Shown piece after piece: positions 1 through 64,000 of a DNA stretch of 64,000 bases; within the stretch, counting starts at the first letter, position 1, and the number at the start of each line of letters is the position of its first letter. Source of the stretch: a virus. The notes beneath the pieces are model-generated. The model did not search any database. It was not told the DNA's origin and saw only the letters and a list, made by a program, of their open reading frames with translations. Location: IMG/VR virus record IMGVR_UViG_3300032236_001859, positions 124,001 through 188,000 of that record; one strand, given 5' to 3'. A program made the position numbers and the translations under genes.

Positions 1-604
1 CAAAGATCGGGGAGACCCCATCGACTTCATAGAGTTCAACAGTGGCGTGATGCAAGAACTTGTCGGTGATCGCGGCGCCGTTGACTTGAAGCGAGGGGTA
101 AAAGCCGATGAGATCGTTGGCGGGCACCCCAGTATCCGTGTACTCGAAACCAAGGAGACACATGGACACCGTACTGGAGCCCAGGCGATTGTAGATCTGG
201 GTGAGGTCGCGGTGGTCATCCCCGGTGATCGCATCGATTTGGTCTTCGCCACCACCGAAGACAAGTTTGTTGAGATCCCTGTTCTCCGCATTGGCGTCGT
301 CGTAGATCTCGACGAGCATGGCGTGTTCTTCATAGGGAGGGAACTTGACGGCAAAGGTACCCGCACCATTGGCACTCTCGTAGGCCGAGGCGACATCGAT
401 GCTGTAACAACGCAGGAGGACTTCAGGGGTGCAGACATCGTAACCCGTGATATCCAGGGCCTCACCGGTGAGCCCCCCAGGAATCAGTTTAAGGAGACGT
501 GCACGCACGGTGCCCACGGGGGCACTGGGGAGGACGCCAACACAGGGGTGCCCAGCATTCAGGGTACCCGCGGTGACATTGTTCACAAAGGATGGATATT
601 TCAC
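1..604 (-). CDS. Virion-type protein of unknown function, truncated by the window edge
   Basis: An open minus-strand frame runs from a GTG at 604 off the left edge without a stop, giving about 201 residues beginning VKYPSFVNNVTAGTLN. GTG is chosen as start because GGAG lies seven bases upstream and no ATG occurs near the start of this frame. The product is rich in beta-forming residues, with no signal peptide, membrane segment or catalytic motif that I recognise. It is the last gene of a tight series that begins after the nuclease cassette. Its neighbours look like virion components, so a structural role is inferred only from context. The opposite-strand frame over the same bases is a shadow. 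Confidence 0.7.
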   Translation of the reverse strand, partial: MKYPSFVNNVTAGTLNAGHPCVGVLPSAPVGTVRARLLKLIPGGLTGEALDITGYDVCTPEVLLRCYSIDVASAYESANGAGTFAVKFPPYEEHAMLVEIYDDANAENRDLNKLVFGGGEDQIDAITGDDHRDLTQIYNRLGSSTVSMCLLGFEYTDTGVPANDLIGFYPSLQVNGAAITDKFLHHATVELYEVDGVSPIF

Positions 605-655
605 GTGTAATCTCCGATGCTGGAAATCTTGGGATTAGATGGGGGCTGACAATGC

Positions 656-1582
656 CTACCAGGCCCAGAGCGTGGTCAGCGGGTTGAGATGAATGATGAC
701 TTCACCGGCGTCACGCAGTGCGCTCGGGTTGGCTTCTCGCGTGATCTCAATGGTGAATCCCCTGGATTCCTTGTCACCGTCTTCGTCGTCAACAATGGGC
801 ATCCAGTTCGGGATCGAGTTCACTGGGGTGGCCCCAGGAAAATAGGTCCATCTCGATTTTTCATAGGCGCTGCCACGTGGGCCGCCTACTGTATCCACAC
901 GTGTCACCGTGTAGGGGTGATAGGGGTTGCAGTAGGCATCATAGATCACGGAGGCCCCCGCGGGGTGATAGCCCGCAGTGGTCCCGAATCGAGATCTCAC
1001 GACCTGGATCTGATGCCCGGATACCGCGATAACCTTCACGGCTTCATAGCCCACAACGGCGTAGTTTCCAATGATAAACAGCCCGTTCACTGGTGCCGTA
1101 AAGTTGAACACGGTATCTGAGGGTAGAATAGTTCCGGAGAGAATACGATTTCCCAACGGGGCGGCGTGGAGGACCCCAATGGAACGATGGTTGGTTTCAT
1201 CCCCGGGGCGCCGGTAGTGAATGTTAAGTTGACGGACAACATCAGAGATTCGAGTCGGCATCCGTGGCCAGACATCAACGGGATATGCGGGGTCACTCCC
1301 AGTATTGATGTCCGAGTATCCCCAGGATCTGGAATCGTCATCCCACTTCATCATGGCCAGTGAAATCGTCTCCGCACCCAGGGGTTGCGGGAAGCATGCC
1401 GCAGGGATCGAGATGTCGTGTGAAATGTTGACATCGGCGCCAATGGCGTCACGGAAGCCCTCGGGGAGCACGATATCAAGGGTTCCGCAATACTGCACTT
1501 CAGGGGGCTCCGTGAGGGGAAGGCCAGCAAATGTGGCGTTATCGGTAAGCGGGAGGGCTCCGGGTATAATGTTCATGGCCAT
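656..1582 (-). CDS. Virion-type protein with a tail-like GTTA loop motif
   Basis: 308 residues, starting MAMNIIPGALPL; the second Met (M3) could equally be the start. Around residues 165-205 there is a pattern common in phage virion and tail proteins: a glycine-led strand, a V-x-A-V-S-G turn, then a stretch ending GTTAGYHPAGA. This resembles the valine/threonine-rich 'V-S-G-x-x-x-V-x-R-x-x-x-G-T-x-A-x-x-H-x-x-G-A' repeat seen in phage tail and baseplate proteins. No enzyme motif is visible. The stop of the preceding gene is two bases upstream of the start, so the pair is translationally coupled. The family cannot be named from the sequence alone. Confidence 0.75.
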   Translation of the reverse strand: MAMNIIPGALPLTDNATFAGLPLTEPPEVQYCGTLDIVLPEGFRDAIGADVNISHDISIPAACFPQPLGAETISLAMMKWDDDSRSWGYSDINTGSDPAYPVDVWPRMPTRISDVVRQLNIHYRRPGDETNHRSIGVLHAAPLGNRILSGTILPSDTVFNFTAPVNGLFIIGNYAVVGYEAVKVIAVSGHQIQVVRSRFGTTAGYHPAGASVIYDAYCNPYHPYTVTRVDTVGGPRGSAYEKSRWTYFPGATPVNSIPNWMPIVDDEDGDKESRGFTIEITREANPSALRDAGEVIIHLNPLTTLWAW

Positions 1583-1583
1583 G

Positions 1584-2345
1584 TCAGGGCCCCATGTTCA
1601 GCACGCGGGTCACCGACACCAGGGTTTCAGAAAGAGGCGTGGAATCCACGGGTGCCCAGGCATAGGTCAGGGTGAGCACGGCACCATCACGAATCCTCGT
1701 GATCTGCTTGGTGTGGACCATCCCACTTGGCAGCCAGGTATAGGAAATAACGAATAGTGTTGCCGTCTTAGTGGAATCCGAGTAATGCGTCTTCGTGAGG
1801 AGATCACCGGTGACGGCATCCCAGGTGTACTCAGTATAATAGGCCTGGTTGTCAACCTCGAACTCGATCTCTAACCCGATTTGATCGCAGCAATCACCGC
1901 TTGGTGTGGGCCCCGGACCCCCAGAGGTCGCCCCCGGAGAGTAAGTCAGGACGCCCTTAATAGCCGTGATCTCACGAGGAGTCTGGGAATCGAAAACCCC
2001 AATGAGTCTCCATTCGAGATCAATGGGGTTCAGGGTGTCCAGGATATCAAATGCAGGGCTACCGCCATGGACCTGATAGGGGATGCGACCAGCGTTGGGG
2101 TTCTCAAGCGCCCATGTCGCCGCACCGGGGACATAGTTGACACTCAGGATCAAGGCACCCTTTTCAGTGAAAATGCCGAGGCGAGGGTAGGGTGCCCGGA
2201 GAACCAGGGGTTCGGAGTCATACTCGAGGACCAAGCGTACACTGAGGTCGTCTGCGGAGTCCAGTATCAATGGGGGCTGGGGCCGCAGGGGCACCAGCGT
2301 GGTCAACGCGGACTTCAAGTCGAGGCGGAGCTCAGAGATTAACAT
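1584..2345 (-). CDS. Hypothetical virion-type protein
   Basis: 253 residues, start MLISELRLDLKS. The protein is mostly beta-prone, with a proline/glycine linker near residues 138-148 (SPGATSGGPGPTPSGD) separating an N-terminal from a C-terminal half. The C-terminal half has repeated tyrosine/threonine-rich strands (TEYTWDAVTGDLL and similar) reminiscent of Rhs/YD-like or fibre-type beta segments, but too few for a firm call. A Cys pair (GDCCD) lies just after the linker. It sits between an unknown gene and the GTTA-motif gene with short spacing, consistent with one operon. I do not recognise a named family. Confidence 0.75.
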   Translation of the reverse strand: MLISELRLDLKSALTTLVPLRPQPPLILDSADDLSVRLVLEYDSEPLVLRAPYPRLGIFTEKGALILSVNYVPGAATWALENPNAGRIPYQVHGGSPAFDILDTLNPIDLEWRLIGVFDSQTPREITAIKGVLTYSPGATSGGPGPTPSGDCCDQIGLEIEFEVDNQAYYTEYTWDAVTGDLLTKTHYSDSTKTATLFVISYTWLPSGMVHTKQITRIRDGAVLTLTYAWAPVDSTPLSETLVSVTRVLNMGP

Positions 2346-2372
2346 GAATAGTCTCCAGCGCCGAGACAGAGA

Positions 2373-2846
2373 TCAGGGCACCTGAACGAGGTCTTCCCGG
2401 GGTTCCCTGACATCTTCAGTGATTTCGAGATCTGCGCCAGAGGTGGGCTCCGCCGCGGCGATGTCACCCTGTGGGGTCAACGCGAGCTCGATACCCTGGA
2501 TGCGTGCCAGGTTGGCGTAGAAGTTAAGGTTGACCTGGAGGGGGTGAATAACCCCGGGTTCCGGGATCCTGCCATTCTTCTCGGCACGAATCACGGAATC
2601 CCGGATGTCGGCCTGACAGCGCCTGAGGTGACGGAGGAGGAACTCCTTGGTGTCCCCGGCTTCAAAGAAGAGATCAAGGGCACCACGCTGGATGTCCTGG
2701 CGCTGCGACATCGTCCGTATATTGCAGCGGTGGTCACCAACGAAGTGGTAGACCCCGGGTCCCAGGGTGCGATTGGGTTTAATCCACGTAAGTATAACAC
2801 GCGGATATTTAACTACAACAATGGTGTGGGCGATGGACGTGTTCAT
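2373..2846 (-). CDS. Hypothetical protein
   Basis: 157 residues. The ATG overlaps the stop of the preceding gene in an ATGA arrangement, which fixes the start. The N-terminal half is beta-like, with a TWIKPNRTLGPGVYHFVGDH segment. It is followed by a helical region containing paired arginines and a Q-R-Q-D-I-Q-R-G-A-L-D-L-F-F stretch, and the C-terminus is acidic and proline-containing. No membrane segment or catalytic signature is evident. Position in the coupled series after the nuclease pair suggests a virion or morphogenesis role, but nothing in the sequence demonstrates that. Confidence 0.7.
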   Translation of the reverse strand: MNTSIAHTIVVVKYPRVILTWIKPNRTLGPGVYHFVGDHRCNIRTMSQRQDIQRGALDLFFEAGDTKEFLLRHLRRCQADIRDSVIRAEKNGRIPEPGVIHPLQVNLNFYANLARIQGIELALTPQGDIAAAEPTSGADLEITEDVREPREDLVQVP

Positions 2847-3172
2847 TTGGCGGACTTCTTCGCAGTCTTGTGACGACTCGCCAACTTGGTCAGCGCGATG
2901 TCACCATCGAGACGGCCTGGGCGGGGTGCCGCTGCCTTGAACTGTGCTGCTGTTTTTTCCAGGAATTTATTTACGATTCCCGCTTTCTTCTCATTTTTGA
3001 CAGCTTTGGGATTGCCCAGCGCAGGGGTGATCTTGCCCTTAGCGTTGGTATCGGGCTGGGTAGGCTGCTCGGGCGGCGGGGGCGCATTGGTGCCACTCCG
3101 GGGTTTAACAGGGGTGTCGGTGTGGGCTGCGATTTTCTGTGCAGCCTTGAATAAGAGTTCACGGGGTTTCAT
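2843..3172 (-). CDS. Small basic Pro/Lys-rich protein with repeated K-x-A motifs
   Basis: 109 residues, start MKPRELLFKAAQKIAAHT. An upstream in-frame ATG would add 26 residues, but the internal ATG at 3172 forms a perfect ATGA overlap with the preceding stop and is preferred. The protein is strongly basic and low in complexity: a helical N-terminus, a proline-rich middle (PPPPEQPTQP), then a Lys/Ala-rich tail. It carries at least four hydrophobic-x-Lys-x-Ala motifs (LFKAA, QKIAA, EKTAA, TKLAS), the short motif that recurs through the head-gene proteins of this window. It could be a DNA-binding, scaffold or internal virion protein; function unknown. Confidence 0.7.
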   Translation of the reverse strand: MKPRELLFKAAQKIAAHTDTPVKPRSGTNAPPPPEQPTQPDTNAKGKITPALGNPKAVKNEKKAGIVNKFLEKTAAQFKAAAPRPGRLDGDIALTKLASRHKTAKKSAK

Positions 3173-4182
3173 GGGTGCTCCGATGCGATAGGATAGTCCC
3201 GCGATGGTGGCGGACAAGTCTGGGGGGCCGGGGTGTCCTGGAGGGTCCACGTTATCTTCCCGAGATCATAGCACCTCTTGTAGCCCAGGGATGCTGCCAT
3301 CTCGAACTCAGTGGATCCAGGGTCCTGACCCCCGAGTTCCGAGATTAGGTCTCGGCGTTGTTTGGACGACTTCGCAAACCATTCACCACCCCGCCAGTAC
3401 CGATAGTCAGGTTTCGGGGTCTCGGTATCCCTGGTAAACCCGAGAGTGGCATAAACGGCACCCCCGGGCGCATAGCGTTCATCAGAGTAACTGATGACAA
3501 ACCCAGGGTGTTCCTTGCGAAACGCGGAGAGAAGTCGCGAGGCCCCTCCGGGGACAACCACCGAGGATGCGAATCTCTGGAGGAGCCATCCACCGCTGGC
3601 TCCTCTGCATGCCTCAGAATGGGTGAACGCCATTATGGCGACGACCCCATGCTCGGGGTGTGTGAGCGCATAGTTGTACTTGGCGTTCGCCTTGCCTTGA
3701 AGGTGGTAGGTTTCATAGAAGGCGTCGGCCTCAGCCTTGGGGACCTCGATGACCTCGCATTGTCGTGCACCCACCTTGACGAGGGATTCCCCGAGGCGGT
3801 AGCGGAGGATGTGCTTTAGTGCTGTCCCCCTGACCTCATCCTTCCAGAGCATGAGGGTGCGGTATCCCATGTACCTGAGATGCGTACTCTGGCGCAGTAG
3901 CCACTTCGTCGCCGTGGCATGTTTGCAGTCGTAAGTCTTCTGGATGGCATCAACATTCCAGACCTCGGGGTCAACACTGACCACTGCGAGGTCCTTTGCC
4001 AGTGCGATGACTTCGGGGTAGTAAGGCAACTGGATGGGAGACGGTGGCTCCTCGACGTGCATGGCCTTCCATGTCGAGGGTCCCGAGATCCCATACCGTT
4101 TACCAATCTTGACCACGGGTTCTCCGAGGAGTGCGTAGGCCTGCATCTCAAGAAATCGATTGGTGGGGGTTGTACGGCTCAT
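3169..4182 (-). CDS. Hef/Mom-like GNAT-type phage protein with N-terminal HTH
   Basis: 337 residues. An N-terminal helix-turn-helix-like segment lies at about residues 8-40 (KIGKRYGISGPSTW). The central region (about 145-260) matches a domain I know from phage homing-nuclease-associated proteins: H-L-Q-G-x-x-N-A, then G-V-V-A-I-M-A-F, then LQRFASSVVVPGGASRL, then ISYSDERYAPGGAVYATLGF. That pattern (core RF-x(7)-GGAS-x-L and ISY-x-D-x-R) is found in Hef-like endonuclease C-termini and has GNAT/Mom-like character. It may be a DNA modification acyltransferase or part of a mobile endonuclease system. It is coupled (ATGA) to the preceding tandem endonuclease VII gene, suggesting they act or move together. 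Unlike that gene, its base composition matches the phage. Confidence 0.7.
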   Translation of the reverse strand: MSRTTPTNRFLEMQAYALLGEPVVKIGKRYGISGPSTWKAMHVEEPPSPIQLPYYPEVIALAKDLAVVSVDPEVWNVDAIQKTYDCKHATATKWLLRQSTHLRYMGYRTLMLWKDEVRGTALKHILRYRLGESLVKVGARQCEVIEVPKAEADAFYETYHLQGKANAKYNYALTHPEHGVVAIMAFTHSEACRGASGGWLLQRFASSVVVPGGASRLLSAFRKEHPGFVISYSDERYAPGGAVYATLGFTRDTETPKPDYRYWRGGEWFAKSSKQRRDLISELGGQDPGSTEFEMAASLGYKRCYDLGKITWTLQDTPAPQTCPPPSRDYPIASEHP

Positions 4183-5018
4183 GGGGTGGCTCCGAGGTAG
4201 ATAATCGCGGCGTCAATGATATCTGGGCTGTTACGGAACTTTCCAACTGCGATGTTACATGCAAAGCAGAGAAGCCCGCGCACGTTTCCTGTGGTGTGAC
4301 AGTGGTCAATGTTGGGTGCCTTCCGTCGGTGCTCCCCAAAGGGGGCACCGCAGCAATGACATGCGTTAGAACACAGCCCCAATAACCACGTGTACTGATC
4401 TGGGTAGATGTTGTAGACCCTGACTCTTCGCTGCTTTAAGTCATCCCCAACTATCCCCACATGAGTGGTCACTGGTATCGACACCTCACGTAGAAGATAG
4501 CTCTTGATCTGCTGTAGACGTGTCGCGGAGTCATCAGAAAACCCGAGACCACTATTGCAGAACTCACAGATCACCCCACGCACATGCCCAGTGATATGGC
4601 AGTGATCTATGAACCTCTTGGAAGTCTCAAATGACGTCTTGCAAATCGCGCAGCTAGGCACGACATGCAGCTCCCGATATCTTTCAGGTGAGATATCGTA
4701 TTCTTTGCAAGTTTTACGTTCACATGCACATTTCTTACATACGGTAGATCTTGGTCGTCTGCATCGTGGGTTTGTGTTCGCATTGAACTCCTCAATAGGT
4801 AGTTTCTGTTTACACCTAGAGCAGCAAAGATGTGTCTCTGCCCCTGTGTACTTGGGGGGTGCACCAGTGCGGCCACGCCTTGCTACCCCGTGTTTTCGGC
4901 AGTGATAACAGATGGCAGCTTCATCTACTCCCATGCGGTTTGCTATACTCATCATTTTTTCGCCATCTCGGTAGCTCTTCAAGATATCTACTACTTGCGC
5001 ATCGCTTAGCTTGCTCAT
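4179..5018 (-). CDS. Tandem endonuclease VII-like HNH nuclease
   Basis: 279 residues. Residues 5-45 look like a helix-turn-helix. Residues 65-104 are Cys-rich (CCSRC, CKKC), a probable zinc ribbon. Two recombination endonuclease VII (T4 gp49, Endonuclease_VII Pfam) domains follow. Domain 1 (123-175) has CAIC, IDHCHITGHVRG and CEFCN; domain 2 (220-275) has CHCC, IDHCHTTGNVRG and CFACN. Both retain the DHCH-x(2)-G-x-VRG core and the four zinc cysteines. The family resolves branched DNA or acts as freestanding homing nucleases; two full domains in one chain is unusual. The gene is more AT-rich than its surroundings and lies just after the capsid operon terminator, which fits acquisition by transfer. 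Confidence 0.88.
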   Translation of the reverse strand: MSKLSDAQVVDILKSYRDGEKMMSIANRMGVDEAAICYHCRKHGVARRGRTGAPPKYTGAETHLCCSRCKQKLPIEEFNANTNPRCRRPRSTVCKKCACERKTCKEYDISPERYRELHVVPSCAICKTSFETSKRFIDHCHITGHVRGVICEFCNSGLGFSDDSATRLQQIKSYLLREVSIPVTTHVGIVGDDLKQRRVRVYNIYPDQYTWLLGLCSNACHCCGAPFGEHRRKAPNIDHCHTTGNVRGLLCFACNIAVGKFRNSPDIIDAAIIYLGATP

Positions 5019-5029
5019 GTAAGTACCAT

Positions 5030-5076
5030 ATTAGCTTTTAGGAATATGCAATAGATTCACTATCCCCAAAGCTAAT
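5030..5076 (-). promoter_or_regulatory. Inverted repeat in the nuclease leader
   Basis: ATTAGCTTT at 5030-5038 and AAAGCTAAT at 5068-5076 form perfect nine-base arms around an AT-rich spacer, immediately upstream of the tandem endonuclease VII gene. Extending the arms gives a longer, imperfect stem. It has no T-tract, so it is not an obvious terminator. It could be a leader hairpin, an operator-like palindrome or a trace of cassette insertion. Function is unproven. Confidence 0.4.
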
Positions 5077-5100
5077 GGCCGCGTTGCATACCAAAGAGAA

Positions 5101-5126
5101 CCCCATGGTCTGAACAGACCATGGGG
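5101..5126 (-). terminator. Hairpin terminator after the capsid gene
   Basis: A perfect 12-base-pair stem, CCCCATGGTCTG / CAGACCATGGGG with a two-base AA loop, begins 27 bases beyond the major capsid stop codon. On the minus strand it is followed by the weak pyrimidine run TTCTCTTT; on the plus strand by TTTT. It most likely ends the head operon, and might act in both directions. Confidence 0.75.
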
Positions 5127-5153
5127 TTTTGTAATACATTGAAACGCTACAGG

Positions 5154-6092
5154 TTACGCAGTAGCGATAGTTACCAATGCAACCGCTGCTGGATTGGCAA
5201 TCGTTGCCCCTCGCTCGGCATATGCGAAAAATTCGAGGTTGTATGCCCTTTTATCGACATACATTGTGGTGTCTTCAAGAACGTACGATTTTCCAAGGAA
5301 CTCTGGGGAAGCAAAGACCCAGAAGGAGCTCTCAGCCACAAGCTCGGTTTTGTTTGTCACTACCCAATTACAACCAATCAGCTTCTTCTGTTGGAAGCCA
5401 TCGACCAACATGTCTTGCGACAGGTCGCCACCGGCTTCGTCACGGGTGAACTTACTGACGTCATGGATGGTGATGTTGTTGACCAGGATGGTCACGCCGT
5501 CCAAGTGAGCGAAAGTACGTGGCAGGATCTTTTTGATCTCGAACAACGAGTTACGGGTGATGCCCGCGGGATCAACGATCTTGACGTTTTGGACGATGCC
5601 GGTTTCAGGAACGATACCGCCCTGAGGTCCGACGATGGCTTGACAAGCCGACAGCATCTTGCGGTCGAACTCGAAATCCATGTCGAGGATGGCGTTGTCC
5701 GAGATGACCTGGCGGATGTCCATACCGTAGGTACGGAGTTCCGAGGTATCCTTCGTGAACTTATGGGTCACGATACGATCGAAGTAGACCGGGTAACGGT
5801 CACCACGGAAGTAGTATTGGATGGGCTGCTGACCCAGGGGGATCGTGATGGCAGCGGGTGAGTTGGGTTCGCGTTCGACCAGCTTGACGTTCTTGTCATT
5901 GCTGAGTTGTGGGGTGAGTTCGTCATCCCCAATCTTGATCGCTGGCAGAATCTTCTCGAAGAACGAGGATTCACGGATGCGAACGCGGGTGAAGTCGGTC
6001 ACCATATCCGCTGCGGCTTTGATATGGCCCTTTTCGAGCATACCGAAGAATGCAGCATTGGACTGGGCCGCGGACAGCTTTTTCTGACTCAT
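5154..6092 (-). CDS. Major capsid protein (HK97-fold), probable
   Basis: 312 residues, start MSQKKLSAAQSN with AAGGA nine bases upstream. The overall plan fits an HK97-type major capsid protein: a short helical N-terminal region, an R-x-R-E-S-S-F-F-E-K-I-L-P segment (about 37-50), a long central beta/alpha region with PVYFDRIVTHKFTKD, and a C-terminal domain with a FASPEFLGKSYVLEDTTMYV stretch typical of capsid P-domains. It comes directly after protease-like, scaffold-like and decoration-type genes and is last before a strong terminator, the usual capsid position. A hydrophobic-x-Lys-x-Ala motif (residues 23-27, HIKAA) near the N-terminus could be a processing site. No formal family match could be run. 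Confidence 0.82.
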   Translation of the reverse strand: MSQKKLSAAQSNAAFFGMLEKGHIKAAADMVTDFTRVRIRESSFFEKILPAIKIGDDELTPQLSNDKNVKLVEREPNSPAAITIPLGQQPIQYYFRGDRYPVYFDRIVTHKFTKDTSELRTYGMDIRQVISDNAILDMDFEFDRKMLSACQAIVGPQGGIVPETGIVQNVKIVDPAGITRNSLFEIKKILPRTFAHLDGVTILVNNITIHDVSKFTRDEAGGDLSQDMLVDGFQQKKLIGCNWVVTNKTELVAESSFWVFASPEFLGKSYVLEDTTMYVDKRAYNLEFFAYAERGATIANPAAVALVTIATA

Positions 6093-6134
6093 GGTCTCAA
6101 TTCCTTGTTGGTTTGTGGTTGGAGGCTACCGAGC

Positions 6135-6746
6135 TCACAGGCTGGCAGGCAGGGTGTTTCCGGCGCGGAGGAGTTCCAGGACGGGGTAGAACGCCAGGGT
6201 GGCGTAACCATCGGGTCCAGTGAACTTGCCGGCGGGGGCGACGCGACCGATGATGATATCGGTGGCAGGAGTCGCGAGGTCACGGATAACACCGGCGTTG
6301 GCGTTACCAGCGGCAACCACAGTCAAGGGTTGGCCAGGAGCATAGGTCTTCGAGGAGTCGAAAGCAGTGGTACTGAGTTCGACGGCCGATTTCCATGCGA
6401 TGGTGCCGAAGCGGGCTTCACCAGCATAGGGCATGGCGTAGCCATTGCCGCCGCTGATGTTCGAGCGGGTTTGGGCATTCAGGGCGCCGCTGAGCAGACC
6501 GTCGCGGACGACGTCTGGAGCATTGTTGGCATCGGTGCCGGAGACCGCGAACAGCGGGAGCTGGTTCAGGGCATCAGCGGCGTCGAGGCCAGCGCGGAGC
6601 TTGCCGGTGAGGGGAGAGATGGAGCAGACAGAACCTGCGTCGATGAGGACGCCGGCGCCGATTTGACCAGAGAAGTCGACCAAGGTGTTGCGGTCGCCTT
6701 TACGGACTTCGAGCTTCTTGCCACCCATACTGGTTGGGATACTCAT
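6135..6746 (-). CDS. Probable head decoration/stabilisation protein
   Basis: 203 residues, start MSIPTSMGGKKLEV with AAAGGAAG as ribosome binding site. It is rich in Gly, Ala and Thr with alternating small and hydrophobic residues. Segments such as DAGSVCSISPLTGKLRAG and ATPATDIIIGRVAPAG resemble phage decoration or capsid-stabilising proteins, which commonly sit beside the capsid gene. It is separated from the capsid start by about 40 bases with no hairpin, so the two are likely co-transcribed. The call rests on gene order and composition, not on a diagnostic motif; another minor head protein remains possible. Confidence 0.6.
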   Translation of the reverse strand: MSIPTSMGGKKLEVRKGDRNTLVDFSGQIGAGVLIDAGSVCSISPLTGKLRAGLDAADALNQLPLFAVSGTDANNAPDVVRDGLLSGALNAQTRSNISGGNGYAMPYAGEARFGTIAWKSAVELSTTAFDSSKTYAPGQPLTVVAAGNANAGVIRDLATPATDIIIGRVAPAGKFTGPDGYATLAFYPVLELLRAGNTLPASL

Positions 6747-6808
6747 GGTTAATCTTCCTTTGGTGAAGACGTGTGAAGGGGACTGTTGTCCCGGTTATTC
6801 AGACAGGT

Positions 6809-7246
6809 TCAGTTGCCTGAGGGGATGTGCTGACGGGCATGACGATCCCAGACCGCGTCCGAAGACTCGACTTGGGCTTCAGGATCCGCGACGACGCTGG
6901 CCATCTTCGGGGCACGGCTGGCGACTTCAGCAAACTTTTGCAATGCCGTGACAGCCTTGGAGTGATCCATGACTTCATTGGCAAAGGCTTCTGCGCGTTC
7001 GGGACTCGAGATCATGCCGGTTTGCAACAGGGTTGCAGCGGCGCGCTTGGCGAGTCCACGCAGATTTGCCTGCTTGGCCTGGTCGGCTTCGCTGGCAGTC
7101 TTTTGGGTTTTCTGCGCCGAGGAGACCTGGGCTTTCAGGGCTTCGATTTCACCGGCTTGTTTTTGGATGACACCCTGGGCTTGTTCCAGGGAGGATGCGA
7201 GACCATCGAGAGTGCTCGCAACTTTCTTGAGCTCATTGCCAGTCAT
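6809..7246 (-). CDS. Coiled-coil head morphogenesis protein
   Basis: 145 residues, start MTGNELKKVASTLDGL. A longer upstream frame exists, but it lies inside the preceding gene; the ATG at 7246 is five bases beyond that gene's stop and starts a sensible protein. Residues 10-50 are a heptad-like coiled coil (LDGLASSLEQAQGVIQKQAG). The rest is helical and Ala-rich with several Lys-x-Ala motifs (KKVAS, AKRAA, QKFAE, PKMAS). It sits between the scaffold-like gene and the decoration-type gene. A scaffold, core or minor head role is the natural inference, but no family is recognised. Confidence 0.65.
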   Translation of the reverse strand: MTGNELKKVASTLDGLASSLEQAQGVIQKQAGEIEALKAQVSSAQKTQKTASEADQAKQANLRGLAKRAAATLLQTGMISSPERAEAFANEVMDHSKAVTALQKFAEVASRAPKMASVVADPEAQVESSDAVWDRHARQHIPSGN

Positions 7247-7250
7247 GGGA

Positions 7251-8777
7251 TCAGGCTTTCTTGTTGGTGGAGGTTTGCGCGATTTGGATAGCAGCGGCTT
7301 TCTTGAAGATTGCAGCGCTGACACGAGCCTTGTAACTCGCGACTTTGTCCATCGCGGGCACCGGAGCGGCTTGGAGCTGCTGCAGGGCCTGGGGGTCGAG
7401 TCCCATTTCCTGGAGGACTTGCAGCAGGGCTGCTTGTTCTTCAGGGGTCTTGGCTTCGAGGCCAGCCAGGGGATCACCACTCATGGGTTCACCAGTGGGG
7501 GCGGCACCGGGGATCACAGGGGCCGCAGGAGCGACTCCAGCAGCACCGGCTTCTTCACCACCAGGGAGATGTTCGGCGTGTTCTTGGGCAGGGGTCTCGC
7601 CTTGCTCATGCTTGGACGACTCGCCTTCTTTCTCGGCGTCTTCCTGCTTCTTGCCTTCAGAGCCCTCGTGAGCTTTGCCTTCACCGGCCTCATGCTTCGC
7701 GGCTTCTTCGAGTTCCTGAGCAGTCTTGATGGCCAGATTGAATCCAAAGGCGTGCGCGGCCTTGTGCAGGGTGCGCAGCTTCTGGGGGTAATCGGGATGA
7801 CCAGGACCAACATCCAGGGCAGCAACTTTCATGGCCTGGAGGTCTTCGGGGGCGGGTTCACCACCGGCGTCGCCGCCAGGGGGAAGTGCACCAGCGGGAC
7901 CGGCACCACCAGCGGCGTCGGCAGGGGGAGCGCCAGCACCGGCGGCATCAGCGGGGGGAGCCCCTGCGTCAGCACCGGGTTGGGCGCCGTCTTGGCCACC
8001 CATCTGTTCACTCAAGGCTTGGAGTTCTTGGAGGTCTTCAGGGGACAATGCACCGCTACGGGCGGCTTCCTGAAGGATCTGTTCGGCTTGGGCGTCATCG
8101 ATCTCACCATTTTGGAGAGCAGCCATGAGCTCTTGGGCTCCGGCTTGTGCAGCACCTTGTTCGCCACCAGGGATGGCGGCAGCACCTGCGGCTGCATCTC
8201 CGCCGCCTGCGGCTTCCATCGCCTTTTTAGCGATGTATGCGCTCATGCCGGTCAGGGGCTTGGCGGCTTCAGGCTGACCGTTTGATTTTCCCAGGATACT
8301 GGCGACCTTCTGTTGGGCGGCTTCCGCATTGGCATCAACCGGCAGCTTTTCGGCGGCCGACTTCAACCACGCAGACATCTTGCGTCCAGTCGAGATGAGT
8401 TCACCAGCGGACTTCGAGAGTTCGCTCTGGGGTACGGGACCATTGTCGGCTTCACCTTTGACTTCGAGGTCGGCACCTTTGCCGCCTTCTTGGCCATCAG
8501 TGGACACCGCGGTGGCACCCTCTGTGGAGGCTTCAACACTTGCACCGGGCTTATTGGCCACGGCGCCGCCGTCAACTTTGGCCTCGGTATGCTTACCGGC
8601 CTCTTCGACGTTCTTGTTGTAGTGTTCACCTTTTTTCACGGCTTCAGTGCCGTTATCGCTGTCCAGGGGATCAGCGGGGCTCGCGGATTTGGCGAGGCCT
8701 TCGGTGGGGACTTCGGAGGCGCGTTTGATCATGAGGTCTAAATCCTCCATGATCGTGCGCTGTGTCTTTTGAGTCAT
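7251..8777 (-). CDS. Acidic low-complexity scaffold-like protein
   Basis: 508 residues, dominated by Ala, Glu, Gly, Pro and Lys. The N-terminal third is helical with recurrent Lys-x-Ala motifs (IKRAS, AKSAS, LKSAAEK, QKVAS). A middle region has GAPPADAAG-type repeats. A very acidic, His/Glu/Lys-rich segment follows (EAGEGKAHEGSEGKKQ and similar), and the C-terminus is basic (IFKKAAAIQIAQ). This composition and its position between the prohead protease-like gene and the capsid genes are what one expects of a scaffold or prohead core protein. No enzymatic motif is visible. The opposite-strand long frame is a composition-driven shadow. Confidence 0.65.
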   Translation of the reverse strand: MTQKTQRTIMEDLDLMIKRASEVPTEGLAKSASPADPLDSDNGTEAVKKGEHYNKNVEEAGKHTEAKVDGGAVANKPGASVEASTEGATAVSTDGQEGGKGADLEVKGEADNGPVPQSELSKSAGELISTGRKMSAWLKSAAEKLPVDANAEAAQQKVASILGKSNGQPEAAKPLTGMSAYIAKKAMEAAGGGDAAAGAAAIPGGEQGAAQAGAQELMAALQNGEIDDAQAEQILQEAARSGALSPEDLQELQALSEQMGGQDGAQPGADAGAPPADAAGAGAPPADAAGGAGPAGALPPGGDAGGEPAPEDLQAMKVAALDVGPGHPDYPQKLRTLHKAAHAFGFNLAIKTAQELEEAAKHEAGEGKAHEGSEGKKQEDAEKEGESSKHEQGETPAQEHAEHLPGGEEAGAAGVAPAAPVIPGAAPTGEPMSGDPLAGLEAKTPEEQAALLQVLQEMGLDPQALQQLQAAPVPAMDKVASYKARVSAAIFKKAAAIQIAQTSTNKKA

Positions 8778-8779
8778 AG

Positions 8780-10180
8780 CTACTTCCTTGGTGACAAGGG
8801 TGATGGTAACGGGGTTGCGCGCCTCGACAAGACCATGCCCTGAACGAGGGCTCCGAGCGTGGCTTCATCTGCGTTGTTATTGGGATGCACGGCGAAAGCT
8901 ACTTTGTAGTGGAGATAGAGGTCAGCAAGACCCCTACTCGCCGTGACATCAGGAGCACGACCAGCACCGGCCAACTTCACATTCGGCTGACCGGAGATTG
9001 TGGCATGGAGAACCCGTCTGGCCGGGTGGGCTCCGCGCATCGATGTCGCGTAATCCAGGGATCCCACGACATCGTCCTCAAGACGAATCGGGGTCGTGGA
9101 TTCGACGCCATCTAAAGAGTTGATTTCAACCGCTGATTTCAGGAGACCATGAAAACCTTGTTTAACAGCGAGATCATGGGCGAGTCGGACATCTGGGGAG
9201 ATCGATGCCATGGGGATGTCGACCACGAAGTCAGCGAAGTCCCGGATACCGAGGACGCATCCACGCTTGTGGAGCCAGTTCAGCATCGCGGGGGCCCCAT
9301 GGGCCTCGAATGCCTTCTTGATCTCCTTGCGAGTCTCGAGATCGAGATCACAGGGTTCTGGCCCAATATCGGCGAGCTGGGCGAGACCACCAATGCGCTT
9401 CTCAATGGTGGCCAGGCGCATCATCATCGCATACTTCGAGGAGTTCAGCTTCCGCATCGAGGTCTGTAGGGCGATCTCGAAGCCAGGGACTCCTGGGCGC
9501 TCCAGGGCAACCTTCCGCAAAGTATAACCAATGCGGTCAGCGGGTTTCCATACCGTGGATTGATCCATGTAGTACGGATTCGGATTCTTCATGTAAACTT
9601 TTTGACCATCCTTGGTGACCTCACCAAGCATGTGCTTGATGTGCTCACAGTGGTCCTTGGCCTCGGGTGCCTTGTGGTCACACACCGAGCAGACGTCATA
9701 GGCCTGCATGGATCCCATGGACACCGGGACATCCTTGCCCTCTTCGAGAGCCTGGACTTCATCTGCGTTCTTCTCGTTGTCGAGTGCTGATATCAACTCG
9801 ATGCGAGACATGGGTCCATTGTGACCCGTGAACAAGATGTCGCCCGTTTTCTTATCGGGGTCATCGTTGTCATGGTTCTTGAAGACATGCCCATGCGTCT
9901 TAAATCTGGTATGACAAGTCTTGTTGTCTTTTTCGCTGAAGCCATCGTTATTGCGGTTGTCGCCATAGCGTTCTTCATCACCAACCGCGATGGTATGTAT
10001 GATGGTCTTGCCAGGGATAGGCTTCATCTCGGCGAGTTCCTTCTGGAACAGGAGACCGCCGGCCTCCTTCGCCGTCTTCATGAACAGCTCTTTATCGAAC
10101 CCACGACTCGAGAATCTCACCAGGGTCACCTCAGGTGCCTGGAAATCATAGGTGTGTGGGGAAAGGATCTTGGCGATCAT
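8780..10180 (-). CDS. Prohead (capsid maturation) protease-like protein with zinc knuckle
   Basis: 466 residues from MIAKILSPHTYDF; the ATG at 10180 is used because earlier in-frame ATGs fall within the preceding gene. The diagnostic block is residues 71-170: YGDNRNNDGF, then GHVFKNHDNDDP (His103), then NGPMSRIELISALD, then VPVSMGS (Ser154), followed by a Cys4/Cys3-His knuckle (C164, C167, C178, H180). I know this block from phage prohead core or head-maturation proteases, where a His and a Ser are catalytic. It is placed upstream of the scaffold-like and capsid genes as expected. The C-terminal half has no recognised domain. The protease assignment is by motif and synteny. Confidence 0.7.
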   Translation of the reverse strand: MIAKILSPHTYDFQAPEVTLVRFSSRGFDKELFMKTAKEAGGLLFQKELAEMKPIPGKTIIHTIAVGDEERYGDNRNNDGFSEKDNKTCHTRFKTHGHVFKNHDNDDPDKKTGDILFTGHNGPMSRIELISALDNEKNADEVQALEEGKDVPVSMGSMQAYDVCSVCDHKAPEAKDHCEHIKHMLGEVTKDGQKVYMKNPNPYYMDQSTVWKPADRIGYTLRKVALERPGVPGFEIALQTSMRKLNSSKYAMMMRLATIEKRIGGLAQLADIGPEPCDLDLETRKEIKKAFEAHGAPAMLNWLHKRGCVLGIRDFADFVVDIPMASISPDVRLAHDLAVKQGFHGLLKSAVEINSLDGVESTTPIRLEDDVVGSLDYATSMRGAHPARRVLHATISGQPNVKLAGAGRAPDVTASRGLADLYLHYKVAFAVHPNNNADEATLGALVQGMVLSRRATPLPSPLSPRK

Positions 10181-10182
10181 GA

Positions 10183-11184
10183 TCAGTGCCCTGTAGCCAT
10201 GTTGACGACGCCGTTGGCCGCAGTACCCGCACCCCACCCAATTCCTGCGTGGATGAGCGCATTGCCAATCCCCTTACTAGGAAGTGTGCTGCGCGCCTTG
10301 CCCAGGTTCTCTGCGTAATTGCGGAGGTTAATCGCCTTGGCGTGCTCCAGTGGCAGATTCGTCACGGGGTCCAGCCCATAACCTTTACCGAGCTGCTGTT
10401 GCAGACGCCCCGAGATCTCCAGTGCCCTGGTGTGTTCCGGGGTCAAGATCTTCTGGTTATGCCCACTGTTAAACATCAGAGTTCTGGCTTCATCTGCTTT
10501 ATCTTGAACAACCCCTGCATTACGCTCGAAGTTGGATTGCTCACCCTTTGCCTTGAACTGAAGTGGATCTTTTAGCCATGACCACGCCGTTGGACTGGTT
10601 ATTGGCTTAGCATTACCGCCACCCTTGAGGACGTCGCCCTCAGAGCTCAACTCGGCGAGAACATTCTTGGGATTCACGGCGGCATCACGTACATGGAGCT
10701 GGACGGCCTTGGAGGCCTCCTCGGGGGTCATCCCGGGAACCCCAGTGTTTCCAAGATTCCTGGCAAGGGTGTCGGCGTGAGCGCCACCCTTGGTGATCTC
10801 GTCGACAACCCCACTCGTGGACTGTTGCCGGTAGGCGTCGCCAAACGGTAGATTCTTGCGGGTTACCGGGGCCAACGCGGCGGCACCGGCACCGAGACCA
10901 GTTAGAGTCCCAGGAGCCATCCCGGTGTACTTGTCAGTGAACTTGTCGACGGGCCCCCTGTTATCACCACCAATGCGTGATCCCAGGTAATCCCCGATTT
11001 CCTTGCGGTACAGATATGCGGCGCCGAGACCAGCGGCAAGGGTGCCACTGGCAAGGGCCAGTGACAACCATTCCTTGGCACCCCAGCCCTTGTCGTCTTC
11101 CTCGTCCTCGGCGTCATCGGAGACCGGGTACACGGCTTCAGCGGCCTGCTTAGCAAAGGCGTCGTGGTCGGCATGGGTTACCAT
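10183..11184 (-). CDS. Membrane-anchored virion-type protein
   Basis: 333 residues. The N-terminus has a Lys-x-Ala motif (FAKQAAEA), then an acidic cluster (DDAEDEEDD), a Trp-rich junction (GWGAKEW) and one hydrophobic Ala/Gly segment at about residues 39-60 (LSLALASGTLAAGLGAAYLY) that should span a membrane. The rest is soluble-looking and helical, with a second Gly/Ala-rich stretch near the C-terminus (IHAGIGWGAGTAANGVV). The same order of K-x-A motif, acidic run and membrane segment occurs in the 1891-residue protein upstream. Possible roles include an internal or ejected virion protein; the family is not recognised. Confidence 0.7.
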   Translation of the reverse strand: MVTHADHDAFAKQAAEAVYPVSDDAEDEEDDKGWGAKEWLSLALASGTLAAGLGAAYLYRKEIGDYLGSRIGGDNRGPVDKFTDKYTGMAPGTLTGLGAGAAALAPVTRKNLPFGDAYRQQSTSGVVDEITKGGAHADTLARNLGNTGVPGMTPEEASKAVQLHVRDAAVNPKNVLAELSSEGDVLKGGGNAKPITSPTAWSWLKDPLQFKAKGEQSNFERNAGVVQDKADEARTLMFNSGHNQKILTPEHTRALEISGRLQQQLGKGYGLDPVTNLPLEHAKAINLRNYAENLGKARSTLPSKGIGNALIHAGIGWGAGTAANGVVNMATGH

Positions 11185-11187
11185 GTT

Positions 11188-12687
11188 TCAGCCCTTCGCG
11201 TGGTGTTTCTGGAGTCGCATCATAACATCGGTGTCGAGGTCGCCACCACTGGCGAGCTGATCCTTGACCAGACGTCGAATCATCGAGGAGTCCGCATCAG
11301 GGTTCGTTGCCATAACAGCGTTAAAGGCTTTTACAGTTTCAGGAATCGGGCGCTGAGAAATATAGGGGTCATCCATCAGGGATGCCAGGGAGACCGCTGC
11401 ACCCGTGTTCTTGACGCGTTGCTGCCCACCGGAGCTCAAAGGCGATTTTGCGGAGACCCCGTAGTCATGTGAGGAGCCGCCATCACGGTTGCCCAGGGCA
11501 CCCCCGACGACGTCTTCAATCTTCTCACCACCCATGGCATCCTCGGGAAGCGAGGTCGCGGTGTCCGACAAATTCTTGACGTAGCCACCTGCATCCTCAG
11601 CGATCTTTGCGATCCGGGGGCCGGCTTCGGCGAGTCTGCGGTCGACTTCATTCTTGGCGGCGAGACAATGCGAGGCGTGCTTCCACAAAGTCTCCAGCGT
11701 CGAGACTGAGTCCACAAGCTCTTTCTCACGTGGGCTGCATGTCGCGATGACATCACTGGCGATCTTCATCGCGGGGGTCGCCCTGTGGTGCCCACGCTTC
11801 TCGAGGCTTCCGGTTACCCAGATGACATCGAGAGTGGCGGGGTCGACTCCAGCGCGCTTCGCCAGGGTCTCCACACGGGAGAACGCCGGGGAATCCACGC
11901 GGGAGAAGGATTCCACGATTCGAGCAAGTTTGACAAAGGCGGCATCACGGTGTTCGGAGAACTTGGTTCTCGCGGTCTCCGCGGCCACCTTCAAGTTCTG
12001 GAGTTTGATAAAAGGGTTGTCGGCGAGGCGTGAGCAATCGATGCCGTGGAGCCTGGAGTCCAGGGCTTCACGGATCCGCGAGGCTTCCATGCCGAAATCA
12101 GCGTTGACCCGGAATCCATCGATATCACAGGCCACCTTGAGGCGACCACGTTGCATGGCCATGGGGTCCACACCAAAGGCTTCACGAGCCGTCTTGATGA
12201 GTTCGGCATCCTCGGCTTCGGCGTCGGCATCACTGACTGCATCTTTGAAGTCGTCTTCTTCCTCATAGGAGGCATCGACGTCTTCGGGATCCGCTTTGCC
12301 TTCGGATTCCGCAGCAGTTTTCTTGGCACCCGGCAACTTGTTCGGGGATTCGACATCAGGGTAATCCCCTGGCTTCGTCCCATTCGCCGGCTTCTTGTTC
12401 TCGGCGTCGGGTTCCGGGAAGAGTTCCTGGGTGACCTCATCAGCGTTGGTCAGCGGAAAGGGATCCGCTTTGGCCTCGGCTTCCGAGTTCGCGAGATGGC
12501 TCAGGGTTCTTGAGTTGTTGACGGCATGGCTGACCAAGGCGACCTCTTTTGCATTGAGGTCGAACTCTTGAGCAACTTTGCGGAGCGCTGCGTTGGGAGC
12601 TGCACCATCATTCATGCCGTCGACACAGGCCTCAGCGGCCTTGATTAAGGTGGCGTGACGCCGGGGTCCCATGAGTTCAAGGCTCAT
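11188..12687 (-). CDS. Large helical head-region protein, unknown function
   Basis: 499 residues. The start overlaps the upstream stop (ATGA), fixing it. The N-terminal 80 residues (LIKAAEACVDGM, ALRKVAQEF, VSHAVNNSRTLSHLAN) form a small helical domain ending in a DPFPLTNADEV segment that I associate with conserved virion proteins of large environmental phages. A long acidic linker follows (about 85-160), then a helical domain unusually dense in hydrophobic-x-Lys-x-Ala motifs (IKTAR, LKVAC, LKVAA, VKLAR, AKRAG, MKIAS, AKIAE). No catalytic motif is visible. It lies between the protease-like side of the head operon and the RNA polymerase genes. Confidence 0.72.
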   Translation of the reverse strand: MSLELMGPRRHATLIKAAEACVDGMNDGAAPNAALRKVAQEFDLNAKEVALVSHAVNNSRTLSHLANSEAEAKADPFPLTNADEVTQELFPEPDAENKKPANGTKPGDYPDVESPNKLPGAKKTAAESEGKADPEDVDASYEEEDDFKDAVSDADAEAEDAELIKTAREAFGVDPMAMQRGRLKVACDIDGFRVNADFGMEASRIREALDSRLHGIDCSRLADNPFIKLQNLKVAAETARTKFSEHRDAAFVKLARIVESFSRVDSPAFSRVETLAKRAGVDPATLDVIWVTGSLEKRGHHRATPAMKIASDVIATCSPREKELVDSVSTLETLWKHASHCLAAKNEVDRRLAEAGPRIAKIAEDAGGYVKNLSDTATSLPEDAMGGEKIEDVVGGALGNRDGGSSHDYGVSAKSPLSSGGQQRVKNTGAAVSLASLMDDPYISQRPIPETVKAFNAVMATNPDADSSMIRRLVKDQLASGGDLDTDVMMRLQKHHAKG

Positions 12688-13616
12688 ACAGTTTGCTCCT
12701 CGAGCACCGTGGCATCCACGGTGCGAATCATTTCGTGAACACGGGCCTCCCGAGCCGGGAGTTTTTTGTTGGCTTCCAATGAAGGATTCGCCACTGAGAA
12801 CGGAATTTCTTGCAGGAACGTCATGACGGCATCAGCATTGGAATCCCCGGTACCCGCGCCACCCAAGGCGTGGACAGCGCGATCCTTGATCATCATGAGC
12901 ACGGAACGCATGGTTTCCAGGCTGCGTTCATCCCCACGAGTCTTGCAGAACGAGGCGATCAGGGTCTGACGATACGCGATCTCTTCGATCTGGGATGCCA
13001 GGGCCTCTCTGAGCTCGCCACCCTTCAGGGTAGACTTGAGGGCTCCCTTGGGATCCGCATAGGTCTCCAGGATCTTGGATCCCAGGAGCCAACCAGCACG
13101 ATGGTGTTCACCGAGTCGGCTGGTGTTATTGATGTCGCGGATGAGACCAAGGATGTCCCCGAACAACAGGGTGCAGATCCATTCGGGTTTGTGCAGGATG
13201 TCACGGACATCGAAGAAGGTCTCCGCATAGGCATAGATGTCGCCTAGCTTGAGCCCCTTCTTGGCACCCTGACTCCACTTGGTCAGGATGTCTTCGACTT
13301 CGATGTCAGAACACAACAGGTAGGCCTCAAGGGAGGATCTCAACCCAGGGTGTTCCGTGAAAAGCGTGTAGGCGTTTTTAAGACATGAGTAGTCTTCGCC
13401 GACATCGATCTCACGATCTCTGAAAATCTTGAACTCGTAGGCCGAGGTCACCCCGTGGTCATTGATCTCTTCGAGGCGGGCACGCGCCGCGGTCTCCCGC
13501 ATCGCGGTGAGCTCGCAGACCTTGCCCCAGCGCCAGTCCGCGCGGAACAGGGCACTTCCATGGATATCATTGGAAGGCCCGTATTTCTTAGCGTAGATGT
13601 CGCCGATGAGCTTCAT
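12684..13616 (-). CDS. Hypothetical head-region protein
   Basis: 310 residues, start MKLIGDIYAKKYG. The protein appears globular and alpha-helical with several aromatic-rich helices (PEWICTLLFGDILGLI near the middle) and scattered cysteines. No membrane segment, nucleotide-binding loop or metal cluster is visible. Its stop overlaps the next start by four bases, so its synthesis is coupled to the 499-residue protein downstream. Unlike its neighbours it carries few Lys-x-Ala motifs and has normal complexity, so it may be an assembled virion protein with a defined fold. I do not recognise the family. Confidence 0.7.
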   Translation of the reverse strand: MKLIGDIYAKKYGPSNDIHGSALFRADWRWGKVCELTAMRETAARARLEEINDHGVTSAYEFKIFRDREIDVGEDYSCLKNAYTLFTEHPGLRSSLEAYLLCSDIEVEDILTKWSQGAKKGLKLGDIYAYAETFFDVRDILHKPEWICTLLFGDILGLIRDINNTSRLGEHHRAGWLLGSKILETYADPKGALKSTLKGGELREALASQIEEIAYRQTLIASFCKTRGDERSLETMRSVLMMIKDRAVHALGGAGTGDSNADAVMTFLQEIPFSVANPSLEANKKLPAREARVHEMIRTVDATVLEEQTV

Positions 13617-13619
13617 GGA

Positions 13620-13820
13620 TTACTTCTGAGCAGCCTGTGCAGCAGCGAAGGCGTCGAGGCGTTCATGTGCAGCCTTGGCGAGACCCTTGACTTGGTCATC
13701 ACTGAGTCCCATGCCACGCGCGGCTTCGTAGAAACCGAGGTCAACGGCGTTGGCGCCATCGACTTCGTCGGCGGCTGCCAGCTTTTTGAGGAGGACGTCT
13801 GAGGCAGACTTGGATAACAT
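13620..13820 (-). CDS. Small helical protein
   Basis: 66 residues from MLSKSASDVLLKKLAAADEV. A longer frame upstream overlaps the end of the preceding gene; the ATG at 13820 is chosen because AAAAGGA sits about eight bases before it. The protein is a compact set of helices ending in an Ala/Gln-rich tail (DAFAAAQAAQK), with a Lys-x-Ala motif near the N-terminus (LLKKLAAAD) and another in AKAAHE. It might be a small structural or assembly protein. Nothing identifies its function. Confidence 0.6.
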   Translation of the reverse strand: MLSKSASDVLLKKLAAADEVDGANAVDLGFYEAARGMGLSDDQVKGLAKAAHERLDAFAAAQAAQK

Positions 13821-13854
13821 GGTGGATTCCTTTTCTGGGAAATTGAAGACGGCC

Positions 13855-16107
13855 TTAGCCGTCCATGGTGGAGTTGATGCCGAGACCGTAGAACTCGGGG
13901 TCCCCGGAGAGCGTGCGCTTGCGGAGGAAGATGATGAGATCACCGAGGCCCTCGAACGAGGACTTCAGGTTGTCACCGAGTTCAACGCTGTCTTCCTTGC
14001 CGAACTTTTCCTGGAACTCGTCGTAGTGCCAGTGCATCAAGAACAAGATGCGACCGAGGCGATCCATACCAGCAACAATGGTGGGCAGGAAGCGTTCGAT
14101 CATTTCGACAGGGGCATGAGTCTTGGTCAGGCTACCGAGGACAGCGGAATCGAAGACTTCTTTTTGACCCGTCTTCGCGGCTTGGTCGATGGCCTGGAAG
14201 GGGTCACCGCCACCTTCGTTCTCGGCGTCGCCGTGACCAAAGGGGGAGAAGTATTGGTATTGCTGGCGGTTGTCGGGGGTCTGGGAGGTCCGCGCCTGGG
14301 TTTCCCAGGGCACCTTGGTGGTATGGAAGCTGGACATCACTCCACCTTCGGAGGTGTCATTGATGTCCGGGAACGCCATCATGTTCTCAGACGCCGCTTG
14401 CTTCACCAACCAGTTCTGCGGGGCACGGAGGGCGTGGCGAAGCATGCTGCGGGTGTCGGATTCCGAGCACCCATGTTTCTTCATGAGATAACTGATCGCA
14501 GCTGTCTTCCCGAAGTAGTGGCTACCAAAATCATCCTTGATGTTGATGCCGGTTTCATCAGTCCAGACTTTAACAGCACTGGCCTGCTTCTTGAGGACTT
14601 CGATGATGGTGTTGTGGTCACCGAAGTCAGAGGCCTCGAGATGTTTCTCGAGACGGGTCTTCTCCCGGTTCTCCCAATCCAACTTGGCGTCGTCTTCACG
14701 GTTACCGTAGACCACAGCGGTGTAATACTTCGAGTTCACGTACAGCGTCGAGTTCGTTTTCTTGAGATCACGGTTTCCGGCTTCGGAGACAATGACCTGA
14801 TCGCAGTCGTGTTCACCAATGTAACCCAAGGGGCGGTTGATGGCGAAGACTCCACGATCCTTGTGGGCAAAACGCTCGGGGATCGAGCGGAGATCCCAGG
14901 TGGAACCCCCGTGGGTCTTATAGGTCGTGATGCCGTCATCACTGACCGCGGTGAAGACATCCAGGGGAGCCGAGGTCTTCACACCATCTTTGGCGACGAA
15001 GATGACTTGATCACCGGGGCGCACCTTGTTGGCGGCAACGCTGACCTTCTCGAGTTCCTTGGCAAAATCGGTTTCAGTGTACTGCCGCAGTGTTGAGATC
15101 GCACCAACTGCGGTGATACAAGTTTTCTCATCAGAGCACCGGATCACGAAAACCCTGCCGTTATCCGATGACATCGGGATCACAAGTGTGGGTTCCACGG
15201 AACCATTGGCGTAGAGGACATCGTAGAGTCCACCACCAGTAGGCGACGTCAGCTGCTGCTTGGTCTGGGTCGAGTACACAATGGACTTCGACATCTCAGG
15301 ACGCTTGTCGACAACTGCGACGTCACCTTCGAGGATCTGCTTGCGTTGGGCATCAGTGAGTTCATCGACGCCTTCTTGATCAATGGTCGAAATCACAGTG
15401 ATGGGCTCACCCTTTTGTTCCGCGGCGAGTTTAACAACACCGGGGACCCCGAAGGCGAGATCGGGGTAGAACTTACGAACCGCATTGGCGAGTTTAACAT
15501 GCCCTGCGGTCTTCGGGTTCACAATGGTATCCATGAACATCGAGGCGACATCGTGGCCCAGGGCTTCGATACCACTGGGGAGATCCACGGCACCCGCGAT
15601 CTTGCGGATATGTGTGATCTTGTGGATGGGAACCACAGGGCAGTCACCGGCGGCCTTGCGGGCCGCGGCACGCTTGGACAAACTGCTGCCGCCACCATCG
15701 CCATCATAAATACCAGCGGGCAATGTGCGGAGACGGTTGTAATCTGGGGTGCGTACACCACGTTGGACCCGGTTGCGTTTATCGGCTTCACCGAGAACAG
15801 TGGGGCGGCGATTGATGATGGAATTAACCCAGTCTTCACTCAAGGGCACGAAGAGATCTGAGTTCACGGAATAAATGGAGTCGAGTCCCTTGATCTCCCC
15901 GTTGAGGAAGAACACGGGGCTGTAATGCCAGTCGCCACCGATCTCAAAAGCGAACATGCCAACTGCACGACCGCCATCTTCATCGGCATCAATGAGTTGA
16001 AACCCGACGAGATAGTCGAGGAGAACCGGTGACTTATCACGGAGTCTGGCGTTGGCGAGGTCAGAGAACGTCTGCTCCAGCGCGGACTCAGAGGTATCTT
16101 GCGGCAT
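13855..16107 (-). CDS. 750-residue protein next to RNA polymerase beta-prime, unknown function
   Basis: Start MPQDTSESALEQTF with AGGAG eight bases upstream. The N-terminal domain (1-115) has a distinctive block: SPVLLDYLVGFQLID, AVGMFAFEIGGDWHYSPVFF, LNGEIKG, LFVPLSEDWVNSIINRRP. I have an impression of this block from virion proteins of other large phages but cannot name the family. The middle contains Lys-x-Ala motifs (VKLAAE, IRKIAG, HVKLAN) and mixed alpha/beta sequence; the C-terminus is helical and acidic. No catalytic site was found. The gene directly follows the beta-prime C-terminal gene in transcription order, so an association with the polymerase or head is plausible but unproven. 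Confidence 0.75.
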   Translation of the reverse strand: MPQDTSESALEQTFSDLANARLRDKSPVLLDYLVGFQLIDADEDGGRAVGMFAFEIGGDWHYSPVFFLNGEIKGLDSIYSVNSDLFVPLSEDWVNSIINRRPTVLGEADKRNRVQRGVRTPDYNRLRTLPAGIYDGDGGGSSLSKRAAARKAAGDCPVVPIHKITHIRKIAGAVDLPSGIEALGHDVASMFMDTIVNPKTAGHVKLANAVRKFYPDLAFGVPGVVKLAAEQKGEPITVISTIDQEGVDELTDAQRKQILEGDVAVVDKRPEMSKSIVYSTQTKQQLTSPTGGGLYDVLYANGSVEPTLVIPMSSDNGRVFVIRCSDEKTCITAVGAISTLRQYTETDFAKELEKVSVAANKVRPGDQVIFVAKDGVKTSAPLDVFTAVSDDGITTYKTHGGSTWDLRSIPERFAHKDRGVFAINRPLGYIGEHDCDQVIVSEAGNRDLKKTNSTLYVNSKYYTAVVYGNREDDAKLDWENREKTRLEKHLEASDFGDHNTIIEVLKKQASAVKVWTDETGINIKDDFGSHYFGKTAAISYLMKKHGCSESDTRSMLRHALRAPQNWLVKQAASENMMAFPDINDTSEGGVMSSFHTTKVPWETQARTSQTPDNRQQYQYFSPFGHGDAENEGGGDPFQAIDQAAKTGQKEVFDSAVLGSLTKTHAPVEMIERFLPTIVAGMDRLGRILFLMHWHYDEFQEKFGKEDSVELGDNLKSSFEGLGDLIIFLRKRTLSGDPEFYGLGINSTMDG

Positions 16108-16136
16108 CTGGTGGACTCCTAGCGGTGCATCAAAGA

Positions 16137-18041
16137 TTAGCGAGGGGATCGCGGAGGGGAAGTCGGTAGCGGCGGCGTGCCATAAGCCCCAGTGGTCTTC
16201 AGGGTATCACCGAAACCGGTGGCCTTGGCAAGGGCGGGGACATAGCTGGTTGAGTTGGGATCGGATACCCTGGAGCGGTGCACGCTGTCAAGGAACCCTG
16301 ACGAGGTATAGAAACCGGAGAGCCTGGTCTGCCAGTCATTGTCATTGTAGACCCCCATGACCCCACGTTGCATCACGGGCTGGAAGTCGGGGTCATCATC
16401 ATGGGCATCGACATCCTTGATCCCCCACTTCTGGAGATCGGCGGATACCTTCTTGGTCACCCGGGTCCCCGGGGTGTAGTGAAGCACGGGCTCCTCGAGA
16501 TACTTCCCAACCGCCGAGTTCGGGGCTACCCGCTTGGTACCCGCTCTGGCCTTGTAGGCCCCGGCTACCGAGTTGTAGGAGGCAACATCATCGACGACGT
16601 GTTCCCCGATACCATTGGGGTTGGTGACCTTGACCCAGTTGAGTAAGCCGGCGACCACGGTTTCGATGTTCCTGCGATGGGTCTTGATGCCGTGGTTGGT
16701 CAGGGCCTCCTGCAGCATCTCAGCATACCTGCGGCGAGCCTCGCCGATACCGCGAAGCCTGACGAGCTGCTCGGGATGCGGGGCACCATCAGAGATGTCA
16801 TCCCCGGCTTCCAGGGTATCCCCTGGTTTCACCACGGGTTCGATTTCGGGGTGGAGATAGTAATCACGATCCCCCACGGTGACGAACTTGCCGCCCTGGG
16901 GGGCCCCGCGGATCCCCTTGACGACACCATCGACCTCGGCGAGTGGACCCGCCTCTGGGAATGTTTCTGGTGATTCTATAACACGGTTGAGATACTCAAA
17001 ACCCATGCGGAGATTCCGCTTCCCACCAATGACCCCGCTTTTGTGCTTTTCGTTTAAGGTGGCCTGGGATAGAGGGGCTCCAACACTCTGCGCAGCCGAG
17101 ATCCCAATGGGATCCCCGACATTGCTGAGTTCGGTGCGATCCCGACGACCCGCGGCGACACGGGAGACACCGCCGTCCTCAGAGGGCTCCGTCATCGGAC
17201 TGTGGACCAAGATGTCTTCGATGCCATCCTCAGATAACGATTCGAGGATATCCGCGGTGATGCGATCGCCGGCCTTGTGAGCCCCGGCATCCTTGGCGAG
17301 CACAGCACCGATGTTGTCGGCATCGCTGACCTTGGTAGGTAACCCCACGGGTAACCGGGTCATCGGGGGAGTATCTTTGTTGACGACGATGCGATGTGCG
17401 GCATTCGCCAACTTTTTTGACAAAAATCCGGCATCAGCTGTTGACATTTTTACCGCAATCATTCCGCGACGTTGCCCATAGGTCCCCGCCCAGTATTCCA
17501 CGGGATCCAAGCCCTCGCTGAGACTGTGGAGAATGGGAATCGGTACGATTTCATTGCGGTGGTCATTGACCAACCCGGAGGCCCCTCGGATCGCGTTGTA
17601 ATCCGACATCTTGCCGCGAGCACCAGATTTGACCTGGAACCAGTACGGGTTGTTCTCGGCTTCACCGGATTCCTTGAGGGCCTCCTGCATCTTCTCGACC
17701 ATGGGAAACATGACATCAGTGATGGCTTGCTTCTTCGCATCGGGGTCGAGGTCTGAGGTCTCAATGGCCATGACCCTGGAGCGAGCCCGCTGGATCAGCT
17801 TTTTCTCTTTGTCTGTTTTCTTGAGCCCGCTGAGACTGACACTGACGCCCTCGGTGAACGCGGCATCCCTGCCGACATCGTTCATCGTTTTCAGGACTTC
17901 CTTGTAACGCTCGGGGTACTTCTCGGCGACATGCCTAAGAATTGGCATCAGCTCTTTTTTGTCGATGGCTTTACCCCGGATCTGCATATCCGGTGGCAAG
18001 CTGTCATTGAGCAAAAGGGTGCCGACGGTGGTGGGATCCAT
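16137..18041 (-). CDS. rpoC: RNA polymerase beta-prime subunit, C-terminal part (split)
   Basis: 634 residues colinear with the second half of bacterial beta-prime. Residues 4-75 match the region after the active-site domain (TTVGTLLLNDSLPPDM, EGVSVSLSGL). Residues 133-155 contain the SGARG motif (139-143). Residues 176-220 are the bridge helix (YGQRRGMIAVKMSTADAGFL). Residues 309-340 are the trigger-loop region (GDPIGISAAQSVGAPLSQ, then TLNEKH with the conserved His). Residues about 375-500 match the C-terminal domain (GDDISDG, LVRLRGI, then IETVVAGLL). The N-terminal half with DFDGD is on the fused subunit encoded five genes upstream; together they make a complete catalytic core. The gene overlaps the metallopeptidase-like gene start by one base. 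Orthology is clear; virion packaging is inferred from location. Confidence 0.93.
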   Translation of the reverse strand: MDPTTVGTLLLNDSLPPDMQIRGKAIDKKELMPILRHVAEKYPERYKEVLKTMNDVGRDAAFTEGVSVSLSGLKKTDKEKKLIQRARSRVMAIETSDLDPDAKKQAITDVMFPMVEKMQEALKESGEAENNPYWFQVKSGARGKMSDYNAIRGASGLVNDHRNEIVPIPILHSLSEGLDPVEYWAGTYGQRRGMIAVKMSTADAGFLSKKLANAAHRIVVNKDTPPMTRLPVGLPTKVSDADNIGAVLAKDAGAHKAGDRITADILESLSEDGIEDILVHSPMTEPSEDGGVSRVAAGRRDRTELSNVGDPIGISAAQSVGAPLSQATLNEKHKSGVIGGKRNLRMGFEYLNRVIESPETFPEAGPLAEVDGVVKGIRGAPQGGKFVTVGDRDYYLHPEIEPVVKPGDTLEAGDDISDGAPHPEQLVRLRGIGEARRRYAEMLQEALTNHGIKTHRRNIETVVAGLLNWVKVTNPNGIGEHVVDDVASYNSVAGAYKARAGTKRVAPNSAVGKYLEEPVLHYTPGTRVTKKVSADLQKWGIKDVDAHDDDPDFQPVMQRGVMGVYNDNDWQTRLSGFYTSSGFLDSVHRSRVSDPNSTSYVPALAKATGFGDTLKTTGAYGTPPLPTSPPRSPR

Positions 18042-19096
18042 TATGCAACTACCCTGCCATGCGGCATTTTAACCCTATTATTCTCACCGTCCTCACTATC
18101 CCCCTCCTCTGCATCATCTGCAACCGTAAGCGACTTGTACACTAGATATGCAAGAAGACTCGCTGCCCCTACTCCAGCTACACCCACCCCAACGGTGCCG
18201 AGTATATCATTTAGCGTACGCTGAGCTCCTAACGACTTCGGCGCTGGTAATGACCCTGAGCCTAATCCAGAGTCACCTTCAGTCACACTAGATGGGTTTG
18301 TATCTGTCTTAATTAGATTCTGATCTTTATTTTTATCCCCATCTTCTATGTGCCCCAGTATCTGTTGTACTCGTTTGTTGTTCGCTTCCATTCGTTCACG
18401 TATTTGCTCGTTCTGATAGTTATCATACTGCGCACCAACTCCGTTTACTTTTTCGGATTTCAACCAGTCACGGTAGGACTTTGCTAGTGATGTATCCCCT
18501 CGAAGATCACCCATGAATGTCTTAACTGCATCTTCGCGCTGTGCTGGTGTCATATCGGGCTTGAACTGCGGCCCATATTTCGAGATGTGGTCATATATCC
18601 AAGGTGCCCCTGCTGAGCCATTCGGGGGCCTGTCACCATTCGATAATGAGTATGCAGTCTCAGCCACCACCGCTGGAACCTCGGCCTCCATGGTTTCGGT
18701 AGGCATGCGCTCATTGTAGTGCGCCAACTCGTGCATGAGAACGTCATTCTGCGCGCTTTTACCATCTGGTGTGTGCAGCTCAATTTGATGTTCAGACGGA
18801 TACGCATCTGGGCGCAGCCAGTTACGCAAGCTCCATTTCTGGTTTGAATTACCTACGGTGCCTATGGACTGCGTAACATTGGCCTTCCCAGTGTATGGTA
18901 CCTGAACGCTGTCAGGTTTCTTATCAGGCCAATCAGCTGATCGAGTAAATGGTGGAGTAACAACTTTACGGCCCTTTATTATATCATCTCCTGGGATAAC
19001 ATCCCTGCCACCAGTGTAAATCATTTCCGCAGTTCGCTCCAATGTCGCAGCAACCTTAGAGCACAAGAAATGAAGGGCCTGGGCGGGAGTCAACAT
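18041..19096 (-). CDS. HExxH metallopeptidase-like protein with C-terminal membrane anchor
   Basis: 351 residues. The N-terminus carries the recurrent motif (FLCSKVAATLE). Residues 122-126 are HELAH in a helix context (LMHELAHYNERMPTETMEAEV), with Glu residues about 15-20 positions later that could be the third zinc ligand, as in zincin proteases. A Lys/Asp/Asn-rich linker follows. Then comes a Gly/Ala/Leu membrane segment (about 305-325, VGVGVAGVGAASLLAYLVY) followed by KS and a strongly acidic tail. It lies between the two polymerase genes. The region is visibly AT-richer than its surroundings. A zinc protease role is plausible; a structural protein with a chance HExxH cannot be excluded. 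Confidence 0.65.
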   Translation of the reverse strand: MLTPAQALHFLCSKVAATLERTAEMIYTGGRDVIPGDDIIKGRKVVTPPFTRSADWPDKKPDSVQVPYTGKANVTQSIGTVGNSNQKWSLRNWLRPDAYPSEHQIELHTPDGKSAQNDVLMHELAHYNERMPTETMEAEVPAVVAETAYSLSNGDRPPNGSAGAPWIYDHISKYGPQFKPDMTPAQREDAVKTFMGDLRGDTSLAKSYRDWLKSEKVNGVGAQYDNYQNEQIRERMEANNKRVQQILGHIEDGDKNKDQNLIKTDTNPSSVTEGDSGLGSGSLPAPKSLGAQRTLNDILGTVGVGVAGVGAASLLAYLVYKSLTVADDAEEGDSEDGENNRVKMPHGRVVA

Positions 19097-19314
19097 TATC
19101 GACCCCCGGTGCGGATGACCTCAACGGGGGTTGGCGTCAAACCAAGTTTGCGAACCGTGGATGAGAAATCTGACTTCGTGGCATCGGTATGTGCAACCAA
19201 TCCGTTTTCCTCATAGGACAACGCCAGGGGTTGTCCGAAGTCATCTGTAACAATGACCTCGGCAACGCTGATGTGGATCTGGCGTCCATCGGAGAGGCGG
19301 ATGCGGGCGCGCAT
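19096..19314 (-). CDS. Small beta-rich protein
   Basis: 72 residues from MRARIRLSDGRQIHIS. An earlier in-frame ATG lies inside the preceding gene; the ATG at 19314 lies two bases past that gene's TAA and is preferred. The N-terminal half is an SH3-like or small beta-barrel pattern (RARIRLSDGRQIHI, AEVIVTDDFGQPLALSY). No metal ligands or catalytic residues are evident. It overlaps the next gene start by one base. Function unknown; it is part of the tight run between the polymerase genes. Confidence 0.6.
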   Translation of the reverse strand: MRARIRLSDGRQIHISVAEVIVTDDFGQPLALSYEENGLVAHTDATKSDFSSTVRKLGLTPTPVEVIRTGGR

Positions 19315-19315
19315 G

Positions 19316-20233
19316 TTACCTCGATGCCAAAACTGGAGCAGTTGAACTCTGAGGGGCCACTGGGGTATCCGCGAGAACTGGGGCTGTTGCACTCACCGGA
19401 GGCTTTTCGCCATTAACGGTGACAACGCCCTGACCGGCAGCCGGGGTCTTCCCTTTGCCGTAGCCGAGGCCGGCGCGACGATCCATGCCAGGCATCGAGT
19501 ACACGGGTTCCTTCTTCGGAGCACTCGCAGCAGCCTTCGAGAACCCCAGACGAGCCAGGAGTTCCTTGGCCATCTTCACGGTGTTGCCACCGATTGCGCT
19601 GGGGTCGAGTTGGCCACCTAGGGAACCCATGGGGCCCCCACCACCTTGGGGTTGCCCGGAGACCGCACCAACAGTTGCGGCGGCGTCGGCATCTGACTTC
19701 TTGCCCTTGTTCTCTTGTTCCTTCTTCTTGCCTTCTTGTTCGAGATCGAACTCGGCCTGGGCTTGTTCTTTGGTACGCCCTTCGCCGATGGAGGCCATGG
19801 CGCGTTCAACGATGTCCATGACAACGTCGGCTTGGCCACGGGTCACGGCGTCATCAGGGGTTCCCTTGACGTCAGGGGTTCCTGGAGCCGTGGGGTCCGC
19901 ACCTGCGCTGGGGTCGCCACCTGCTGAGGGGTCTTCACCACCGATGGCACCGAGCATGTCGCCACCAGGGGGCATACCACCTGCGGCAGCGGGATCGCCA
20001 CCAGGAGGAGCTCCGGCAGCACTGGGATCACCACCACCAGGTGGCATGCCACCCATGGCAGAGGGATCGCCACCAGGAGGCATCGGAGGGGCCCCTGCAG
20101 CTGCGGGGTCACCCCCAGGAGGTGCACCGCCAGCTGCGGAGGGATCACTGCCCGGAGGTGGTGCTGCTACAAAGGCTCGCTTCTGTGCGAACTCGTTGAG
20201 GCCTCGTTGAAAAAGTCTTGCGGAGATATCCAT
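19316..20233 (-). CDS. Pro/Gly-rich low-complexity virion-type protein
   Basis: 305 residues. A short helical N-terminus (ARLFQRGLNEFAQKRAF) is followed by about 90 residues of PPGGDPSAAGG-type repeats. A helical, Glu/Lys-rich segment with a coiled-coil look follows (EQAQAEFDLEQEGKKKEQ). The C-terminus holds a Lys-x-Ala pair (VKMAKELLARLGFSKAAAS) and an extended Pro/Ala tail. Such glycine/proline repeats are usually flexible linkers. It lies between the two polymerase subunit genes and is probably a virion or assembly protein. No family is recognised. Confidence 0.68.
   Translation of the reverse strand: MDISARLFQRGLNEFAQKRAFVAAPPPGSDPSAAGGAPPGGDPAAAGAPPMPPGGDPSAMGGMPPGGGDPSAAGAPPGGDPAAAGGMPPGGDMLGAIGGEDPSAGGDPSAGADPTAPGTPDVKGTPDDAVTRGQADVVMDIVERAMASIGEGRTKEQAQAEFDLEQEGKKKEQENKGKKSDADAAATVGAVSGQPQGGGGPMGSLGGQLDPSAIGGNTVKMAKELLARLGFSKAAASAPKKEPVYSMPGMDRRAGLGYGKGKTPAAGQGVVTVNGEKPPVSATAPVLADTPVAPQSSTAPVLASR
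19889..20167 (-). repeat. Coding PPGGDP(S/A)AAG repeat tract
   Basis: At least seven imperfect copies of a Pro-Pro-Gly-Gly-Asp-Pro-(Ser/Ala)-Ala unit lie in frame within the preceding protein, spanning about residues 23-115. The DNA repeats track the protein repeat with synonymous variation, so this is an expanded coding linker, not a CRISPR or intergenic repeat. Confidence 0.8.
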
Positions 20234-20283
20234 GTTTCACCTTGGGGAGTCTAGTGTTACTTGACCACACCTTCAATCAAAGT

Positions 20284-21021
20284 TCATAGAAAAGCACTGG
20301 CACCTGGGGGAAGATTCTCAACAGGGGGCGGGGTTGTTGGCTTTGGTGCAGGCCTCACAGCATCACTGATTGCACCCATGCCTTCACGGATCTGGGGTAC
20401 TGCTTTGTCGACATGGGGACCGGCGACATAACCAGCGGCACCACCGGCGAGGGCGGCGAGCAGGGCGTTACGCCACTTATTCTTCTTACTCAGCAGAGCT
20501 GCACCCCCACCAGCCAAGGCTGCACCGGTAACAGCACCGATGTTCGCGGGATCCTTGTAGAACGGAGTCGCCGGAGCGGCATCTTGTGCGGTCTTTCGCC
20601 CAGCGCCTTGAATGGGTTGCAGCTTTGGCTTCACCACTGGAGTCGTCGCCGACTTCGGTGGGTTCTGTGCCTTGAAGAGTTGATTCCGGAAGTCTTCGTT
20701 GATGCCTTTGGTGTTGTCTTCGATAACAGCGGCCTTCTTGGCAATCGCGCTGGCACCAGCTCCGGAAAGAGCACCGAGACCTTCACGGATCTGGGGTACT
20801 GCTTTATCAACATGTGGTCCTGCGACATAACCAGCGGCACCGCCGGCGAGAGCTGCGAGAAGTGCATTACGCCACTTGTTCTTCTTACTCAACAGGGCAG
20901 CACCACTACCACCAATGGCAGCACCAGCGGCGGCTCCGATATTTGCGGGGTCTTGGTAAAACGGGACCTCAGCGGCGGCTACTTTGGTGAGGAGTGCGGC
21001 GAGAAGACGTGTGGACTGCAT
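20284..21021 (-). CDS. Glycine-zipper protein with a duplicated module
   Basis: 245 residues. After a head-type N-terminus (LLAALLTKVAAAEV) there are two near-identical modules, residues 21-86 and 154-219. Each starts FY(Q/K)DPANIGA, contains ALLSKKNKWRNALLAALAGG and ends AGPHVDKAVPQIREG. The Gly/Ala-rich stretches resemble glycine zippers or membrane-associated helices. A Pro/Lys linker separates the copies and the tail is Pro-rich. The gene ends about 50 bases before the PPGGDP protein starts and follows the fused polymerase gene closely. The role is unknown; the duplication is clear. Confidence 0.75.
   Translation of the reverse strand: MQSTRLLAALLTKVAAAEVPFYQDPANIGAAAGAAIGGSGAALLSKKNKWRNALLAALAGGAAGYVAGPHVDKAVPQIREGLGALSGAGASAIAKKAAVIEDNTKGINEDFRNQLFKAQNPPKSATTPVVKPKLQPIQGAGRKTAQDAAPATPFYKDPANIGAVTGAALAGGGAALLSKKNKWRNALLAALAGGAAGYVAGPHVDKAVPQIREGMGAISDAVRPAPKPTTPPPVENLPPGASAFL
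20365..20961 (-). repeat. Two copies of a 66-residue module
   Basis: Copy 1 lies at 20764-20961 and copy 2 at 20365-20562, each encoding the FY(Q/K)DPANIG ... QIREG(L/M)GA(L/I)S module in the same frame. They are nearly identical in protein but diverged at synonymous sites, which suggests an old duplication kept by selection. Confidence 0.85.
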
Positions 21022-21030
21022 GGAGTATTC

Positions 21031-24000
21031 CTACTTGTGGTTATGGGATGACAGGATAACAACTGGATCGGCGACACCAAGATCCCCCCTGAGGTAGGCC
21101 TTGTAGGCATCCTCCTTGGAGGCAAAGGTTCGCGTGGGCTTATCTTTCTTGACATTGGTGGCCAGGTAAAGCCCGGCGAGGTAGTCTTTATCAGGCTTCA
21201 AGTGAACATCGAAATCAGCGGGATGCCAGAGATTCTTCGAGGGCATCATCTTCTCGATGACATCTTGGACAGCGGAATGATGGGATGGCACATGAAGATT
21301 GATCTTGTCGCCATCGAAGTCGAGGTTCGCCCCGGGTTCGACGACCTGGGGGACCCCAATGTTGTTTCCCTTGGAGAGCACTGGCCAGGCCCCCACGTAA
21401 TTGTACCGCTGGAGTGCCGGGGCGCGATCCCAGTAAACCGGGCGTGCCTTCATCTCGGCCTGGAGTTCACGGAGCGCCGCTGGCTTCTGTTCCCGGACAG
21501 CCATGACGGCTTCACGCGCACTCCACCCTGATCTGACGAGGCGACGGATGACATAGGGGCGATACAGGGTCCACGCCATTTCCTTGGGGATCGAGACCTG
21601 ATCCATGTCGAGTTCGGGATCCGGGGTGGCCACCCCGCGCCCCACGGAATCCACGGCTTGACCGAGAACCTTGCGTTGGAAACGCGCAAACTTGGGGGAG
21701 TCGCCAACACCAATGGCGTTCTGGAGAAGTCCTTTGACGCCTTGTTCGACATGCTTGGGGTTGACAGGGGCACCGAGACCAGCCACGGCTTTGGCAGCCG
21801 CATACATGGCCCCGTATTCCTCACCGGCGTCACCAAAGGCCTTCTGGGCATCTGTGTAATTCTTCCCGGACTCCATGAGGTCGTGGTAGAGATAGTTGGC
21901 ATCGTGGATGATGTCCATCTTCCCCGCACGTATAACAGGTCTGAACTTCGGTGGTATAACGGGGATCTTGGAGATCATGAGATCACCGGGATCCACCCCT
22001 GCAGACTTCAAACCACTGAGATAGTTGAGGGCACGGACGTGGACATCACGGGATGACTTCGATCCCGTCTTGACCCCCTGGACGTGCATGGCGATTTCAC
22101 GGTCAACATTGATCCCCTTGAGAGCAGTCTCAATGGCTTCTGGTCCCGTTTTGTCACCAATCTTTTCCTGCCCGCTGAGAACATCGAGGAACTTCTGCTT
22201 GGTGAGCCCAAGGATCCTGATGATGGGTTCTTCCATAACTGGATTCGGGATCTTCTGGGGGAGCTCAATCCTGGTGAAGTGGCGTCCATCGGCACCACCA
22301 GTTTTGGCGAGATCGAAGAGGCCGCCATCCTTGGGCTGCATGGTCTCGAAGTCAAAAGTCTCCGAGCTGGAGACTGAATGCGGGGCCAGGGCGTCGGTGT
22401 CGGCATCCGTCATCGGGGCCAACTTCAGCCGGCCCTGGTTCTCGCGAACATTGACCCCAGCCCCCTTGAGGAGATCGAGGAAGTGACCATGGGCTCCAGA
22501 GGCCTCAGGCATCGCGGGATCCATCCCAAGTTTCACTGAACGCCAGTAGTCGTCATTACGCTGCCCCCTGATGAGCTTGGCGTCCTTGAGAACATTGGTG
22601 GCCCCAGCGCTGAGCAGGCATTGGACACCGAGAAGCGCGATCTTCTTGCTGCCCTCGGGGCCACCCTTGGCAGGGGAATCATCAGAGGTGTAACCCCCGG
22701 TATCACGTGCGGCGAGCCCGGACTCCGCGGTGTGGTGCAACCGCATGAGATGCTGGACCCCAGTGAAGATGCCCTTGATCTTATGACCAGTCTTGGGATC
22801 CGTGACATCGTCGAGTTCAGTGATCCCATTGACCTTGGCCTCATTCAGGGCGAAGTCACCGAGATCATCGTGATCAAAAGATTTGAGAACATACGGCTTC
22901 CCGGTTTTCCTGGCAACCTTACCCAGCAGGGTTTCAGCGAGCACCGAGGGGTTCGCACGAGAGATCACGCCCAAGGAGTTCACGATGATGTCCAGGGGCT
23001 TGCCATCCGGACCAATAGGCATCTCACCATCGGGTACGATCTGGGAGACCACACCCTTGTTGCCGTAACGTGCGGTGAGCTTGGATCCCTCAGTCATGGG
23101 CTCCACGCTGGAGATCATGACCTTGATCCCCTTGCGGGTTCTCACGACATCAGTGACCTGGCCGGGAGTCGAGTGATCCCAGGTCTGCGAGGCATCGGCG
23201 AATGCAGACCTCGCCGAGGGGGTAACAACCCCACCAGGTCTCGGGGTCTTCTTGCGCACCGCGAGGAGCACGGGATCCCCGGGCTGCACAATGGCACCCT
23301 CTTTGATCACTCCGTCATCATCAATACTCGAGATCTGCTCTGGTTTATACTTGCCTTGGAAGATCGAGGAGTAATCCGCTTTCTTCGTGGAATGAATGTG
23401 CTTGTCGAGTTCGAGCTCATGTTTGTAGGCATGCTGGGATGACAGTCGTCGAGCCGTGGACTCCGAGATCTTGAAGCCGTCTTCATAGGTGTGCCCGGAG
23501 CCCACCATGTAGCCCACGTTGAAGTTGGCCCCCATGGTGGCCTGACCCTTGTCATCAGTAAAGTTCGACTTCGCTAGGACATCACCTGGCTTGAAGGCGT
23601 CGCCTTCTCGGACCAATGGAGTGTTATGCAAACTTGTTTTACGCGCCAAGGGGTAGTTGTTATACAATTCGTGGCGCTCTTTTTTGCCACCGGCGTAGAC
23701 GACATCGATGTGGTCTGGTGTTACCGCAACAACACGGCCAGGGGCCTTGGCCTTCACGGCACCCATCCAGACCCCCATGGAATCATGTATTGAGTTACCA
23801 TCGGGGTTCGAGGCCTGGACTAAGGGGGCCTCAGGTGATTGTAATGGGAGGGCCTGTGACGTGTTATGAACTACTACACACGCACCACACATAAACACAT
23901 TATCTTCCATGTCCAAGTCATACACGTACGTATATTGTTTCACATCTAATTCTTCTATGGACTCTACACGATCCCACCACACATCCGAGTCTAACCACGC

Positions 24001-26886
24001 AATGCTGGCTGCGTCCTCCCCCAAAAGTGTGCGTACGCTTTCCCTTGTTAGCTGGTTACTGTAAATACGCTTGTACTCCCGGCTTCCTCTACGCGTGTGC
24101 GCCCGCAGACTAGCGTCGAGATTTGGCCACCTTGGGAACCAGTCCGCTGATTTTTTGCCAGACCATCTTGCAGCTCTTATCCTTAAATCCTTTCGTTCGC
24201 AGTGCAGTGTAGGGAGTCTACTTACATGTTCAGTGCGTACCTCAAAATAATGCTGAATAGCATGAGATCCACCTGGTCCAGTCATAACATGTGTAGCGCT
24301 TCTGTTGCACATTATACCCATCGTTGCGCATAGGTTTACAAAACCATCTATCAATTTACCGCTTCTGCTGCTACCGTTCACACGCACAGCATCTCGGCGA
24401 GGTTGCACCCCACCATCTCCAGCAAGGTACCCAGCTAGAAGTCCACGCCGAAACTCTAAAGGAGCAAAAAAGACCCAGCCAGGTAGCACCTTGTTGTAAG
24501 CCCCAGCACCGTAATCACTGCTAATAGCAGATGCGAATTGCGCCCAGCAAACATTGACTTTATCCATCTTGCCATCTACGCGACCACTAAGCACAGAAGC
24601 ATTTACTCCTATGTTTCGGAAGTATTCAAATAATTTATTCAGAACATCAGAATCACAGTTTGCGAAACTGACTGCTGATGCAAAAAACTTGTGTCCATCT
24701 CTGTGCGCATGCACTAAACTACCCTCTGCGATGTACATACCATGCACCCACCCAGTTTCGTAATTTAGTGGTAATGCCGCAGTTGGATACGCATTATGCT
24801 TTCTGCCTGCGGCTACTACCCAATCGGTGCGATCGCATCTGCTATCGGGAATCTTACCCACAATCGGTACTGGCACCCCTCTGGTGAGATCCTGTGTGTG
24901 TACCTTAGTAAGACCCCCATCTTCTCCAATAGTGACAAAGCTGTGATCATCAGTCGCATTTACATGACGCCCACTCTTCAATGTGACTTTTTTGATTCGC
25001 TTTACATTCAAATGCTTGTCTAAGGCCCGTACACGCCTCCATATCACTTTGGATGTGGTCTTATCGACCGACACAGCACAGTCCCCTTCAGCGTGCACGT
25101 AATCTTCAATTAGTCCGTAATAATGCTCGCCATTATCACGCCTAATCAAAACAGGAGTGTCTCCAGTTACTGACATCCTTGCACCCATCAGGGTTCGCTG
25201 CGACTTCGCACCTTGAGTCATCGGCACCATGTTGGTGAGCCGGGAGAACATCGAGGAACCATGGGGGAGTTCGTAGTCGACCTCTGTGGCAGGCTTCCAC
25301 TTGATGTCCTCACCATCGAGAACACGCACCATCGGGGGCAATGGCTTCCCGAGACCGTGCATACCCACTGACGCCGAGATCTCGGGATCATTGGCGATGT
25401 CATTCATGTCGACGACGTGATCCTCGTATTTACCGTTGGCCCCCATCAAGGGTACCTTGTAGAGTTCCCTCTTCGCCGCCTTCGCGAACTCACCTGGGAA
25501 TGCAATCGGCTTCTTGGAGGCCTGGAGTGCTGAAAGCGTGATATCCTCACCCTTACGGGAGCGGACCTTGAAATAGAGCCGACCATCGGATCCCTTGAGA
25601 GCACCATCGGTGACCCGCATGTCGACGCCGATGTTCTGACCTTCAGGTGCCCGGATGGGATCTATGATACCAAAGTAACTGGGTTGGACGCCACGTGCGG
25701 ATCGCGGTACGGCCTGATTGGAGGAGATTCCACCTTCACCAAGCCGTGTTATAGTCTGCCGGGCATCCATGATTTCCATGGGGTTGGTGTCTTCAACTGA
25801 AGCCATGAGCCCACTTTGGAAAACGCTGTCCACTGCTGGGTTCAGGAGTCCTGGGGATACGTTGCCGAGGTTGCCTTCACGTGTGGCCCGCCATAGCAGT
25901 TTTCTCATGGCGTCGCCGCCACGGCTCAGGCGCTCCTCGAAGAAGTCCTCGGGGCCATGAAAGCTCTGGAAGGCCTGGGAGTCCCGGACGTCATCGGGGA
26001 CCTCATCGCGACTCCGCTTCAACATCTTGGATGTCGCGTTCAACATGGTATCAATGTTGAAGTTCTTATATTTGGTGCCTAAAGTGGTCTCCGTGGTTTC
26101 CTCGTCGAGCTCGGCTCTTCCCAGGATCTCATGGAGTTTGTCTTTGAGGGCTTCGCTGGCGACTTCTTGGTCACCTCGGCGTCCCATCTTGGCTACAATC
26201 TTTCTGGCCTCCTGGGCGTCATGCCCACCCGGAGGTCTCCAGTTCAGCTTGAAGAGTTCGTCGCCCCATGCCGCCTTGATGGCGTCATCGGGGACCCCCA
26301 TCGATCGCAGCAAGGGGTACAGCCGGGTTCCACTCTGACCCACGTTTAATTTGAACACACCTGTTGAGGGCTCGAGCTGGAGATCGAAACCACGGCCACT
26401 ACCTGGCTTCGGATTCACCTGTGCCTTGACGTCCCCGTTCTGTTGCCGGAGCACGAAGACCCCGGGGCGCAGACGCTGCTGGTTCTTAGCCGCCCAGATG
26501 GTGCCACCGCGAACAAAGATGCCACGCGGGGTCAAATGGGGGACATGTGCAAGAGTTGTCTCGGTTTCATCGACGACTTGGCCGGATGCTTTATCGATGA
26601 GGCGGACGTTGCCCTTGATGGCGCGCTGCATGCTCTGCCGAGCCATCAACGCTTTCTTTTCATCACTGAGGCTAGGGTTGTAGTCCTGGGCATAATCAGG
26701 GTTCGAGATCTCGACCCGGTACTTCTCGTTCTCCACTGGCTTCAGGGCACGGACCCCACGCAGGGCATTGGAGTAGATGGCGTCGCGTTGTCCGCTGACG
26801 TCATCAAAGCTCCTATAGGTCACCGGAGGAACGGGACCAGGGCTCCCCGAGGGGGCATCAAATGCACCTTTGAGAGCACCCAGCAT
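21031..26886 (-). CDS. rpoB: RNA polymerase beta / beta-prime N-terminal fusion, intein-containing
   Basis: 1951 residues from MLGALKGAFD; the ATG at 26886 is two bases past the preceding stop, and an earlier in-frame ATG lies inside that gene. Extein segments are colinear with bacterial beta: the LMGARM/TSQALPLQSPEAP junction (E. coli LMGANMQRQAVP), then DGFKISES, then GSKLTARYGNKG ending at Lys1277 (E. coli GDKMAGRHGNKG), then the beta C-terminal clamp (DTGGYTSDDSPAKGGPEG). Without a stop it continues into beta-prime: GLFDLA, IPPKFRPVI, RPVYWDRAPALQRYN and the catalytic DFDGD (1856-1860), ending about 90 residues later. A 437-residue intein occupies residues 572-1008; the spliced product is about 1514 residues. 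Such a fusion is uncommon; I know no sigma or alpha partner here. Confidence 0.93.
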   Translation of the reverse strand: MLGALKGAFDAPSGSPGPVPPVTYRSFDDVSGQRDAIYSNALRGVRALKPVENEKYRVEISNPDYAQDYNPSLSDEKKALMARQSMQRAIKGNVRLIDKASGQVVDETETTLAHVPHLTPRGIFVRGGTIWAAKNQQRLRPGVFVLRQQNGDVKAQVNPKPGSGRGFDLQLEPSTGVFKLNVGQSGTRLYPLLRSMGVPDDAIKAAWGDELFKLNWRPPGGHDAQEARKIVAKMGRRGDQEVASEALKDKLHEILGRAELDEETTETTLGTKYKNFNIDTMLNATSKMLKRSRDEVPDDVRDSQAFQSFHGPEDFFEERLSRGGDAMRKLLWRATREGNLGNVSPGLLNPAVDSVFQSGLMASVEDTNPMEIMDARQTITRLGEGGISSNQAVPRSARGVQPSYFGIIDPIRAPEGQNIGVDMRVTDGALKGSDGRLYFKVRSRKGEDITLSALQASKKPIAFPGEFAKAAKRELYKVPLMGANGKYEDHVVDMNDIANDPEISASVGMHGLGKPLPPMVRVLDGEDIKWKPATEVDYELPHGSSMFSRLTNMVPMTQGAKSQRTLMGARMSVTGDTPVLIRRDNGEHYYGLIEDYVHAEGDCAVSVDKTTSKVIWRRVRALDKHLNVKRIKKVTLKSGRHVNATDDHSFVTIGEDGGLTKVHTQDLTRGVPVPIVGKIPDSRCDRTDWVVAAGRKHNAYPTAALPLNYETGWVHGMYIAEGSLVHAHRDGHKFFASAVSFANCDSDVLNKLFEYFRNIGVNASVLSGRVDGKMDKVNVCWAQFASAISSDYGAGAYNKVLPGWVFFAPLEFRRGLLAGYLAGDGGVQPRRDAVRVNGSSRSGKLIDGFVNLCATMGIMCNRSATHVMTGPGGSHAIQHYFEVRTEHVSRLPTLHCERKDLRIRAARWSGKKSADWFPRWPNLDASLRAHTRRGSREYKRIYSNQLTRESVRTLLGEDAASIAWLDSDVWWDRVESIEELDVKQYTYVYDLDMEDNVFMCGACVVVHNTSQALPLQSPEAPLVQASNPDGNSIHDSMGVWMGAVKAKAPGRVVAVTPDHIDVVYAGGKKERHELYNNYPLARKTSLHNTPLVREGDAFKPGDVLAKSNFTDDKGQATMGANFNVGYMVGSGHTYEDGFKISESTARRLSSQHAYKHELELDKHIHSTKKADYSSIFQGKYKPEQISSIDDDGVIKEGAIVQPGDPVLLAVRKKTPRPGGVVTPSARSAFADASQTWDHSTPGQVTDVVRTRKGIKVMISSVEPMTEGSKLTARYGNKGVVSQIVPDGEMPIGPDGKPLDIIVNSLGVISRANPSVLAETLLGKVARKTGKPYVLKSFDHDDLGDFALNEAKVNGITELDDVTDPKTGHKIKGIFTGVQHLMRLHHTAESGLAARDTGGYTSDDSPAKGGPEGSKKIALLGVQCLLSAGATNVLKDAKLIRGQRNDDYWRSVKLGMDPAMPEASGAHGHFLDLLKGAGVNVRENQGRLKLAPMTDADTDALAPHSVSSSETFDFETMQPKDGGLFDLAKTGGADGRHFTRIELPQKIPNPVMEEPIIRILGLTKQKFLDVLSGQEKIGDKTGPEAIETALKGINVDREIAMHVQGVKTGSKSSRDVHVRALNYLSGLKSAGVDPGDLMISKIPVIPPKFRPVIRAGKMDIIHDANYLYHDLMESGKNYTDAQKAFGDAGEEYGAMYAAAKAVAGLGAPVNPKHVEQGVKGLLQNAIGVGDSPKFARFQRKVLGQAVDSVGRGVATPDPELDMDQVSIPKEMAWTLYRPYVIRRLVRSGWSAREAVMAVREQKPAALRELQAEMKARPVYWDRAPALQRYNYVGAWPVLSKGNNIGVPQVVEPGANLDFDGDKINLHVPSHHSAVQDVIEKMMPSKNLWHPADFDVHLKPDKDYLAGLYLATNVKKDKPTRTFASKEDAYKAYLRGDLGVADPVVILSSHNHK
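23863..25173 (-). mobile_element. LAGLIDADG intein in the RNA polymerase gene
   Basis: 437 residues inserted between LMGARM and TSQALP of the beta region. It begins with Ser in the block A context SVTGDTPV. Block B is NATDDHSF (His77). Two LAGLIDADG helices, HGMYIAEG (144-151) and LAGYLAGDG (246-254), both keep the acidic residue. Block F is YTYVYDLDMEDN and block G is GACVVVHN, with terminal Asn and +1 Thr. All splicing and endonuclease motifs look intact, so it probably splices and homes. Its DNA is visibly more AT-rich than the exteins, consistent with acquisition from elsewhere. Confidence 0.93.
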
Positions 26887-26887
26887 A

Positions 26888-27658
26888 TCAGCCCACCGCC
26901 GCTGCTGGCTGCTTCCTGACCACGGGAACCATGACTGCGGTTGGCGTCTCGGCCCCAATGTTATTGAGATAGTCTCGCATCGCCTTGGCCTTGGCGCGAT
27001 ACTTGTTTTCGTCGCGATTCGCGTTGTAGGCCTTCATGGCCACCAGGGTGCCCGCGATGCCCAATGGGATACCAAGCGGCTTCAGGATTTCACCAATGGT
27101 GGAGGCGCCACGACTCACGATGGAGGGGACGACATCATCCAGCGCAGCCGCTGCTTTCGGAAACTGGACATGATCCCCGAACTCGGAGAGACCCACGTTT
27201 TCAATGTAGACATCAGCGGCGACTTTGAGCGCACGGGAGATCCCTTGATCCGCGGGATCCGATTCTCCATTGATCAAGGCCTGGACACGCCGACGACTCC
27301 GCTCCAACGATTTCTGGGCTTTCGCCTTACGCTTGGAGTCCAGAATCTTATCAGCCAGAGACCAGCCCCCAACAGTGGACAGGGTGCCAATTGTGCCCTG
27401 GATCGCGGTGTCGAGAACATTGTCCGCGGCTTGTTTAACTTTAACGCCCTTCTTACGCAGTTCCTCGGCTTCTTCTTCGCTGACATCCACGGGGACCTCA
27501 ACTGCTGAGCTCTCCACTGGGGGCAACTTGGCCGGAGCACGTGTACCGGACTTATTCGCGATGTCGTAGCCCCAACGGGCCAGACGAGCACCGACACCAA
27601 GACCGAGACCTGTAATCGCTGGAAACGCGACGTCACTATAGGTAAGATTTATGGCCAT
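26888..27658 (-). CDS. Helical virion-type protein upstream of the polymerase
   Basis: 256 residues, start MAINLTYSDVAFPAI. A Gly-rich hydrophobic stretch near the N-terminus (AITGLGLGVGARLARWG) is followed by a charged coiled region (SEEEAEELRKKGVKVKQ) and a helical middle with Lys-x-Ala motifs (ALKVAADVY, FPKAAAALD). A second hydrophobic Gly/Ile/Leu segment follows (about 200-215, LGIPLGIAGTLVAMK). The C-terminus is basic and Pro/Val-rich. Its stop lies one base before the polymerase start, so translation is coupled. It might be a membrane-associated or internal virion protein; no family recognised. Confidence 0.7.
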   Translation of the reverse strand: MAINLTYSDVAFPAITGLGLGVGARLARWGYDIANKSGTRAPAKLPPVESSAVEVPVDVSEEEAEELRKKGVKVKQAADNVLDTAIQGTIGTLSTVGGWSLADKILDSKRKAKAQKSLERSRRRVQALINGESDPADQGISRALKVAADVYIENVGLSEFGDHVQFPKAAAALDDVVPSIVSRGASTIGEILKPLGIPLGIAGTLVAMKAYNANRDENKYRAKAKAMRDYLNNIGAETPTAVMVPVVRKQPAAAVG

Positions 27659-27667
27659 GACGGGATC

Positions 27668-28090
27668 CTATTGTTCCGGGGATACCTGGGGAGGGGCAAA
27701 CCTGCGTGGGGGCCTCGGGGCCCCGGGTAGCGCGTAGTCAAGCGTGGACCATCTCATGTAGGCCATGTACCGACCATGCTTCTCAGAGAAATCGACGCGG
27801 TGCTCGGAAAGCACTGAACTCCCCTCCGCGATCTCCTGCCAGACCTTGCGGTAGGTGTCGAGCTGATCTGGGTTGGCGAGATCGAATATGGCGACTTCAG
27901 CGGTATAGAACTCTTTGACTTGCTTGGAATCTGGATCCTTTGGGTGAATCAGGGGGACTTCGCCGGTGATGGGGACCTCGCGTTGGGCGGCGTGACGAAC
28001 CACTCGCATGCCCTGAGGCAGCGGTACCCGAGTACCCTGGAGCACGGAGCCCCCACGGATGACACCTGGTGATCCTGGGTTGGAATCCAT
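27668..28090 (-). CDS. Hypothetical protein
   Basis: 140 residues, start MDSNPGSPGVIRGG, two bases past the preceding stop. The centre is mixed alpha/beta (PITGEVPLIHPKDPDS, then AEVAIFDLANPDQLD), followed by an aromatic-rich strand segment (YMAYMRWSTLDYAL) and a Pro/Arg-rich tail. No membrane segment or catalytic residues are evident. It belongs to the continuous run between the 1891-residue protein and the polymerase. Function not recognised. Confidence 0.65.
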   Translation of the reverse strand: MDSNPGSPGVIRGGSVLQGTRVPLPQGMRVVRHAAQREVPITGEVPLIHPKDPDSKQVKEFYTAEVAIFDLANPDQLDTYRKVWQEIAEGSSVLSEHRVDFSEKHGRYMAYMRWSTLDYALPGAPRPPRRFAPPQVSPEQ

Positions 28091-28091
28091 T

Positions 28092-28820
28092 TCAGTACCT
28101 CATCGAGGGTTTGGAGGCATGACGCTTGGCAAGCACGGATGACAGAATCTTGTTGGTGTTCTGGGATCTCAGTTGATCCGCACGACGCTCCAGCAACCGC
28201 TTCTCCACCATGATGCGTTCAATGTCCTCATCGGTTTCGTCTTCACCGAAGATATGACCCATGGTGGTCCCCGCGGTGCCGTAGACCCCAGAGGATACCC
28301 CGGCGACCCCCTTGATGGGTGCCGTGATTAAACCTGGATCAACAAGAAACGACGCGGCTTCTTTGACATGCCCGGTCTTACAGAACCCGGGGTGATCGAT
28401 GAGCCCAGAGGCCCGGGCACCCTCGAGGTAGCCCAGCTGAACCGCATTGCGGACATCCCGCTCAATTGCGAGTTTGATGAGTTCTGCCGGCGTCATTTTA
28501 GCGGCCTCCGTTCCAGTCTTCATGTTGAGGAGAGTACCCAATCCGGCACCAAGAGTCTTCATCGTCGAAGCCGTGGAATCGCTGACCCCGAGCCACTTCG
28601 CTGCGATGGCGCCGATGCCGAGACCAACCCCGGCACCAATTGCACCCTGCATGACCTGAGTTGGAGTCACCCATGGTTTCGATGCCGGCTGCTGGGCAGC
28701 GGCGCGATCAATGATCTCAATGCTCTTGACCTTATCCCAAAGATTCAACGAGGGATCTGTGAACACCCTGTCCTTGGCGTCGCTCACCGCGATCATCGCT
28801 GCTGCGGATTCCATGGTCAT
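28092..28820 (-). CDS. Gly-rich helical virion-type protein
   Basis: 242 residues, start MTMESAAAMIAVSDAK; M3 is an alternative start. The middle has glycine-zipper-like runs (QGAIGAGVGLGIGAIAAKWLG and LGAGLGTLLN). A helical section with Lys-x-Ala-type motifs follows (AAKMT, IKLAIE, HVKEAAS), then an acidic and charged C-terminal coiled region (EDETDEDIERIMVEKRLLERR). It lies directly after the 1891-residue protein. The Gly-rich hydrophobic runs suggest membrane or oligomerisation contacts. No named family. Confidence 0.68.
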   Translation of the reverse strand: MTMESAAAMIAVSDAKDRVFTDPSLNLWDKVKSIEIIDRAAAQQPASKPWVTPTQVMQGAIGAGVGLGIGAIAAKWLGVSDSTASTMKTLGAGLGTLLNMKTGTEAAKMTPAELIKLAIERDVRNAVQLGYLEGARASGLIDHPGFCKTGHVKEAASFLVDPGLITAPIKGVAGVSSGVYGTAGTTMGHIFGEDETDEDIERIMVEKRLLERRADQLRSQNTNKILSSVLAKRHASKPSMRY

Positions 28821-28822
28821 GG

Positions 28823-31800
28823 CTACATCCCCATCTTTGAGCTGGCCAGGTTTTTGGCGAGACCAATACTATCACCCCAGTTCGGCTCCGGTTTCCCGAT
28901 GCGACCCCCCGTCATGCCTGAGATCATCATCTCGAATTGGTTGTCGTTGAGATCCTTGAAAGCGGGATCCGCGGCTTGAACACGGGACTTCACGAAACTG
29001 GGGAGATAGTCATGTGCCATCTTGAGGTTGCCGAAGAACTTTGCGTTATCTGGGGCTTGCATCCACTGCTGCCATTTGCCTTCATTACTTGACGCGGCAC
29101 GCATGGCTCCGAGTCTCTGGCTGACCACCTTGGCGCGGTAGTCATCCATCTTCTTGGGATCCTTCTGGATCTCGGCGAGGAGGTTGGGGTCCTTCGGCGG
29201 CGGGATCTCGCCACCAGCGTTGTTCAGGGACTGATAGCGCTGGTAGGCGCCATAGGCACCACCACCGAGGACCAGGGCTCCCATGATGGCGCCGGCTTTG
29301 CCGCCCATGAGCATGAGCCCAAGCCCCACAGGGATCGCGGCGAGATCGAGGTTGTACTTCTGCGCCCAGTCCATGCCCTCTTGAGCCTTGGCCTTGGCTT
29401 GATCCCACACCGAGGGTTCTTCCTTCTTCACGGCATCAGGATTGTTTGGAGTCGTCTTCGCTGGTTCCGTGGTCTGTGCTGTCTGTGTGCGTTGCTTCGC
29501 CGCATTCGACTTCGCAACGGCGTCTGCCTTTTCCTGTTGAGTCAACGCAGGAGTCCCCGTGTTGCTCTCAGGGCCTGGAGGAGGGGTCTGTGGGGGTGTT
29601 TGTGGGGGTGTCTTAATGGAGTTCGTGTACGTCTTCGCCATGTCGCCTATGCCGGGGGTCTTCTGTGCCGGTGCTGGTGCTGGTGGCTGATCTGGATTCC
29701 CAATCAGATTATTAGCCCAATTCATGACACCTGTAACCGCAGGCTTGGCACCCTCTGTCAGGGCCTCGCCCATGGCAGCTGCGGCGAGTTTGCAGCCACG
29801 TGACCAAATGGCATCGGCACCGATCTTGTTCTGACCGGAAGCAGGGGGCATCGTCTTGGCAAGAGGTTTCACGGGCTGAATCTCCGTCGGCTTGACATTA
29901 GCGGGTTCTTTGGGAAGGGGAACCTCTGGAGTCTTCGCCGGGGTTGCACCTTTGGTCAGGTTTTTCTGATGGGCTTCATAGGCCTGCATGGCCTTGGCAC
30001 GATCCCCGCCGGCCTGTGCCAGCCAATACTCGGGGTGGTAACTTTGTTGTGAGGGATCCCCTGGGGCCACCATGGGAGCCACGTTGCCTCGGAAAGTCTC
30101 AGGGAACAGGCCACGATACTTCGCGGGGTTACCCTGGATATGCGAGACGACATCCTCACGTGTCACCGGGCGTGCGGCATCGCCTTCCCCAATGAATCGA
30201 GTCGGGAGTCCGTTGTCGCCAATGATGTAATCCGGGGTGGGTTCAAATGGATTCGCTGGAGCCCCTGCCTTGGCTTGATGCTGACGCCAGTAAGCCTCCA
30301 TGTTTTTATATGTGTCGGGGGACTTCGCTGCCCAGTGCTCGGGGTGCGCGGTTTGGTACCTCGAGATCCCGGAGAGATAGAGCCCTGGGTTGGTAAGTGG
30401 AGATTCGACTTGATACCCGCGACGTATGGCCTCTGGGCTCACCTGGGTGACCCGACCAGTGGTCTTATTGAAAGTCCACGCCGGGGTGTTGTCAGCACGA
30501 GGATCCCACTTCGAGGAATCAAACCCGTACTCCTGTGCCTTGAAGCCCTGAGGGGGCTCCTGGTCGCCGGCGAGATCATGGGCGTTACCCTTGGTGTCGA
30601 CGTAATACCTTCCCTGTGCAGTCGGGGGTTCAACTTTGTCGAACCCATACTTTTCACCCAGTTCCTGCAAGAGTTTCTGGGTCTGCGCGGGGTTCACGAA
30701 AGTGTTGTCTTTGAATCTCTCGATCATCCCGGGGCCACCACCGAGGTGATGACCACCCTGAGAACGCACGTCTTGGTTCAGCGTGTACAAGGAGGCATTG
30801 GCTCGTGTCAGCGGTGCCAGGATCTCTTTTGCAGCGTTCTCGGGGAGTCTTGATACCTTGGTGTTAAAGATGAGTTCAGCGTTGGGATCCTTGGGATCCA
30901 CGTTGAGACGCTGATACGCCGCTGCCTTCGCGGCTTCTCGGCGATCCTCGAGAACGATACGCTGATTCTTCAGGGAGTCGTTTCCAGTGGAATCGAAACC
31001 GTACCGAGAGTTCGTGGGATCCCCTGGACCCCCATAGGTCTTGCCGCCCCATGAATACTTTTCACTGGCGCGATCGCTTCCCCTGTACTCGATGAGGAGA
31101 TCCCCGAGCCCATTCTTCTTGAGATCATCGATGATCTCCTGCTTCCGGATCTCGCCACGCTGAAGCATCTTTGGCTTCATGACATCCGTGTAATCCGTGG
31201 TCTTCACCCGAGCTTTCGCCATGATCTGTTCGGGGCTCAGCCCAGTGGTCTCCGTGACCATCTTCGTGATCTCCGGGGATCCCAGCTCCTGGGTGTCCTG
31301 GGGGCGCAACAGGGTGCCCAGGATGCCCTGGACCCCTTTGTGAATCGCATGCGGGGAGTTCTGGGAGATATCGAAGCGCGGCTTCTCCCCGAACCCCATC
31401 CCAGTTGAGAACTCATTGATCTGTTGAGTCGCCGGGGCGAGAGTTGTTGATACCTGGGATAACGCTGATTTGAGTTCCTCGTGGGACTTCGCGGATTCCA
31501 TCGAATTGACAATGGAGTCAGTTTGGGATTTCCAGTAATCCTGGGCTCTCTGAGAAAGCTGGTCCTTGTACTCCGAGGGGAGATGTTGGTACAGCGGGCT
31601 AGTATCCAGGGCATCACGAACCGTGGTCCCCACGCGTTCATGGGTCGCCGCCACAGAGGTCCTCGCGATATCCCTGAGATCGCGATCCCCGAGGACATTA
31701 AAGAGCCCCTTGAGCTGGCCTGCAGATTTGTTCTGGCGATCCCATGTGGCGACATCGACTCCCGGAGGTGCATTGCCCTTTGGTTTCGATGTGCCGATTA

Positions 31801-34498
31801 CCGTGGAGATCAGGGAATCAAATGGATTCCCCTCCCCCTTTTCCAAACTGTCGACATCGATGACACCTGCTTTGAAAGGTTCGGCTTTCTCCTTCATGAT
31901 GTTAAACGCGCGATCACCAATTGTACTCGCCAACATCAATCTGAGGTCCGGTGGTAATCCGGCGAATATCGGGTTGTCTTTAACGGTACCATTCGCGAAC
32001 TCGATTGCGCCCTGCATGAGCTTGGCGTCGACCAGCATCTCGGCACCTTTTTTGTAACCGGCACCAACTGCGTTCAGCTTGCTTTCATCGCCACCTTGGT
32101 TGATGTATGCCGCCTTGCCCTGCCGAACCGCGAAGGCCTGGAGGGGGCTCAGGGTGGTCCCCCAGAACCCCATACCTTTGCCACCATTAGCGAACGTGTT
32201 CTGGGCGACCTCGGCGATCTTGGAGTCATCGTATGACGAGGACCCCGAAAGCATGCCGTAGCCCCATCTCCCGATATCCATCGTAGACGAGACGCCCTCC
32301 ATGATGATCGCACCGGCTGCGGTGTTCACGCTCAGAGCACGAACCCCCTTGAGGACTGAACCCAGTTTAACAGCTGCGGAGGCCCCTGTGGCCGCAGGCG
32401 CCCCGCCTGGGGTTGACGTGAGCACCCTGGCAGTGGACTTCATGCGATCGAGAACACTACCATATGCCTTGGATGCCGCTGCACCGGGATCTGCTACTGT
32501 TTTGGCAACACTGCTGCCGGCACGGGCTAGGGCACCACCAGCGGCCTTTGTGGCCTCAACGGGGTGGGCTACCGAGCTATAGATTTTACTGACTACCTTC
32601 AGTGGACTCGCCCCAGGTGGGGTCTGGGCCTGGACAGCGTTCTGTGTCGCCTTGTCGAGCCCCCGCCACCAGAGTTGCTGGGCACCAAAGTGCGCGGAGG
32701 TATCAATGGTCTGCTCCCCGATCTGGAGAGCCGAGCTCTTTATCCAATCAGCAACCGGGATGTCTTTGTTTGTGGGGTTGTTCCACCTGTTATAGCAGGC
32801 ACCGCCGACGCCGGCCAAAGTGGCCATGATGGGGAGCCCGGCGATGCTGCCATGCCGGGACATCAGCGCTGATGCCATGAGTCCCGTGTTCTGCGCCGTG
32901 TTTCCGAAGTTGTTGTGGTCCCTGAGTTCCCGGTAGAGGTCCGACCCCGGTTGGATCTTCTGATCCAGAATGGAGTTCACCCTGGCCTGGGCGGCATCCA
33001 CGGGTAACCCACGGACTTCTTGGAGTGCGTCTTGGATCTCTCGAAAATGGTTGTGATAGTTGATTACATTGGGATCACTCCCCACGATCTTCGCACCCTT
33101 TTTGTCGATGCGATTCGTGTTGAGATCCTGCGGCATAAAAGGAGCCGCCGCAGGAGTGCATGACCCAAGTTTCGGTAAGAACAATTCAACGGGGACGTCA
33201 AGCCAGTTCGATAGCGACGACGCGGTTTCCGCAGCAGGACGCGTCCCCGTGCTCACCATGTCGTAGTGGTCACGGACCCTTCGCAGGATATGATCGGCTT
33301 CGAGTCCCGCACGGATCCCGGATTCATTCTTAACACGGGTGAAAACGGATCTCGCGGCATCAACTGCTCGCTCCAGGAACTCTGGGCTCTTCTCGCTCCA
33401 TTGCTTGATCTCAGCGGGGTTCTCAGGGATCCCCATCTTCAGGAACTCTGTGGCCATGGCATGCGCGGGATTCAAGGGATCCCCAGCAGCAGCCTTCATA
33501 CCCGTGACGACATCCGCGATGAATCCAGCGCGAAGACTGGAACCGAGCTCACGGGATTCCGGGGAGTCCGGGTTCTCGACAAACGCGGCTAAGGCGGCCT
33601 CAGGGTTGATACCCTTCTTCGCGGTATCGACTCGATACGCCTTCAGGGCCTCGGCGAGATTGGAGGGCTTCCCGGTCCTCTCGGATTCCAGGATCGCAGC
33701 ATTCGCTGAGGTCAGGAGATCGGGTTTGCCATCCTCTGAGTTCAAGAGAACAGGGAGTCCAGTTTTCTTGTGGGCGTGGTAGCCCACGGCGAGATCGATG
33801 ATGTCATGGGAAGCCTTATCCGCGGAGGCCTTGTTCCAGAGATCCCCGGTGGCCCCGGTTTCGGCCTGCCATGATCTAATGATTTTATCCGTGGGGGCCC
33901 CTGCTGCCCTCCCATTTGCCCAGGCCTGTGCGGCGAAATAACGCTTGGCCATCCAGTCCTTGGCAGCGGCATCCGGGTTGGGTCCATCCAGTTTTGGGGG
34001 TGGTGCCCATCGGGAATCAAACTTGAAGTCGCCATCTTTGGCTTCGGCATCAGACGACAGCATGTCCACGTATTGATCTCGGACCCCTGGAGACAACGTC
34101 TTCGGGATCGAGGTGAGCTCAGGGGCCATCGTGGCGGCGCCAGCGTTGACCTGTTTGGTGAGCTCCTTCGAGGGAGTCTTTCCACCCGCAATGGTATCAA
34201 CGAGATCGCTGACCCCAGGGATTCGCATGGCACCAATTGAGGTCAGGGCTTCGCGGGCCTTATCGGGGTAGTTCTTGATCCAGAGATACCCCGCGGCACC
34301 GAGACCACCGATGGCTGCCAACCAGATCCAGGAGTCAGACTTCTCGTCATCCTCGTCGTCATCAGGGGCCCGTGAATGCGCGGCGAGTTTGCGTGTCTTC
34401 CCATGCCCAAAGAAATTGGGGGTGTTGTTGCGGAGTTCCTCAATGGGAAAATGAGCACGTCTGGCTTTGACGTGCTTGATTTCCTTCTTGGGCTTCAT
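28823..34498 (-). CDS. Giant 1891-residue virion-type protein next to the portal
   Basis: The longest gene apart from the polymerase. It begins with a basic segment (KARRAHFPIEELRNN), a K-x-A motif (RKLAAHSR), an acidic cluster (DDDEDDEK) and one Trp-led hydrophobic segment at about 55-75 (WIWLAAIGGLGAAGYLWI). A very long, mainly helical body follows, with Gly/Ala runs around residues 650-760. The C-terminal 300 residues are Pro/Thr/Lys-rich linker with Pro-rich repeats (TPPQTPPQTPPPG), a second hydrophobic stretch and a globular end. No peptidoglycan-hydrolase or transglycosylase motif was recognised. It overlaps the portal stop by four bases. It may be an internal or ejection protein; tape measure is less likely given the composition. 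Confidence 0.7.
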   Translation of the reverse strand: MKPKKEIKHVKARRAHFPIEELRNNTPNFFGHGKTRKLAAHSRAPDDDEDDEKSDSWIWLAAIGGLGAAGYLWIKNYPDKAREALTSIGAMRIPGVSDLVDTIAGGKTPSKELTKQVNAGAATMAPELTSIPKTLSPGVRDQYVDMLSSDAEAKDGDFKFDSRWAPPPKLDGPNPDAAAKDWMAKRYFAAQAWANGRAAGAPTDKIIRSWQAETGATGDLWNKASADKASHDIIDLAVGYHAHKKTGLPVLLNSEDGKPDLLTSANAAILESERTGKPSNLAEALKAYRVDTAKKGINPEAALAAFVENPDSPESRELGSSLRAGFIADVVTGMKAAAGDPLNPAHAMATEFLKMGIPENPAEIKQWSEKSPEFLERAVDAARSVFTRVKNESGIRAGLEADHILRRVRDHYDMVSTGTRPAAETASSLSNWLDVPVELFLPKLGSCTPAAAPFMPQDLNTNRIDKKGAKIVGSDPNVINYHNHFREIQDALQEVRGLPVDAAQARVNSILDQKIQPGSDLYRELRDHNNFGNTAQNTGLMASALMSRHGSIAGLPIMATLAGVGGACYNRWNNPTNKDIPVADWIKSSALQIGEQTIDTSAHFGAQQLWWRGLDKATQNAVQAQTPPGASPLKVVSKIYSSVAHPVEATKAAGGALARAGSSVAKTVADPGAAASKAYGSVLDRMKSTARVLTSTPGGAPAATGASAAVKLGSVLKGVRALSVNTAAGAIIMEGVSSTMDIGRWGYGMLSGSSSYDDSKIAEVAQNTFANGGKGMGFWGTTLSPLQAFAVRQGKAAYINQGGDESKLNAVGAGYKKGAEMLVDAKLMQGAIEFANGTVKDNPIFAGLPPDLRLMLASTIGDRAFNIMKEKAEPFKAGVIDVDSLEKGEGNPFDSLISTVIGTSKPKGNAPPGVDVATWDRQNKSAGQLKGLFNVLGDRDLRDIARTSVAATHERVGTTVRDALDTSPLYQHLPSEYKDQLSQRAQDYWKSQTDSIVNSMESAKSHEELKSALSQVSTTLAPATQQINEFSTGMGFGEKPRFDISQNSPHAIHKGVQGILGTLLRPQDTQELGSPEITKMVTETTGLSPEQIMAKARVKTTDYTDVMKPKMLQRGEIRKQEIIDDLKKNGLGDLLIEYRGSDRASEKYSWGGKTYGGPGDPTNSRYGFDSTGNDSLKNQRIVLEDRREAAKAAAYQRLNVDPKDPNAELIFNTKVSRLPENAAKEILAPLTRANASLYTLNQDVRSQGGHHLGGGPGMIERFKDNTFVNPAQTQKLLQELGEKYGFDKVEPPTAQGRYYVDTKGNAHDLAGDQEPPQGFKAQEYGFDSSKWDPRADNTPAWTFNKTTGRVTQVSPEAIRRGYQVESPLTNPGLYLSGISRYQTAHPEHWAAKSPDTYKNMEAYWRQHQAKAGAPANPFEPTPDYIIGDNGLPTRFIGEGDAARPVTREDVVSHIQGNPAKYRGLFPETFRGNVAPMVAPGDPSQQSYHPEYWLAQAGGDRAKAMQAYEAHQKNLTKGATPAKTPEVPLPKEPANVKPTEIQPVKPLAKTMPPASGQNKIGADAIWSRGCKLAAAAMGEALTEGAKPAVTGVMNWANNLIGNPDQPPAPAPAQKTPGIGDMAKTYTNSIKTPPQTPPQTPPPGPESNTGTPALTQQEKADAVAKSNAAKQRTQTAQTTEPAKTTPNNPDAVKKEEPSVWDQAKAKAQEGMDWAQKYNLDLAAIPVGLGLMLMGGKAGAIMGALVLGGGAYGAYQRYQSLNNAGGEIPPPKDPNLLAEIQKDPKKMDDYRAKVVSQRLGAMRAASSNEGKWQQWMQAPDNAKFFGNLKMAHDYLPSFVKSRVQAADPAFKDLNDNQFEMMISGMTGGRIGKPEPNWGDSIGLAKNLASSKMGM

Positions 34499-36375
34499 TG
34501 TGGGGCTCCGCCGCCACCGGGTGGCTGGCCTCCCTGACCACCTTGGAGAATCATCTGCTGGCCCTGTGATGACGCCTGCTGACGGACTTCATCCAGTTTG
34601 GCCTTGACGAGGCCGTGGAGATCTTTGTTGCCCTCGCGAAGAGCCTTGAGTTGTTGTTTGCGGTCGTACTCGGGCATCCCGGCGAGTTGCCCCGCGATCT
34701 GCTCGGCTTGGGCAGCCATGCCTCCAAGCGTGCTGGCATTGGCACCGCCGCCTGCGGGGATCCCACCCATTGGAGCACCGCCCATTGGGGTTCCCGGTGG
34801 AGGTGGTGCACCGGCACCGCCGCCTTGCTGCTGGGCGGCCTGCTGTTGTTGCAGCATCCCCGACGGGCTCTGGGCTCCGGCGAGGGCGCTGACAGCACCC
34901 ATCTCCTGATCCTTGGCTGCCTTGTCGTCCTGCTCTTTCTGGAGTTCCTGGATGAACTCTTGGTGCTTGAAGACCTTTCGGGCTTCATCACCGGCGAGGA
35001 CCCCAAGGGGTTCCAGGGCAGTCTGGGGACTGATCTGATTAGCAGCCATGAGCTGCATGAGGATATTCTTGCGTTCCTGGTCATCCGCGATGGTACTGCG
35101 TTGGATGCGGACATCGGTTTCCTCGAGACCAAAGTTACGTGCCGCAACTTTAACGATCCATTGTAGGATCGAGGTGTACATCGCGGGTACCGCTGACCAC
35201 GCGGATTCAAATAGCCGCAGGGCCATCGGAGCCGCCTGGGCAGTCAGAGTCATCTGGTGGTACTCAAGCGGAACATTGCACTGATTCAGGGATTCCTGTT
35301 GACGAAACTTTAACTTATCCGCGGGGAGGAGATCCTTGCCTTCACCACCCAGGAACTGGTAGTTCACGGGGTATGGGGCGGTGTGATACGACATGGGTTC
35401 GGCACGATGGGCATTGATGATGCGATTCATGCCGCCAACAAAGTTATCCATGCCATGTTGGATCATGGGGTCGTTCTGGTTCGCCATCGCCGGCGAAATC
35501 AAACGGAGACCCAAGGTGTAATCGGAAGCAATGGCTTGGTCGGCACGGTTCAGGATCTGCTGCAACCAGAATGTCCGGAAGTTGGAGATCGAGGCGGGTA
35601 CACCCCAGCCGCGAGTCCGCATCCCTGAGATCACGGGTTCGTCGACGTGATAGATCATGTCTTCGTCGAAGAGGAGACGCCCATTGACGGCAACGGCTTC
35701 GAGGACCTCGATGGGGGTGTCATCAATGAAGATGCGCGCCTTCGACATGATGTCTTGACGGAAATCGTTGGGGATCCGCCACCAGATATTCTTACGTTGC
35801 GACCAAAAGTTCTGGGCGATCTCGATCTCAAAGGGGGAGTAGCGGAGGACACGGATCCGAGAGATATCGGGGTCCTTGCGATCCCGGAGCACGAAGTCCT
35901 GAGTGTTCCCACACTGGGGGCATGGCTTCTTGCGAAGCCAGCGGACCCCTCGCTGAGAAGTCAAATCAATGGTGTAGTCGACATGCTTGATGGGCTGCTC
36001 GAAGTAACAATGCGGGCAGGACAGATTCCGTTTGAATGGTAAGTAGATCGATAGGAATACGTTGCCGTAGCACAGGAAGTCGGACCCCGCGGCTTTGAGT
36101 TCTCTCTGATAATTGAGGTGCTTCTGGAAGAGATCCTTGAACTCGGACTCCTCGTTCTCGGATAGCGCCGGGAATTGAACACTGGTGATGAAGTGGGCGA
36201 TCACACGTCCAAAAGCGGAACGATAGTTGCCATCGGTGAGCCAGAGGTACTGGGCCCACCACATGATGAGCTCATGGTTGGTGGGCATCACCGTGGAGGC
36301 ATAGTCGAGCCAGGGGACATGGAGCTGACGAACGGCTTGGCCGCGATCCCCACCATTGACATTGAGATTTGCCAT
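34495..36375 (-). CDS. Portal protein
   Basis: 626 residues. The N-terminal two thirds fit a portal: a helix-rich start with an HELIMWWAQYLW segment, an aromatic wing region (SDFLCYGNVFLSIYLPFK), an extended beta insert, then a stem/clip-like part with LGLRLISPAMAN, GGMNRIINAHRAEP and a C-terminal helical domain around IVKVAARNFGLEETDVRI. Inside the wing is an unusual zinc-ribbon-like pair, C120-x2-C123 and C152-x2-C155. The last 150 residues are Gln/Gly/Pro-rich low complexity. The gene is followed by the giant protein in an ATGA overlap. Assignment is by overall pattern; I am fairly confident. Confidence 0.8.
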   Translation of the reverse strand: MANLNVNGGDRGQAVRQLHVPWLDYASTVMPTNHELIMWWAQYLWLTDGNYRSAFGRVIAHFITSVQFPALSENEESEFKDLFQKHLNYQRELKAAGSDFLCYGNVFLSIYLPFKRNLSCPHCYFEQPIKHVDYTIDLTSQRGVRWLRKKPCPQCGNTQDFVLRDRKDPDISRIRVLRYSPFEIEIAQNFWSQRKNIWWRIPNDFRQDIMSKARIFIDDTPIEVLEAVAVNGRLLFDEDMIYHVDEPVISGMRTRGWGVPASISNFRTFWLQQILNRADQAIASDYTLGLRLISPAMANQNDPMIQHGMDNFVGGMNRIINAHRAEPMSYHTAPYPVNYQFLGGEGKDLLPADKLKFRQQESLNQCNVPLEYHQMTLTAQAAPMALRLFESAWSAVPAMYTSILQWIVKVAARNFGLEETDVRIQRSTIADDQERKNILMQLMAANQISPQTALEPLGVLAGDEARKVFKHQEFIQELQKEQDDKAAKDQEMGAVSALAGAQSPSGMLQQQQAAQQQGGGAGAPPPPGTPMGGAPMGGIPAGGGANASTLGGMAAQAEQIAGQLAGMPEYDRKQQLKALREGNKDLHGLVKAKLDEVRQQASSQGQQMILQGGQGGQPPGGGGAPQ

Positions 36376-36387
36376 GGAGTCAGAACC

Positions 36388-36597
36388 TTATCGTGGGCTC
36401 GGGTGATAATCGTGTAACAGTGTGGCCTGAGCACACAGGCGCTGGATGTTCTCGGCGGCGACCTCATCACTTATCCCGACAACGGCGAAAACACGGGAGT
36501 TCATGCGAATCGCGGTCTCGGCTCCGGCGTCTTCAGCGATCGCGGCGAGCACGGGCTCCGTAAAGGCGTCAGCGCAGTGTGGCATAGGAATCCCCAA
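36388..36597 (-). CDS. Small hypothetical protein upstream of the portal
   Basis: 69 residues, start MGIPMPHCADAFTE, with GGGGA upstream; M4 is an alternative. Composition is balanced: a short helix (AAIAEDAGAETAIRM), strand-like FAVVGISDEV and a helical end (AENIQRLCAQATLLH). Two cysteines are present but no clear metal motif. It fits snugly between the 293-residue gene and the portal gene with the same orientation. Small size and lack of a known family make it less certain than its neighbours. Confidence 0.5.
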   Translation of the reverse strand: MGIPMPHCADAFTEPVLAAIAEDAGAETAIRMNSRVFAVVGISDEVAAENIQRLCAQATLLHDYHPSPR

Positions 36598-36648
36598 TTC
36601 AGGTAGCAGCGGTGTCCCAGCGTACCCCGAGGGGCAAACCGGACAAGA

Positions 36649-37530
36649 CTACTGGGCGTCAGGAACGATGACGAAAACAAAGTACAGCTTGTTGTCCTTC
36701 TCCGCTGACCACCCCCCGTAAATACACTGATACGAGTTCGCATCGATCTGGAGCTGCAAGGGGGCCTTGGCCCCCGCGGGGTTGGGTTCGTAGATGGTCT
36801 CGGCGTCGGCATCATAGATCAAAATGATGATGCTGGGGCTCAGGATGATGTCGTCGACCTGGGAGCGCACCTTGCTGCCATCCGCGGGCATGAAGACGAC
36901 ACGACGACGTGGGGGCTTCGGTGGGGGGACGTGAACCGCTGGGGCCACGGGGGCCGCACGGGGAACCCGCTCAGCCATCACTGGGGCTTCTTCAGCTGTC
37001 TTAACCGTAGGAGGCTTGGCACGGACTTCAGCAGCACCATCTACAGTCACTGACTTCATCGAGTTAATTCTCTGACCACCCGATGCGGTACCATCTGATG
37101 CGAATACCTTCGGCTTGAAACCTTCGGGATCAGCGGGGATCCCAAACTTATCAACATCAGCATTGGACTGAATCAGAATTGGTCGCTCGGAGAGCCCGAG
37201 GTCACGCGAGGACATCACTGCACCCTTGCCACGTTTCGCGGGGCCGTCCCCACGCTGGACTTCGACGGCACGGGGCTTCATGACCACGGTGGCCCCATCG
37301 GGGAGGCCATCCTGGTTAGCGGCGAGGAGAACCTCCTGTGCGGTGCCCTGGGGATTCGGGGACTGCAGGGTCACGATACCATCGGCATCAGCGCTCTCGG
37401 CCACCGATGGTGTCGAGGCCTGGCGATGATCGATGTGCTGGTCGAGATGGTACTCGACTCGCTCCAGGGGTTCTCGTGTGGTGGGTTGTGGGCTCAGGGA
37501 GTCCACGACACCGTCAAATTCTCCAGGCAT
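36649..37530 (-). CDS. Hypothetical protein with a disordered N-terminus and a small beta domain
   Basis: 293 residues, start MPGEFDGVVDSLSP with AAGGA upstream. The first 190 residues look extended and Pro/Ala/Lys-rich, with a Lys-x-Ala motif (VKTAEEA) and a Pro/Arg run (VPPPKPPRRR). The last 100 residues form a compact beta-prone domain (VDDIILSPSIIILIYDADAET, then YQCIYGGWS, then KLYFVFVIVPDA). The architecture suggests a flexible tether attached to a folded terminal domain. It precedes the portal region genes. Function is not recognised. Confidence 0.68.
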   Translation of the reverse strand: MPGEFDGVVDSLSPQPTTREPLERVEYHLDQHIDHRQASTPSVAESADADGIVTLQSPNPQGTAQEVLLAANQDGLPDGATVVMKPRAVEVQRGDGPAKRGKGAVMSSRDLGLSERPILIQSNADVDKFGIPADPEGFKPKVFASDGTASGGQRINSMKSVTVDGAAEVRAKPPTVKTAEEAPVMAERVPRAAPVAPAVHVPPPKPPRRRVVFMPADGSKVRSQVDDIILSPSIIILIYDADAETIYEPNPAGAKAPLQLQIDANSYQCIYGGWSAEKDNKLYFVFVIVPDAQ

Positions 37531-37564
37531 GAGTTATTCCTTATGCTGGAAGTCTCGACGGGGT

Positions 37565-38428
37565 TCACTGAGCGTCAAGCCCTGCGACATAGGCGTCCAG
37601 CTCGGGACCTGAGATATCAGTTTGTAACACACGATCCCAGAGCACACGTACTCCATGGAGATTCCGCTGCGCCGCCGGGGTTTCCCCCTCGATGTCGGCA
37701 TGTGGGATAAGGGAGTCGAGGAGCTCTGGGTTTGTCTCCTGCGTCGAGACTATCCAGTTGTGATTTCCTGCAGTGTTGGTATCAAAGGGATGCAGCAAGG
37801 TGTAATCGGCGAAGAACAGACTGCGAGGTGCGACCCCCGCGGTGCCGAGATCCTGAAGCAAAGTCTTCATGGGATCAATGTTGGGGCGCCCAATGATGTT
37901 GATCCAAATGTTCGGGGTAATCGCTGCGCATGCCTTGAAGAAGTCGACTTGATCTCCGGTGATCAGTGATTTACCATCATAGGCATCGTGAAGAATAAAG
38001 TCGTAGTGGTACCTATCACGTGGGCACCTCGCGATAAGGGGAATCAAGGCGAGGGCGTCCGCGGTGAAAACACGGAGCCGGCCGGATTCAATGGCGGCGT
38101 TGACCTCAGGGAACCCTTGCTTGCACAGGTGTACCGCGACAGGATCGATCTCGATGACGTCGAGGCGAACCCCGGGGAAATTGGCGAGTACCGCGATGGC
38201 GCCGGCACCACTACCCAGGCCGACCATGAGCCCCCTGCCATTGTGGTTCATTACCGCTGCGGCCAGCCATCCCGCGGTGTACGGAGACGCCGAGACCACC
38301 CCAGGCCCCCCGTGTTCAGATGGGGGCTCCAGAAATGAGGCGCCCTGGACCTGCCCATTGATTCGGAGCTGCCGGGCACCATGGACGTCGACGACATCGA
38401 CGACTCCGAACATGCCCTGAGCCATCAT
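37565..38428 (-). CDS. Spermidine synthase / SAM-methyltransferase fold protein
   Basis: 287 residues. A Rossmann-type motif lies at about residues 66-95: GLMVGLGSGAGAIAVL followed by VRLDVIEIDPVAV, the acidic end of strand 2 that contacts the adenosyl group. Later LRVFTADALALI and YDFILHDAYDG correspond to motifs of polyamine aminopropyltransferases, where the last Asp is catalytic. The N-terminal beta segment (VDVHGARQLRINGQVQG) also resembles spermidine synthases. It is overlapped with a structural-type gene by four bases, so it is expressed with head genes. It could make polyamines for DNA packing or methylate a substrate; the fold is more certain than the reaction. Confidence 0.75.
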   Translation of the reverse strand: MMAQGMFGVVDVVDVHGARQLRINGQVQGASFLEPPSEHGGPGVVSASPYTAGWLAAAVMNHNGRGLMVGLGSGAGAIAVLANFPGVRLDVIEIDPVAVHLCKQGFPEVNAAIESGRLRVFTADALALIPLIARCPRDRYHYDFILHDAYDGKSLITGDQVDFFKACAAITPNIWINIIGRPNIDPMKTLLQDLGTAGVAPRSLFFADYTLLHPFDTNTAGNHNWIVSTQETNPELLDSLIPHADIEGETPAAQRNLHGVRVLWDRVLQTDISGPELDAYVAGLDAQ

Positions 38429-39720
38429 GCCGGCTGGAGTTCGGGATGAGAGTGATCTGCAGGGGCATATCGTATGCGTGGCCCTGCACTGCGTGGTGCG
38501 CGTGGAGCCCGCGTAGGCGCTGGTGCTTCGTCTTCGTCAGACATCGACTTGTACAACAAATAGCCAAGCCCGAGTACGGCGGCACCCCCCGCGCTGTACT
38601 TCAGAATCTTCACGGCCTCTGGGGATGTGACGAAATCAGTTACCTTCTTGAAGGATTTGGAAATATCGTCGACCGACTTCGCAGTGTCTTTTACGCCGGA
38701 ACCCAAGTTGGTTACCGCGTCGGATGCCTTGTCAGCAGAGCTGGTAACTTTAGACACTGAACTATCGATATTCTTCAAAGTGGACCCAGCGTCCTGAGTC
38801 AAACTCTGGACACCTCCGAGGGCACCAGTCAATGCCTTCATCGCCGGAGTGGTTTCATTGGCAGCATTAGCCACAGCACCCGCGCCCTGTTCAACTGACT
38901 TCGCAGCACCAGCAGCGGATTGCCCGACCTCGTCCACATTCTTACGAAGAGACTTGACCCCCTCGGAGACATCCTGGCCGACCTGCTTAACTGTGCCAGT
39001 AGACGTATTGACTACATCCCGAACACCTTGATCAACTGCCGAAAGTAGACCTGGCTTTCCATCTTTGTCTTGTAGTTTCTCTTTTGTTGTCCCTGCGATG
39101 TCGTTCGCCTTGCCTAGTAAACCGGCACCATAACTTGCAGCCTCTACGCCTGCGGCAGCAGCACCTAACCCTAGTTTTTGCTTGACGACATCATTTATCC
39201 ACGTGTCCTGGCGGGCACGTGATGCCAGAGGCGACAAGACTGCGTGGGCAAGCTCTGGGTCTGCAGAGGAAACAGTTTCAACCCTATTAGTGGTGGGGGA
39301 GTGAAAACTGAACTCATGTGCACCTGTCTGTGGGTTTAACTTCCACAGTGGAGATCTTGATAAATCCATTTTGCCCTCAGCGGCATCTCGGAGATGCCGT
39401 TGCGCCAACCCAAAATCCTTACCACTCATCCCATGGCGAGTTGACTTGGTAGCCAGGGATCCCCCAAGGATCCCTGCTATTCCGGCTTCACTCCCGGCCC
39501 CGATTGGATCCTGCCCCGCAGCAGTAGCGCCTGCGTAGGTTGCACCGGCTACAGGTAACCCCACTAACAGCGGCGCCGGGGTCCTCCCCACCAATGCACG
39601 TGCACCGGTAAGTGCAGGTGATACCCCTGATGACAGCGCATCCATTGCTCCGATGAGCCCCCTGCGATCTGCGGCTACCTTTTTAGTCAGATAAAAAAGC
39701 ATGATCTGAGCTGGACTCAT
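38425..39720 (-). CDS. Coiled-coil virion-type protein with C-terminal membrane anchor
   Basis: 431 residues. The N-terminus has the recurrent motif (LFYLTKKVAADRRG) and Gly/Ala-rich regions. Residues about 225-365 are an unbroken chain of amphipathic Val/Ala/Ser/Lys repeats (TGTVKQVGQDVSEGVKSL and similar), typical of a long apolipoprotein- or LEA-like coiled structure. A hydrophobic segment near residue 385 (YSAGGAAVLGLGYLLYKS) is followed by an acidic then Pro/Arg-rich tail. The anchor resembles that of the metallopeptidase-like protein (YLVYKS plus acidic). The gene overlaps its neighbours on both sides. Function unknown; probably a virion or internal protein. Confidence 0.72.
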   Translation of the reverse strand: MSPAQIMLFYLTKKVAADRRGLIGAMDALSSGVSPALTGARALVGRTPAPLLVGLPVAGATYAGATAAGQDPIGAGSEAGIAGILGGSLATKSTRHGMSGKDFGLAQRHLRDAAEGKMDLSRSPLWKLNPQTGAHEFSFHSPTTNRVETVSSADPELAHAVLSPLASRARQDTWINDVVKQKLGLGAAAAGVEAASYGAGLLGKANDIAGTTKEKLQDKDGKPGLLSAVDQGVRDVVNTSTGTVKQVGQDVSEGVKSLRKNVDEVGQSAAGAAKSVEQGAGAVANAANETTPAMKALTGALGGVQSLTQDAGSTLKNIDSSVSKVTSSADKASDAVTNLGSGVKDTAKSVDDISKSFKKVTDFVTSPEAVKILKYSAGGAAVLGLGYLLYKSMSDEDEAPAPTRAPRAPRSAGPRIRYAPADHSHPELQPA

Positions 39721-41804
39721 GACTGGGACTCCTGTGGAGGCATCGGTGCAGTCTGTGCGACTTCTTCTGGGTTCTGGATCTCCGGGGTCTCAGGCTTCGC
39801 CGCCTTCGACTTCCGGATCGCACGATGGATCACACGTGCCCTGGCACGATCAAGATTACGGAATGGCTTATTGATGGCTAGACCCATGGATCCGTAGACC
39901 TGTTTGAGGACTTGGTCATGGGGGAGCCACTCACCGGGGAAATCCGCGGGTGCCTCGCCTTCACCGAGATGAAAGGCGTAGTCGTAGCCGTGGTACCCAG
40001 GCTCCGCGACACCCTCATCAGGAAGAACGCGGACGTTGGATGAGTAAGGTGCAGGGGCCCCCTTACCCTCGGTGGGGAAATGAAACCGACGGTTGCTGTC
40101 ACGTCGGACCAATACTTTACCTTCGGGATCCAAATAGACGTACTCGGTCTTAGGAAGCAGCGCGGCAGCATCTGCCTGCTTCTTCAATGGCATCTCGGTG
40201 TGCGTGGCCAGTACGTCATCTCCGACCCCGCCTGTGAAAAACTCGGTCTCATCAAAGTAGGTGACCCCTGCGGCTTCAGCGGCACCCTCGTCATCGGGGG
40301 AGTTACCAACCATGCAGATCACGGGATCCAGAGAGAACGCTTCTTCGGCGTATTCGATCATCGCTGGAGACGGCTTCCGGCCGGCGTCGTCTTCATCGGT
40401 ACAGAACACGATGTCGTCGATCTCGGGGAGGAGCTCAAGGGTTTCATCATTGAAGTCGAGGACATCGGGGAGCGTGTTCGTCCCCATGACACTGCGGTTG
40501 GTTACCCCAACGATGCGGACCCCTGCAGCCTTAAACTTCTTGAGGAGTTCTTTGACCCCTGGTTTGATCTTCTGGGTGGCCTCGAGGCCGGCGTCGTCAT
40601 CCCATTCGGCGACAACGGTACCATCGAGGTCAACGAGGAGTCCTGGTGCCGACTCAGGCGTCTTGTCCTGGAACTTATGGGTTCTCATGGACCCCGAGAT
40701 CTCCGCGGCATGCTTCTCGGCGAGATTGTTGGTGTGCTTGGCCATCGTGAAGTCCCCGTTGGTTGGGGAATCCCCGCTGCGGAGGACAACCAGAACTCTG
40801 CCATCCGGGAATCTCCGGACTTCATCGAAGTAGTGGCCATGGGCGGCCTCGAGATCCTGGAGCGCCTTCACGAAGACCTTGGGGTCCTTGGGGGCATAGA
40901 TGCGACGAAGACTGTTACGGTACAGTGCCCAGCCGTGATGCTGCCGGGGCACACTGGCGAGTTTCTTACCCTTGAGCTCGGGATCCTTCTTCGCCATGTC
41001 CCTGGCGGCCTCGACGAGTTCGAGGCGGACCTCGTTGGCTCTCTTGGCCCAGTCGTTCTTAGCAATGAGTTCTTTGAGCCTGGTAATCAGCGTAGCAAAG
41101 GGGATCACATCGAAATCCTCCCGATCCGGGTGTGTGGTCCCCAGTTTGCCGTCATGGACCCCAGTGAAGAAATATGTGCGTTCGCCATCGAATGCGGAGT
41201 CATCCCAGAAGTCGTTGACCCCACTTGGCCAAATCGATTCTACGATCTCACGAGTCTCCGGAGAAATGATCTTGAGATCGGCTTCCTCGATGGCTTCCCG
41301 GATCGCGGCGAGTAACGGGGGTTCGCCGTCATCGATGCCGCCACCGGGGAACAGGATGTAGTCGCCCTTGTCGATGCCGACGACGCCATCCTTATCGAAG
41401 GCGATGAGTTCGGATCTCGGTCGCAGGAGTTGCGATGGGGAACCCTCGTGCTTATCGGGAGTGGGTTCGTTCTCAGCGGCTTTCTTGCCGAGACCCCTGG
41501 CGAAGCTGTGATCCCTGCGTTGTTTCGCCAAGGCGGCCTCATCAGGTTCGACATCCTTGGGTTTCGCCGGCAGCATCTTCTTCGCGTTGGTCCACACCTT
41601 CTCCGCAGGAGATGGGAGGTCGTGGTCCTCTGAGGTCCCCCTGCAGTCGCCACCACTGAACAGTTCAAGAAAGGTTTTGCCCTCGACCATGTGGGCATTG
41701 GTTGCCTTGACAGGATTCCCACCCGTTGGCGTCGCCACAGGTGTGTTGGTCACGGGGCGATCACTACCCCGCCCCGGAGATGGAATCTTGGTCTCCGCTC
41801 GCAT
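39717..41804 (-). CDS. Nudix hydrolase - HAD phosphatase fusion protein
   Basis: 695 residues. Residues 1-120 are disordered, with Lys-x-Ala motifs. Residues 128-240 are a Nudix domain: the Nudix box is at 155-177 (G-x5-E-x7-RE-x2-EE), with Asp in place of the usual final Gly. Residues 388-520 are a HAD-like phosphatase: DLDGT (392-396) as motif I, VTNRS (Thr435) as motif II, GRKPSP (Lys477) as motif III and GNSPDD (500-505) as motif IV. The last 150 residues begin YVYLDPEGKVLVRRD, reminiscent of a degenerate Nudix-like start. Substrates might be nucleotides or capped RNA, but no specificity can be read. It is coupled to a structural-type gene, so it may travel in the virion. Confidence 0.85.
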   Translation of the reverse strand: MRAETKIPSPGRGSDRPVTNTPVATPTGGNPVKATNAHMVEGKTFLELFSGGDCRGTSEDHDLPSPAEKVWTNAKKMLPAKPKDVEPDEAALAKQRRDHSFARGLGKKAAENEPTPDKHEGSPSQLLRPRSELIAFDKDGVVGIDKGDYILFPGGGIDDGEPPLLAAIREAIEEADLKIISPETREIVESIWPSGVNDFWDDSAFDGERTYFFTGVHDGKLGTTHPDREDFDVIPFATLITRLKELIAKNDWAKRANEVRLELVEAARDMAKKDPELKGKKLASVPRQHHGWALYRNSLRRIYAPKDPKVFVKALQDLEAAHGHYFDEVRRFPDGRVLVVLRSGDSPTNGDFTMAKHTNNLAEKHAAEISGSMRTHKFQDKTPESAPGLLVDLDGTVVAEWDDDAGLEATQKIKPGVKELLKKFKAAGVRIVGVTNRSVMGTNTLPDVLDFNDETLELLPEIDDIVFCTDEDDAGRKPSPAMIEYAEEAFSLDPVICMVGNSPDDEGAAEAAGVTYFDETEFFTGGVGDDVLATHTEMPLKKQADAAALLPKTEYVYLDPEGKVLVRRDSNRRFHFPTEGKGAPAPYSSNVRVLPDEGVAEPGYHGYDYAFHLGEGEAPADFPGEWLPHDQVLKQVYGSMGLAINKPFRNLDRARARVIHRAIRKSKAAKPETPEIQNPEEVAQTAPMPPQESQS

Positions 41805-42526
41805 CAGATACCTCCGAGATACCGGATCGCATAGGCTCCGAGTCTGCGGAGTTCAACTGCTGTCTTGGGAAGATTGGGGCCCATGCCATAGCTGGCACCA
41901 GTGGACTGGGTTGGCGGGCTACCGGGCTGACCACTGGCCGTGGATGTCATGGGCTGCGCCTGGGCGACACCCCCGGTGCCCGTGCCGGGGTTGGATCCCG
42001 GGATGCCACCGACTTGACCACCAGGTGGGATAATGGTCTTTGAGCGATGCTGGGGGTCCACGGCGAGATCACCAGGGCCCTGGTTCTGTTGAACCCCTAT
42101 GGCACCCGGTGCGGGTCGTGCGCTCACATTGGGAGTCGACGAGGCCCGGTTGGGGGGTTGTGGGACACCGCCAGCAACCGCCTTCTTCTCCAACTTCTCA
42201 GATTCCGTGTAATACCTGGGATTCTTGGCGAGATGATCGATCGAGAGTTCTTTCCGGGCCTCAAGATTGGGAGTGTGTTCACCCTCTTCCTTGATCCCCT
42301 TGGCGAGTTCCTTGACACTCAGCTTGCCATGCGGGGGTGTCGTGCCCCCAAGGATGGCAGCTGCATGCTTGCCGATGCCGAGCTCCCAGGACTCCTTCTT
42401 CCAGTTCTTGTGGTCACGCTTCTGCTTCGCGGCGGTTGCGTAAAACACGCGTTCGGCCTTTTCCTTACTGCCGTAGGTGTCTTCCATGGAGTTCAGAACT
42501 TTCTTGGCATCACCGACAATAGGCAT
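41804..42526 (-). CDS. DUF5661-like virion-type protein
   Basis: 240 residues, start MPIVGDAKKVLNSM with AGGAG six bases upstream. Residues 1-40 (NSMEDTYGSKEKAERVFYATA) resemble a motif common in large-phage head proteins. Residues about 70-112 (ELAKGIKEEGEHTP, then ARKELSIDHLAKNPRYYTE) match what I know of DUF5661, a small helical domain with E-H-T and D-H-L signatures. The C-terminal half is Pro/Gly/Thr low complexity. Lys-x-Ala motifs appear (GKHAAAIL, EKKAVAGG, PKTAVEL). It is probably a structural protein; its role is unknown. Confidence 0.7.
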   Translation of the reverse strand: MPIVGDAKKVLNSMEDTYGSKEKAERVFYATAAKQKRDHKNWKKESWELGIGKHAAAILGGTTPPHGKLSVKELAKGIKEEGEHTPNLEARKELSIDHLAKNPRYYTESEKLEKKAVAGGVPQPPNRASSTPNVSARPAPGAIGVQQNQGPGDLAVDPQHRSKTIIPPGGQVGGIPGSNPGTGTGGVAQAQPMTSTASGQPGSPPTQSTGASYGMGPNLPKTAVELRRLGAYAIRYLGGI

Positions 42527-42557
42527 CTTGGGCTCCTGCGTGGACCACGCGATGAGA

Positions 42558-42968
42558 TCACATCATAACGGACAAAATGCTGAGGACACTGCCGGGGATC
42601 GCATTGACGTCGAGTTTGAGATCCTCTTCAGTCAACTTGGTGATCGCGACTTCAGTCTCGATGTCCAAGATGGTTTCACGTTCCGCGTTGTACTCAGCCA
42701 CTTTTTCCTGGGGGATCATTTTGTCAGTGGTGCCCTCTTTGGGCACCGCGTACTGACGGATTACAGCATCGATAGACTTCTCGACGACTTCGGCGAGGGG
42801 GCGTAAGACACTCAGGTTCTTGCCAATCTTGAAACGAGTCGAACCCGAGAACTCATAGTTCTTCAGGTAGACTTGAGTTTTACCCTCAACGGTAATAGGG
42901 GTCGGGACTCCATCGAGAGCAGTCAGGGCCTGACGGAGTTCGACGACTGCACGGTTGGTAAGTTTCAT
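42558..42968 (-). CDS. Small helical phage protein (DUF1617-like)
   Basis: 136 residues, start MKLTNRAVVELRQAL with AGAGGA seven bases upstream. The opening K-L-T-N-R-x-V-x-x-L-x-x-A-L pattern and overall length are like small phage proteins of the DUF1617 type. A helical middle (FKIGKNLSVLRPLAEVVEKSI) and a C-terminal part follow (AEVAITKLTEEDLKLD-like). The match is from memory of the motif and not decisive. It is the first gene after the fibre region and may be co-transcribed with the head genes that follow. Confidence 0.6.
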   Translation of the reverse strand: MKLTNRAVVELRQALTALDGVPTPITVEGKTQVYLKNYEFSGSTRFKIGKNLSVLRPLAEVVEKSIDAVIRQYAVPKEGTTDKMIPQEKVAEYNAERETILDIETEVAITKLTEEDLKLDVNAIPGSVLSILSVMM

Positions 42969-42986
42969 ACCGGGATCCTCTTTTCA

Positions 42987-43002
42987 CGCGAGTGAGCTCG
43001 CG
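42987..43002 (-). promoter_or_regulatory. Short hairpin just upstream of a ribosome binding site
   Basis: CGCGAG / CTCGCG with a four-base loop forms a compact GC stem about seven bases from the AGAGGA ribosome site of the downstream small gene. There is no T-tract on the minus strand. It might affect translation or mark an RNA-processing site. Chance occurrence is possible in GC-rich DNA. Confidence 0.3.
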
Positions 43003-43058
43003 ATCTGGGTGGGTGTTTAAGGCGCAGCAGGATTATGTCGCCGTGTTGATATGGGCAA

Positions 43059-43643
43059 CTAGCCCGTGGGGGCCATGAGGGCCATAAGAGCGTTGGCGAG
43101 CCTGTTGGCTTCGGTTTCGAGACGCGAGGCCTCTCCCTCGGCGACACGTAGGGCCTCCTCGGCAGCGGCGTGCTCGGGGTCATCGGGTAGACTCTCGAAG
43201 ACGCTGGTGAGTCGAACGACTTCCGCGGCAGCGGCACGGGAAGCCTCCGAAGCCGCCTTGAGGGCCTCCGCGGTATTCGCGAGGTCAGCCTTACGGGTCT
43301 CGCTGATATCACGGAGTTCCTGCATGTGGCGGGCCAGGCTGTAGATGTGGGTATGAATGGCCCCCACAGTTGTCATCCCAATGATTGAGTCATCGATCAG
43401 ACTTCTCAACTTCACGGGCTCATTGGGATCCGTGGGGACATGCACCAGTGGGGGGTAGTGGTTGCCAAGTGACTTCTCGACATACTCCCCTTTGACGAGG
43501 ACCAAGGCGACTTCTTCTTCGTGCATCGTCGCACTAGGCACTCCATCAACTGGGTTGCTATTATTGTTATGCCAGACCCGTCGGCGTGGCACCCCGGGCT
43601 CAGTGTTCGGGGCATAGTTGGGTACCTGATATGATGCTGGCAT
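43059..43643 (-). CDS. Coiled-coil fibre-associated protein
   Basis: 194 residues, start MPASYQVPNYAPNT with AGGAAGTGAG upstream. The N-terminal 80 residues are extended with a beta-like patch (EEEVALVLVKGEYVEKSL). From residue about 100 to the end there is a continuous Ala/Glu/Arg-rich coiled coil (ISETRKADLANTAEAL and so on) that would trimerise. It is the gene after the 1800-residue fibre, so a fibre-connector or head-fibre role is a reasonable guess. No family recognised. Confidence 0.68.
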   Translation of the reverse strand: MPASYQVPNYAPNTEPGVPRRRVWHNNNSNPVDGVPSATMHEEEVALVLVKGEYVEKSLGNHYPPLVHVPTDPNEPVKLRSLIDDSIIGMTTVGAIHTHIYSLARHMQELRDISETRKADLANTAEALKAASEASRAAAAEVVRLTSVFESLPDDPEHAAAEEALRVAEGEASRLETEANRLANALMALMAPTG

Positions 43644-43668
43644 GGTATGCTCACTTCCTGTGTTCGGC

Positions 43669-46600
43669 TCATTGTGCAGTCAGGGTGACGTCGTTGCCGT
43701 CGCCCCCAACATACGAAATCGTGAAGTTCCGTACAGTGCCTGTGCTGGCAACGGTGGCTCCTTCGGGGAGCCCGTTGAATACGCCAGTTACTGGTCCCGC
43801 GGATTGTCTGTCAATGATCGTGAAGACCTTTCCGACCGCAGGGGAGTACCCCAACCGAATCGAAAGTGTGGCATTGTTGAGAACAACGCCATCTCCGGTA
43901 CTCGGGATCACGAGCTGATCATACTGGGTGCCCGCGGCATCCCCGTTGAGATCCAGGATCACCGTGGCGCCTGAGTTATTCAGATTCAAAGACTTCATGC
44001 TGAGTGCTGCAGTGGCCACGGGAGTCCCAGGACTCATGGTCCCAGAGGTCACGGTGACCACGGAGTTGAGGACCCCGGAACCCCCCAGCGTGGTCCCAGC
44101 ACCAACATTGAATGCTGCGAAGTCTGGCCTCACGCCTTCATCGTTGTCATTGTGGTTATACAGTAGAGTGCCCTCGACAAGGCTCCACGTAAATGATCCC
44201 CTTGCGGAAGTCCCATCGGTATGCGTGTAATCGGCCTCCGCGATGACCAGTGTACCCGCACCAACCTTGATCAGAGTCGTGGCTCCAGTTCTCTTGCGAA
44301 CCATGGTCAGACAACTCTGACCACCTGAGTCTCCCCATGTCGGGCAGAAGATGACCTCACGGGTTTCCGTACTCCCCAACACCATGGTATCCCCGGCGTG
44401 GCGAACAAACATCTTGAGGACCTGATTGTCGGTGTCTGCATTGGCGTGGATGTTGATGTCACCACCAAACATTCCTGCCAGGGTTTGTCCCGCTGCGTAT
44501 TTCGGTGACCCCAGGAGCGTGGCCAAGTTGCTGCCTGATCCGGCATCGCTGGATGCCCCGAGGACACCACCGATCTGCTTGTTCAATGTGGGGTCCGCGG
44601 TACCCAGTGATCCAATGAGGAAACTCTTGCCCTCTGGGATCTGATACGTGGTCCCTGCCCCTGAAGTCGCCGTGAGCAGGAACCCAAAATGTGCGGTGTG
44701 GTCAACTGTATCCGTGGCACGATGGACTGCGGAGATATACCCGGGACCCACGGCACCGGGGAGGAAGCTGTTGACTCCTGAGAAACGGATGAACCCAAGG
44801 GCGCCTTGCGTGGCTGTACCCACTGGGAGCACTGTGGGGTAGACGCCGAAAAGACCAAGGGTCAGACCCCCGTATCCATTGACCAGATTTTGCTTTAGAC
44901 TGGAAGTCCCATAGTTCGACGCTGCTGTGCCTCCAAAAGGAGCAGTTGGAATCCCTGACATCGAGTACGTGCCAGATAACACGAGTTCTGTGATCGCGTT
45001 ATCACCTGTGGCGTAGCCTTGAAATATCACACTACTGCTACCGACAAACATGCCTGATAGCGTTGCGCGGGTTCCACCTGATGTACTAAGCCCAGGTCCG
45101 AGACTCCAAACCGTGAGACCAAGTGGCCCAAGCAGTGAGAAATTATTGGGATACACGGAATCGGAAATCGACGCAGTATCCAGTAAGAGATTTCCCCCCT
45201 TACCTCCAGTGACAATGGGGCCGGTCCCCGCGGATGCCCCTTTTGCCAAGCGAAGATTGATAGCCCCAGCCTGTGCCCCAGACTCCTGTAGGGCGAATCC
45301 ACCACTCCACGCAGAGTTATCCCCACTAAGAATCAACAGGCTGTAGTCACCACCTTGACCATAAGAATTGACGTGTCTTATGGAACCTGCTCCACTTATG
45401 GTACCAGATAGTTCCACTCTTCCAGTCATATTAACTGGATTAACTGCTAAGGGGCCGTGGAGCGTTACGCTGCCCTGTATTACTGCACCGGTTCCCGCAG
45501 AGTTGGGTGTTCCGATATACCCCCCTGCAGCACCGACAACGATATTCGTATTGGAATAAATATCCAGTGCATGGCTGAAAAAGAGCACACCTCCCATTAG
45601 ATAGATTGTGCGGGGGGCAGTGAGACCCCCAAGACTACCACTGGCGCCTGCCGTCAAGGTTCCAGCAAGAATGTAAATATCCCCTATGGCGTTATTCGCG
45701 TTACTTAGGGTAACCGTGTTAGCCAAAAACTTAGTAAATGCGTAGCCGCCCGTGATCTGTGACGCGATGATAAAACTGTTCTGATGACTCCCCACTATTA
45801 GATCCAGTCCGTTGCCTGTTGTAAGTGCTCCGCCCGTGATGGCTACAACCCCGTTAATCGTACTAGCGATCATGCCACTGGTCACTGTCAAAGTTTTTCC
45901 AGTAGCGATTGTTATAGTCCCACTGCCCAGTGTGACTCGAAGAGAATTGATGGCGACATCATTAGCGATAGTCCCAGTAAGTGTTCCTGCTTTGATGTTT
46001 TGGCCTGCGGCCCATAGCGAGCAATCGTTTTGAGACGTGTAGGCCGGGGGTCCGAAGGTGCCCGATGCCGCGGCGATATAATCACCACCATCAACTCCAG
46101 GTACGAAGCCTTGGGTGGCCCCTATCAATAGGGCATTACCTCCGGCGCCTGAAACACTGCTGCCACCTGCAGTAGTGGGTGCGTTCGTAAAAGAAGGGAT
46201 AAACCCCGTATTCGTGAATTGGTTGACAACCCCACCAACTGCGCGAGTGTACCCAGCACCCCCTGCGGTTCCTGTAAATGCCAGATTGACTGATGATGCC
46301 TTTATGTTGCTTGAACTAATTGAACTAATCCCGGCCTGGATCGAAAGACTGTATAGGGTCTGGGAATGCGTGTATGCCCCGGCATCTGGGTAGGGGATGT
46401 TGAATGTGCCCCCGCCAGTGGTGCCCCCTAGAATCAGACGCGCCGATGGATTGATACGATTCGTGACGTTCCTATTGCTCGCCTCGTTATTGGGTATTGT
46501 CTCACCACAGTTCAGGGTGCCAGACCCCATGACCGTGATTGGAAGATTAGCGACTGTTATTCGCCCATAGTTAGCAGCTGTCCCAGGTAACCCTACAGTG

Positions 46601-49071
46601 GCCCCCAGGTTTATGAGTAGACTGGAAGTCCCTGTTAGGTCTCCTTGACTGGCGACACCATTGTTGGTTAAGAATAGGGTGGGGCCAGACACCGAACTGC
46701 CCATCAGTGAGTTCGTGGCGACACCTCGAACCACGGTGACCCCTGAGTAGTCCTGCGAGGCTGCGATGGCGAGAGCCCCAACTGCGGCCATAGCTGAAGT
46801 GGGTATCACTGCTCCAGTGGCGACATCTAACGGATTCGCCCCTGTGAGTGCGTTGACTCCTGAAAGCAACATCGCACCGCCGTTCAGGGAGAAAGGGGGT
46901 GCAAACTTGTAACCAACGGTGCTGTTATATGGCGTTATCGACCCCGCAAAGGTGATAGTGGTATTGTTCGCGGTCGCCATGAATCCAAGACGAACATCCT
47001 TATTGAGGCCGGCTGCACTGAGATCAATGTTACCTGTCTTGTTATCCAGTGCTAGGATTGATTCAGTCTGTGTCGTGAATCTTGCCAGAACGGCAGCAGT
47101 GAATAAAGCATTGCTACCAAACCCGAAAACAATTCCAGCTGGAACCGTAATTGGATTTGGGGTAGCCGTGTTCCCACCTGTATTGGAGCCATCTGAGCCC
47201 ATCGCTGCCAGGGAGTCGAATCGAAAGGCACCCCGACTGGATGTATCCAGTATGAATCCAGCATCAAATGCGATGTTGGATCCCGCGAGTGCAAAGCGAT
47301 TAAAATTAGCAGAAACCCCGACACGTAGGACCAGGGGTCCTGCACCTCCGACATCCTTGGAGATCGCACCACTGAATATCGTTTCAGAGTTCTGAGATGT
47401 ATAGCTGCCAAGGGCACCACCTTTGATGCCTATAACAAGTGGATCAGTGATTGTAGCAGCACCACTCCGGCTGGCCTGATCGCGGATTCCACCCCCATTG
47501 ATGAGAACACTGCCGCCTCCAAACATGCGGCCTGAAAGTGCATTAGTTAATCCGGTTACCCCGAAAACACCTGAGCTCAGGGTAATCCCGCCTGTGTACC
47601 CCGTTGCCGTGTACGCTGCATGGACCTCAGCAGAGGGGGACATCGCCACTGTGATGGCCTGTGCGGAGGCCCCTATGGTCCCCAGGTTACCCGCACCCCC
47701 ACTTGGATACAGTCCGTTGAGCCCCCCATTACCGGATCCCGCGATGACAAGATTGGCATTGAGAGTGAGCCCCCCTGTGTACGTGAATGCCCCACCACCG
47801 GTCTGATTAAATGCTAGGGTGCGTGGACTCCCATTGATGGAGCTCAGAGTTGTCGCACTTACGGTGGCGCTTACACCCTGACTACTGCTGCCACCAAACG
47901 CCATGGTGCCAGTTAGGGCTGGATACGGGCGCCCAAGTGCCATCCCATTACCAGGACTAAAAAATAAGGCACCTGCACTTGGCAGTGACAGACTCGCGAC
48001 TCCAATGAAATCACCACTTAGAGTGCTTGTTAGACCAGCTAGACTGTTGAATGCCCAAGATGCCCCAGTCTGTGCACCGCGAATACCAATGGTCCCGCCC
48101 GCATTGATCGTGATACTATTGGTAAGTATTAACGATGGATTGCTGGCGTTCAGTGATCCCCCGTAATTGACAACATAAGCACCGCTACCCATCGCGGTCT
48201 GAGTGTTTGCAGCGAGGTTACCACCAACATTGTTACCCGAGAACGTGATACCGTCACCTACGGTAATCGCGCCTGTGTTCGTTGCGGCGTCAACTGTGGA
48301 GCCCTGAGTAACGGTTCCGGGGCCACGGTATGTGATCACGTTACTACCCCACTGCATCGTGGCATCAAAGGCGACGTTGCTGAGGGCTGTTATGATCACA
48401 GGGGCCACAATGGACTGACCGGCTGCGAATGCTAAGGAGCCCGCCGGGGAGATGTCACCAAGGGTGCATGAGCCTTCAATGCGAATTGTTGCCGTGAATG
48501 TACGACCGTTGTTATCCCCCATGCTGAGGCGGCCATTCTTAATAGTGATAACCCCTGTACCAAATGAATTAGCATTCGTGGAGAACACCCAAGCAGTGTT
48601 CCCATCGATGATGAGTCCTCCGCTACCAACACTGGAGGCACTTGTGATCGACCATGGCCCCGATTTTACGGTGAGAGTGTTTGTAAAGCGTAGTGCGGTA
48701 CCCATGGAAACCGCGCCTGCTGTGCTGTTGTCCCACTGTGCCCCTGGCGCGATTTGTAGATTACCTGATGCAAAGGTGAGTGTGCCATTGCGTACCAATA
48801 GATTACGGACTGTCTGGAGGCCATTCACGGTTACCGTATAGGATCCAGTTGCATTGCTCCCCGCAGCGAACACGGCATCACTTCCCTGGATCCATGCCCG
48901 TGTGGCCAGGAGACCCGCGGGATCCGTGGTCCAATAACTATTGGTCCCCCATGTCCCCGTCGCAGTCGTCGAGTTCGTGGCGCCGACACTGGTACCATTG
49001 GCATCCCAATACAGCGTAATCGGTGCGTACCTGTAGGAGGGGTAACAGATATTACCGGAGCCGATTGACAT
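43669..49071 (-). CDS. Giant fibre with autotransporter-associated beta-strand repeat passenger
   Basis: 1800 residues. Almost the whole length is Gly/Ser/Thr/Asn-rich beta-strand repeat. The N-terminus (residues about 15-110: LYWDANGTSVGAT, TGTWGTNSYWTTD, SDAVFAAG, NLLVRNGTLTFASG) and the C-terminus (GGSGVLNSVVTVTSGTMSPG, GTQYDQLVI, LGYSPAVGKVFTIID, ISYVGGDGNDVTLT) match the caps of bacterial autotransporter-associated beta-strand repeat proteins, abundant in Verrucomicrobiota and Planctomycetota. There is no signal peptide, beta-barrel or PEP-CTERM sorting tail, so it is not a complete surface autotransporter. Located among fibre genes, it is probably a beta-helical adhesin on the virion. 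Parts of the coding DNA are less GC-rich than the head genes. Function inferred. Confidence 0.8.
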   Translation of the reverse strand: MSIGSGNICYPSYRYAPITLYWDANGTSVGATNSTTATGTWGTNSYWTTDPAGLLATRAWIQGSDAVFAAGSNATGSYTVTVNGLQTVRNLLVRNGTLTFASGNLQIAPGAQWDNSTAGAVSMGTALRFTNTLTVKSGPWSITSASSVGSGGLIIDGNTAWVFSTNANSFGTGVITIKNGRLSMGDNNGRTFTATIRIEGSCTLGDISPAGSLAFAAGQSIVAPVIITALSNVAFDATMQWGSNVITYRGPGTVTQGSTVDAATNTGAITVGDGITFSGNNVGGNLAANTQTAMGSGAYVVNYGGSLNASNPSLILTNSITINAGGTIGIRGAQTGASWAFNSLAGLTSTLSGDFIGVASLSLPSAGALFFSPGNGMALGRPYPALTGTMAFGGSSSQGVSATVSATTLSSINGSPRTLAFNQTGGGAFTYTGGLTLNANLVIAGSGNGGLNGLYPSGGAGNLGTIGASAQAITVAMSPSAEVHAAYTATGYTGGITLSSGVFGVTGLTNALSGRMFGGGSVLINGGGIRDQASRSGAATITDPLVIGIKGGALGSYTSQNSETIFSGAISKDVGGAGPLVLRVGVSANFNRFALAGSNIAFDAGFILDTSSRGAFRFDSLAAMGSDGSNTGGNTATPNPITVPAGIVFGFGSNALFTAAVLARFTTQTESILALDNKTGNIDLSAAGLNKDVRLGFMATANNTTITFAGSITPYNSTVGYKFAPPFSLNGGAMLLSGVNALTGANPLDVATGAVIPTSAMAAVGALAIAASQDYSGVTVVRGVATNSLMGSSVSGPTLFLTNNGVASQGDLTGTSSLLINLGATVGLPGTAANYGRITVANLPITVMGSGTLNCGETIPNNEASNRNVTNRINPSARLILGGTTGGGTFNIPYPDAGAYTHSQTLYSLSIQAGISSISSSNIKASSVNLAFTGTAGGAGYTRAVGGVVNQFTNTGFIPSFTNAPTTAGGSSVSGAGGNALLIGATQGFVPGVDGGDYIAAASGTFGPPAYTSQNDCSLWAAGQNIKAGTLTGTIANDVAINSLRVTLGSGTITIATGKTLTVTSGMIASTINGVVAITGGALTTGNGLDLIVGSHQNSFIIASQITGGYAFTKFLANTVTLSNANNAIGDIYILAGTLTAGASGSLGGLTAPRTIYLMGGVLFFSHALDIYSNTNIVVGAAGGYIGTPNSAGTGAVIQGSVTLHGPLAVNPVNMTGRVELSGTISGAGSIRHVNSYGQGGDYSLLILSGDNSAWSGGFALQESGAQAGAINLRLAKGASAGTGPIVTGGKGGNLLLDTASISDSVYPNNFSLLGPLGLTVWSLGPGLSTSGGTRATLSGMFVGSSSVIFQGYATGDNAITELVLSGTYSMSGIPTAPFGGTAASNYGTSSLKQNLVNGYGGLTLGLFGVYPTVLPVGTATQGALGFIRFSGVNSFLPGAVGPGYISAVHRATDTVDHTAHFGFLLTATSGAGTTYQIPEGKSFLIGSLGTADPTLNKQIGGVLGASSDAGSGSNLATLLGSPKYAAGQTLAGMFGGDINIHANADTDNQVLKMFVRHAGDTMVLGSTETREVIFCPTWGDSGGQSCLTMVRKRTGATTLIKVGAGTLVIAEADYTHTDGTSARGSFTWSLVEGTLLYNHNDNDEGVRPDFAAFNVGAGTTLGGSGVLNSVVTVTSGTMSPGTPVATAALSMKSLNLNNSGATVILDLNGDAAGTQYDQLVIPSTGDGVVLNNATLSIRLGYSPAVGKVFTIIDRQSAGPVTGVFNGLPEGATVASTGTVRNFTISYVGGDGNDVTLTAQ

Positions 49072-49072
49072 A

Positions 49073-52000
49073 TCAGGGCACCTTGGCGTTCAGCGACATC
49101 GGGATGGCATCCCAGGTGACGCCGCCATCGAGGGTAGTCATCCCAATGATGTCGACCCCGGAAGCCGTGAGCACAGCGGCGATACCGCCGGACCAACGTG
49201 TATTCGCTGGGAAGTTGAAAGTCTGGGAACCCCCGTTGGTGATGTGGAGGACAACCGTCTTGGAAACCCCCGATGCCGGGAGGTTCGAGAACGCCAGGGT
49301 CACCGCTCCGGTAACCGTCATGGTGATCCGCGTCGCGGTGAGACAGTTAATCGTGATTGTCCCAGCACCCGTGTTACCAATTGCATTCACGGGTTCGTTT
49401 ACGTTTTTGATAATGAGTGTGCCGCCAACGGAGACGTCTCCGCCGGCGTATATGGAGCCCAGGAGACCCATGCCACCCGCTGATGTAATGGACCCCGTCA
49501 ATGTGCTCACCGATGCGGCCGCCGACGTGACTATTAAGGCGCCTGCCCCTGGGGACGCCGAAAACGCACCACCGATTTGAAGACCACCATCACCCCAGAT
49601 ACGAACCTTCTCAGTGGTCAAGATGGTGCCGGGGGTTGTTGTCCAGAGGCCGATGCGGGTGCCCTGTGCGGCGTCTGTCCAGTTCTCAGCAGTGAAGATC
49701 GAGACGAACCCACGCGCCGCAGATGAGTAACCCGTGGCCCCGTAACCCCACGCTGAGAGGTTGGTGATTTCATCGCCAGCCTGGAGTGCACTGGGTGCGG
49801 TCAGGGTACCCCGACATGCGCGTCCCGCGAATACCGCGTAACCGCCGCCGATGCCCATGGCGACATCGGCGAGAACACGGGTGACCCCTGCGTTACCATT
49901 ACCATTGATGACCTGTGCGATTGTACCCGCAGGGGCCGCTGGTGCCGTGATCCCTGTAGCCAAGACTTTGAGGCCACCAAGGGTGCCCACACCCCCAGCA
50001 GTGAGTGCGCCACCGACGTTGAGAGCACCGCCGATGCCGACACCACCGGTGACCACAAGGGCGCCATTGGCCGCAGTGGTCGATACCGTGGTATCCCCGA
50101 AGCGGACGAGACCCAGACCAGTCTGAATCGCGTAATTGGTTTGACCGAAAGTGATGTCCTCGAGGAGGAGCCCATAGGCCGTGGTCAGGGTTCCCGCGGA
50201 ACCCCCGAGGGATCCATAGAACAATGCCGCAGTGGTACAGGTACCCCCCGCGGTGTCCATGTAGAACTCGGAGTCGATGCCATAGAACCCACTAAGGGTC
50301 CCCGCCGTCGTCGATACCGTGAGATCCGCACGATACCCGTAAATGACTCCGAAGTTATATCCCCCGTACAGACGCTGGGAAACCGTGTCGCCCATGTATC
50401 GCCCATTACGGGATACCGTGGGGGTAATGTTGACTTCAAGGTAGCGTGCCGTGCGGTCCACGGTGGCATTAGGGGCATATGAGATGACTTGCTTGATGCC
50501 ACCGACCATGTTGAGCGCGGAGACCCCAGTGGCCCCCACGGCAACCGAGGTATCCCCAAGGGTGACCAAACCGGTACCCGTGTAGATCGCATAGTTCGTG
50601 GTGGCCCCAGTGATACTGGGGAGATAGAGCCCGTATCCTGTGGTGATGGTGCCCGCGGTGTACGACCAGTTGCCTCTGAACAACGATGCGGCACCAACTG
50701 TGGACCCCGCACAGTTGAATGATAACGAGGTCCGGTACCCAATAATCGAGTTGACTGTGCCTGCTGTCTTCGTGTCAGTCAGCGTGGTGTTCTCACCCAC
50801 TGCGATACTGAAGTCCTCGGCTCCCGTGAGTGCAATGGAGTGGTACTGACTATAGAACGCCCCAATCGAGGAACTCAAGGGGTTCAGGGTCACACTGTCA
50901 TAGATACCGTAGACGGTCCCCGTGAGATGCCCCAGGGTGCCATACAGGGTACGAATGCTGCCAGTAAGATTCAGGGCACCTGGAGTCGTGCTATCCGTGG
51001 TCGCCGTGCTCGTCGAGTTCAGGGTGCCCGCAGCAAAGATGTCTCCACCGGCGCCGATACCCCCGGCGACCTTCAGCGCACCGGTGACCGCGCTAATTGA
51101 CGCCGTCGTATTCGCAATGGTGAGACCACCAGTGGCCAGTGTGCTATTGTATGAGAAATTGGTGGATCCCGTGAGGATGCCGTCACCACCTCCAAACCCG
51201 ACGAGACCTGTGGCCAGCGCTGCCGTGATCGTGCAACTGAGAACCCCAAGTGCGGAGAGGTTGAGCCCAGTCCCGATCGAGATCTCTTCAATCGCACCGG
51301 GATCCGCGGAGAACCTGCCAAGGACTCGGGCTGTATTCATGGTGAGCCCAGAAGACCCCACGGCCCCATTGAGGGCACCATCAGTGATCCCATAACCACT
51401 CAGGGTGGTGGGGAGATCCGAACCAATGTGATTCCAGCTCAACGAGGGAATATCGGTTTCGACTAGAGCTCGGAACGCAGGGACTGCAGAGGATCCCAGG
51501 GGATCACTGGGCCCCGCGAAGACAAGACCCGGGGACTGAACCGCCCATTCCGCGCTGAGATCCCCTAACGTGGTCACCGGGGAGAACGTGATGCTGAACT
51601 CAGGTGGCAACACGAGTCCAACGGAGGTCACCGTACCGGTACCCAGGATGGGCGCCCATGCCGAACCCGTGTAGTGGACATAGGAATGCGTGGCGCGGTT
51701 GAAGACAAAAACGCCTTCAGCTGCTGGGGTGAACACCCAGGCGCCGTCACGATATGCGGCTAAAGCATTGGGATGCCCGAACCAGGCCCCCGTGGGGAGT
51801 GTGCCCGTGATCCAGCGCTGTTCTGCACTCGGGGACCCTGGGGGTGTATTTGTGATGGCTTGAACGGGGCCACCCCAGAACCCATCAGCGATTCTGCGAT
51901 CGACGACCTGACGTGTGGTCAAATGGGCATCTGCGGTAGCCGCGATACCCGCGATATTGGCTACGAAGGGGTGGAGACCGTCGGTGGTGACAACGTCAGT

Positions 52001-52093
52001 CTCCAGCGTGCTCGTCGCGATAGGATTTGTTGCGGAGACTCGACGCAGCTGCCTGCCGTCAAAGAATACCGGCTTCTGAGGAGTGCTTGGCAT
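49073..52093 (-). CDS. Tail fibre protein with DUF2793-like N-terminal region
   Basis: 1006 residues. GAGGA lies about seven bases upstream and the start overlaps the preceding stop (TAATG). Residues about 70-150 resemble DUF2793 (GFWGGPVQAITNTPPGSPS, then ALAAYRDGAWVFTPAAEGVFVF, then YVHYTGSAWAPI), a domain of phage fibre proteins. The rest is Gly/Thr/Ala-rich strand repeats, including an internal duplication around the NYAI(Y/Q)TG-x-GLV-x-(L/F)GDT sequence. The C-terminus (TLDGGVTWDAIPM) resembles fibre tips. It is immediately followed by the 1800-residue fibre. Probably a receptor-binding or fibre component. Confidence 0.78.
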   Translation of the reverse strand: MPSTPQKPVFFDGRQLRRVSATNPIATSTLETDVVTTDGLHPFVANIAGIAATADAHLTTRQVVDRRIADGFWGGPVQAITNTPPGSPSAEQRWITGTLPTGAWFGHPNALAAYRDGAWVFTPAAEGVFVFNRATHSYVHYTGSAWAPILGTGTVTSVGLVLPPEFSITFSPVTTLGDLSAEWAVQSPGLVFAGPSDPLGSSAVPAFRALVETDIPSLSWNHIGSDLPTTLSGYGITDGALNGAVGSSGLTMNTARVLGRFSADPGAIEEISIGTGLNLSALGVLSCTITAALATGLVGFGGGDGILTGSTNFSYNSTLATGGLTIANTTASISAVTGALKVAGGIGAGGDIFAAGTLNSTSTATTDSTTPGALNLTGSIRTLYGTLGHLTGTVYGIYDSVTLNPLSSSIGAFYSQYHSIALTGAEDFSIAVGENTTLTDTKTAGTVNSIIGYRTSLSFNCAGSTVGAASLFRGNWSYTAGTITTGYGLYLPSITGATTNYAIYTGTGLVTLGDTSVAVGATGVSALNMVGGIKQVISYAPNATVDRTARYLEVNITPTVSRNGRYMGDTVSQRLYGGYNFGVIYGYRADLTVSTTAGTLSGFYGIDSEFYMDTAGGTCTTAALFYGSLGGSAGTLTTAYGLLLEDITFGQTNYAIQTGLGLVRFGDTTVSTTAANGALVVTGGVGIGGALNVGGALTAGGVGTLGGLKVLATGITAPAAPAGTIAQVINGNGNAGVTRVLADVAMGIGGGYAVFAGRACRGTLTAPSALQAGDEITNLSAWGYGATGYSSAARGFVSIFTAENWTDAAQGTRIGLWTTTPGTILTTEKVRIWGDGGLQIGGAFSASPGAGALIVTSAAASVSTLTGSITSAGGMGLLGSIYAGGDVSVGGTLIIKNVNEPVNAIGNTGAGTITINCLTATRITMTVTGAVTLAFSNLPASGVSKTVVLHITNGGSQTFNFPANTRWSGGIAAVLTASGVDIIGMTTLDGGVTWDAIPMSLNAKVP

Positions 52094-52563
52094 TATTCGT
52101 CCTCACTGCTGTCTCGGCTCAGGAACTTGTTAAGAAGATATGCGGAGCCCAGGCCAAGGCCGGCGCCAGCTGCGGTGCCCCCTGCGGCGATCCCAGTGGT
52201 CTCCATGGGGGTGCCTTCGCCATAACGAGCATGCCGTCTCGCGAGTTCACCACCGAGGCCGGCGCCGAGTTCAGTACCTGCACCACCGAGAACCCCCGTG
52301 ATCGCACCCTTCATGGTATCCCGAAGTCTGTCACCCTTCTTCGCAGTCAGGTACTTGTAGGCACCGAGGCCGAGGCCACCGATGAGAGCACCCTTCCATG
52401 GCATCCCCATGCCCAGGGATTCCGCGAGACCGACACCTGGTGTCGGGTTGGGGGTCGGGAGATCATAAACTGGTACGGGTGGGCGAGGTGGTTGTGCCAG
52501 CAGTGGAGTCGCCTCTGCGGCGACTTTAACAAGACTGGTGGCCAGGAAGACGTCAAGTGTCAT
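52093..52563 (-). CDS. Gly-rich membrane-associated protein
   Basis: 156 residues. It begins with the recurrent head-type motif (LATSLVKVAAEATP), followed by a Pro-rich linker. Three Gly-rich hydrophobic stretches come next (ALIGGLGLGAYKYL, GAITGVLGGAGTELGAGLGG, GTAAGAGLGLGSAYLL) with glycine-zipper character. The C-terminus is charged (SRDSSEDE). It may sit in a membrane or assemble into a compact helical bundle. It is coupled to both fibre-type neighbours. Similar Gly-zipper content occurs in the 245-residue protein near the polymerase. Confidence 0.65.
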   Translation of the reverse strand: MTLDVFLATSLVKVAAEATPLLAQPPRPPVPVYDLPTPNPTPGVGLAESLGMGMPWKGALIGGLGLGAYKYLTAKKGDRLRDTMKGAITGVLGGAGTELGAGLGGELARRHARYGEGTPMETTGIAAGGTAAGAGLGLGSAYLLNKFLSRDSSEDE

Positions 52564-53318
52564 AGTATGACCGCCATGCTGAAGTCGACGAGGGCACTGG
52601 TCTCAGTCAGCGCTCTGCACAGGGGAACCGCGACTTCCGCGGCGACCCCAACAGCATCTGGGTTGAGAACCCAACGCCCCGAGATATTGGAGAGATAGTA
52701 AACACGGTTCGGGATCAATGCGGAGACCCCGGTGAGATAACTGACCTCGCCTGATGTCAACTCGATGACATGCCCAGGAAGGATAACACCGAAGTCATCT
52801 ACTGGGGGATTCGGGGCTCCGGGGACCGTGGAACTCAGGAGCCCCAGGGGTTCATAGAGACCGCCGGCGATGGAACCCGCACCAGCGGTGGCTAACCCAA
52901 CTTTACCTGTGCTTGATGTCCGCATCGCGGAACCCTTGCGCAGCGCGATTGAAGCCGGGATGCCAGTGAACTGGGATCCCGCACTACTTCCACTTCCACC
53001 GGTATAGTTGTAGGTGACACCCCCGGTGTGATACCGCAGGGATACCACACCACCGTTGTCCAGGATCCAGAAGTCGCCTTCTTGAGGAGACGCGGGATCA
53101 CTGAGGAACCGTGGGATAACCATGCGGCCGTCACCACGAACCCCGTGCTTGACTATGCCTTGGTTTTCCCATTGATCCAACATGGAGGCATCGGGAACCA
53201 CGGTCTCCGTGTTCACTGATGCCGCGGGGCCCACGCCGGGGCGCAGAATCCTGCGCTCCCCATTGCCGGGGTTATTGACTGAGCGAATGTTCCCCATGTG
53301 CGCAGCGTAAGGCTTCAA
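52560..53318 (-). CDS. Fibre-associated beta-rich protein
   Basis: 252 residues; the first Met and M8 (MGNIRSVNN) are both possible starts. The sequence is beta-prone: EGDFWILDNGGVVSLRYH, then a Gly/Ser linker (TGGSGSSAG). The C-terminal part has ELTSGEVSYLTGVSAL, then NRVYYLSNISGRWVLN, a pattern common in phage fibre C-terminal domains. It is coupled by ATGA to the Gly-rich protein. It is likely a fibre or fibre-tip subunit; a specific family is not recognised. Confidence 0.68.
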   Translation of the reverse strand: MKPYAAHMGNIRSVNNPGNGERRILRPGVGPAASVNTETVVPDASMLDQWENQGIVKHGVRGDGRMVIPRFLSDPASPQEGDFWILDNGGVVSLRYHTGGVTYNYTGGSGSSAGSQFTGIPASIALRKGSAMRTSSTGKVGLATAGAGSIAGGLYEPLGLLSSTVPGAPNPPVDDFGVILPGHVIELTSGEVSYLTGVSALIPNRVYYLSNISGRWVLNPDAVGVAAEVAVPLCRALTETSALVDFSMAVIL

Positions 53319-53368
53319 GTCGACGAGGAAAGCCTATGCCCGCGCCCTGAACAGTCTCGACGTCGAGA

Positions 53369-53614
53369 CTATCCGGGGTCTTCAACTGAAATCGCTGACA
53401 GGGGATCCGGAGACAGGGCCTCCATCGACCATCCCGTGAGCCCCGACATCTTACGCAGTAAATCGATCGTGGGGGTCCGACGACTCGACTCGATGAGGCT
53501 GAGGTAGGAATCACTGACCCCAAGAGCGGCGGCCATGCGGTCCTGGGCCAGACCACATTCGAGGCGGGCCTGCTTCCAGGCCTCTCCGAGATTACGGGGC
53601 TGTGGCTTGTTCAT
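53369..53614 (-). CDS. XRE-family helix-turn-helix regulator
   Basis: 81 residues. Residues about 9-65 form a classical Cro/CI-type helix-turn-helix: EAWKQARLECGLAQDRMAA, then LGVSDSYLSLIESSRR (recognition helix) and TPTIDLLRKMSGLTGWS. The ATG overlaps the stop of the 259-residue gene (ATGA). Such small XRE proteins repress or modulate promoters. With no divergent partner or CI-like C-terminal domain visible, it may control nearby late genes. Its operator cannot be identified here. Confidence 0.85.
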   Translation of the reverse strand: MNKPQPRNLGEAWKQARLECGLAQDRMAAALGVSDSYLSLIESSRRTPTIDLLRKMSGLTGWSMEALSPDPLSAISVEDPG

Positions 53615-54390
53615 TGGAGCTTTCCTGACGCGAAGTCACGAATGACCTGCTTCGCCATGGGTAAGAAGTTCTGTACTGGGGTGCCCTCGGCGATGTCCAC
53701 TATGGCCGCGGCGAGTTGAATCAGGCTGGGGGACTTCAGCACCTGTGGTTCCCATGGTGTCATCACCTGTGGGGCCGTGAACTCAGTGGGTGCCGGGGGG
53801 AGATGATCGCCGACCTGGGGGAACGCAGGGGTCTGTACCAGGGGTACCGCGCTCAGGGGTTGGTTGGTGTTGGCCTGCCCTGGGGTGAACGCAGCACTGG
53901 CCCTGCAGGGATCAGTCACGCTGGGGCCAGGTGAAGTCATACCGTGGGCCACGCCTTGACCACCATCGACACTGTGGGCTTGTTCCGGGGGATTCATGAA
54001 GCCATGCTTATTGGTCCCCGCGGCTTCAGCGGCTGCCAGGGTCTCCGCAACCGTGGGGGCCGCCATGGGCGGTTTCGCCACGTTCTGGTGTGCTGGGCTC
54101 ACCTGGACCACGGACTCCCCTGCAGCGGCGTGTACCGCGGCCTGGATCTCGGCAACACGGTTGGGGTTGGCTTCCAGTGTGGTCTCAGGTGTGAAGTCAG
54201 GACCGTAGGCATTGGTGAGCATGCAGTCCCTGCGCTCCCCCACGATGCCAGGGATCCAGCGCCTGGCCTGCCCAAACATTGGGATACCCTTGGTGCACTT
54301 CATGACCACCAGCATCCCAAAGGGATCAATGGCGGCATGTGTGCACCCCGGAAAGTATCGTTCGAGTTGTTCCCAGTTATAGGATGACAT
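53611..54390 (-). CDS. Hypothetical protein preceding the XRE regulator
   Basis: 259 residues. The N-terminal 55 residues form a compact domain (NWEQLERYFPGCTHAAID, then MLVVMKCTKGIPMFGQARRW) with three Cys residues nearby. A long Pro/Ala-rich linker follows (about 75-205) and a short helical C-terminal part (SPSLIQLAAAIVDIAEG, then FLPMAKQVIRDFASG). No known family. It is coupled to the regulator gene. Function unknown. Confidence 0.65.
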   Translation of the reverse strand: MSSYNWEQLERYFPGCTHAAIDPFGMLVVMKCTKGIPMFGQARRWIPGIVGERRDCMLTNAYGPDFTPETTLEANPNRVAEIQAAVHAAAGESVVQVSPAHQNVAKPPMAAPTVAETLAAAEAAGTNKHGFMNPPEQAHSVDGGQGVAHGMTSPGPSVTDPCRASAAFTPGQANTNQPLSAVPLVQTPAFPQVGDHLPPAPTEFTAPQVMTPWEPQVLKSPSLIQLAAAIVDIAEGTPVQNFLPMAKQVIRDFASGKLQ

Positions 54391-54451
54391 TGCATGCCCT
54401 CATGGCGTACAGCCTATGAGGGTTGACTCTCTGTAAAGAGACGAAACGCAT

Positions 54452-54483
54452 CGAGGTCACGTCCCCTAGGAGACGTGACCTCG
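54452..54483 (-). terminator. Hairpin between an isolated gene and the next operon
   Basis: A perfect 12-base-pair stem CGAGGTCACGTC / GACGTGACCTCG with an eight-base loop follows the stop of the 159-residue gene by about 20 bases. The T-tract after it is weak, so it is a probable but not certain terminator. Confidence 0.55.
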
Positions 54484-54503
54484 GTTCATGCACTCACCTG
54501 AGT

Positions 54504-54983
54504 TCAGGGAATGAAGGCGATGGCTTCGACGGCGACATCCCAACCCACGGTTTCCGCGGCGGCGCCGGTAACCTTGAGCTTGAGGACGTTGGTGTCGTTG
54601 AGCAAGGCAACCACGTAGGCGGCTTCACCGATGTGGTCAACCGCAGTGGGGGAGCCGGATTCCAGCAGGGTAACAGTGGCGCCGACGACCTTGACGAGGT
54701 AACGACGGATCTCAGCGGCGACTTTGGCGCCGTCGGATTTACGGGCCACAGCTTTGACTTCGATCAAGCTGACGCTGCCATCGGCGAAGATGCCAACGGG
54801 GAGGCGTTGGTCACCGTTCTGGAAGAGCTCGGTGGCCGTGGCATTGGTGGTGGTGCCGAGGAAGTTGAATTTCTCAACATTGCGGTTTTCCAGGGAGCGC
54901 TTGGTCTTGGCGCGGCCTGTACTGCGTTCGCGGGAATCCACGGGAAGGCGGAGAGCGCCGGCTTCATTGATACCTTTGGTCAT
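54504..54983 (-). CDS. Isolated structural-type protein flanked by hairpins
   Basis: 159 residues, start MTKGINEAGALRLP with AGGAGA upstream. The first 40 residues are basic (STGRAKTKRSLENRN); the rest is a compact beta-rich fold (FNFLGTTTNATATE, then ADGSVSLIEVKAVARK, then VVALLNDTNVLKLKVTG, then VGWDVAVEAI). The last pattern, G-x(5)-V-x-W-x-(A/V)-x-VE, is frequent in small head or tail fibre proteins. Strong hairpins on both sides suggest its own transcript, often a sign of a highly expressed structural protein. No promoter could be confirmed. Confidence 0.7.
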   Translation of the reverse strand: MTKGINEAGALRLPVDSRERSTGRAKTKRSLENRNVEKFNFLGTTTNATATELFQNGDQRLPVGIFADGSVSLIEVKAVARKSDGAKVAAEIRRYLVKVVGATVTLLESGSPTAVDHIGEAAYVVALLNDTNVLKLKVTGAAAETVGWDVAVEAIAFIP

Positions 54984-55076
54984 GGGAAATCTCCTAGAAG
55001 AGTTGACGGGGACGTCGGTGAAGCCCCCAGCGTAAGCGAGATATCAAGTTGTGGAAGAGGTCATGGTGTCGCCAAT

Positions 55077-55106
55077 AAAAAGGGCTCCCAGGTTTCCCTG
55101 GGAGCC
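55077..55106 (-). terminator. Rho-independent terminator after the ribonucleotide reductase
   Basis: GGCTCCCAGG (55083-55092) and CCTGGGAGCC (55097-55106) form a 10-base-pair stem with a four-base loop, followed on the minus strand by CTTTTTATT. This is a textbook intrinsic terminator that ends the reductase transcript. The 243-base interval 54984-55226 otherwise contains only the ribosome site of the next gene and a short in-frame extension of the reductase. Confidence 0.9.
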
Positions 55107-55118
55107 ACCTCGGCACTG

Positions 55119-55226
55119 TTAAGCGCCACACCAATCATCTTCGTCGTCTGTTGAATCACCCACCCCTGAGGATTTCAGACGACTCTGAGAATCTACCAGG
55201 GGTTGGGAATCCGCCAAGGCCTCCGA
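55119..55226 (-). other. In-frame open extension beyond the reductase stop
   Basis: Directly after the TGA stop, the same frame stays open for 35 codons (SEALADSQPLVDSQSR, ... GDSTDDEDDWCGA) to a TAA just before the terminator. The end is acidic with a Cys. It could be a chance open frame, a tiny separate gene (a TTG or GTG start is possible), or a product of stop readthrough. Confidence 0.3.
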
Positions 55227-58200
55227 TCAGGCGTGCTGTAAGGTGCAGGCTCCACCGGCACATGCCATCTCGGGTTGCGCCCCCTTGGTACCATCGGTTT
55301 CCTCAACCATCAGGGAGTAATCGACATCGCGCCAGTTCCGGGATAGACGTTCCCAGAGATGGAGATTGTTGACTTCCTTGAGGCAATACGTCATCCGCTT
55401 CAGAGCAGCGACACGATCTGCATCGGGGGTAGATGTGGTCAGCAACGCTGGGTACTGGAAGTAATTTGTGGCGAACTGTACGGCCCTGCGGACCCAATCC
55501 TTCTTGAGTTCGTGGACATGCTCGTAGGCCTCACGGATGGCATCGGGTAGCGCGTTGGGATCCGCGGGATACGGAACTCCGTTGGCAAGAATCGAGGCTT
55601 CACCGAGCCCCATCACGGTATCGCATGCCAACCAGAGGTTGTTACCGAAGGCGTGGAGCCCATCGACGATGAGACCAGATGCAAAGAAGGCACCGCGGCC
55701 ATAGCGCTCCAGGATTTCACTCTCGGTACGGACCTCACAGAACGGGGCCTGGGGATAATCGAGATCCCCTGAGGTCCCCAGGATACTGACTCCCGTGAAG
55801 GACTCCCGGTGCTCGTAGATGTAACGTGCGGCGTCTTCCTCTTGGTTCTGACGAATCGTGATCGTGTTGGAGACATTGTGGTGCAGCCAGGGCTTCACAG
55901 CACGCTCGGGCACACTGCCAGCTGCAACCCAGTTGTCCTGGGTGAGCTTGACGTACTCGAGCTGCTTGAGCCCATTGACCTCACGCCGCGTCAGGGCTTC
56001 ATCGGAGGCCTCGATGCAGAACGTGATCACCGCGGTGTTCCCGTTGGGTTCCCACACCGAGCGTTCAACGGCATCGGGGTTGTGAACCTTGAAGTATTGG
56101 AAGGGGGCCTCGTTGACGTTGGCCTGGGCTCTGCGGAAGTACCGCTTGGCGTGTTGAGCATGGATCCCACTCGATGTCCCGAGAAGGCATGACGTTGATC
56201 CCGCGGGTTTAACACAGGTCGCCCGTGCCGTGGGCCGGATACCCAGCCGGGGTGCCAGATCAGCGTTGACATCGAGGATGAGCTTGGCGAGGTCACGCTG
56301 CCGCTGGGGATCAAAGGACTGCGAGGGGTTGTCCATCATCCCAGTCATGGAGACCCCGAGGAGGGCCTCACGTTTCGCGATACACTCGCTGACATTACCG
56401 AGGTAGTCGAACTTGGTATAGCCGGCCTGGAGAGTGCCCAGGATCGCCGCTGCGGTGCACGCACGTCCCCAGTCCTTATCGGTACGGCAGGCCTTGGCGT
56501 TGACTTCACAGAGATTACAAAAGCTCCACCCTGAGATCTCTACGTTTGCATATTCAACGACTTCTACGGAATGTTCCCCGTTGATCTCATCGAGATCTTT
56601 GTAGGAAATCGCTGGGTACATCCCGGTCTCCACGCAGTTCGAGACACTATGACCTCCTGTCCAGTAAGTGTGACTCTCATTGTCAACTGTGATATCATAC
56701 ACCTCCATATCACCAAGCGAAGTAACTGATCGAATAGCATAGGTATCCTGCGTGCGCCCTGAAATCCGTATGTCGCATGCAGCTGATAAGCGAGATACCT
56801 TGCTAGAGTGGATAAACCCTATCAGTTTTGCGAACTTACAACGGTCGACGCTGATATTGATGTCGTAGCTTTCTTTGCACTCATACACCCCATTACTAAA
56901 CTCGACGTCGTGCGCCCTGTTAGTAGTGAAATAGCTGCGAATACCGAGAGATGACAACGCAGTCTGTACATCATCTCGCAAACCAGGGCTACACGTCTTC
57001 AGCGTAACTCTATTAGCAACGACACTTCCATTTGCAGAGTACAGCCCACGTAAAACAGAACACAGGATATCCTGCCCAGATTGTAAAAACCGCTGTGGGA
57101 TCCTACGCGATGGGATGGTTGGCATGTCTTCTTGGGTGAGCAACGAGAAGTCTTGAACTTTGAACAGCCTGGTGCTCCCACCGTAACCCTCCCTGGATAC
57201 CCATGGCATACAGTTGAAAATCTCCTGATCGCCCGCACCTATGTTGAGGAGTAGACCTCCCCCAGCCTTGTGCCACGTGCCATCGCCAAGCAACAACCCA
57301 ACCATAATGTTTGCATCGTTATGCACAGGGGCTTCGCCGACATCCGCTGTAAGCACGTCTATAGATTCTGCCAACCCAACCTCGACCTTCTCCCCATGCT
57401 GCTCCACCCGATGATTAGCCGTACCTACAAATACACCTGCAGACGTGCGGTATTCCGATACCGGCTTTATTCCAGTGCTCCATTTCCTCAAAACACGAGT
57501 CCAGCCCTCGCGGCTCCAAATCACGCTACCTACATCGATATCTGCAAAAGTGCGCAAACCATCGGGGGTAAGAACAGTAGCACAGGCGGGTTGACAGGGG
57601 TTCACCATGAGCTCGGAGCTATCCGACCACACGAACCCGGGCTCCCCGTACTGGCGGCGTGCCAGCATGAAGATGTCATGGAAGGCTTCCCAAGTAGTCT
57701 CACCCCGGATCAACATCGCCGAGTTATTAGAACGCGCCCGCTGGGGGTTGTCCTGCATCCAGTTCCCAGTCTTCGCGTTCATCATTTCGGGGTCATCAAC
57801 ACTGAACAAGCAAATCGTGGCGCTACGACGAACCCCACCGGCGAGGACGGCATCCGAGGCGTGCATGATGATGTCGTAGACATCGATGGGGCGGAGGTGG
57901 CAGTCTTCACCATGGCACCGGGTCAACGCGGTATCAAGGACCCCACGAATCTTTTCCAGGGATGCCGAGAGAGGCCCAGGCCCTGGAGCCTTGCCTGCAC
58001 CCGTGCTCAGACTCGAGCCCTGGTTACGGATGCGCGAGTAATCAAAGCTGACATGGCTGCCGACATAATCGGAGAAGAACCCGGGGTGCTGGAAGGACAC
58101 CTTGGCATCATTGCCTGGTGCGGTTTCTTCGGCGAACTCTTGCATCCCGACACCCAGGCATCCATAGGAGGCCAGGAGAACACCGAGGGCATCAGCCCAG

Positions 58201-58637
58201 CCTTCAACACTGTCGGCAACCGTGAACACCTTGATCTGGTGTTTATCCACCGCGATTAACTTGGGCAGCTTGGCGACGTGGTGGCGTTGCACCGAGAACC
58301 CGGTGCCGCAACCACAGAGCAGAAGATATAGGCATTCCTGGAAGAACCGGGGGCGATCCGCATAGGATCCCGAACAATTGAACGCTCTGGCCTCTTTCCT
58401 CAAGATAGGGGAACCACCGAATTGAAGTGCTCTCTGGGAGCCCAGGACCAGGCCATCTTTCATGGCTTCCAGACAGAAACTCAACTCGGCTTCGATATCA
58501 AACCCTTTATATTTCGTGCGGTGCATTTCGATGACGCGTTCAAAACTCTCACTTGGTATTTCGCGTCGATTCAGTTCAGGTAAAAATCGTCCATAAGACG
58601 CCGCGAACTTGTATGCTGCTAGTGATTGCGTGGTCAT
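55227..58637 (-). CDS. nrdJ: Class II ribonucleoside-triphosphate reductase (B12-dependent), intein-containing
   Basis: 1136 residues from MTTQSLAAYKF; this ATG has GGAG six bases upstream, whereas the ATG four codons earlier does not. It reduces ribonucleoside triphosphates to deoxy forms using adenosylcobalamin. Signatures: FNCSGS with redox Cys88, a LAGGVRRSATICLF block, the active-site N-P-C-V-E (N346, P347, then C668 and E670 after splicing), SFCNLCEV, and a C-terminal C-x4-C pair (C1126, C1131). The pattern is that of monomeric RTPR (Lactobacillus leichmannii type). A 320-residue intein (348-667) sits right before the thiyl-radical Cys; the mature enzyme is about 816 residues. No B12 riboswitch was seen in the short upstream gap. 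It gives the phage its own dNTP supply. Confidence 0.92.
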   Translation of the reverse strand: MTTQSLAAYKFAASYGRFLPELNRREIPSESFERVIEMHRTKYKGFDIEAELSFCLEAMKDGLVLGSQRALQFGGSPILRKEARAFNCSGSYADRPRFFQECLYLLLCGCGTGFSVQRHHVAKLPKLIAVDKHQIKVFTVADSVEGWADALGVLLASYGCLGVGMQEFAEETAPGNDAKVSFQHPGFFSDYVGSHVSFDYSRIRNQGSSLSTGAGKAPGPGPLSASLEKIRGVLDTALTRCHGEDCHLRPIDVYDIIMHASDAVLAGGVRRSATICLFSVDDPEMMNAKTGNWMQDNPQRARSNNSAMLIRGETTWEAFHDIFMLARRQYGEPGFVWSDSSELMVNPCQPACATVLTPDGLRTFADIDVGSVIWSREGWTRVLRKWSTGIKPVSEYRTSAGVFVGTANHRVEQHGEKVEVGLAESIDVLTADVGEAPVHNDANIMVGLLLGDGTWHKAGGGLLLNIGAGDQEIFNCMPWVSREGYGGSTRLFKVQDFSLLTQEDMPTIPSRRIPQRFLQSGQDILCSVLRGLYSANGSVVANRVTLKTCSPGLRDDVQTALSSLGIRSYFTTNRAHDVEFSNGVYECKESYDINISVDRCKFAKLIGFIHSSKVSRLSAACDIRISGRTQDTYAIRSVTSLGDMEVYDITVDNESHTYWTGGHSVSNCVETGMYPAISYKDLDEINGEHSVEVVEYANVEISGWSFCNLCEVNAKACRTDKDWGRACTAAAILGTLQAGYTKFDYLGNVSECIAKREALLGVSMTGMMDNPSQSFDPQRQRDLAKLILDVNADLAPRLGIRPTARATCVKPAGSTSCLLGTSSGIHAQHAKRYFRRAQANVNEAPFQYFKVHNPDAVERSVWEPNGNTAVITFCIEASDEALTRREVNGLKQLEYVKLTQDNWVAAGSVPERAVKPWLHHNVSNTITIRQNQEEDAARYIYEHRESFTGVSILGTSGDLDYPQAPFCEVRTESEILERYGRGAFFASGLIVDGLHAFGNNLWLACDTVMGLGEASILANGVPYPADPNALPDAIREAYEHVHELKKDWVRRAVQFATNYFQYPALLTTSTPDADRVAALKRMTYCLKEVNNLHLWERLSRNWRDVDYSLMVEETDGTKGAQPEMACAGGACTLQHA
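56637..57596 (-). mobile_element. LAGLIDADG intein in the ribonucleotide reductase
   Basis: 320 residues inserted between N-P and the catalytic C-V-E of the reductase. It starts with Cys1 in CQPACATVLTPDGL, has block B GTANHRV (His62), LAGLIDADG helices VGLLLGDG (99-106) and LRGLYSANG (182-190), and ends MEVYDITVDNESH then GGHSVSN, with +1 Cys. The penultimate residue is Ser instead of His. The second helix has Asn where an acidic catalytic residue is expected, so nuclease activity may be lost. The DNA is more AT-rich than the exteins. Confidence 0.9.
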
Positions 58638-58724
58638 ATAACACTCCATGTAGTCGTTGGTTTTTGTGTCACAGGGGTTACATCCTGTGGGGGTTTACTC
58701 TCAGTCAAGTCCGTTGGTGTCCGC

Positions 58725-59009
58725 CTAGGTGCGACGCCGGGTGGGTTGAGTTGCCGCGCGTTCTGTTTCCAGAATGGCTACGCGTGTTTTCAAGTCTTCC
58801 ACTGAATTGAGCAGATCAACACAGAGATCAAGGAAGGGTGCAGTCTCCTTGAGTTTCTTTTTAATCGGAGTAGACGTCGACGGTGCACCCGGAGCCCGGG
58901 TTGCCGGAGTCTTCCTGGCACCGACGCCGCTACTGGCGACCATGCGATCGGTGTGTGGTTTGTACTCCGTGGGCTTCCGCCGCGGAGTCTGACTAATCTT
59001 TTTTTTCAT
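58725..59009 (-). CDS. Small basic Pro/Lys/Arg-rich protein
   Basis: 94 residues, start MKKKISQTPRRKPTEYK. The first 55 residues are basic and disordered (PIKKKLKET at the end), followed by a short coiled coil (CVDLLNSVEDLKTRVAILETE) and a basic tail. It could bind DNA or form a small oligomer. It lies between the two fibre-module genes and the reductase. No family recognised. Confidence 0.6.
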   Translation of the reverse strand: MKKKISQTPRRKPTEYKPHTDRMVASSGVGARKTPATRAPGAPSTSTPIKKKLKETAPFLDLCVDLLNSVEDLKTRVAILETERAATQPTRRRT

Positions 59010-59012
59010 TGA

Positions 59013-59207
59013 TCACCCGACGGCGGCCAGCGCAGCAGTAAAGGCTACTCGCGGGAATCTCACCGTGGCGGCATCGAGGCCTCGAAAGCGCACATTCACA
59101 AAGTTGGAATCGTCTGCGGGGGCGTACCAAGTGATCTTAGTTAGATCATAGGCGGGGCCGTTGGCCCCATTGGGATACCAGATTTGTGGGGATGTGACAA
59201 GCGCCAT
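59013..59207 (-). CDS. Small fibre-module protein A
   Basis: 64 residues. From residue 18: AYDLTKITWYAPADD, then FVNVRFRGLDAATVRFPRVAF. The pattern Y-(D/N)-(L/V) ... (V/I)-x-V-R-F ... V-x-F-x3-A-(F/W) recurs in the next small gene upstream and in the C-terminus of the large fibre gene before it, so this is a standalone copy of that module. AAGGTAA precedes the start. Function as a fibre tip or assembly factor is inferred only. Confidence 0.65.
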   Translation of the reverse strand: MALVTSPQIWYPNGANGPAYDLTKITWYAPADDSNFVNVRFRGLDAATVRFPRVAFTAALAAVG

Positions 59208-59279
59208 ATAATTACCTTGATATTATCGGGGTCAAAGATGGCTGGATTCTGGCAGGGCTTCCCGGGGTGCAAGTCGGGC

Positions 59280-59474
59280 TCAGAACCCTGACCCCGCAGC
59301 GGCATCCCTTGCCGCTGCCCAGGCCACGGCATCAAAGGTGACCAGGACATTTGGTTGTGAGGCAAATCTGACTACGACTTTGTCGGTGCCATACGGCATC
59401 CACATAATGGCTTCTCGCACGTTATACGTGGAACCACCGACAACAGGGGTAAAGAAATTATCTGTGAAAGCCAT
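59280..59474 (-). CDS. Small fibre-module protein B
   Basis: 64 residues. It shares the module with its downstream neighbour: TYNVREAIMWMPYGTD, then VVVRFASQPNVLVTFDAVAW. The start overlaps the stop of the 1122-residue fibre gene (TAATG), so it is made together with the fibre. It may be a separated copy of the fibre's C-terminal module. Confidence 0.68.
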   Translation of the reverse strand: MAFTDNFFTPVVGGSTYNVREAIMWMPYGTDKVVVRFASQPNVLVTFDAVAWAAARDAAAGSGF

Positions 59475-62400
59475 TATGACCTCGACTTCGACGCCTGCAT
59501 GGCGGTCTCAAAGGCGTTGAGATCAAACCCGACGTTGACATCTGCGGCATCGGCGAAGCGAACCAGCGCAGGGGTACTCCGGTTCCATGTCGCCACCCAA
59601 TCCAAGTTATAGTACACGCTACCACCACCGGGATTCCACCAGGGCATCCCAGATGGCAGCGCGGCCAGGAAAGTTGCACGCGCAATACGAATAGGCGGAT
59701 TCACTGCACACTGGGGGTCTTCCGCCATCGCAGAGGACGCCATCCAGACATCAACATAACCCAGGGCGGGGTAGTCGACATAGCGCTGAACAAAGATAAC
59801 ATTGAGTGTGGTCTGCCCCACGATTAGATCTGGCAACGCCGCAGCGATCGCTGGGCTTCCAAGTAAAGTAGGGCTACTTGATCTCGAGAAATCCCATTGG
59901 GTCAAGAAAGCGCTGCGACTCAGCGTTATAGGCGAATATGGGCTTCCGAAGAAAATCGCAGTAATGGTTTGTGTGTCATCTTTGAACGAGACAACCCAAC
60001 GGAGATCATAGACGGCACCACCACTGGTCTGGAGTTCGTGTGGGCTCCCAAAGATCACGTTGTGGTTGTCGCCTTTGTCCTTGATGCCACTACGCGCATA
60101 CACCGGGCTACCCGTGCTTGCATCACACCAGGCCACACCGAGTGAAGAATTACCCTTGATATAACTACTCGAGCTCGCACCAGACCTACTTACCAGATTC
60201 CACACACTCGCAGGCTGGAGATCTACACCTTCAATCTTGATCTGCCCGCCCCGCAAGGTGGCCCCTGCGAGATGCAGCAGTGCCGCCGATGTCAGGGTGA
60301 GCGCACCGTAGGCGTCGAGAACCCCGGCATTGAGGTCCACACTGGATCCCGCAAGCGCCGTGAAGGCCCCCGTGGTCAAGACGACATCATTGTATAGATC
60401 GAGAATCGTGCCGGCGCCAGAAACCAGAATGGAAGGGAATGCAGCGGGGAGCCCGCCGCTGACTTGAAACTGCTGGCGGACCCCACCAGTGAAATCAACT
60501 CTGGGGACCCCATTGGAGACCACGGTGACGTTAGCCCCAATTACGAGCTTCCCAGTGAACTTTGCTAGGGATACGCCTACACCAGTGTTGGGTGCAGCCG
60601 CGATGCCCCAGCGAGTTGTGCCCCCGGTACGCCCCAGGGTGACATCGCCATAAGTGATATCGACGACATCCGCGTTTCCGACTGGGTAATCAAATAAGTA
60701 ATCGCTACCAGCTCCGGCGACATACGTGTACGTGAAACTGGAGATATTGGCGACGACTCCTCCACGTGCCTGGATCTGAATGACTTTGTTGCCTGATGTC
60801 CGCTTGGCAATGAGACCTGCGATATTCACGGTGCCGGGACCAACGAACTGACAGTCAAGGTTCGCTGCGGAACCCGTGGATTCAACGGTGAGTCCACCTG
60901 CTAAGTTGACGCTCCCATTAAACGTGAGTCTGCATAGATTTGTCCATATACCCTTGAGAGTCATGGGCGCCGTGAAGACGTGGCCAGAAGGCACGGAATA
61001 AAGCGTGTTTCCGCTGGGCCCCTCTCGGAACTCAATTGGGCACGTGAACACAACTGCAGTGGGTGCCGGCAACGGAGTCGACTTCAGGGTGTCAAGGATC
61101 AATGTGGATGCCCCGGCTATCGTACTCGAATCACCCGATATTAACGTGGGATAGCTCGAGCCTCCACCGAGTAATCGTAGATTACCTGAGGCCAGCGTGA
61201 GTGTGACATTGGTACCCAAGGTAATACTAAGAAGATTCGTACCGGGGCCTGCCACTGTGATGGTCATCAGCTTCTCGGTACCGCCCATATTTAACACTGT
61301 GGAGTAGTTACATACCAACCGAGATGGGATCTTTTGAGAATCCGTAGCACTGAAGACTACTGTGGCCCCCACACAATCCACAGTCAGGATACCACCCCAG
61401 CTATTACTGACATCGGTCGCAGTAAACTTGGAAAGATCAAACGTGTAGTTGTCTCTGCGTAGTGTGACGTTCTGACTGGCGAGATTCAGGGTCAACCCAG
61501 TTTCAACAACCGTAAGTGTGAATGCCCAGACGAGCGCAGAATCAACGCGGAGACCGAGAACCTTGGAGCCCAGGGTGAGGTCTCCGGTACCGGTAGGGGA
61601 ATCGCCGCCGATGGCGAAGTAGTGGTTTGTGTTCAGACCGCTGGCCGTGAGCCCACCAGCAAACGTGTTGGCCCCGGTGACATGGAATCCATTGGCGGTA
61701 GCCAATGTGTTCGCAGTGGGCTGGGATACGCAAGACAGCCCTGCGGAGTACCCGATCTCGCTGCCAATGATGCCCGACAAGTTGACCCGGCATCCCGCAC
61801 TGATCGACATGATTCTGAACGTGCGAGTCCCCGCACCATTGAGCAGAGTTGTCGCACCGGTGAAATTCACCGTGCTCTGACCATTGACGTAGAGGTCAAC
61901 TGTACCCCCGACTTCAATGGCACCACTGAACGTGAAATTCGTATTGACCCCAGCCGGCATCGAGAGCGTGGAGGTCGTGTTCCCGATACCCAGGGCCATA
62001 TTGGTGGCAAAGGTTCGAGTGGTCCCCGCAGTGATATACCAGTTGAAATAGGAGCCCTCGTAGAGGGACATCTTTCCGGTTCCAAATGAATGTGTGGTCG
62101 TCGCCCCGGAATAACTCAGAGAGAGCTGGACCCCTGCTGCGACTATCGTGTTCCGGTGAGCCGGGAACGTCGTCGAGCTCGAATGGGTGTAGGTACCACC
62201 GTTGACATAGATGTCGTAGTTTCCAGTGACACTGCCTGTCGTGGTCAAGAACCCCGAACTCGTATTATCGATCGTAAAGTTTGTCTTGAGACGTAGCGGC
62301 GCCGAGATCGTAACAGTGTTTGAACCCGAGACCTGGTAGTAGCGTGAGATCGAGAGGTTACCCCCATTCGATGTCGCCAGGGTCTTCCCACCACTGGAGT

Positions 62401-62842
62401 CACTGGTGATAGTCAGGATCGTGGTATCCGCGTAAAACGTGAATACCTTGGTACCCGAGTTGGTGATATGAAGAGTGGTAATGACTTGTTCTGCGAAATT
62501 ATAGGTCGCCGTGGATTCGATGACCCAGCGCCCCGTGGCACCATTTAAGGTCATCTCGTTGGAGAGCGCCAGCGCGGTGACCCCTGAAGCCATGACAGCG
62601 AAATCAAATGTGGCCAGACTGAGGGTGCCCGTGTAGCCCGTGAACACAGCGGTATTCACGGTGAGGTTCGCACTCAACGTGCACGCCGCGTTGTGACCAG
62701 TACCACTGCCATCAAAACGGATGTCGTCGGCGGCTAGAGACCCCGCGGCAGCCGCAGTGGTCCCCCCGATGTCCGTGGTGTAGTTCTGACGCTTATTCGC
62801 GTCGGAGTCACCGACTTTGTTGTGCCAGTAAAGAGTGGCCAT
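59474..62842 (-). CDS. Large beta-helical fibre-like protein
   Basis: 1122 residues. The first 900 residues are Gly/Ser/Thr-rich strand repeats (for example LSLATFDFAVMASGV and WVIESTATYNF) with the look of a beta-helix. The C-terminal 200 residues contain at least two modules of the small-protein type (AVYDLRWVVSFKDD near 960-1000; SVYYNLDWVATWNRST at the very end). There is no transmembrane or enzymatic motif. It lacks the strong autotransporter caps seen in the 1800-residue protein. Probably a second fibre or head-fibre protein; the family is unknown. Confidence 0.75.
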   Translation of the reverse strand: MATLYWHNKVGDSDANKRQNYTTDIGGTTAAAAGSLAADDIRFDGSGTGHNAACTLSANLTVNTAVFTGYTGTLSLATFDFAVMASGVTALALSNEMTLNGATGRWVIESTATYNFAEQVITTLHITNSGTKVFTFYADTTILTITSDSSGGKTLATSNGGNLSISRYYQVSGSNTVTISAPLRLKTNFTIDNTSSGFLTTTGSVTGNYDIYVNGGTYTHSSSTTFPAHRNTIVAAGVQLSLSYSGATTTHSFGTGKMSLYEGSYFNWYITAGTTRTFATNMALGIGNTTSTLSMPAGVNTNFTFSGAIEVGGTVDLYVNGQSTVNFTGATTLLNGAGTRTFRIMSISAGCRVNLSGIIGSEIGYSAGLSCVSQPTANTLATANGFHVTGANTFAGGLTASGLNTNHYFAIGGDSPTGTGDLTLGSKVLGLRVDSALVWAFTLTVVETGLTLNLASQNVTLRRDNYTFDLSKFTATDVSNSWGGILTVDCVGATVVFSATDSQKIPSRLVCNYSTVLNMGGTEKLMTITVAGPGTNLLSITLGTNVTLTLASGNLRLLGGGSSYPTLISGDSSTIAGASTLILDTLKSTPLPAPTAVVFTCPIEFREGPSGNTLYSVPSGHVFTAPMTLKGIWTNLCRLTFNGSVNLAGGLTVESTGSAANLDCQFVGPGTVNIAGLIAKRTSGNKVIQIQARGGVVANISSFTYTYVAGAGSDYLFDYPVGNADVVDITYGDVTLGRTGGTTRWGIAAAPNTGVGVSLAKFTGKLVIGANVTVVSNGVPRVDFTGGVRQQFQVSGGLPAAFPSILVSGAGTILDLYNDVVLTTGAFTALAGSSVDLNAGVLDAYGALTLTSAALLHLAGATLRGGQIKIEGVDLQPASVWNLVSRSGASSSSYIKGNSSLGVAWCDASTGSPVYARSGIKDKGDNHNVIFGSPHELQTSGGAVYDLRWVVSFKDDTQTITAIFFGSPYSPITLSRSAFLTQWDFSRSSSPTLLGSPAIAAALPDLIVGQTTLNVIFVQRYVDYPALGYVDVWMASSAMAEDPQCAVNPPIRIARATFLAALPSGMPWWNPGGGSVYYNLDWVATWNRSTPALVRFADAADVNVGFDLNAFETAMQASKSRS

Positions 62843-62852
62843 TGTGCTGGCC

Positions 62853-63479
62853 TCAGAACTTGATCAGACCGGTATGGTACCCGTAGGACTTCGAGGTGTA
62901 GTCTCCAAAGCAGCAGAGATGGAAGGCGGTGAGACTATCGAGGGCATCGGTCCAATCCGACTTCAGCCGCCCGGTTACATCCTCGGTGCCCCCAGATGGA
63001 ATGCTTTGGATCCAGGACAACAACTTGATGTTGATCTCGGAGCTCAGGTAATAGGCGTCCTGGCTCAAGGTGACCACTGCGCGTGCAATGGAAAGGGCTT
63101 GGGAATTGATCTCATTGGCTGGTGTTGAATTACCGGCATCCATCCAAACCGCGCATGTCGTGGCTACTGCTGACTTCGAGGTCTTGGGATCCACTGCTGC
63201 AATGGTGGGTGCGGAATCATTGTTGACGGAATAGAGACGCCAGAGATCGGTGCCCAACTTGTACCATTGATCCACGGTGCGGCCGTCGCCACGCCAGTTC
63301 TCATAACGCGCCGGGCGCACCCCAGGGGCGACACCAAGCGCGGGAGTCATGTCGGCAAGCCAGACATCACGGAATACTCGCCCGATCTGGGCAAGCTCTT
63401 TCTGCAAGCGTAGGATATTGCGCGTGGTGTCCTGAATGCGGGATTCGGTTTCGCGTACCCGTGTTTCGATGATTGACAT
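62853..63479 (-). CDS. Hypothetical protein with N-terminal coiled coil
   Basis: 208 residues, start MSIIETRVRETESR with AGGAG upstream. Residues 3-32 are a coiled coil (ETRVRETESRIQDTTRNILR). The rest is mixed, with several Trp and Asp residues (NWRGDGRTVDQWYKLGTDLW) and a Cys-containing end (AFHLCCFGDYTSKSYGY). It precedes the 1122-residue fibre closely, so it might be a fibre-attachment or virion protein. No family recognised. Confidence 0.65.
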   Translation of the reverse strand: MSIIETRVRETESRIQDTTRNILRLQKELAQIGRVFRDVWLADMTPALGVAPGVRPARYENWRGDGRTVDQWYKLGTDLWRLYSVNNDSAPTIAAVDPKTSKSAVATTCAVWMDAGNSTPANEINSQALSIARAVVTLSQDAYYLSSEINIKLLSWIQSIPSGGTEDVTGRLKSDWTDALDSLTAFHLCCFGDYTSKSYGYHTGLIKF

Positions 63480-63535
63480 AATTGCGCTCCTATCGAGTCG
63501 AGAGCTTATGACCCCCTGGGCTTCAGCAAGGCCGC

Positions 63536-63988
63536 CTACTTGGTCAGCGCGGTGTCCACGAGGGCATCCATCAGGGAATCCCAGTCGGGGTACTTGATCA
63601 GGCTGGGTTCAATGCTGGGGCCTCCAGCGGTCAATGAGGACGCGGGATCCAGGGAGGCCATGAGATCGAGGCGGACACCCCTGACGTACTCGGCGAGGAA
63701 ATCGTATTTGTCGACGAGCTCGGCTTCGGCCTGGGCGAGTTCCCCGACGGCATACCAGGCGTGTCTGGCGTAACCCAGCCTGGCCTCGACGAGGAGGGCG
63801 CGTGCACTGCCGACGTGCTTGCGCGCACAGTCCAGGCATGTCGGCCTATTGGCGAGCTCAGACTTGATCTGCTCGATTCCAGCATCGAAGTCGACGGGGG
63901 CTGGCTTGACGCCGAACTCGACCTCCATGGTACGCGTGCGAAGCAGTGGGGTCGAGTCCTTGGTGGTGTCTGGATCGGTTTGCGACAT
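63536..63988 (-). CDS. Conserved-type phage protein with DCARKH motif
   Basis: 150 residues, start MSQTDPDTTKDSTP with AGGAG upstream. Residues 50-80 contain CLDCARKHVGSARALLVEA followed by GYARHAWYAVGELAQAEAE. I know a similar C-x2-C-A-R-K-H ... GY-x-x-H ... A-x-G-x-L-A-x-A-E block from uncharacterised phage proteins. The Cys pair and His could bind metal. The C-terminus is helical. It is the first complete gene in transcription order in this window. Function unknown. Confidence 0.65.
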   Translation of the reverse strand: MSQTDPDTTKDSTPLLRTRTMEVEFGVKPAPVDFDAGIEQIKSELANRPTCLDCARKHVGSARALLVEARLGYARHAWYAVGELAQAEAELVDKYDFLAEYVRGVRLDLMASLDPASSLTAGGPSIEPSLIKYPDWDSLMDALVDTALTK

Positions 63989-64000
63989 GGGTGGGCTCCT

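What the first reader, a model, noticed from the sequence alone, without database searches (positions are those of the whole stretch)
16137..26886. Natural beta / beta-prime fusion RNA polymerase with the rest of beta-prime split into a second gene
One polypeptide runs from beta motifs (LMGARM, DGFKISES, GSKLTARYGNKG, clamp) straight into beta-prime up to DFDGD, and a second gene five loci downstream provides SGARG, bridge helix, trigger loop and C-terminus. Together the catalytic core is complete, but no alpha, omega or sigma is seen. phiKZ-like phages split beta and beta-prime, but a beta-beta-prime fusion with this breakpoint inside a head-gene cluster seems unusual and could be a new virion RNA polymerase type.
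Basis: partly seen in the sequence, partly recalled or inferred. Interest (0 to 1): 0.9.

Follow-up and report, generated by a model that had tools for sequence, protein, structure and literature searches.

The report
Packaged phage RNA polymerase, fused beta/beta-prime
A large bacterial virus encodes its own bacterial-type RNA polymerase in which the two big catalytic subunits are joined into one chain and the tail of the second is a separate gene; in a cultured relative this enzyme and its sigma factor are among the main proteins of the virus particle, which suggests that such viruses carry a transcription machine into the cell.

Summary
The gene at 21031-26886 (-) encodes complete beta, interrupted by a 437-residue intein, running straight into the N-terminal half of beta-prime including the metal site. 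The gene at 16137-18041 (-) encodes the rest of beta-prime. It is not unique: in 127 non-redundant related phage sequences beta is fused to at least the start of beta-prime, and 23 are classed as complete beta plus beta-prime in one ORF (two of these broken within beta). The beta-prime break falls at the cyanobacterial rpoC1/rpoC2 split. Each of 41 genomes surveyed has one such polymerase and 37 encode a sigma-like protein, including this one outside the window; alpha and omega were not found here. Cultured Salmonella phage Arash has the same two genes; its published virion proteome ranks the fusion (annotated 'subunit beta') first by spectra, with beta-prime tail and orthologous sigma also abundant. 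Best reading: a sigma-programmed virion polymerase, distinct from phiKZ/AR9 and crAss types and probably overlapping the 2020 'mReC' lineage. Packaging is inferred by homology for this phage, and the Arash authors allow carry-over.

The parts
21031..26886 (-). beta / N-terminal beta-prime fusion gene (1951 aa precursor, about 1514 aa after intein removal)
   Evidence: conserved as one ORF in relatives
25174..26886 (-). N-terminal part of beta, up to LMGARM
   Evidence: HMM alignment and landmarks
23863..25173 (-). intein (437 aa, Ser1, ends HN, followed by Thr; LAGLIDADG endonuclease) inserted after LMGARM in beta
   Evidence: Pfam Intein_splicing 1.2e-14 and LAGLIDADG_3 1.5e-6; boundaries; absent in 93-96% identical relatives
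22369..23862 (-). C-terminal part of beta (TSQALPL...DGFKISES...GSKLTARYGNKG...clamp)
   Evidence: Rpb2_6 hit and landmark positions
21034..22368 (-). beta-prime N-terminal half (clamp, lid region, first double-psi barrel); N-terminal zinc ribbon of bacterial beta-prime missing
   Evidence: Rpb1_2; comparison with bacterial sequences; fold match to cyanobacterial 617-residue chain 9dvs_D, TM 0.61 by target
21304..21324 (-). LDFDGDK: catalytic aspartates chelating Mg2+
16137..18041 (-). beta-prime C-terminal gene (634 aa): SGARG, bridge-helix region, trigger-loop region, C-terminal part
   Evidence: (pLDDT 86.7)
17424..17480 (-). YGQRRGMIAVKMSTADAGF, bridge-helix region
17043..17096 (-). AAQSVGAPLSQATLNEKH, trigger-loop region with conserved His
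18041..21021 (-). four genes between the two polymerase genes (351, 98, 305 and 245 aa); homologs in close relatives
13855..16107 (-). 750-aa protein just downstream; homolog of Arash virion protein Gp218; homologs in 118 related loci; no PHROG or PDB match; candidate partner
34495..36375 (-). portal protein, upstream of the fusion
   Evidence: portal upstream on the same strand in 78 of 79 loci
8780..10237 (-). head maturation protease-like protein
   Evidence: phrog_18299 5e-7; Arash gp222 homolog
5154..6092 (-). major capsid protein (homolog of Arash Gp226 and D181_0282)

Best explanation
The two genes encode the catalytic core of a bacterial-type multisubunit RNA polymerase built as beta-beta'N (one chain) plus beta'C (second chain). 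After the intein has spliced itself out, the fusion and beta'C would assemble without alpha or omega, the covalent beta/beta' joint plausibly taking over the role alpha has in holding the two large subunits together. A divergent phage sigma (encoded at 88.5-89.6 kb of the same record) would supply promoter recognition. The holoenzyme would be made with the head proteins, packaged in the capsid and delivered with the DNA to start phage transcription independently of host polymerase. Shown here: gene architecture, conservation, bacterial homology, predicted folds, single copy, sigma homolog. Reported for a relative: abundance in particles. Inferred: assembly, sigma use, packaging in this phage, injection, timing of action.
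For: Bacterial beta and beta' homology with conserved catalytic motifs; confident models whose fusion part matches bacterial beta and the cyanobacterial rpoC1-size chain and whose second gene matches bacterial beta'. Fusion conserved in 127 non-redundant sequences and placed downstream of portal in 78/79 loci. One polymerase per genome in 41/41; phrog_351 sigma in 37/41; no alpha/omega found. The own sigma belongs to the same family as Arash Gp10 (phmmer 7e-9, family profile 4e-87) and this family matches SigA at 7e-21. Arash particles: Gp206 3516 spectra (rank 1), Gp216 1210, Gp10 467, against MCP 1333 and portal 877 (PMC10585845); per residue 2.3, 2.0, 2.0, while Arash's second sigma Gp196 is not in the list.
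Against: No experiment on this phage. The Arash list of 116 proteins includes enzymes such as ribonucleotide reductases, so some carry-over of abundant intracellular protein is likely and its authors leave that open. Spectra per residue is a rough measure. Arash is only distantly related (23% identity in beta'C; 29% in the fusion). Sigma-core interaction is not demonstrated; four of 41 genomes gave no sigma hit, including the closest long relative G001, though records may be fragments. Two zinc sites typical of bacterial beta' are missing in this lineage, so the enzyme could differ functionally.
Confidence: 0.72

Rival explanations
1. Non-virion enzyme: the polymerase is made during infection to transcribe middle/late genes with the phage sigma, and its presence in Arash particles is carry-over of an abundant protein.
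For: Arash authors name this possibility and their list holds metabolic enzymes. Sigma genes, often two per genome, would suit staged promoter switching.
Against: Fusion is the top protein by spectra, above the capsid protein; beta'C and one of two sigmas have similar spectra per residue while the other sigma is not listed. Genes sit inside the head module, downstream of portal in 78/79 loci.
Confidence: 0.2
2. A divergent member of the phiKZ/AR9 type of jumbo-phage RNA polymerase.
For: No alpha/omega found; beta' split after the first barrel, as described for both phiKZ-like polymerases (PMC7598289).
Against: One polymerase per genome in 41/41 instead of two; beta unsplit and fused to beta'; sigma present where phiKZ-like phages are reported to have none; strong profile similarity to bacterial subunits.
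Confidence: 0.03
3. Evolutionary rival: the beta' break was inherited from an old split enzyme and the complete single-chain forms arose by rejoining, as opposed to a complete fusion that later broke.
For: The Arash clade (all split) branches first and breaks at the same position as the main clade; the site matches the start of cyanobacterial rpoC2.
Against: Outgroup was 13 bacterial sequences only, support for the phage group 0.74; a recurrent break in a surface loop explains the data equally well. YerA41 has beta' as two genes in an otherwise unfused enzyme.
Confidence: 0.4
4. Artefact: mis-assembly or frameshift created a false fusion or false split.
For: The record is a metagenomic assembly.
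Against: Same layout in over 100 other contigs and in cultured Arash; the two genes are 608-8434 bp apart, always on the same strand, in 93 cases.
Confidence: 0.01

Closest known systems
Salmonella phage Arash Gp206 / Gp216 / Gp10 (PMC10585845, OQ632216)
   Same: Same two-gene layout, same break, portal upstream and capsid gene downstream, sigma of the same family; all three proteins abundant in particles
   Different: About 29% / 23% identical; no intein; second sigma Gp196; a helicase gene (Gp217) follows beta'C; published as separate 'beta' and 'beta-prime' subunits
mReC Caudovirales RNAP lineage (Weinheimer and Aylward 2020, PMC7481178)
   Same: Bacterial-like beta and beta' in tailed-phage contigs (IMG/VR among the sources), clade separate from cells, RNAP genes among hallmark genes
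   Different: Paper speaks of beta and beta' subunits and mentions fusion only for crAssphage; a text search found no split, intein or sigma. It required NADxDGD, which this phage lacks; overlap of contigs could not be checked
phiKZ/AR9 jumbo-phage vRNAP and nvRNAP (PMC7598289)
   Same: No alpha/omega; beta' broken after the first barrel; one version packaged
   Different: Two polymerases per phage, beta also split, no sigma
Helicobacter and Wolbachia fused rpoB-rpoC (PMC7483510, PMC1750930)
   Same: Natural beta-beta' fusion; an artificial E. coli fusion is reported functional
   Different: Cellular, whole beta' fused, alpha and omega present (general knowledge)
crAss-like phi14:2 gp66 and P23-45 polymerases (PMC10770324)
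   Same: Phage-encoded two-barrel polymerases, virion forms known
   Different: Highly divergent single chains; the crAss enzyme is not recognisable with bacterial beta/beta' profiles (PMC7481178)
Cyanobacterial gamma/beta' (rpoC1/rpoC2) split
   Same: Break at essentially the same place
   Different: Beta is separate in cyanobacteria; large beta' insertion there (general knowledge)

Membership tests
Bacterial-type multisubunit RNA polymerase core | Recognisable beta and beta' domains with catalytic aspartates, bridge helix and trigger loop | tested here: met
Bacterial-type multisubunit RNA polymerase core | alpha and omega subunits | tested here: not met
   No RNA_pol_L or Rpb6 match in the record at E<=1; record may be a fragment; PF01000 not tried
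mReC lineage | RNAP clade separate from cellular enzymes | tested here: inconclusive
   127 phage sequences group against 13 bacterial ones, support 0.74; archaea, eukaryotes and published mReC sequences not included
mReC lineage | NADxDGD motif (a selection criterion of the paper) | tested here: not met
   NLDFDGD here; NADFDGD in several relatives
mReC lineage | Gp23-type capsid protein PF07068 | tested here: inconclusive
   0 of 41 genomes, but the control rang nowhere
mReC lineage | Terminase PF03237 / VOG01069 | not tested
   -
phiKZ/AR9 RNAP | Two multisubunit polymerases per genome | tested here: not met
   One Rpb2_6 locus in each of 41 genomes (the two pieces in G012 lie in one ORF)
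phiKZ/AR9 RNAP | No sigma factor | tested here: not met
phiKZ/AR9 RNAP | beta' split after first barrel | tested here: met
Virion RNA polymerase | Present in mature particles | not testable with these tools
   For this phage none; for relative Arash reported by MS
Virion RNA polymerase | Injected and active on early promoters | not testable with these tools
   needs infection experiment
Sigma-70 family (own gene at 88.5-89.6 kb) | Sigma regions 2-4 | tested here: met
   phrog_351 1.5e-8; family profile to SigA 7e-21; single-sequence Pfam hits stay below curated cut-off
Intein | Splicing domain and LAGLIDADG endonuclease | tested here: met
   splicing itself not testable

The most novel reading that the evidence does not exclude
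These phages package a complete, pre-assembled sigma-RNA polymerase holoenzyme of bacterial type whose alpha-free core is held together by a covalent beta-beta' joint, including members that have all of beta and beta' in one chain, so that infection starts with a self-contained bacterial-style initiation machine brought in by the virion.
Probability: 0.45. Interest if true: 0.88.

Novelty: new variant of a known kind. Interest (0 to 1): 0.78.

Why it matters
Known virion polymerases are either minimal single chains or phiKZ-like sets of fragments without sigma. A packaged bacterial-type core with its own sigma, no alpha or omega found, and a natural beta/beta' fusion would make it directly testable whether a tether can replace alpha in assembly, how sigma acts in an alpha-free enzyme, and how such an enzyme gets in and out of a capsid. 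A cultured relative (Arash) exists, so the question is open to biochemistry now. The family also offers a natural series of unsplit, split and doubly split beta' and an unusual number of inteins in polymerase active-site motifs.

Tried and rejected
phiKZ-type membership: rejected (single polymerase, sigma present). Trans-splicing of the two beta' halves by a split intein: no intein-like sequence at the end of the fusion or the start of beta'C. The intervening DNA as an intron: it carries four same-strand genes with homologs in relatives. Apparent 'separate beta/beta-prime' relatives in Staphylococcus and Enterococcus phage records (L264, L266): adjacent ordinary rpoB/rpoC ORFs that look like host DNA in unverified records; used only as bacterial comparison. 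Arash Gp196 as the sigma matching ours: rejected, the Gp10 family is the match. PDB profile search for the 750-aa neighbour: no match. Papers describing a beta/beta' fusion in phages were searched for without success, in the open library only. No archaeal, eukaryotic or phiKZ sequences were put in the tree.

Full report
Observation. On the minus strand, ORF 21031-26958 (ATG most likely at 26886) reads from beta motifs through beta-prime up to just past the DFDGD metal site, and ORF 16137-18041 supplies the rest of beta-prime. Pfam gives Rpb2_6 3e-38, Rpb2_3, Rpb1_2 9e-15 and an intein in the first, Rpb1_5 7e-19 in the second. Profiles made from intein-free relatives match solved bacterial beta (4e-109), beta-prime (2e-74) and, for the second gene, beta-prime (1e-83). 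The record (216,043 bases, IMG/VR type; the window is its bases 124001-188000) holds one beta and one beta-prime C-terminal match.

Anatomy. The spliced fusion is about 1514 residues. Beta-prime begins near window position 22368 with TFDFETMQPKDGGLFD, equivalent to the bacterial NYRT-KPE-GLF stretch; the N-terminal zinc ribbon that follows in bacteria is missing, and the cysteines of the second zinc site are missing in the window's lineage but kept in many relatives. The catalytic aspartates, the basic residues of the KLxxRYGNKG motif, and the bridge-helix and trigger-loop regions are present. AlphaFold models of the fusion after the intein (943 residues, pLDDT 88) and of beta'C (634 residues, pLDDT 87) are confident. 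The fusion model aligns to bacterial beta over about 540 columns and, separately, to the 617-residue cyanobacterial chain 9dvs_D (TM 0.61 by target length), which I read as the rpoC1 product; beta'C aligns to bacterial beta-prime. The solved cyanobacterial second chain is matched from its residue 11-12 onwards and E. coli beta-prime from residue 571, so the break lies in or next to the loop where cyanobacteria, and according to PMC7598289 also phiKZ-like phages, break beta-prime.

Relatives. Scans of viral contigs and genome bins and an HMM survey gave 127 non-redundant phage sequences for the tree: 89 with beta-beta'N in one ORF and beta'C separate, 12 with beta'C not seen in the fetched stretch (at least one because the contig ends), 23 classed as carrying beta, beta'N and beta'C in one ORF (two of these, L101 and L170, have a break inside beta), and 3 in which beta plus about 72 residues of beta-prime, the rest of beta'N, and beta'C are three ORFs. 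A few of the split class have further breaks (L093, L136, L005). None of the surveyed relatives had beta and beta-prime as two ordinary genes; each scan kept only its best 80 hits, so more distant forms may exist. In 93 split cases the two genes are on the same strand, 608-8434 bp apart. In single-chain forms the sequence runs directly through the break point. The tree puts the Arash/D181 clade, the single-chain clade and the main split clade (with the window) in one group against 13 bacterial sequences; support for that group is only 0.74 and sampling is limited, so the order of events stays open.

Context. The polymerase lies in the head module: portal upstream on the same strand in 78 of 79 loci where both were seen, a 750-residue Gp218-like protein downstream (homologs in 118 loci), then the protease-like and capsid genes. 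Loci include duplicates of some contigs.

Sigma, alpha, omega. A 354-residue protein at C1:88.5-89.6 kb matches the PHROG sigma family (1.5e-8; 4.5e-10 in the genome search). It belongs to one family with Arash Gp10 (phmmer 7e-9; profile 4e-87) and that family's profile matches SigA at 7e-21. 37 of 41 surveyed genomes have such a hit and each has a single polymerase. Alpha and omega models found nothing in this record.

Virion evidence. The paper on Salmonella phage Arash (PMC10585845) lists 116 proteins in purified particles. Gp206, which is the fusion, has the most spectra (3516, 128 unique peptides); Gp216 (beta'C) 1210; Gp10 467; capsid protein 1333; portal 877; Gp218 1149; the other sigma, Gp196, is not listed. 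Divided by length these are 2.3, 2.0 and 2.0 for fusion, beta'C and sigma against 1.5 for portal and 4.3 for capsid protein, which fits, but does not prove, a one-to-one-to-one complex. The authors discuss early transcription or carry-over; they call Gp206 'subunit beta', and no fusion is mentioned in the passages I read.

Mechanism. Most likely the enzyme is assembled from fusion and beta'C without alpha, armed with the Gp10-type sigma, packaged, and delivered. The tether idea rests on the reported function of fused E. coli and Helicobacter enzymes (PMC1750930) and on the alpha-free AR9 polymerase (PMC7598289). Packaging in this phage, injection and timing are inferred.

Inteins. The window's intein (23863-25173) sits after LMGARM. 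Two relatives, 93-96% identical in the fusion, lack it and instead carry inteins in beta'C, one by the bridge-helix region (L002) and one in the trigger-loop region (L003). Across the family large insertions with intein-like ends occur at about a dozen sites, including the DFDGD motif; some listed insertions near sites 232-268 and 586-593 do not look like inteins. Such placement makes splicing necessary for activity, by inference.

Known or new. Bacterial-type RNAP in tailed phages is known (mReC, PMC7481178), and so are virion polymerases and cellular beta-beta' fusions. I found no description of this phage architecture in the open papers searched. Because overlap with mReC is likely and Arash is published, I rate it a new variant of a known kind.

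Noticed in passing
window 55227-58649 (-): Large ORF that looks like a ribonucleotide reductase (by eye; only a LAGLIDADG_3 hit in Pfam) seems to carry its own intein/endonuclease.
   Followed up: no
L005 11911-17479 (Vibrio phage D181): The fusion gene is split by a homing endonuclease gene at about the same position where the window carries its intein; phage D69 appears to have it uninterrupted.
   Followed up: partly
L066, L077, L081-L086, L092, L095-L098, L100, L103, L105, L150, L163, L165, L184: Complete beta plus beta-prime in one ORF of about 2000-2200 aa without large insertions (up to 3010 aa with them).
   Followed up: partly
L025, L149: Several intein-like insertions in one polymerase (three in the fusion plus one in beta'C in L025; three in L149), some directly at the DFDGD motif.
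   Followed up: partly
window 13855-16107: 750-aa protein conserved next to beta'C and abundant in Arash particles as Gp218, with no recognisable family; possible polymerase or packaging partner.
   Followed up: partly
window 2843-3250, 13620-13943, 18041-19096, 20284-21021, 38425-39720, 52093-52563: Several proteins of the structural region begin with a short amphipathic stretch containing K-x-A-A or similar (e.g. LLTKVAAAE, LCSKVAAT, LVKVAAEA); could be a sorting or protease signal. Not seen at the start of the two polymerase genes.
   Followed up: no
window 3169-5018: Homing endonuclease-like ORF next to an endonuclease VII-like ORF with two such domains, beside the capsid gene.
   Followed up: no
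window 20284-21021: 245-aa protein with an internal near-perfect duplication of a Gly-zipper-like segment (visible in the translation).
   Followed up: no
L270 (Yersinia phage YerA41), L268 (Cobetia phage Carin-5): Other phages with unfused beta and beta' near DNA polymerase genes; YerA41 has beta' as two adjacent genes.
   Followed up: no

Follow-up and report, generated by a model that had tools for sequence, protein, structure and literature searches.

A passenger-type protein lacking export signals in an exchangeable tail-fibre cassette of a jumbo phage

Described passengers, phage adhesins and the virus under study

The closest bacterial counterparts of the giant phage gene described here are the PATR (PF12951)/PEP-CTERM proteins of Verrucomicrobiota, which share with its product an N-terminal cap (N-cap), a C-terminal cap (C-cap), the order of the two caps and a predicted beta-rich, passenger-type body. 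The phage-encoded protein differs from them in lacking a signal peptide and a PEP-CTERM tail, and in having almost no canonical repeats. Type Va passengers such as antigen 43, pertactin and Hap, retrieved by fold search, appear comparable in an autochaperone-like C-terminal region and in the modelled beta-solenoid strands of the C-terminal half, whereas the giant protein has neither Sec signal nor translocator barrel, and these resemblances come with low TM-scores and no PDB sequence match. Among phages, gp38 of the T-even phages PP01 and S16 is an adhesin located at the tail-fibre tip and termed a polyglycine-helix protein (PMC12892980). Our locus may be regarded as analogous to gp38 by position only, as a separate gene which directly follows a fibre gene and varies with the fibre end; there is no homology between the two, and tip attachment of the giant protein is putative. 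Tail fibres of other phages with modular downstream genes (DUF7483, RCC1 propeller, LamG) are alike in that a related fibre C-terminal domain is followed by an exchangeable adhesin-like gene, whereas the downstream module in the present virus is a bacterial passenger-type protein.

The source virus, termed here G000, is a 216-kb IMG/VR record, from which a window of 64,000 nucleotides (G000:C1:124001-188000) was analysed; positions below are those of the window unless stated otherwise, and all window features named lie on the minus strand. G000 encodes a multisubunit RNA polymerase, a portal and fibres, and its RNA polymerase and portal are approximately 27-30% identical to those of Salmonella phage Arash and Vibrio phages D69, D148 and D181. 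Two related viruses served for comparison, G001 (UViG_3300045131_002121, 72.9 kb) and G002 (UViG_3300037485_001979, 171.6 kb), the latter being 93% identical to G000 in a 695-aa gene 2 kb away from the giant gene. This neighbour (39717-41804) lies amid the genes of the structural cluster, encodes a fusion of NUDIX and HAD hydrolase domains, and is 93-95% conserved.

Several further observations were made on this genome. The RNA polymerase beta subunit (21031-26958) carries an intein-like insertion at residues ~596-1033 that is absent from G001 and G002. Other intein-like inserts (window 55227-58649; L016 17897-20653) vary as well: the ribonucleotide reductase insert differs across the three viruses, and a portal insert occurs in G001 and is missing from G000 and G002. 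An N-terminal motif of the L..KVAA or L.KKVAA type is common to several cluster proteins (18041-19096, 20284-21021, 38425-39720 and 52093-52563) and is perhaps a packaging or protease-processing signal. Beyond the window, a 106-aa protein (G000:C1:59764-60084) starts with MKSSAFTLIEILILIAIAAVLGVLL and resembles the N-terminus of type IV prepilins; its G002 counterpart is 55% identical.

Anatomy and homology of the giant gene

The passenger-like giant gene occupies an open reading frame at exactly 43669-49071 (1800 aa, ATG start), and its start codon lies 1 nt past the stop codon of the fibre gene upstream, with identical spacing in G001. A 17-aa leader, MSIGSGNICYPSYRYAP (49021-49071), takes the place of a signal peptide; its pattern M.IG.GNI.YPS..YAP is also seen in G001, and it possibly acts as an attachment segment. 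Next come the N-cap (48742-49020, about aa 18-110), which follows the pattern YWD.NG...TW...W...G..A.F.AG..ATG..TV, a variable middle (44332-48681, aa 131-1580) and the C-cap (43672-44331, aa 1581-1800), which corresponds to an autotransporter-associated pre-barrel or autochaperone-like region. No signal-peptide-like segment was found in the first 45 aa by a simple hydropathy check (not SignalP), in which the best 10-residue value was 0.62 vs. 1.4-2.7 ahead of the N-cap in six bacterial relatives. The protein ends with GGDGNDVTLTAQ* directly after the C-cap, leaving no PEP-CTERM sorting tail, and it matched no outer-membrane barrel in Pfam, NCBIfam or PHROGs. A preliminary description of this DNA, made from sequence only, had already stated that signal peptide, sorting tail and barrel are missing, which is borne out here. 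Codon usage is ordinary for the phage, thus a recent acquisition is not evident despite a lower GC3 (0.53 vs. a mean of 0.65).

As a whole, the 1800-aa protein had no match in Pfam, PHROGs, NCBIfam, PDB sequences or isolate phages, and no homologue was found among 50,697 phage records. The caps behave differently. By tblastn the C-cap matches plasmid-encoded "autotransporter-associated beta strand repeat" proteins of Azospirillum at 31-37% identity (E 8e-7 to 2e-5), and with the C-terminal 220 aa as query 171 bacterial candidate stretches were confirmed, the best at 39-58% identity and the top ones planctomycetal. By phylum, C-cap matches were found in 26/195 Verrucomicrobiota, 10/199 Planctomycetota and 5/200 Pseudomonadota genomes; conservation in a seven-sequence C-cap alignment was too low throughout for any part of it to be used in scanning a collection. 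A single PATR (PF12951)-like repeat (44206-44274) scored 14-18 bits, under the curated cut-off of 27. Because canonical PATR repeats are nearly absent, the resemblance lies in the caps and not in an extended series of PATR units, and it is for the caps that the likeness to autotransporter-associated repeat proteins stated in the preliminary description is confirmed.

A profile of the N-cap (N-terminal 130 aa) matched at least 35 of 338 Verrucomicrobiota genomes, down to E 2e-21. Among the candidates scored there was none in Planctomycetota (0/294), Pseudomonadota (0/299), Bacteroidota (0/198) or Acidobacteriota (0/119), 0/910 in total (Fisher p = 3.6e-21 for Verrucomicrobiota vs. these four phyla); these four empty phyla offer no N-cap positive control, and of them Planctomycetota and Pseudomonadota did yield matches in the C-cap search. 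Since a limited number of candidates was scored per genome, the N-cap genome counts are lower bounds. Judging from these searches, the N-cap gives the cleaner signal and the C-cap appears less phylum-specific. In the Verrucomicrobiota relatives the N-cap usually stands directly after a signal-peptide-like segment, and many of these proteins end with PEP-CTERM motifs such as VPEPGTYAALAGLAMLGYAAWRKRRR. In one of them (L177, 3372 aa), a match to the N-cap (E 6e-8) is followed by a weak one to the C-cap (E 8e-4) and then by the tail VPEPGTYAALAGLAMLGYAAWRKRRRTTK.

An AlphaFold2 model of the C-terminal half, built on a 20-row alignment, had a mean pLDDT of 60. It shows a ladder of beta-strands at aa ~1030-1300 (pLDDT ~60-80), low confidence in the rest of the variable middle and a pLDDT of about 90 or above for most of the last ~170 aa in the C-cap. 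When this model was compared with the PDB by Foldseek, antigen 43 ranked first (E 1.5e-6), followed by Ssp, pertactin and Hap. Viral fold matches were weak. The N-terminal half was modelled poorly (mean pLDDT 42) and was unusable for a fold search. Because TM-scores were low, mostly 0.1-0.35, the fold search supports membership of the passenger class and not a detailed model. The beta-helix for which the preliminary description had proposed structure prediction is putative over the whole length of the protein. The same list bears on whether the protein is instead a beta-helical depolymerase, a tailspike-like enzyme that merely happens to bear passenger-like caps. Tailspikes and PL6 alginate lyases do appear lower in the list, but they rank behind the autotransporter passengers (E >1 and E >0.1, respectively), and no catalytic family was recognised in Pfam, NCBIfam or PHROGs; we therefore regard an enzyme of this kind as highly improbable.

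The fibre cassette in three related viruses

That the giant gene sits within a phage fibre cluster is confirmed by the gene it adjoins (49073-52093), which encodes a 1006-aa DUF2793 protein with tail-fibre PHROG matches. The first ~215-300 aa of this fibre are conserved among the related viruses (~215 being common to all three), and the remainder is exchanged. Its C-terminal domain is of the phrog_9017 type (49076-49459); over the last ~125 aa G000 and G001 resemble each other, and in G002 this part is replaced. G001 carries a syntenic version of the giant gene (1743 aa), and the gene is absent altogether from G002, whose adjacent DUF2793 fibre bears a different C-terminal part; in these three viruses the fibre C-terminal part and the giant gene thus co-vary. 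Downstream, a 194-aa protein (43059-43643) is 49% identical in G001 and has a 252-aa counterpart with a duplicated unit in G002, and a 136-aa protein (42558-42968; 58% identical in G001 and 43% in G002 by tblastn) closes the fast-evolving cassette on its downstream side.

A dedicated role of the fibre C-terminal domain as adaptor for the giant protein was considered and is weakened, as the domain occurs in many phages without such a gene. In other phages, a related domain can precede other adhesin-like genes within a few genes.

Between G000 and G001 the giant protein is 80% identical over the first 100 aa, 86% over the last 100 aa and 26-59% in the middle, computed per 100 residues. Third-codon-position identity is 21-50% across the giant gene vs. 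75-89% in the neighbouring 695-aa gene, and dS of the caps reaches 1.5-3.3 (rough values near saturation) vs. 0.24 in that neighbour, giving rough cap dN/dS values of about 0.14 and 0.03 under this near-saturated dS. Both caps look to be under purifying selection, and the low third-position identity relative to the neighbour together with the low cap dN/dS points to an exchanged cassette under purifying selection. The simplest reading of the three viruses is that a fibre-plus-adhesin cassette was exchanged and drawn from an older gene pool. Because the two phage copies are so far apart at synonymous sites, the giant gene must have existed for a long time in some gene pool, which could also suit an old phage fibre family that gave its caps to Verrucomicrobiota. 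The caps are short and no root fixes the direction of transfer, which would likewise agree with such a reverse transfer or with convergence of beta-solenoid caps. Against this stand the many diverse bacterial N-cap copies with export signals and the scarcity of the N-cap in phages, where no isolate-phage relative was found even at E 1 and just one other IMG/VR record carried it. Either origin is in our view distinctly unlikely, and transfer from bacterium to phage seems the better-fitting direction.

Presence or absence of the giant gene would also be expected of a moron-like accessory that is not part of the virion, whose product would accumulate in the infected cell and be released at lysis as a matrix, decoy or aggregation factor. 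The product has no recognised virion-attachment domain, and the self-associating antigen 43 is among its fold relatives. Nevertheless, the one-nucleotide spacing from the tail-fibre gene, kept in G001, and the joint exchange with the fibre C-terminal part are not what a non-structural accessory would suggest, and we hold this explanation to be unlikely. The patchy occurrence of the gene, its joint variation with the fibre and its rapid exchange are in keeping with a receptor-binding module.

A second giant and probably beta-rich protein is encoded at 59474-62842 (1122 aa, starting MATLYWHNK); it has no relative in Pfam, in PHROGs or among phages. As it is 84% identical in G002 and reduced in G001 to a 199-aa ORF corresponding to its C-terminal ~190 aa, it is another accessory fibre-like gene. 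Additional fibres are encoded beyond the window (G000:C1:105883-118787): some are collagen-like (GXY), one of 1438 aa has RCC1-like repeats and one carries SGSSHHSG repeats. In three of these four, the N-termini resemble one another (MALPIQNN, MPLPVSNN or VLPIQNN).

A candidate host-recognition module and its host phylum

We favour, as rather likely, the explanation that the giant protein is a captured passenger-type beta-solenoid which serves as a virion adhesin binding a Verrucomicrobiota host. The protein would be a secretion-free passenger of the autotransporter-associated/PEP-CTERM class of surface proteins, with homologues among those of Verrucomicrobiota, and the jumbo phage carries it in an exchangeable cassette together with its DUF2793 tail fibre. 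Made in the cytoplasm, it may fold from the autochaperone-like C-cap into a long beta-solenoid and be incorporated into the virion, on or close to the fibre, via the short leader or the N-cap, and the fast-changing middle would then bind the host surface. The receptor-binding fibre put forward in the preliminary description therefore stands in so far as a passenger stripped of its export and anchoring parts lies in a fibre cluster, while virion location and receptor binding are what we infer from that arrangement.

The protein is probably a host-recognition module and is the best clue to the bacteria infected by G000. Of the two host phyla named earlier, Verrucomicrobiota gain support from the N-cap and are put forward here as a hypothesis, whereas Planctomycetota are indicated only by the less specific C-cap, whose best single matches are planctomycetal. 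These matches weigh against our favoured explanation, as do the origin of the distant relatives of G000 from Vibrio samples and Salmonella, the finding of only one other carrier virus, G001, the low TM-scores with the poor N-half model, and the occurrence of the fibre C-terminal domain in phages that have no such gene. In a weak, first-look comparison of a 20-kb stretch of the window with 115 Verrucomicrobiota genomes, no clear spacer or prophage was detected, and almost all of the weak matches lay within the gene for ribonucleotide reductase; no tRNA genes usable for host inference were found. A more specific form of the captured-passenger explanation is homotypic adhesion, in which the passenger would stick to related self-associating passengers on the Verrucomicrobiota host, an antigen 43-like handshake. 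We give this variant very little credence; if true, the host's own adhesin would be the phage receptor.

Few verrucomicrobial phages were found described in the literature, P8625 being one example (PMC4642752). A limited full-text search of open papers returned no earlier report of such a passenger in a phage fibre cassette. The locus thus records, inside a modular phage fibre cassette, a bacterial surface passenger without its export and anchoring signals, and gives a testable Verrucomicrobiota host hypothesis for a jumbo-phage lineage without an isolate.
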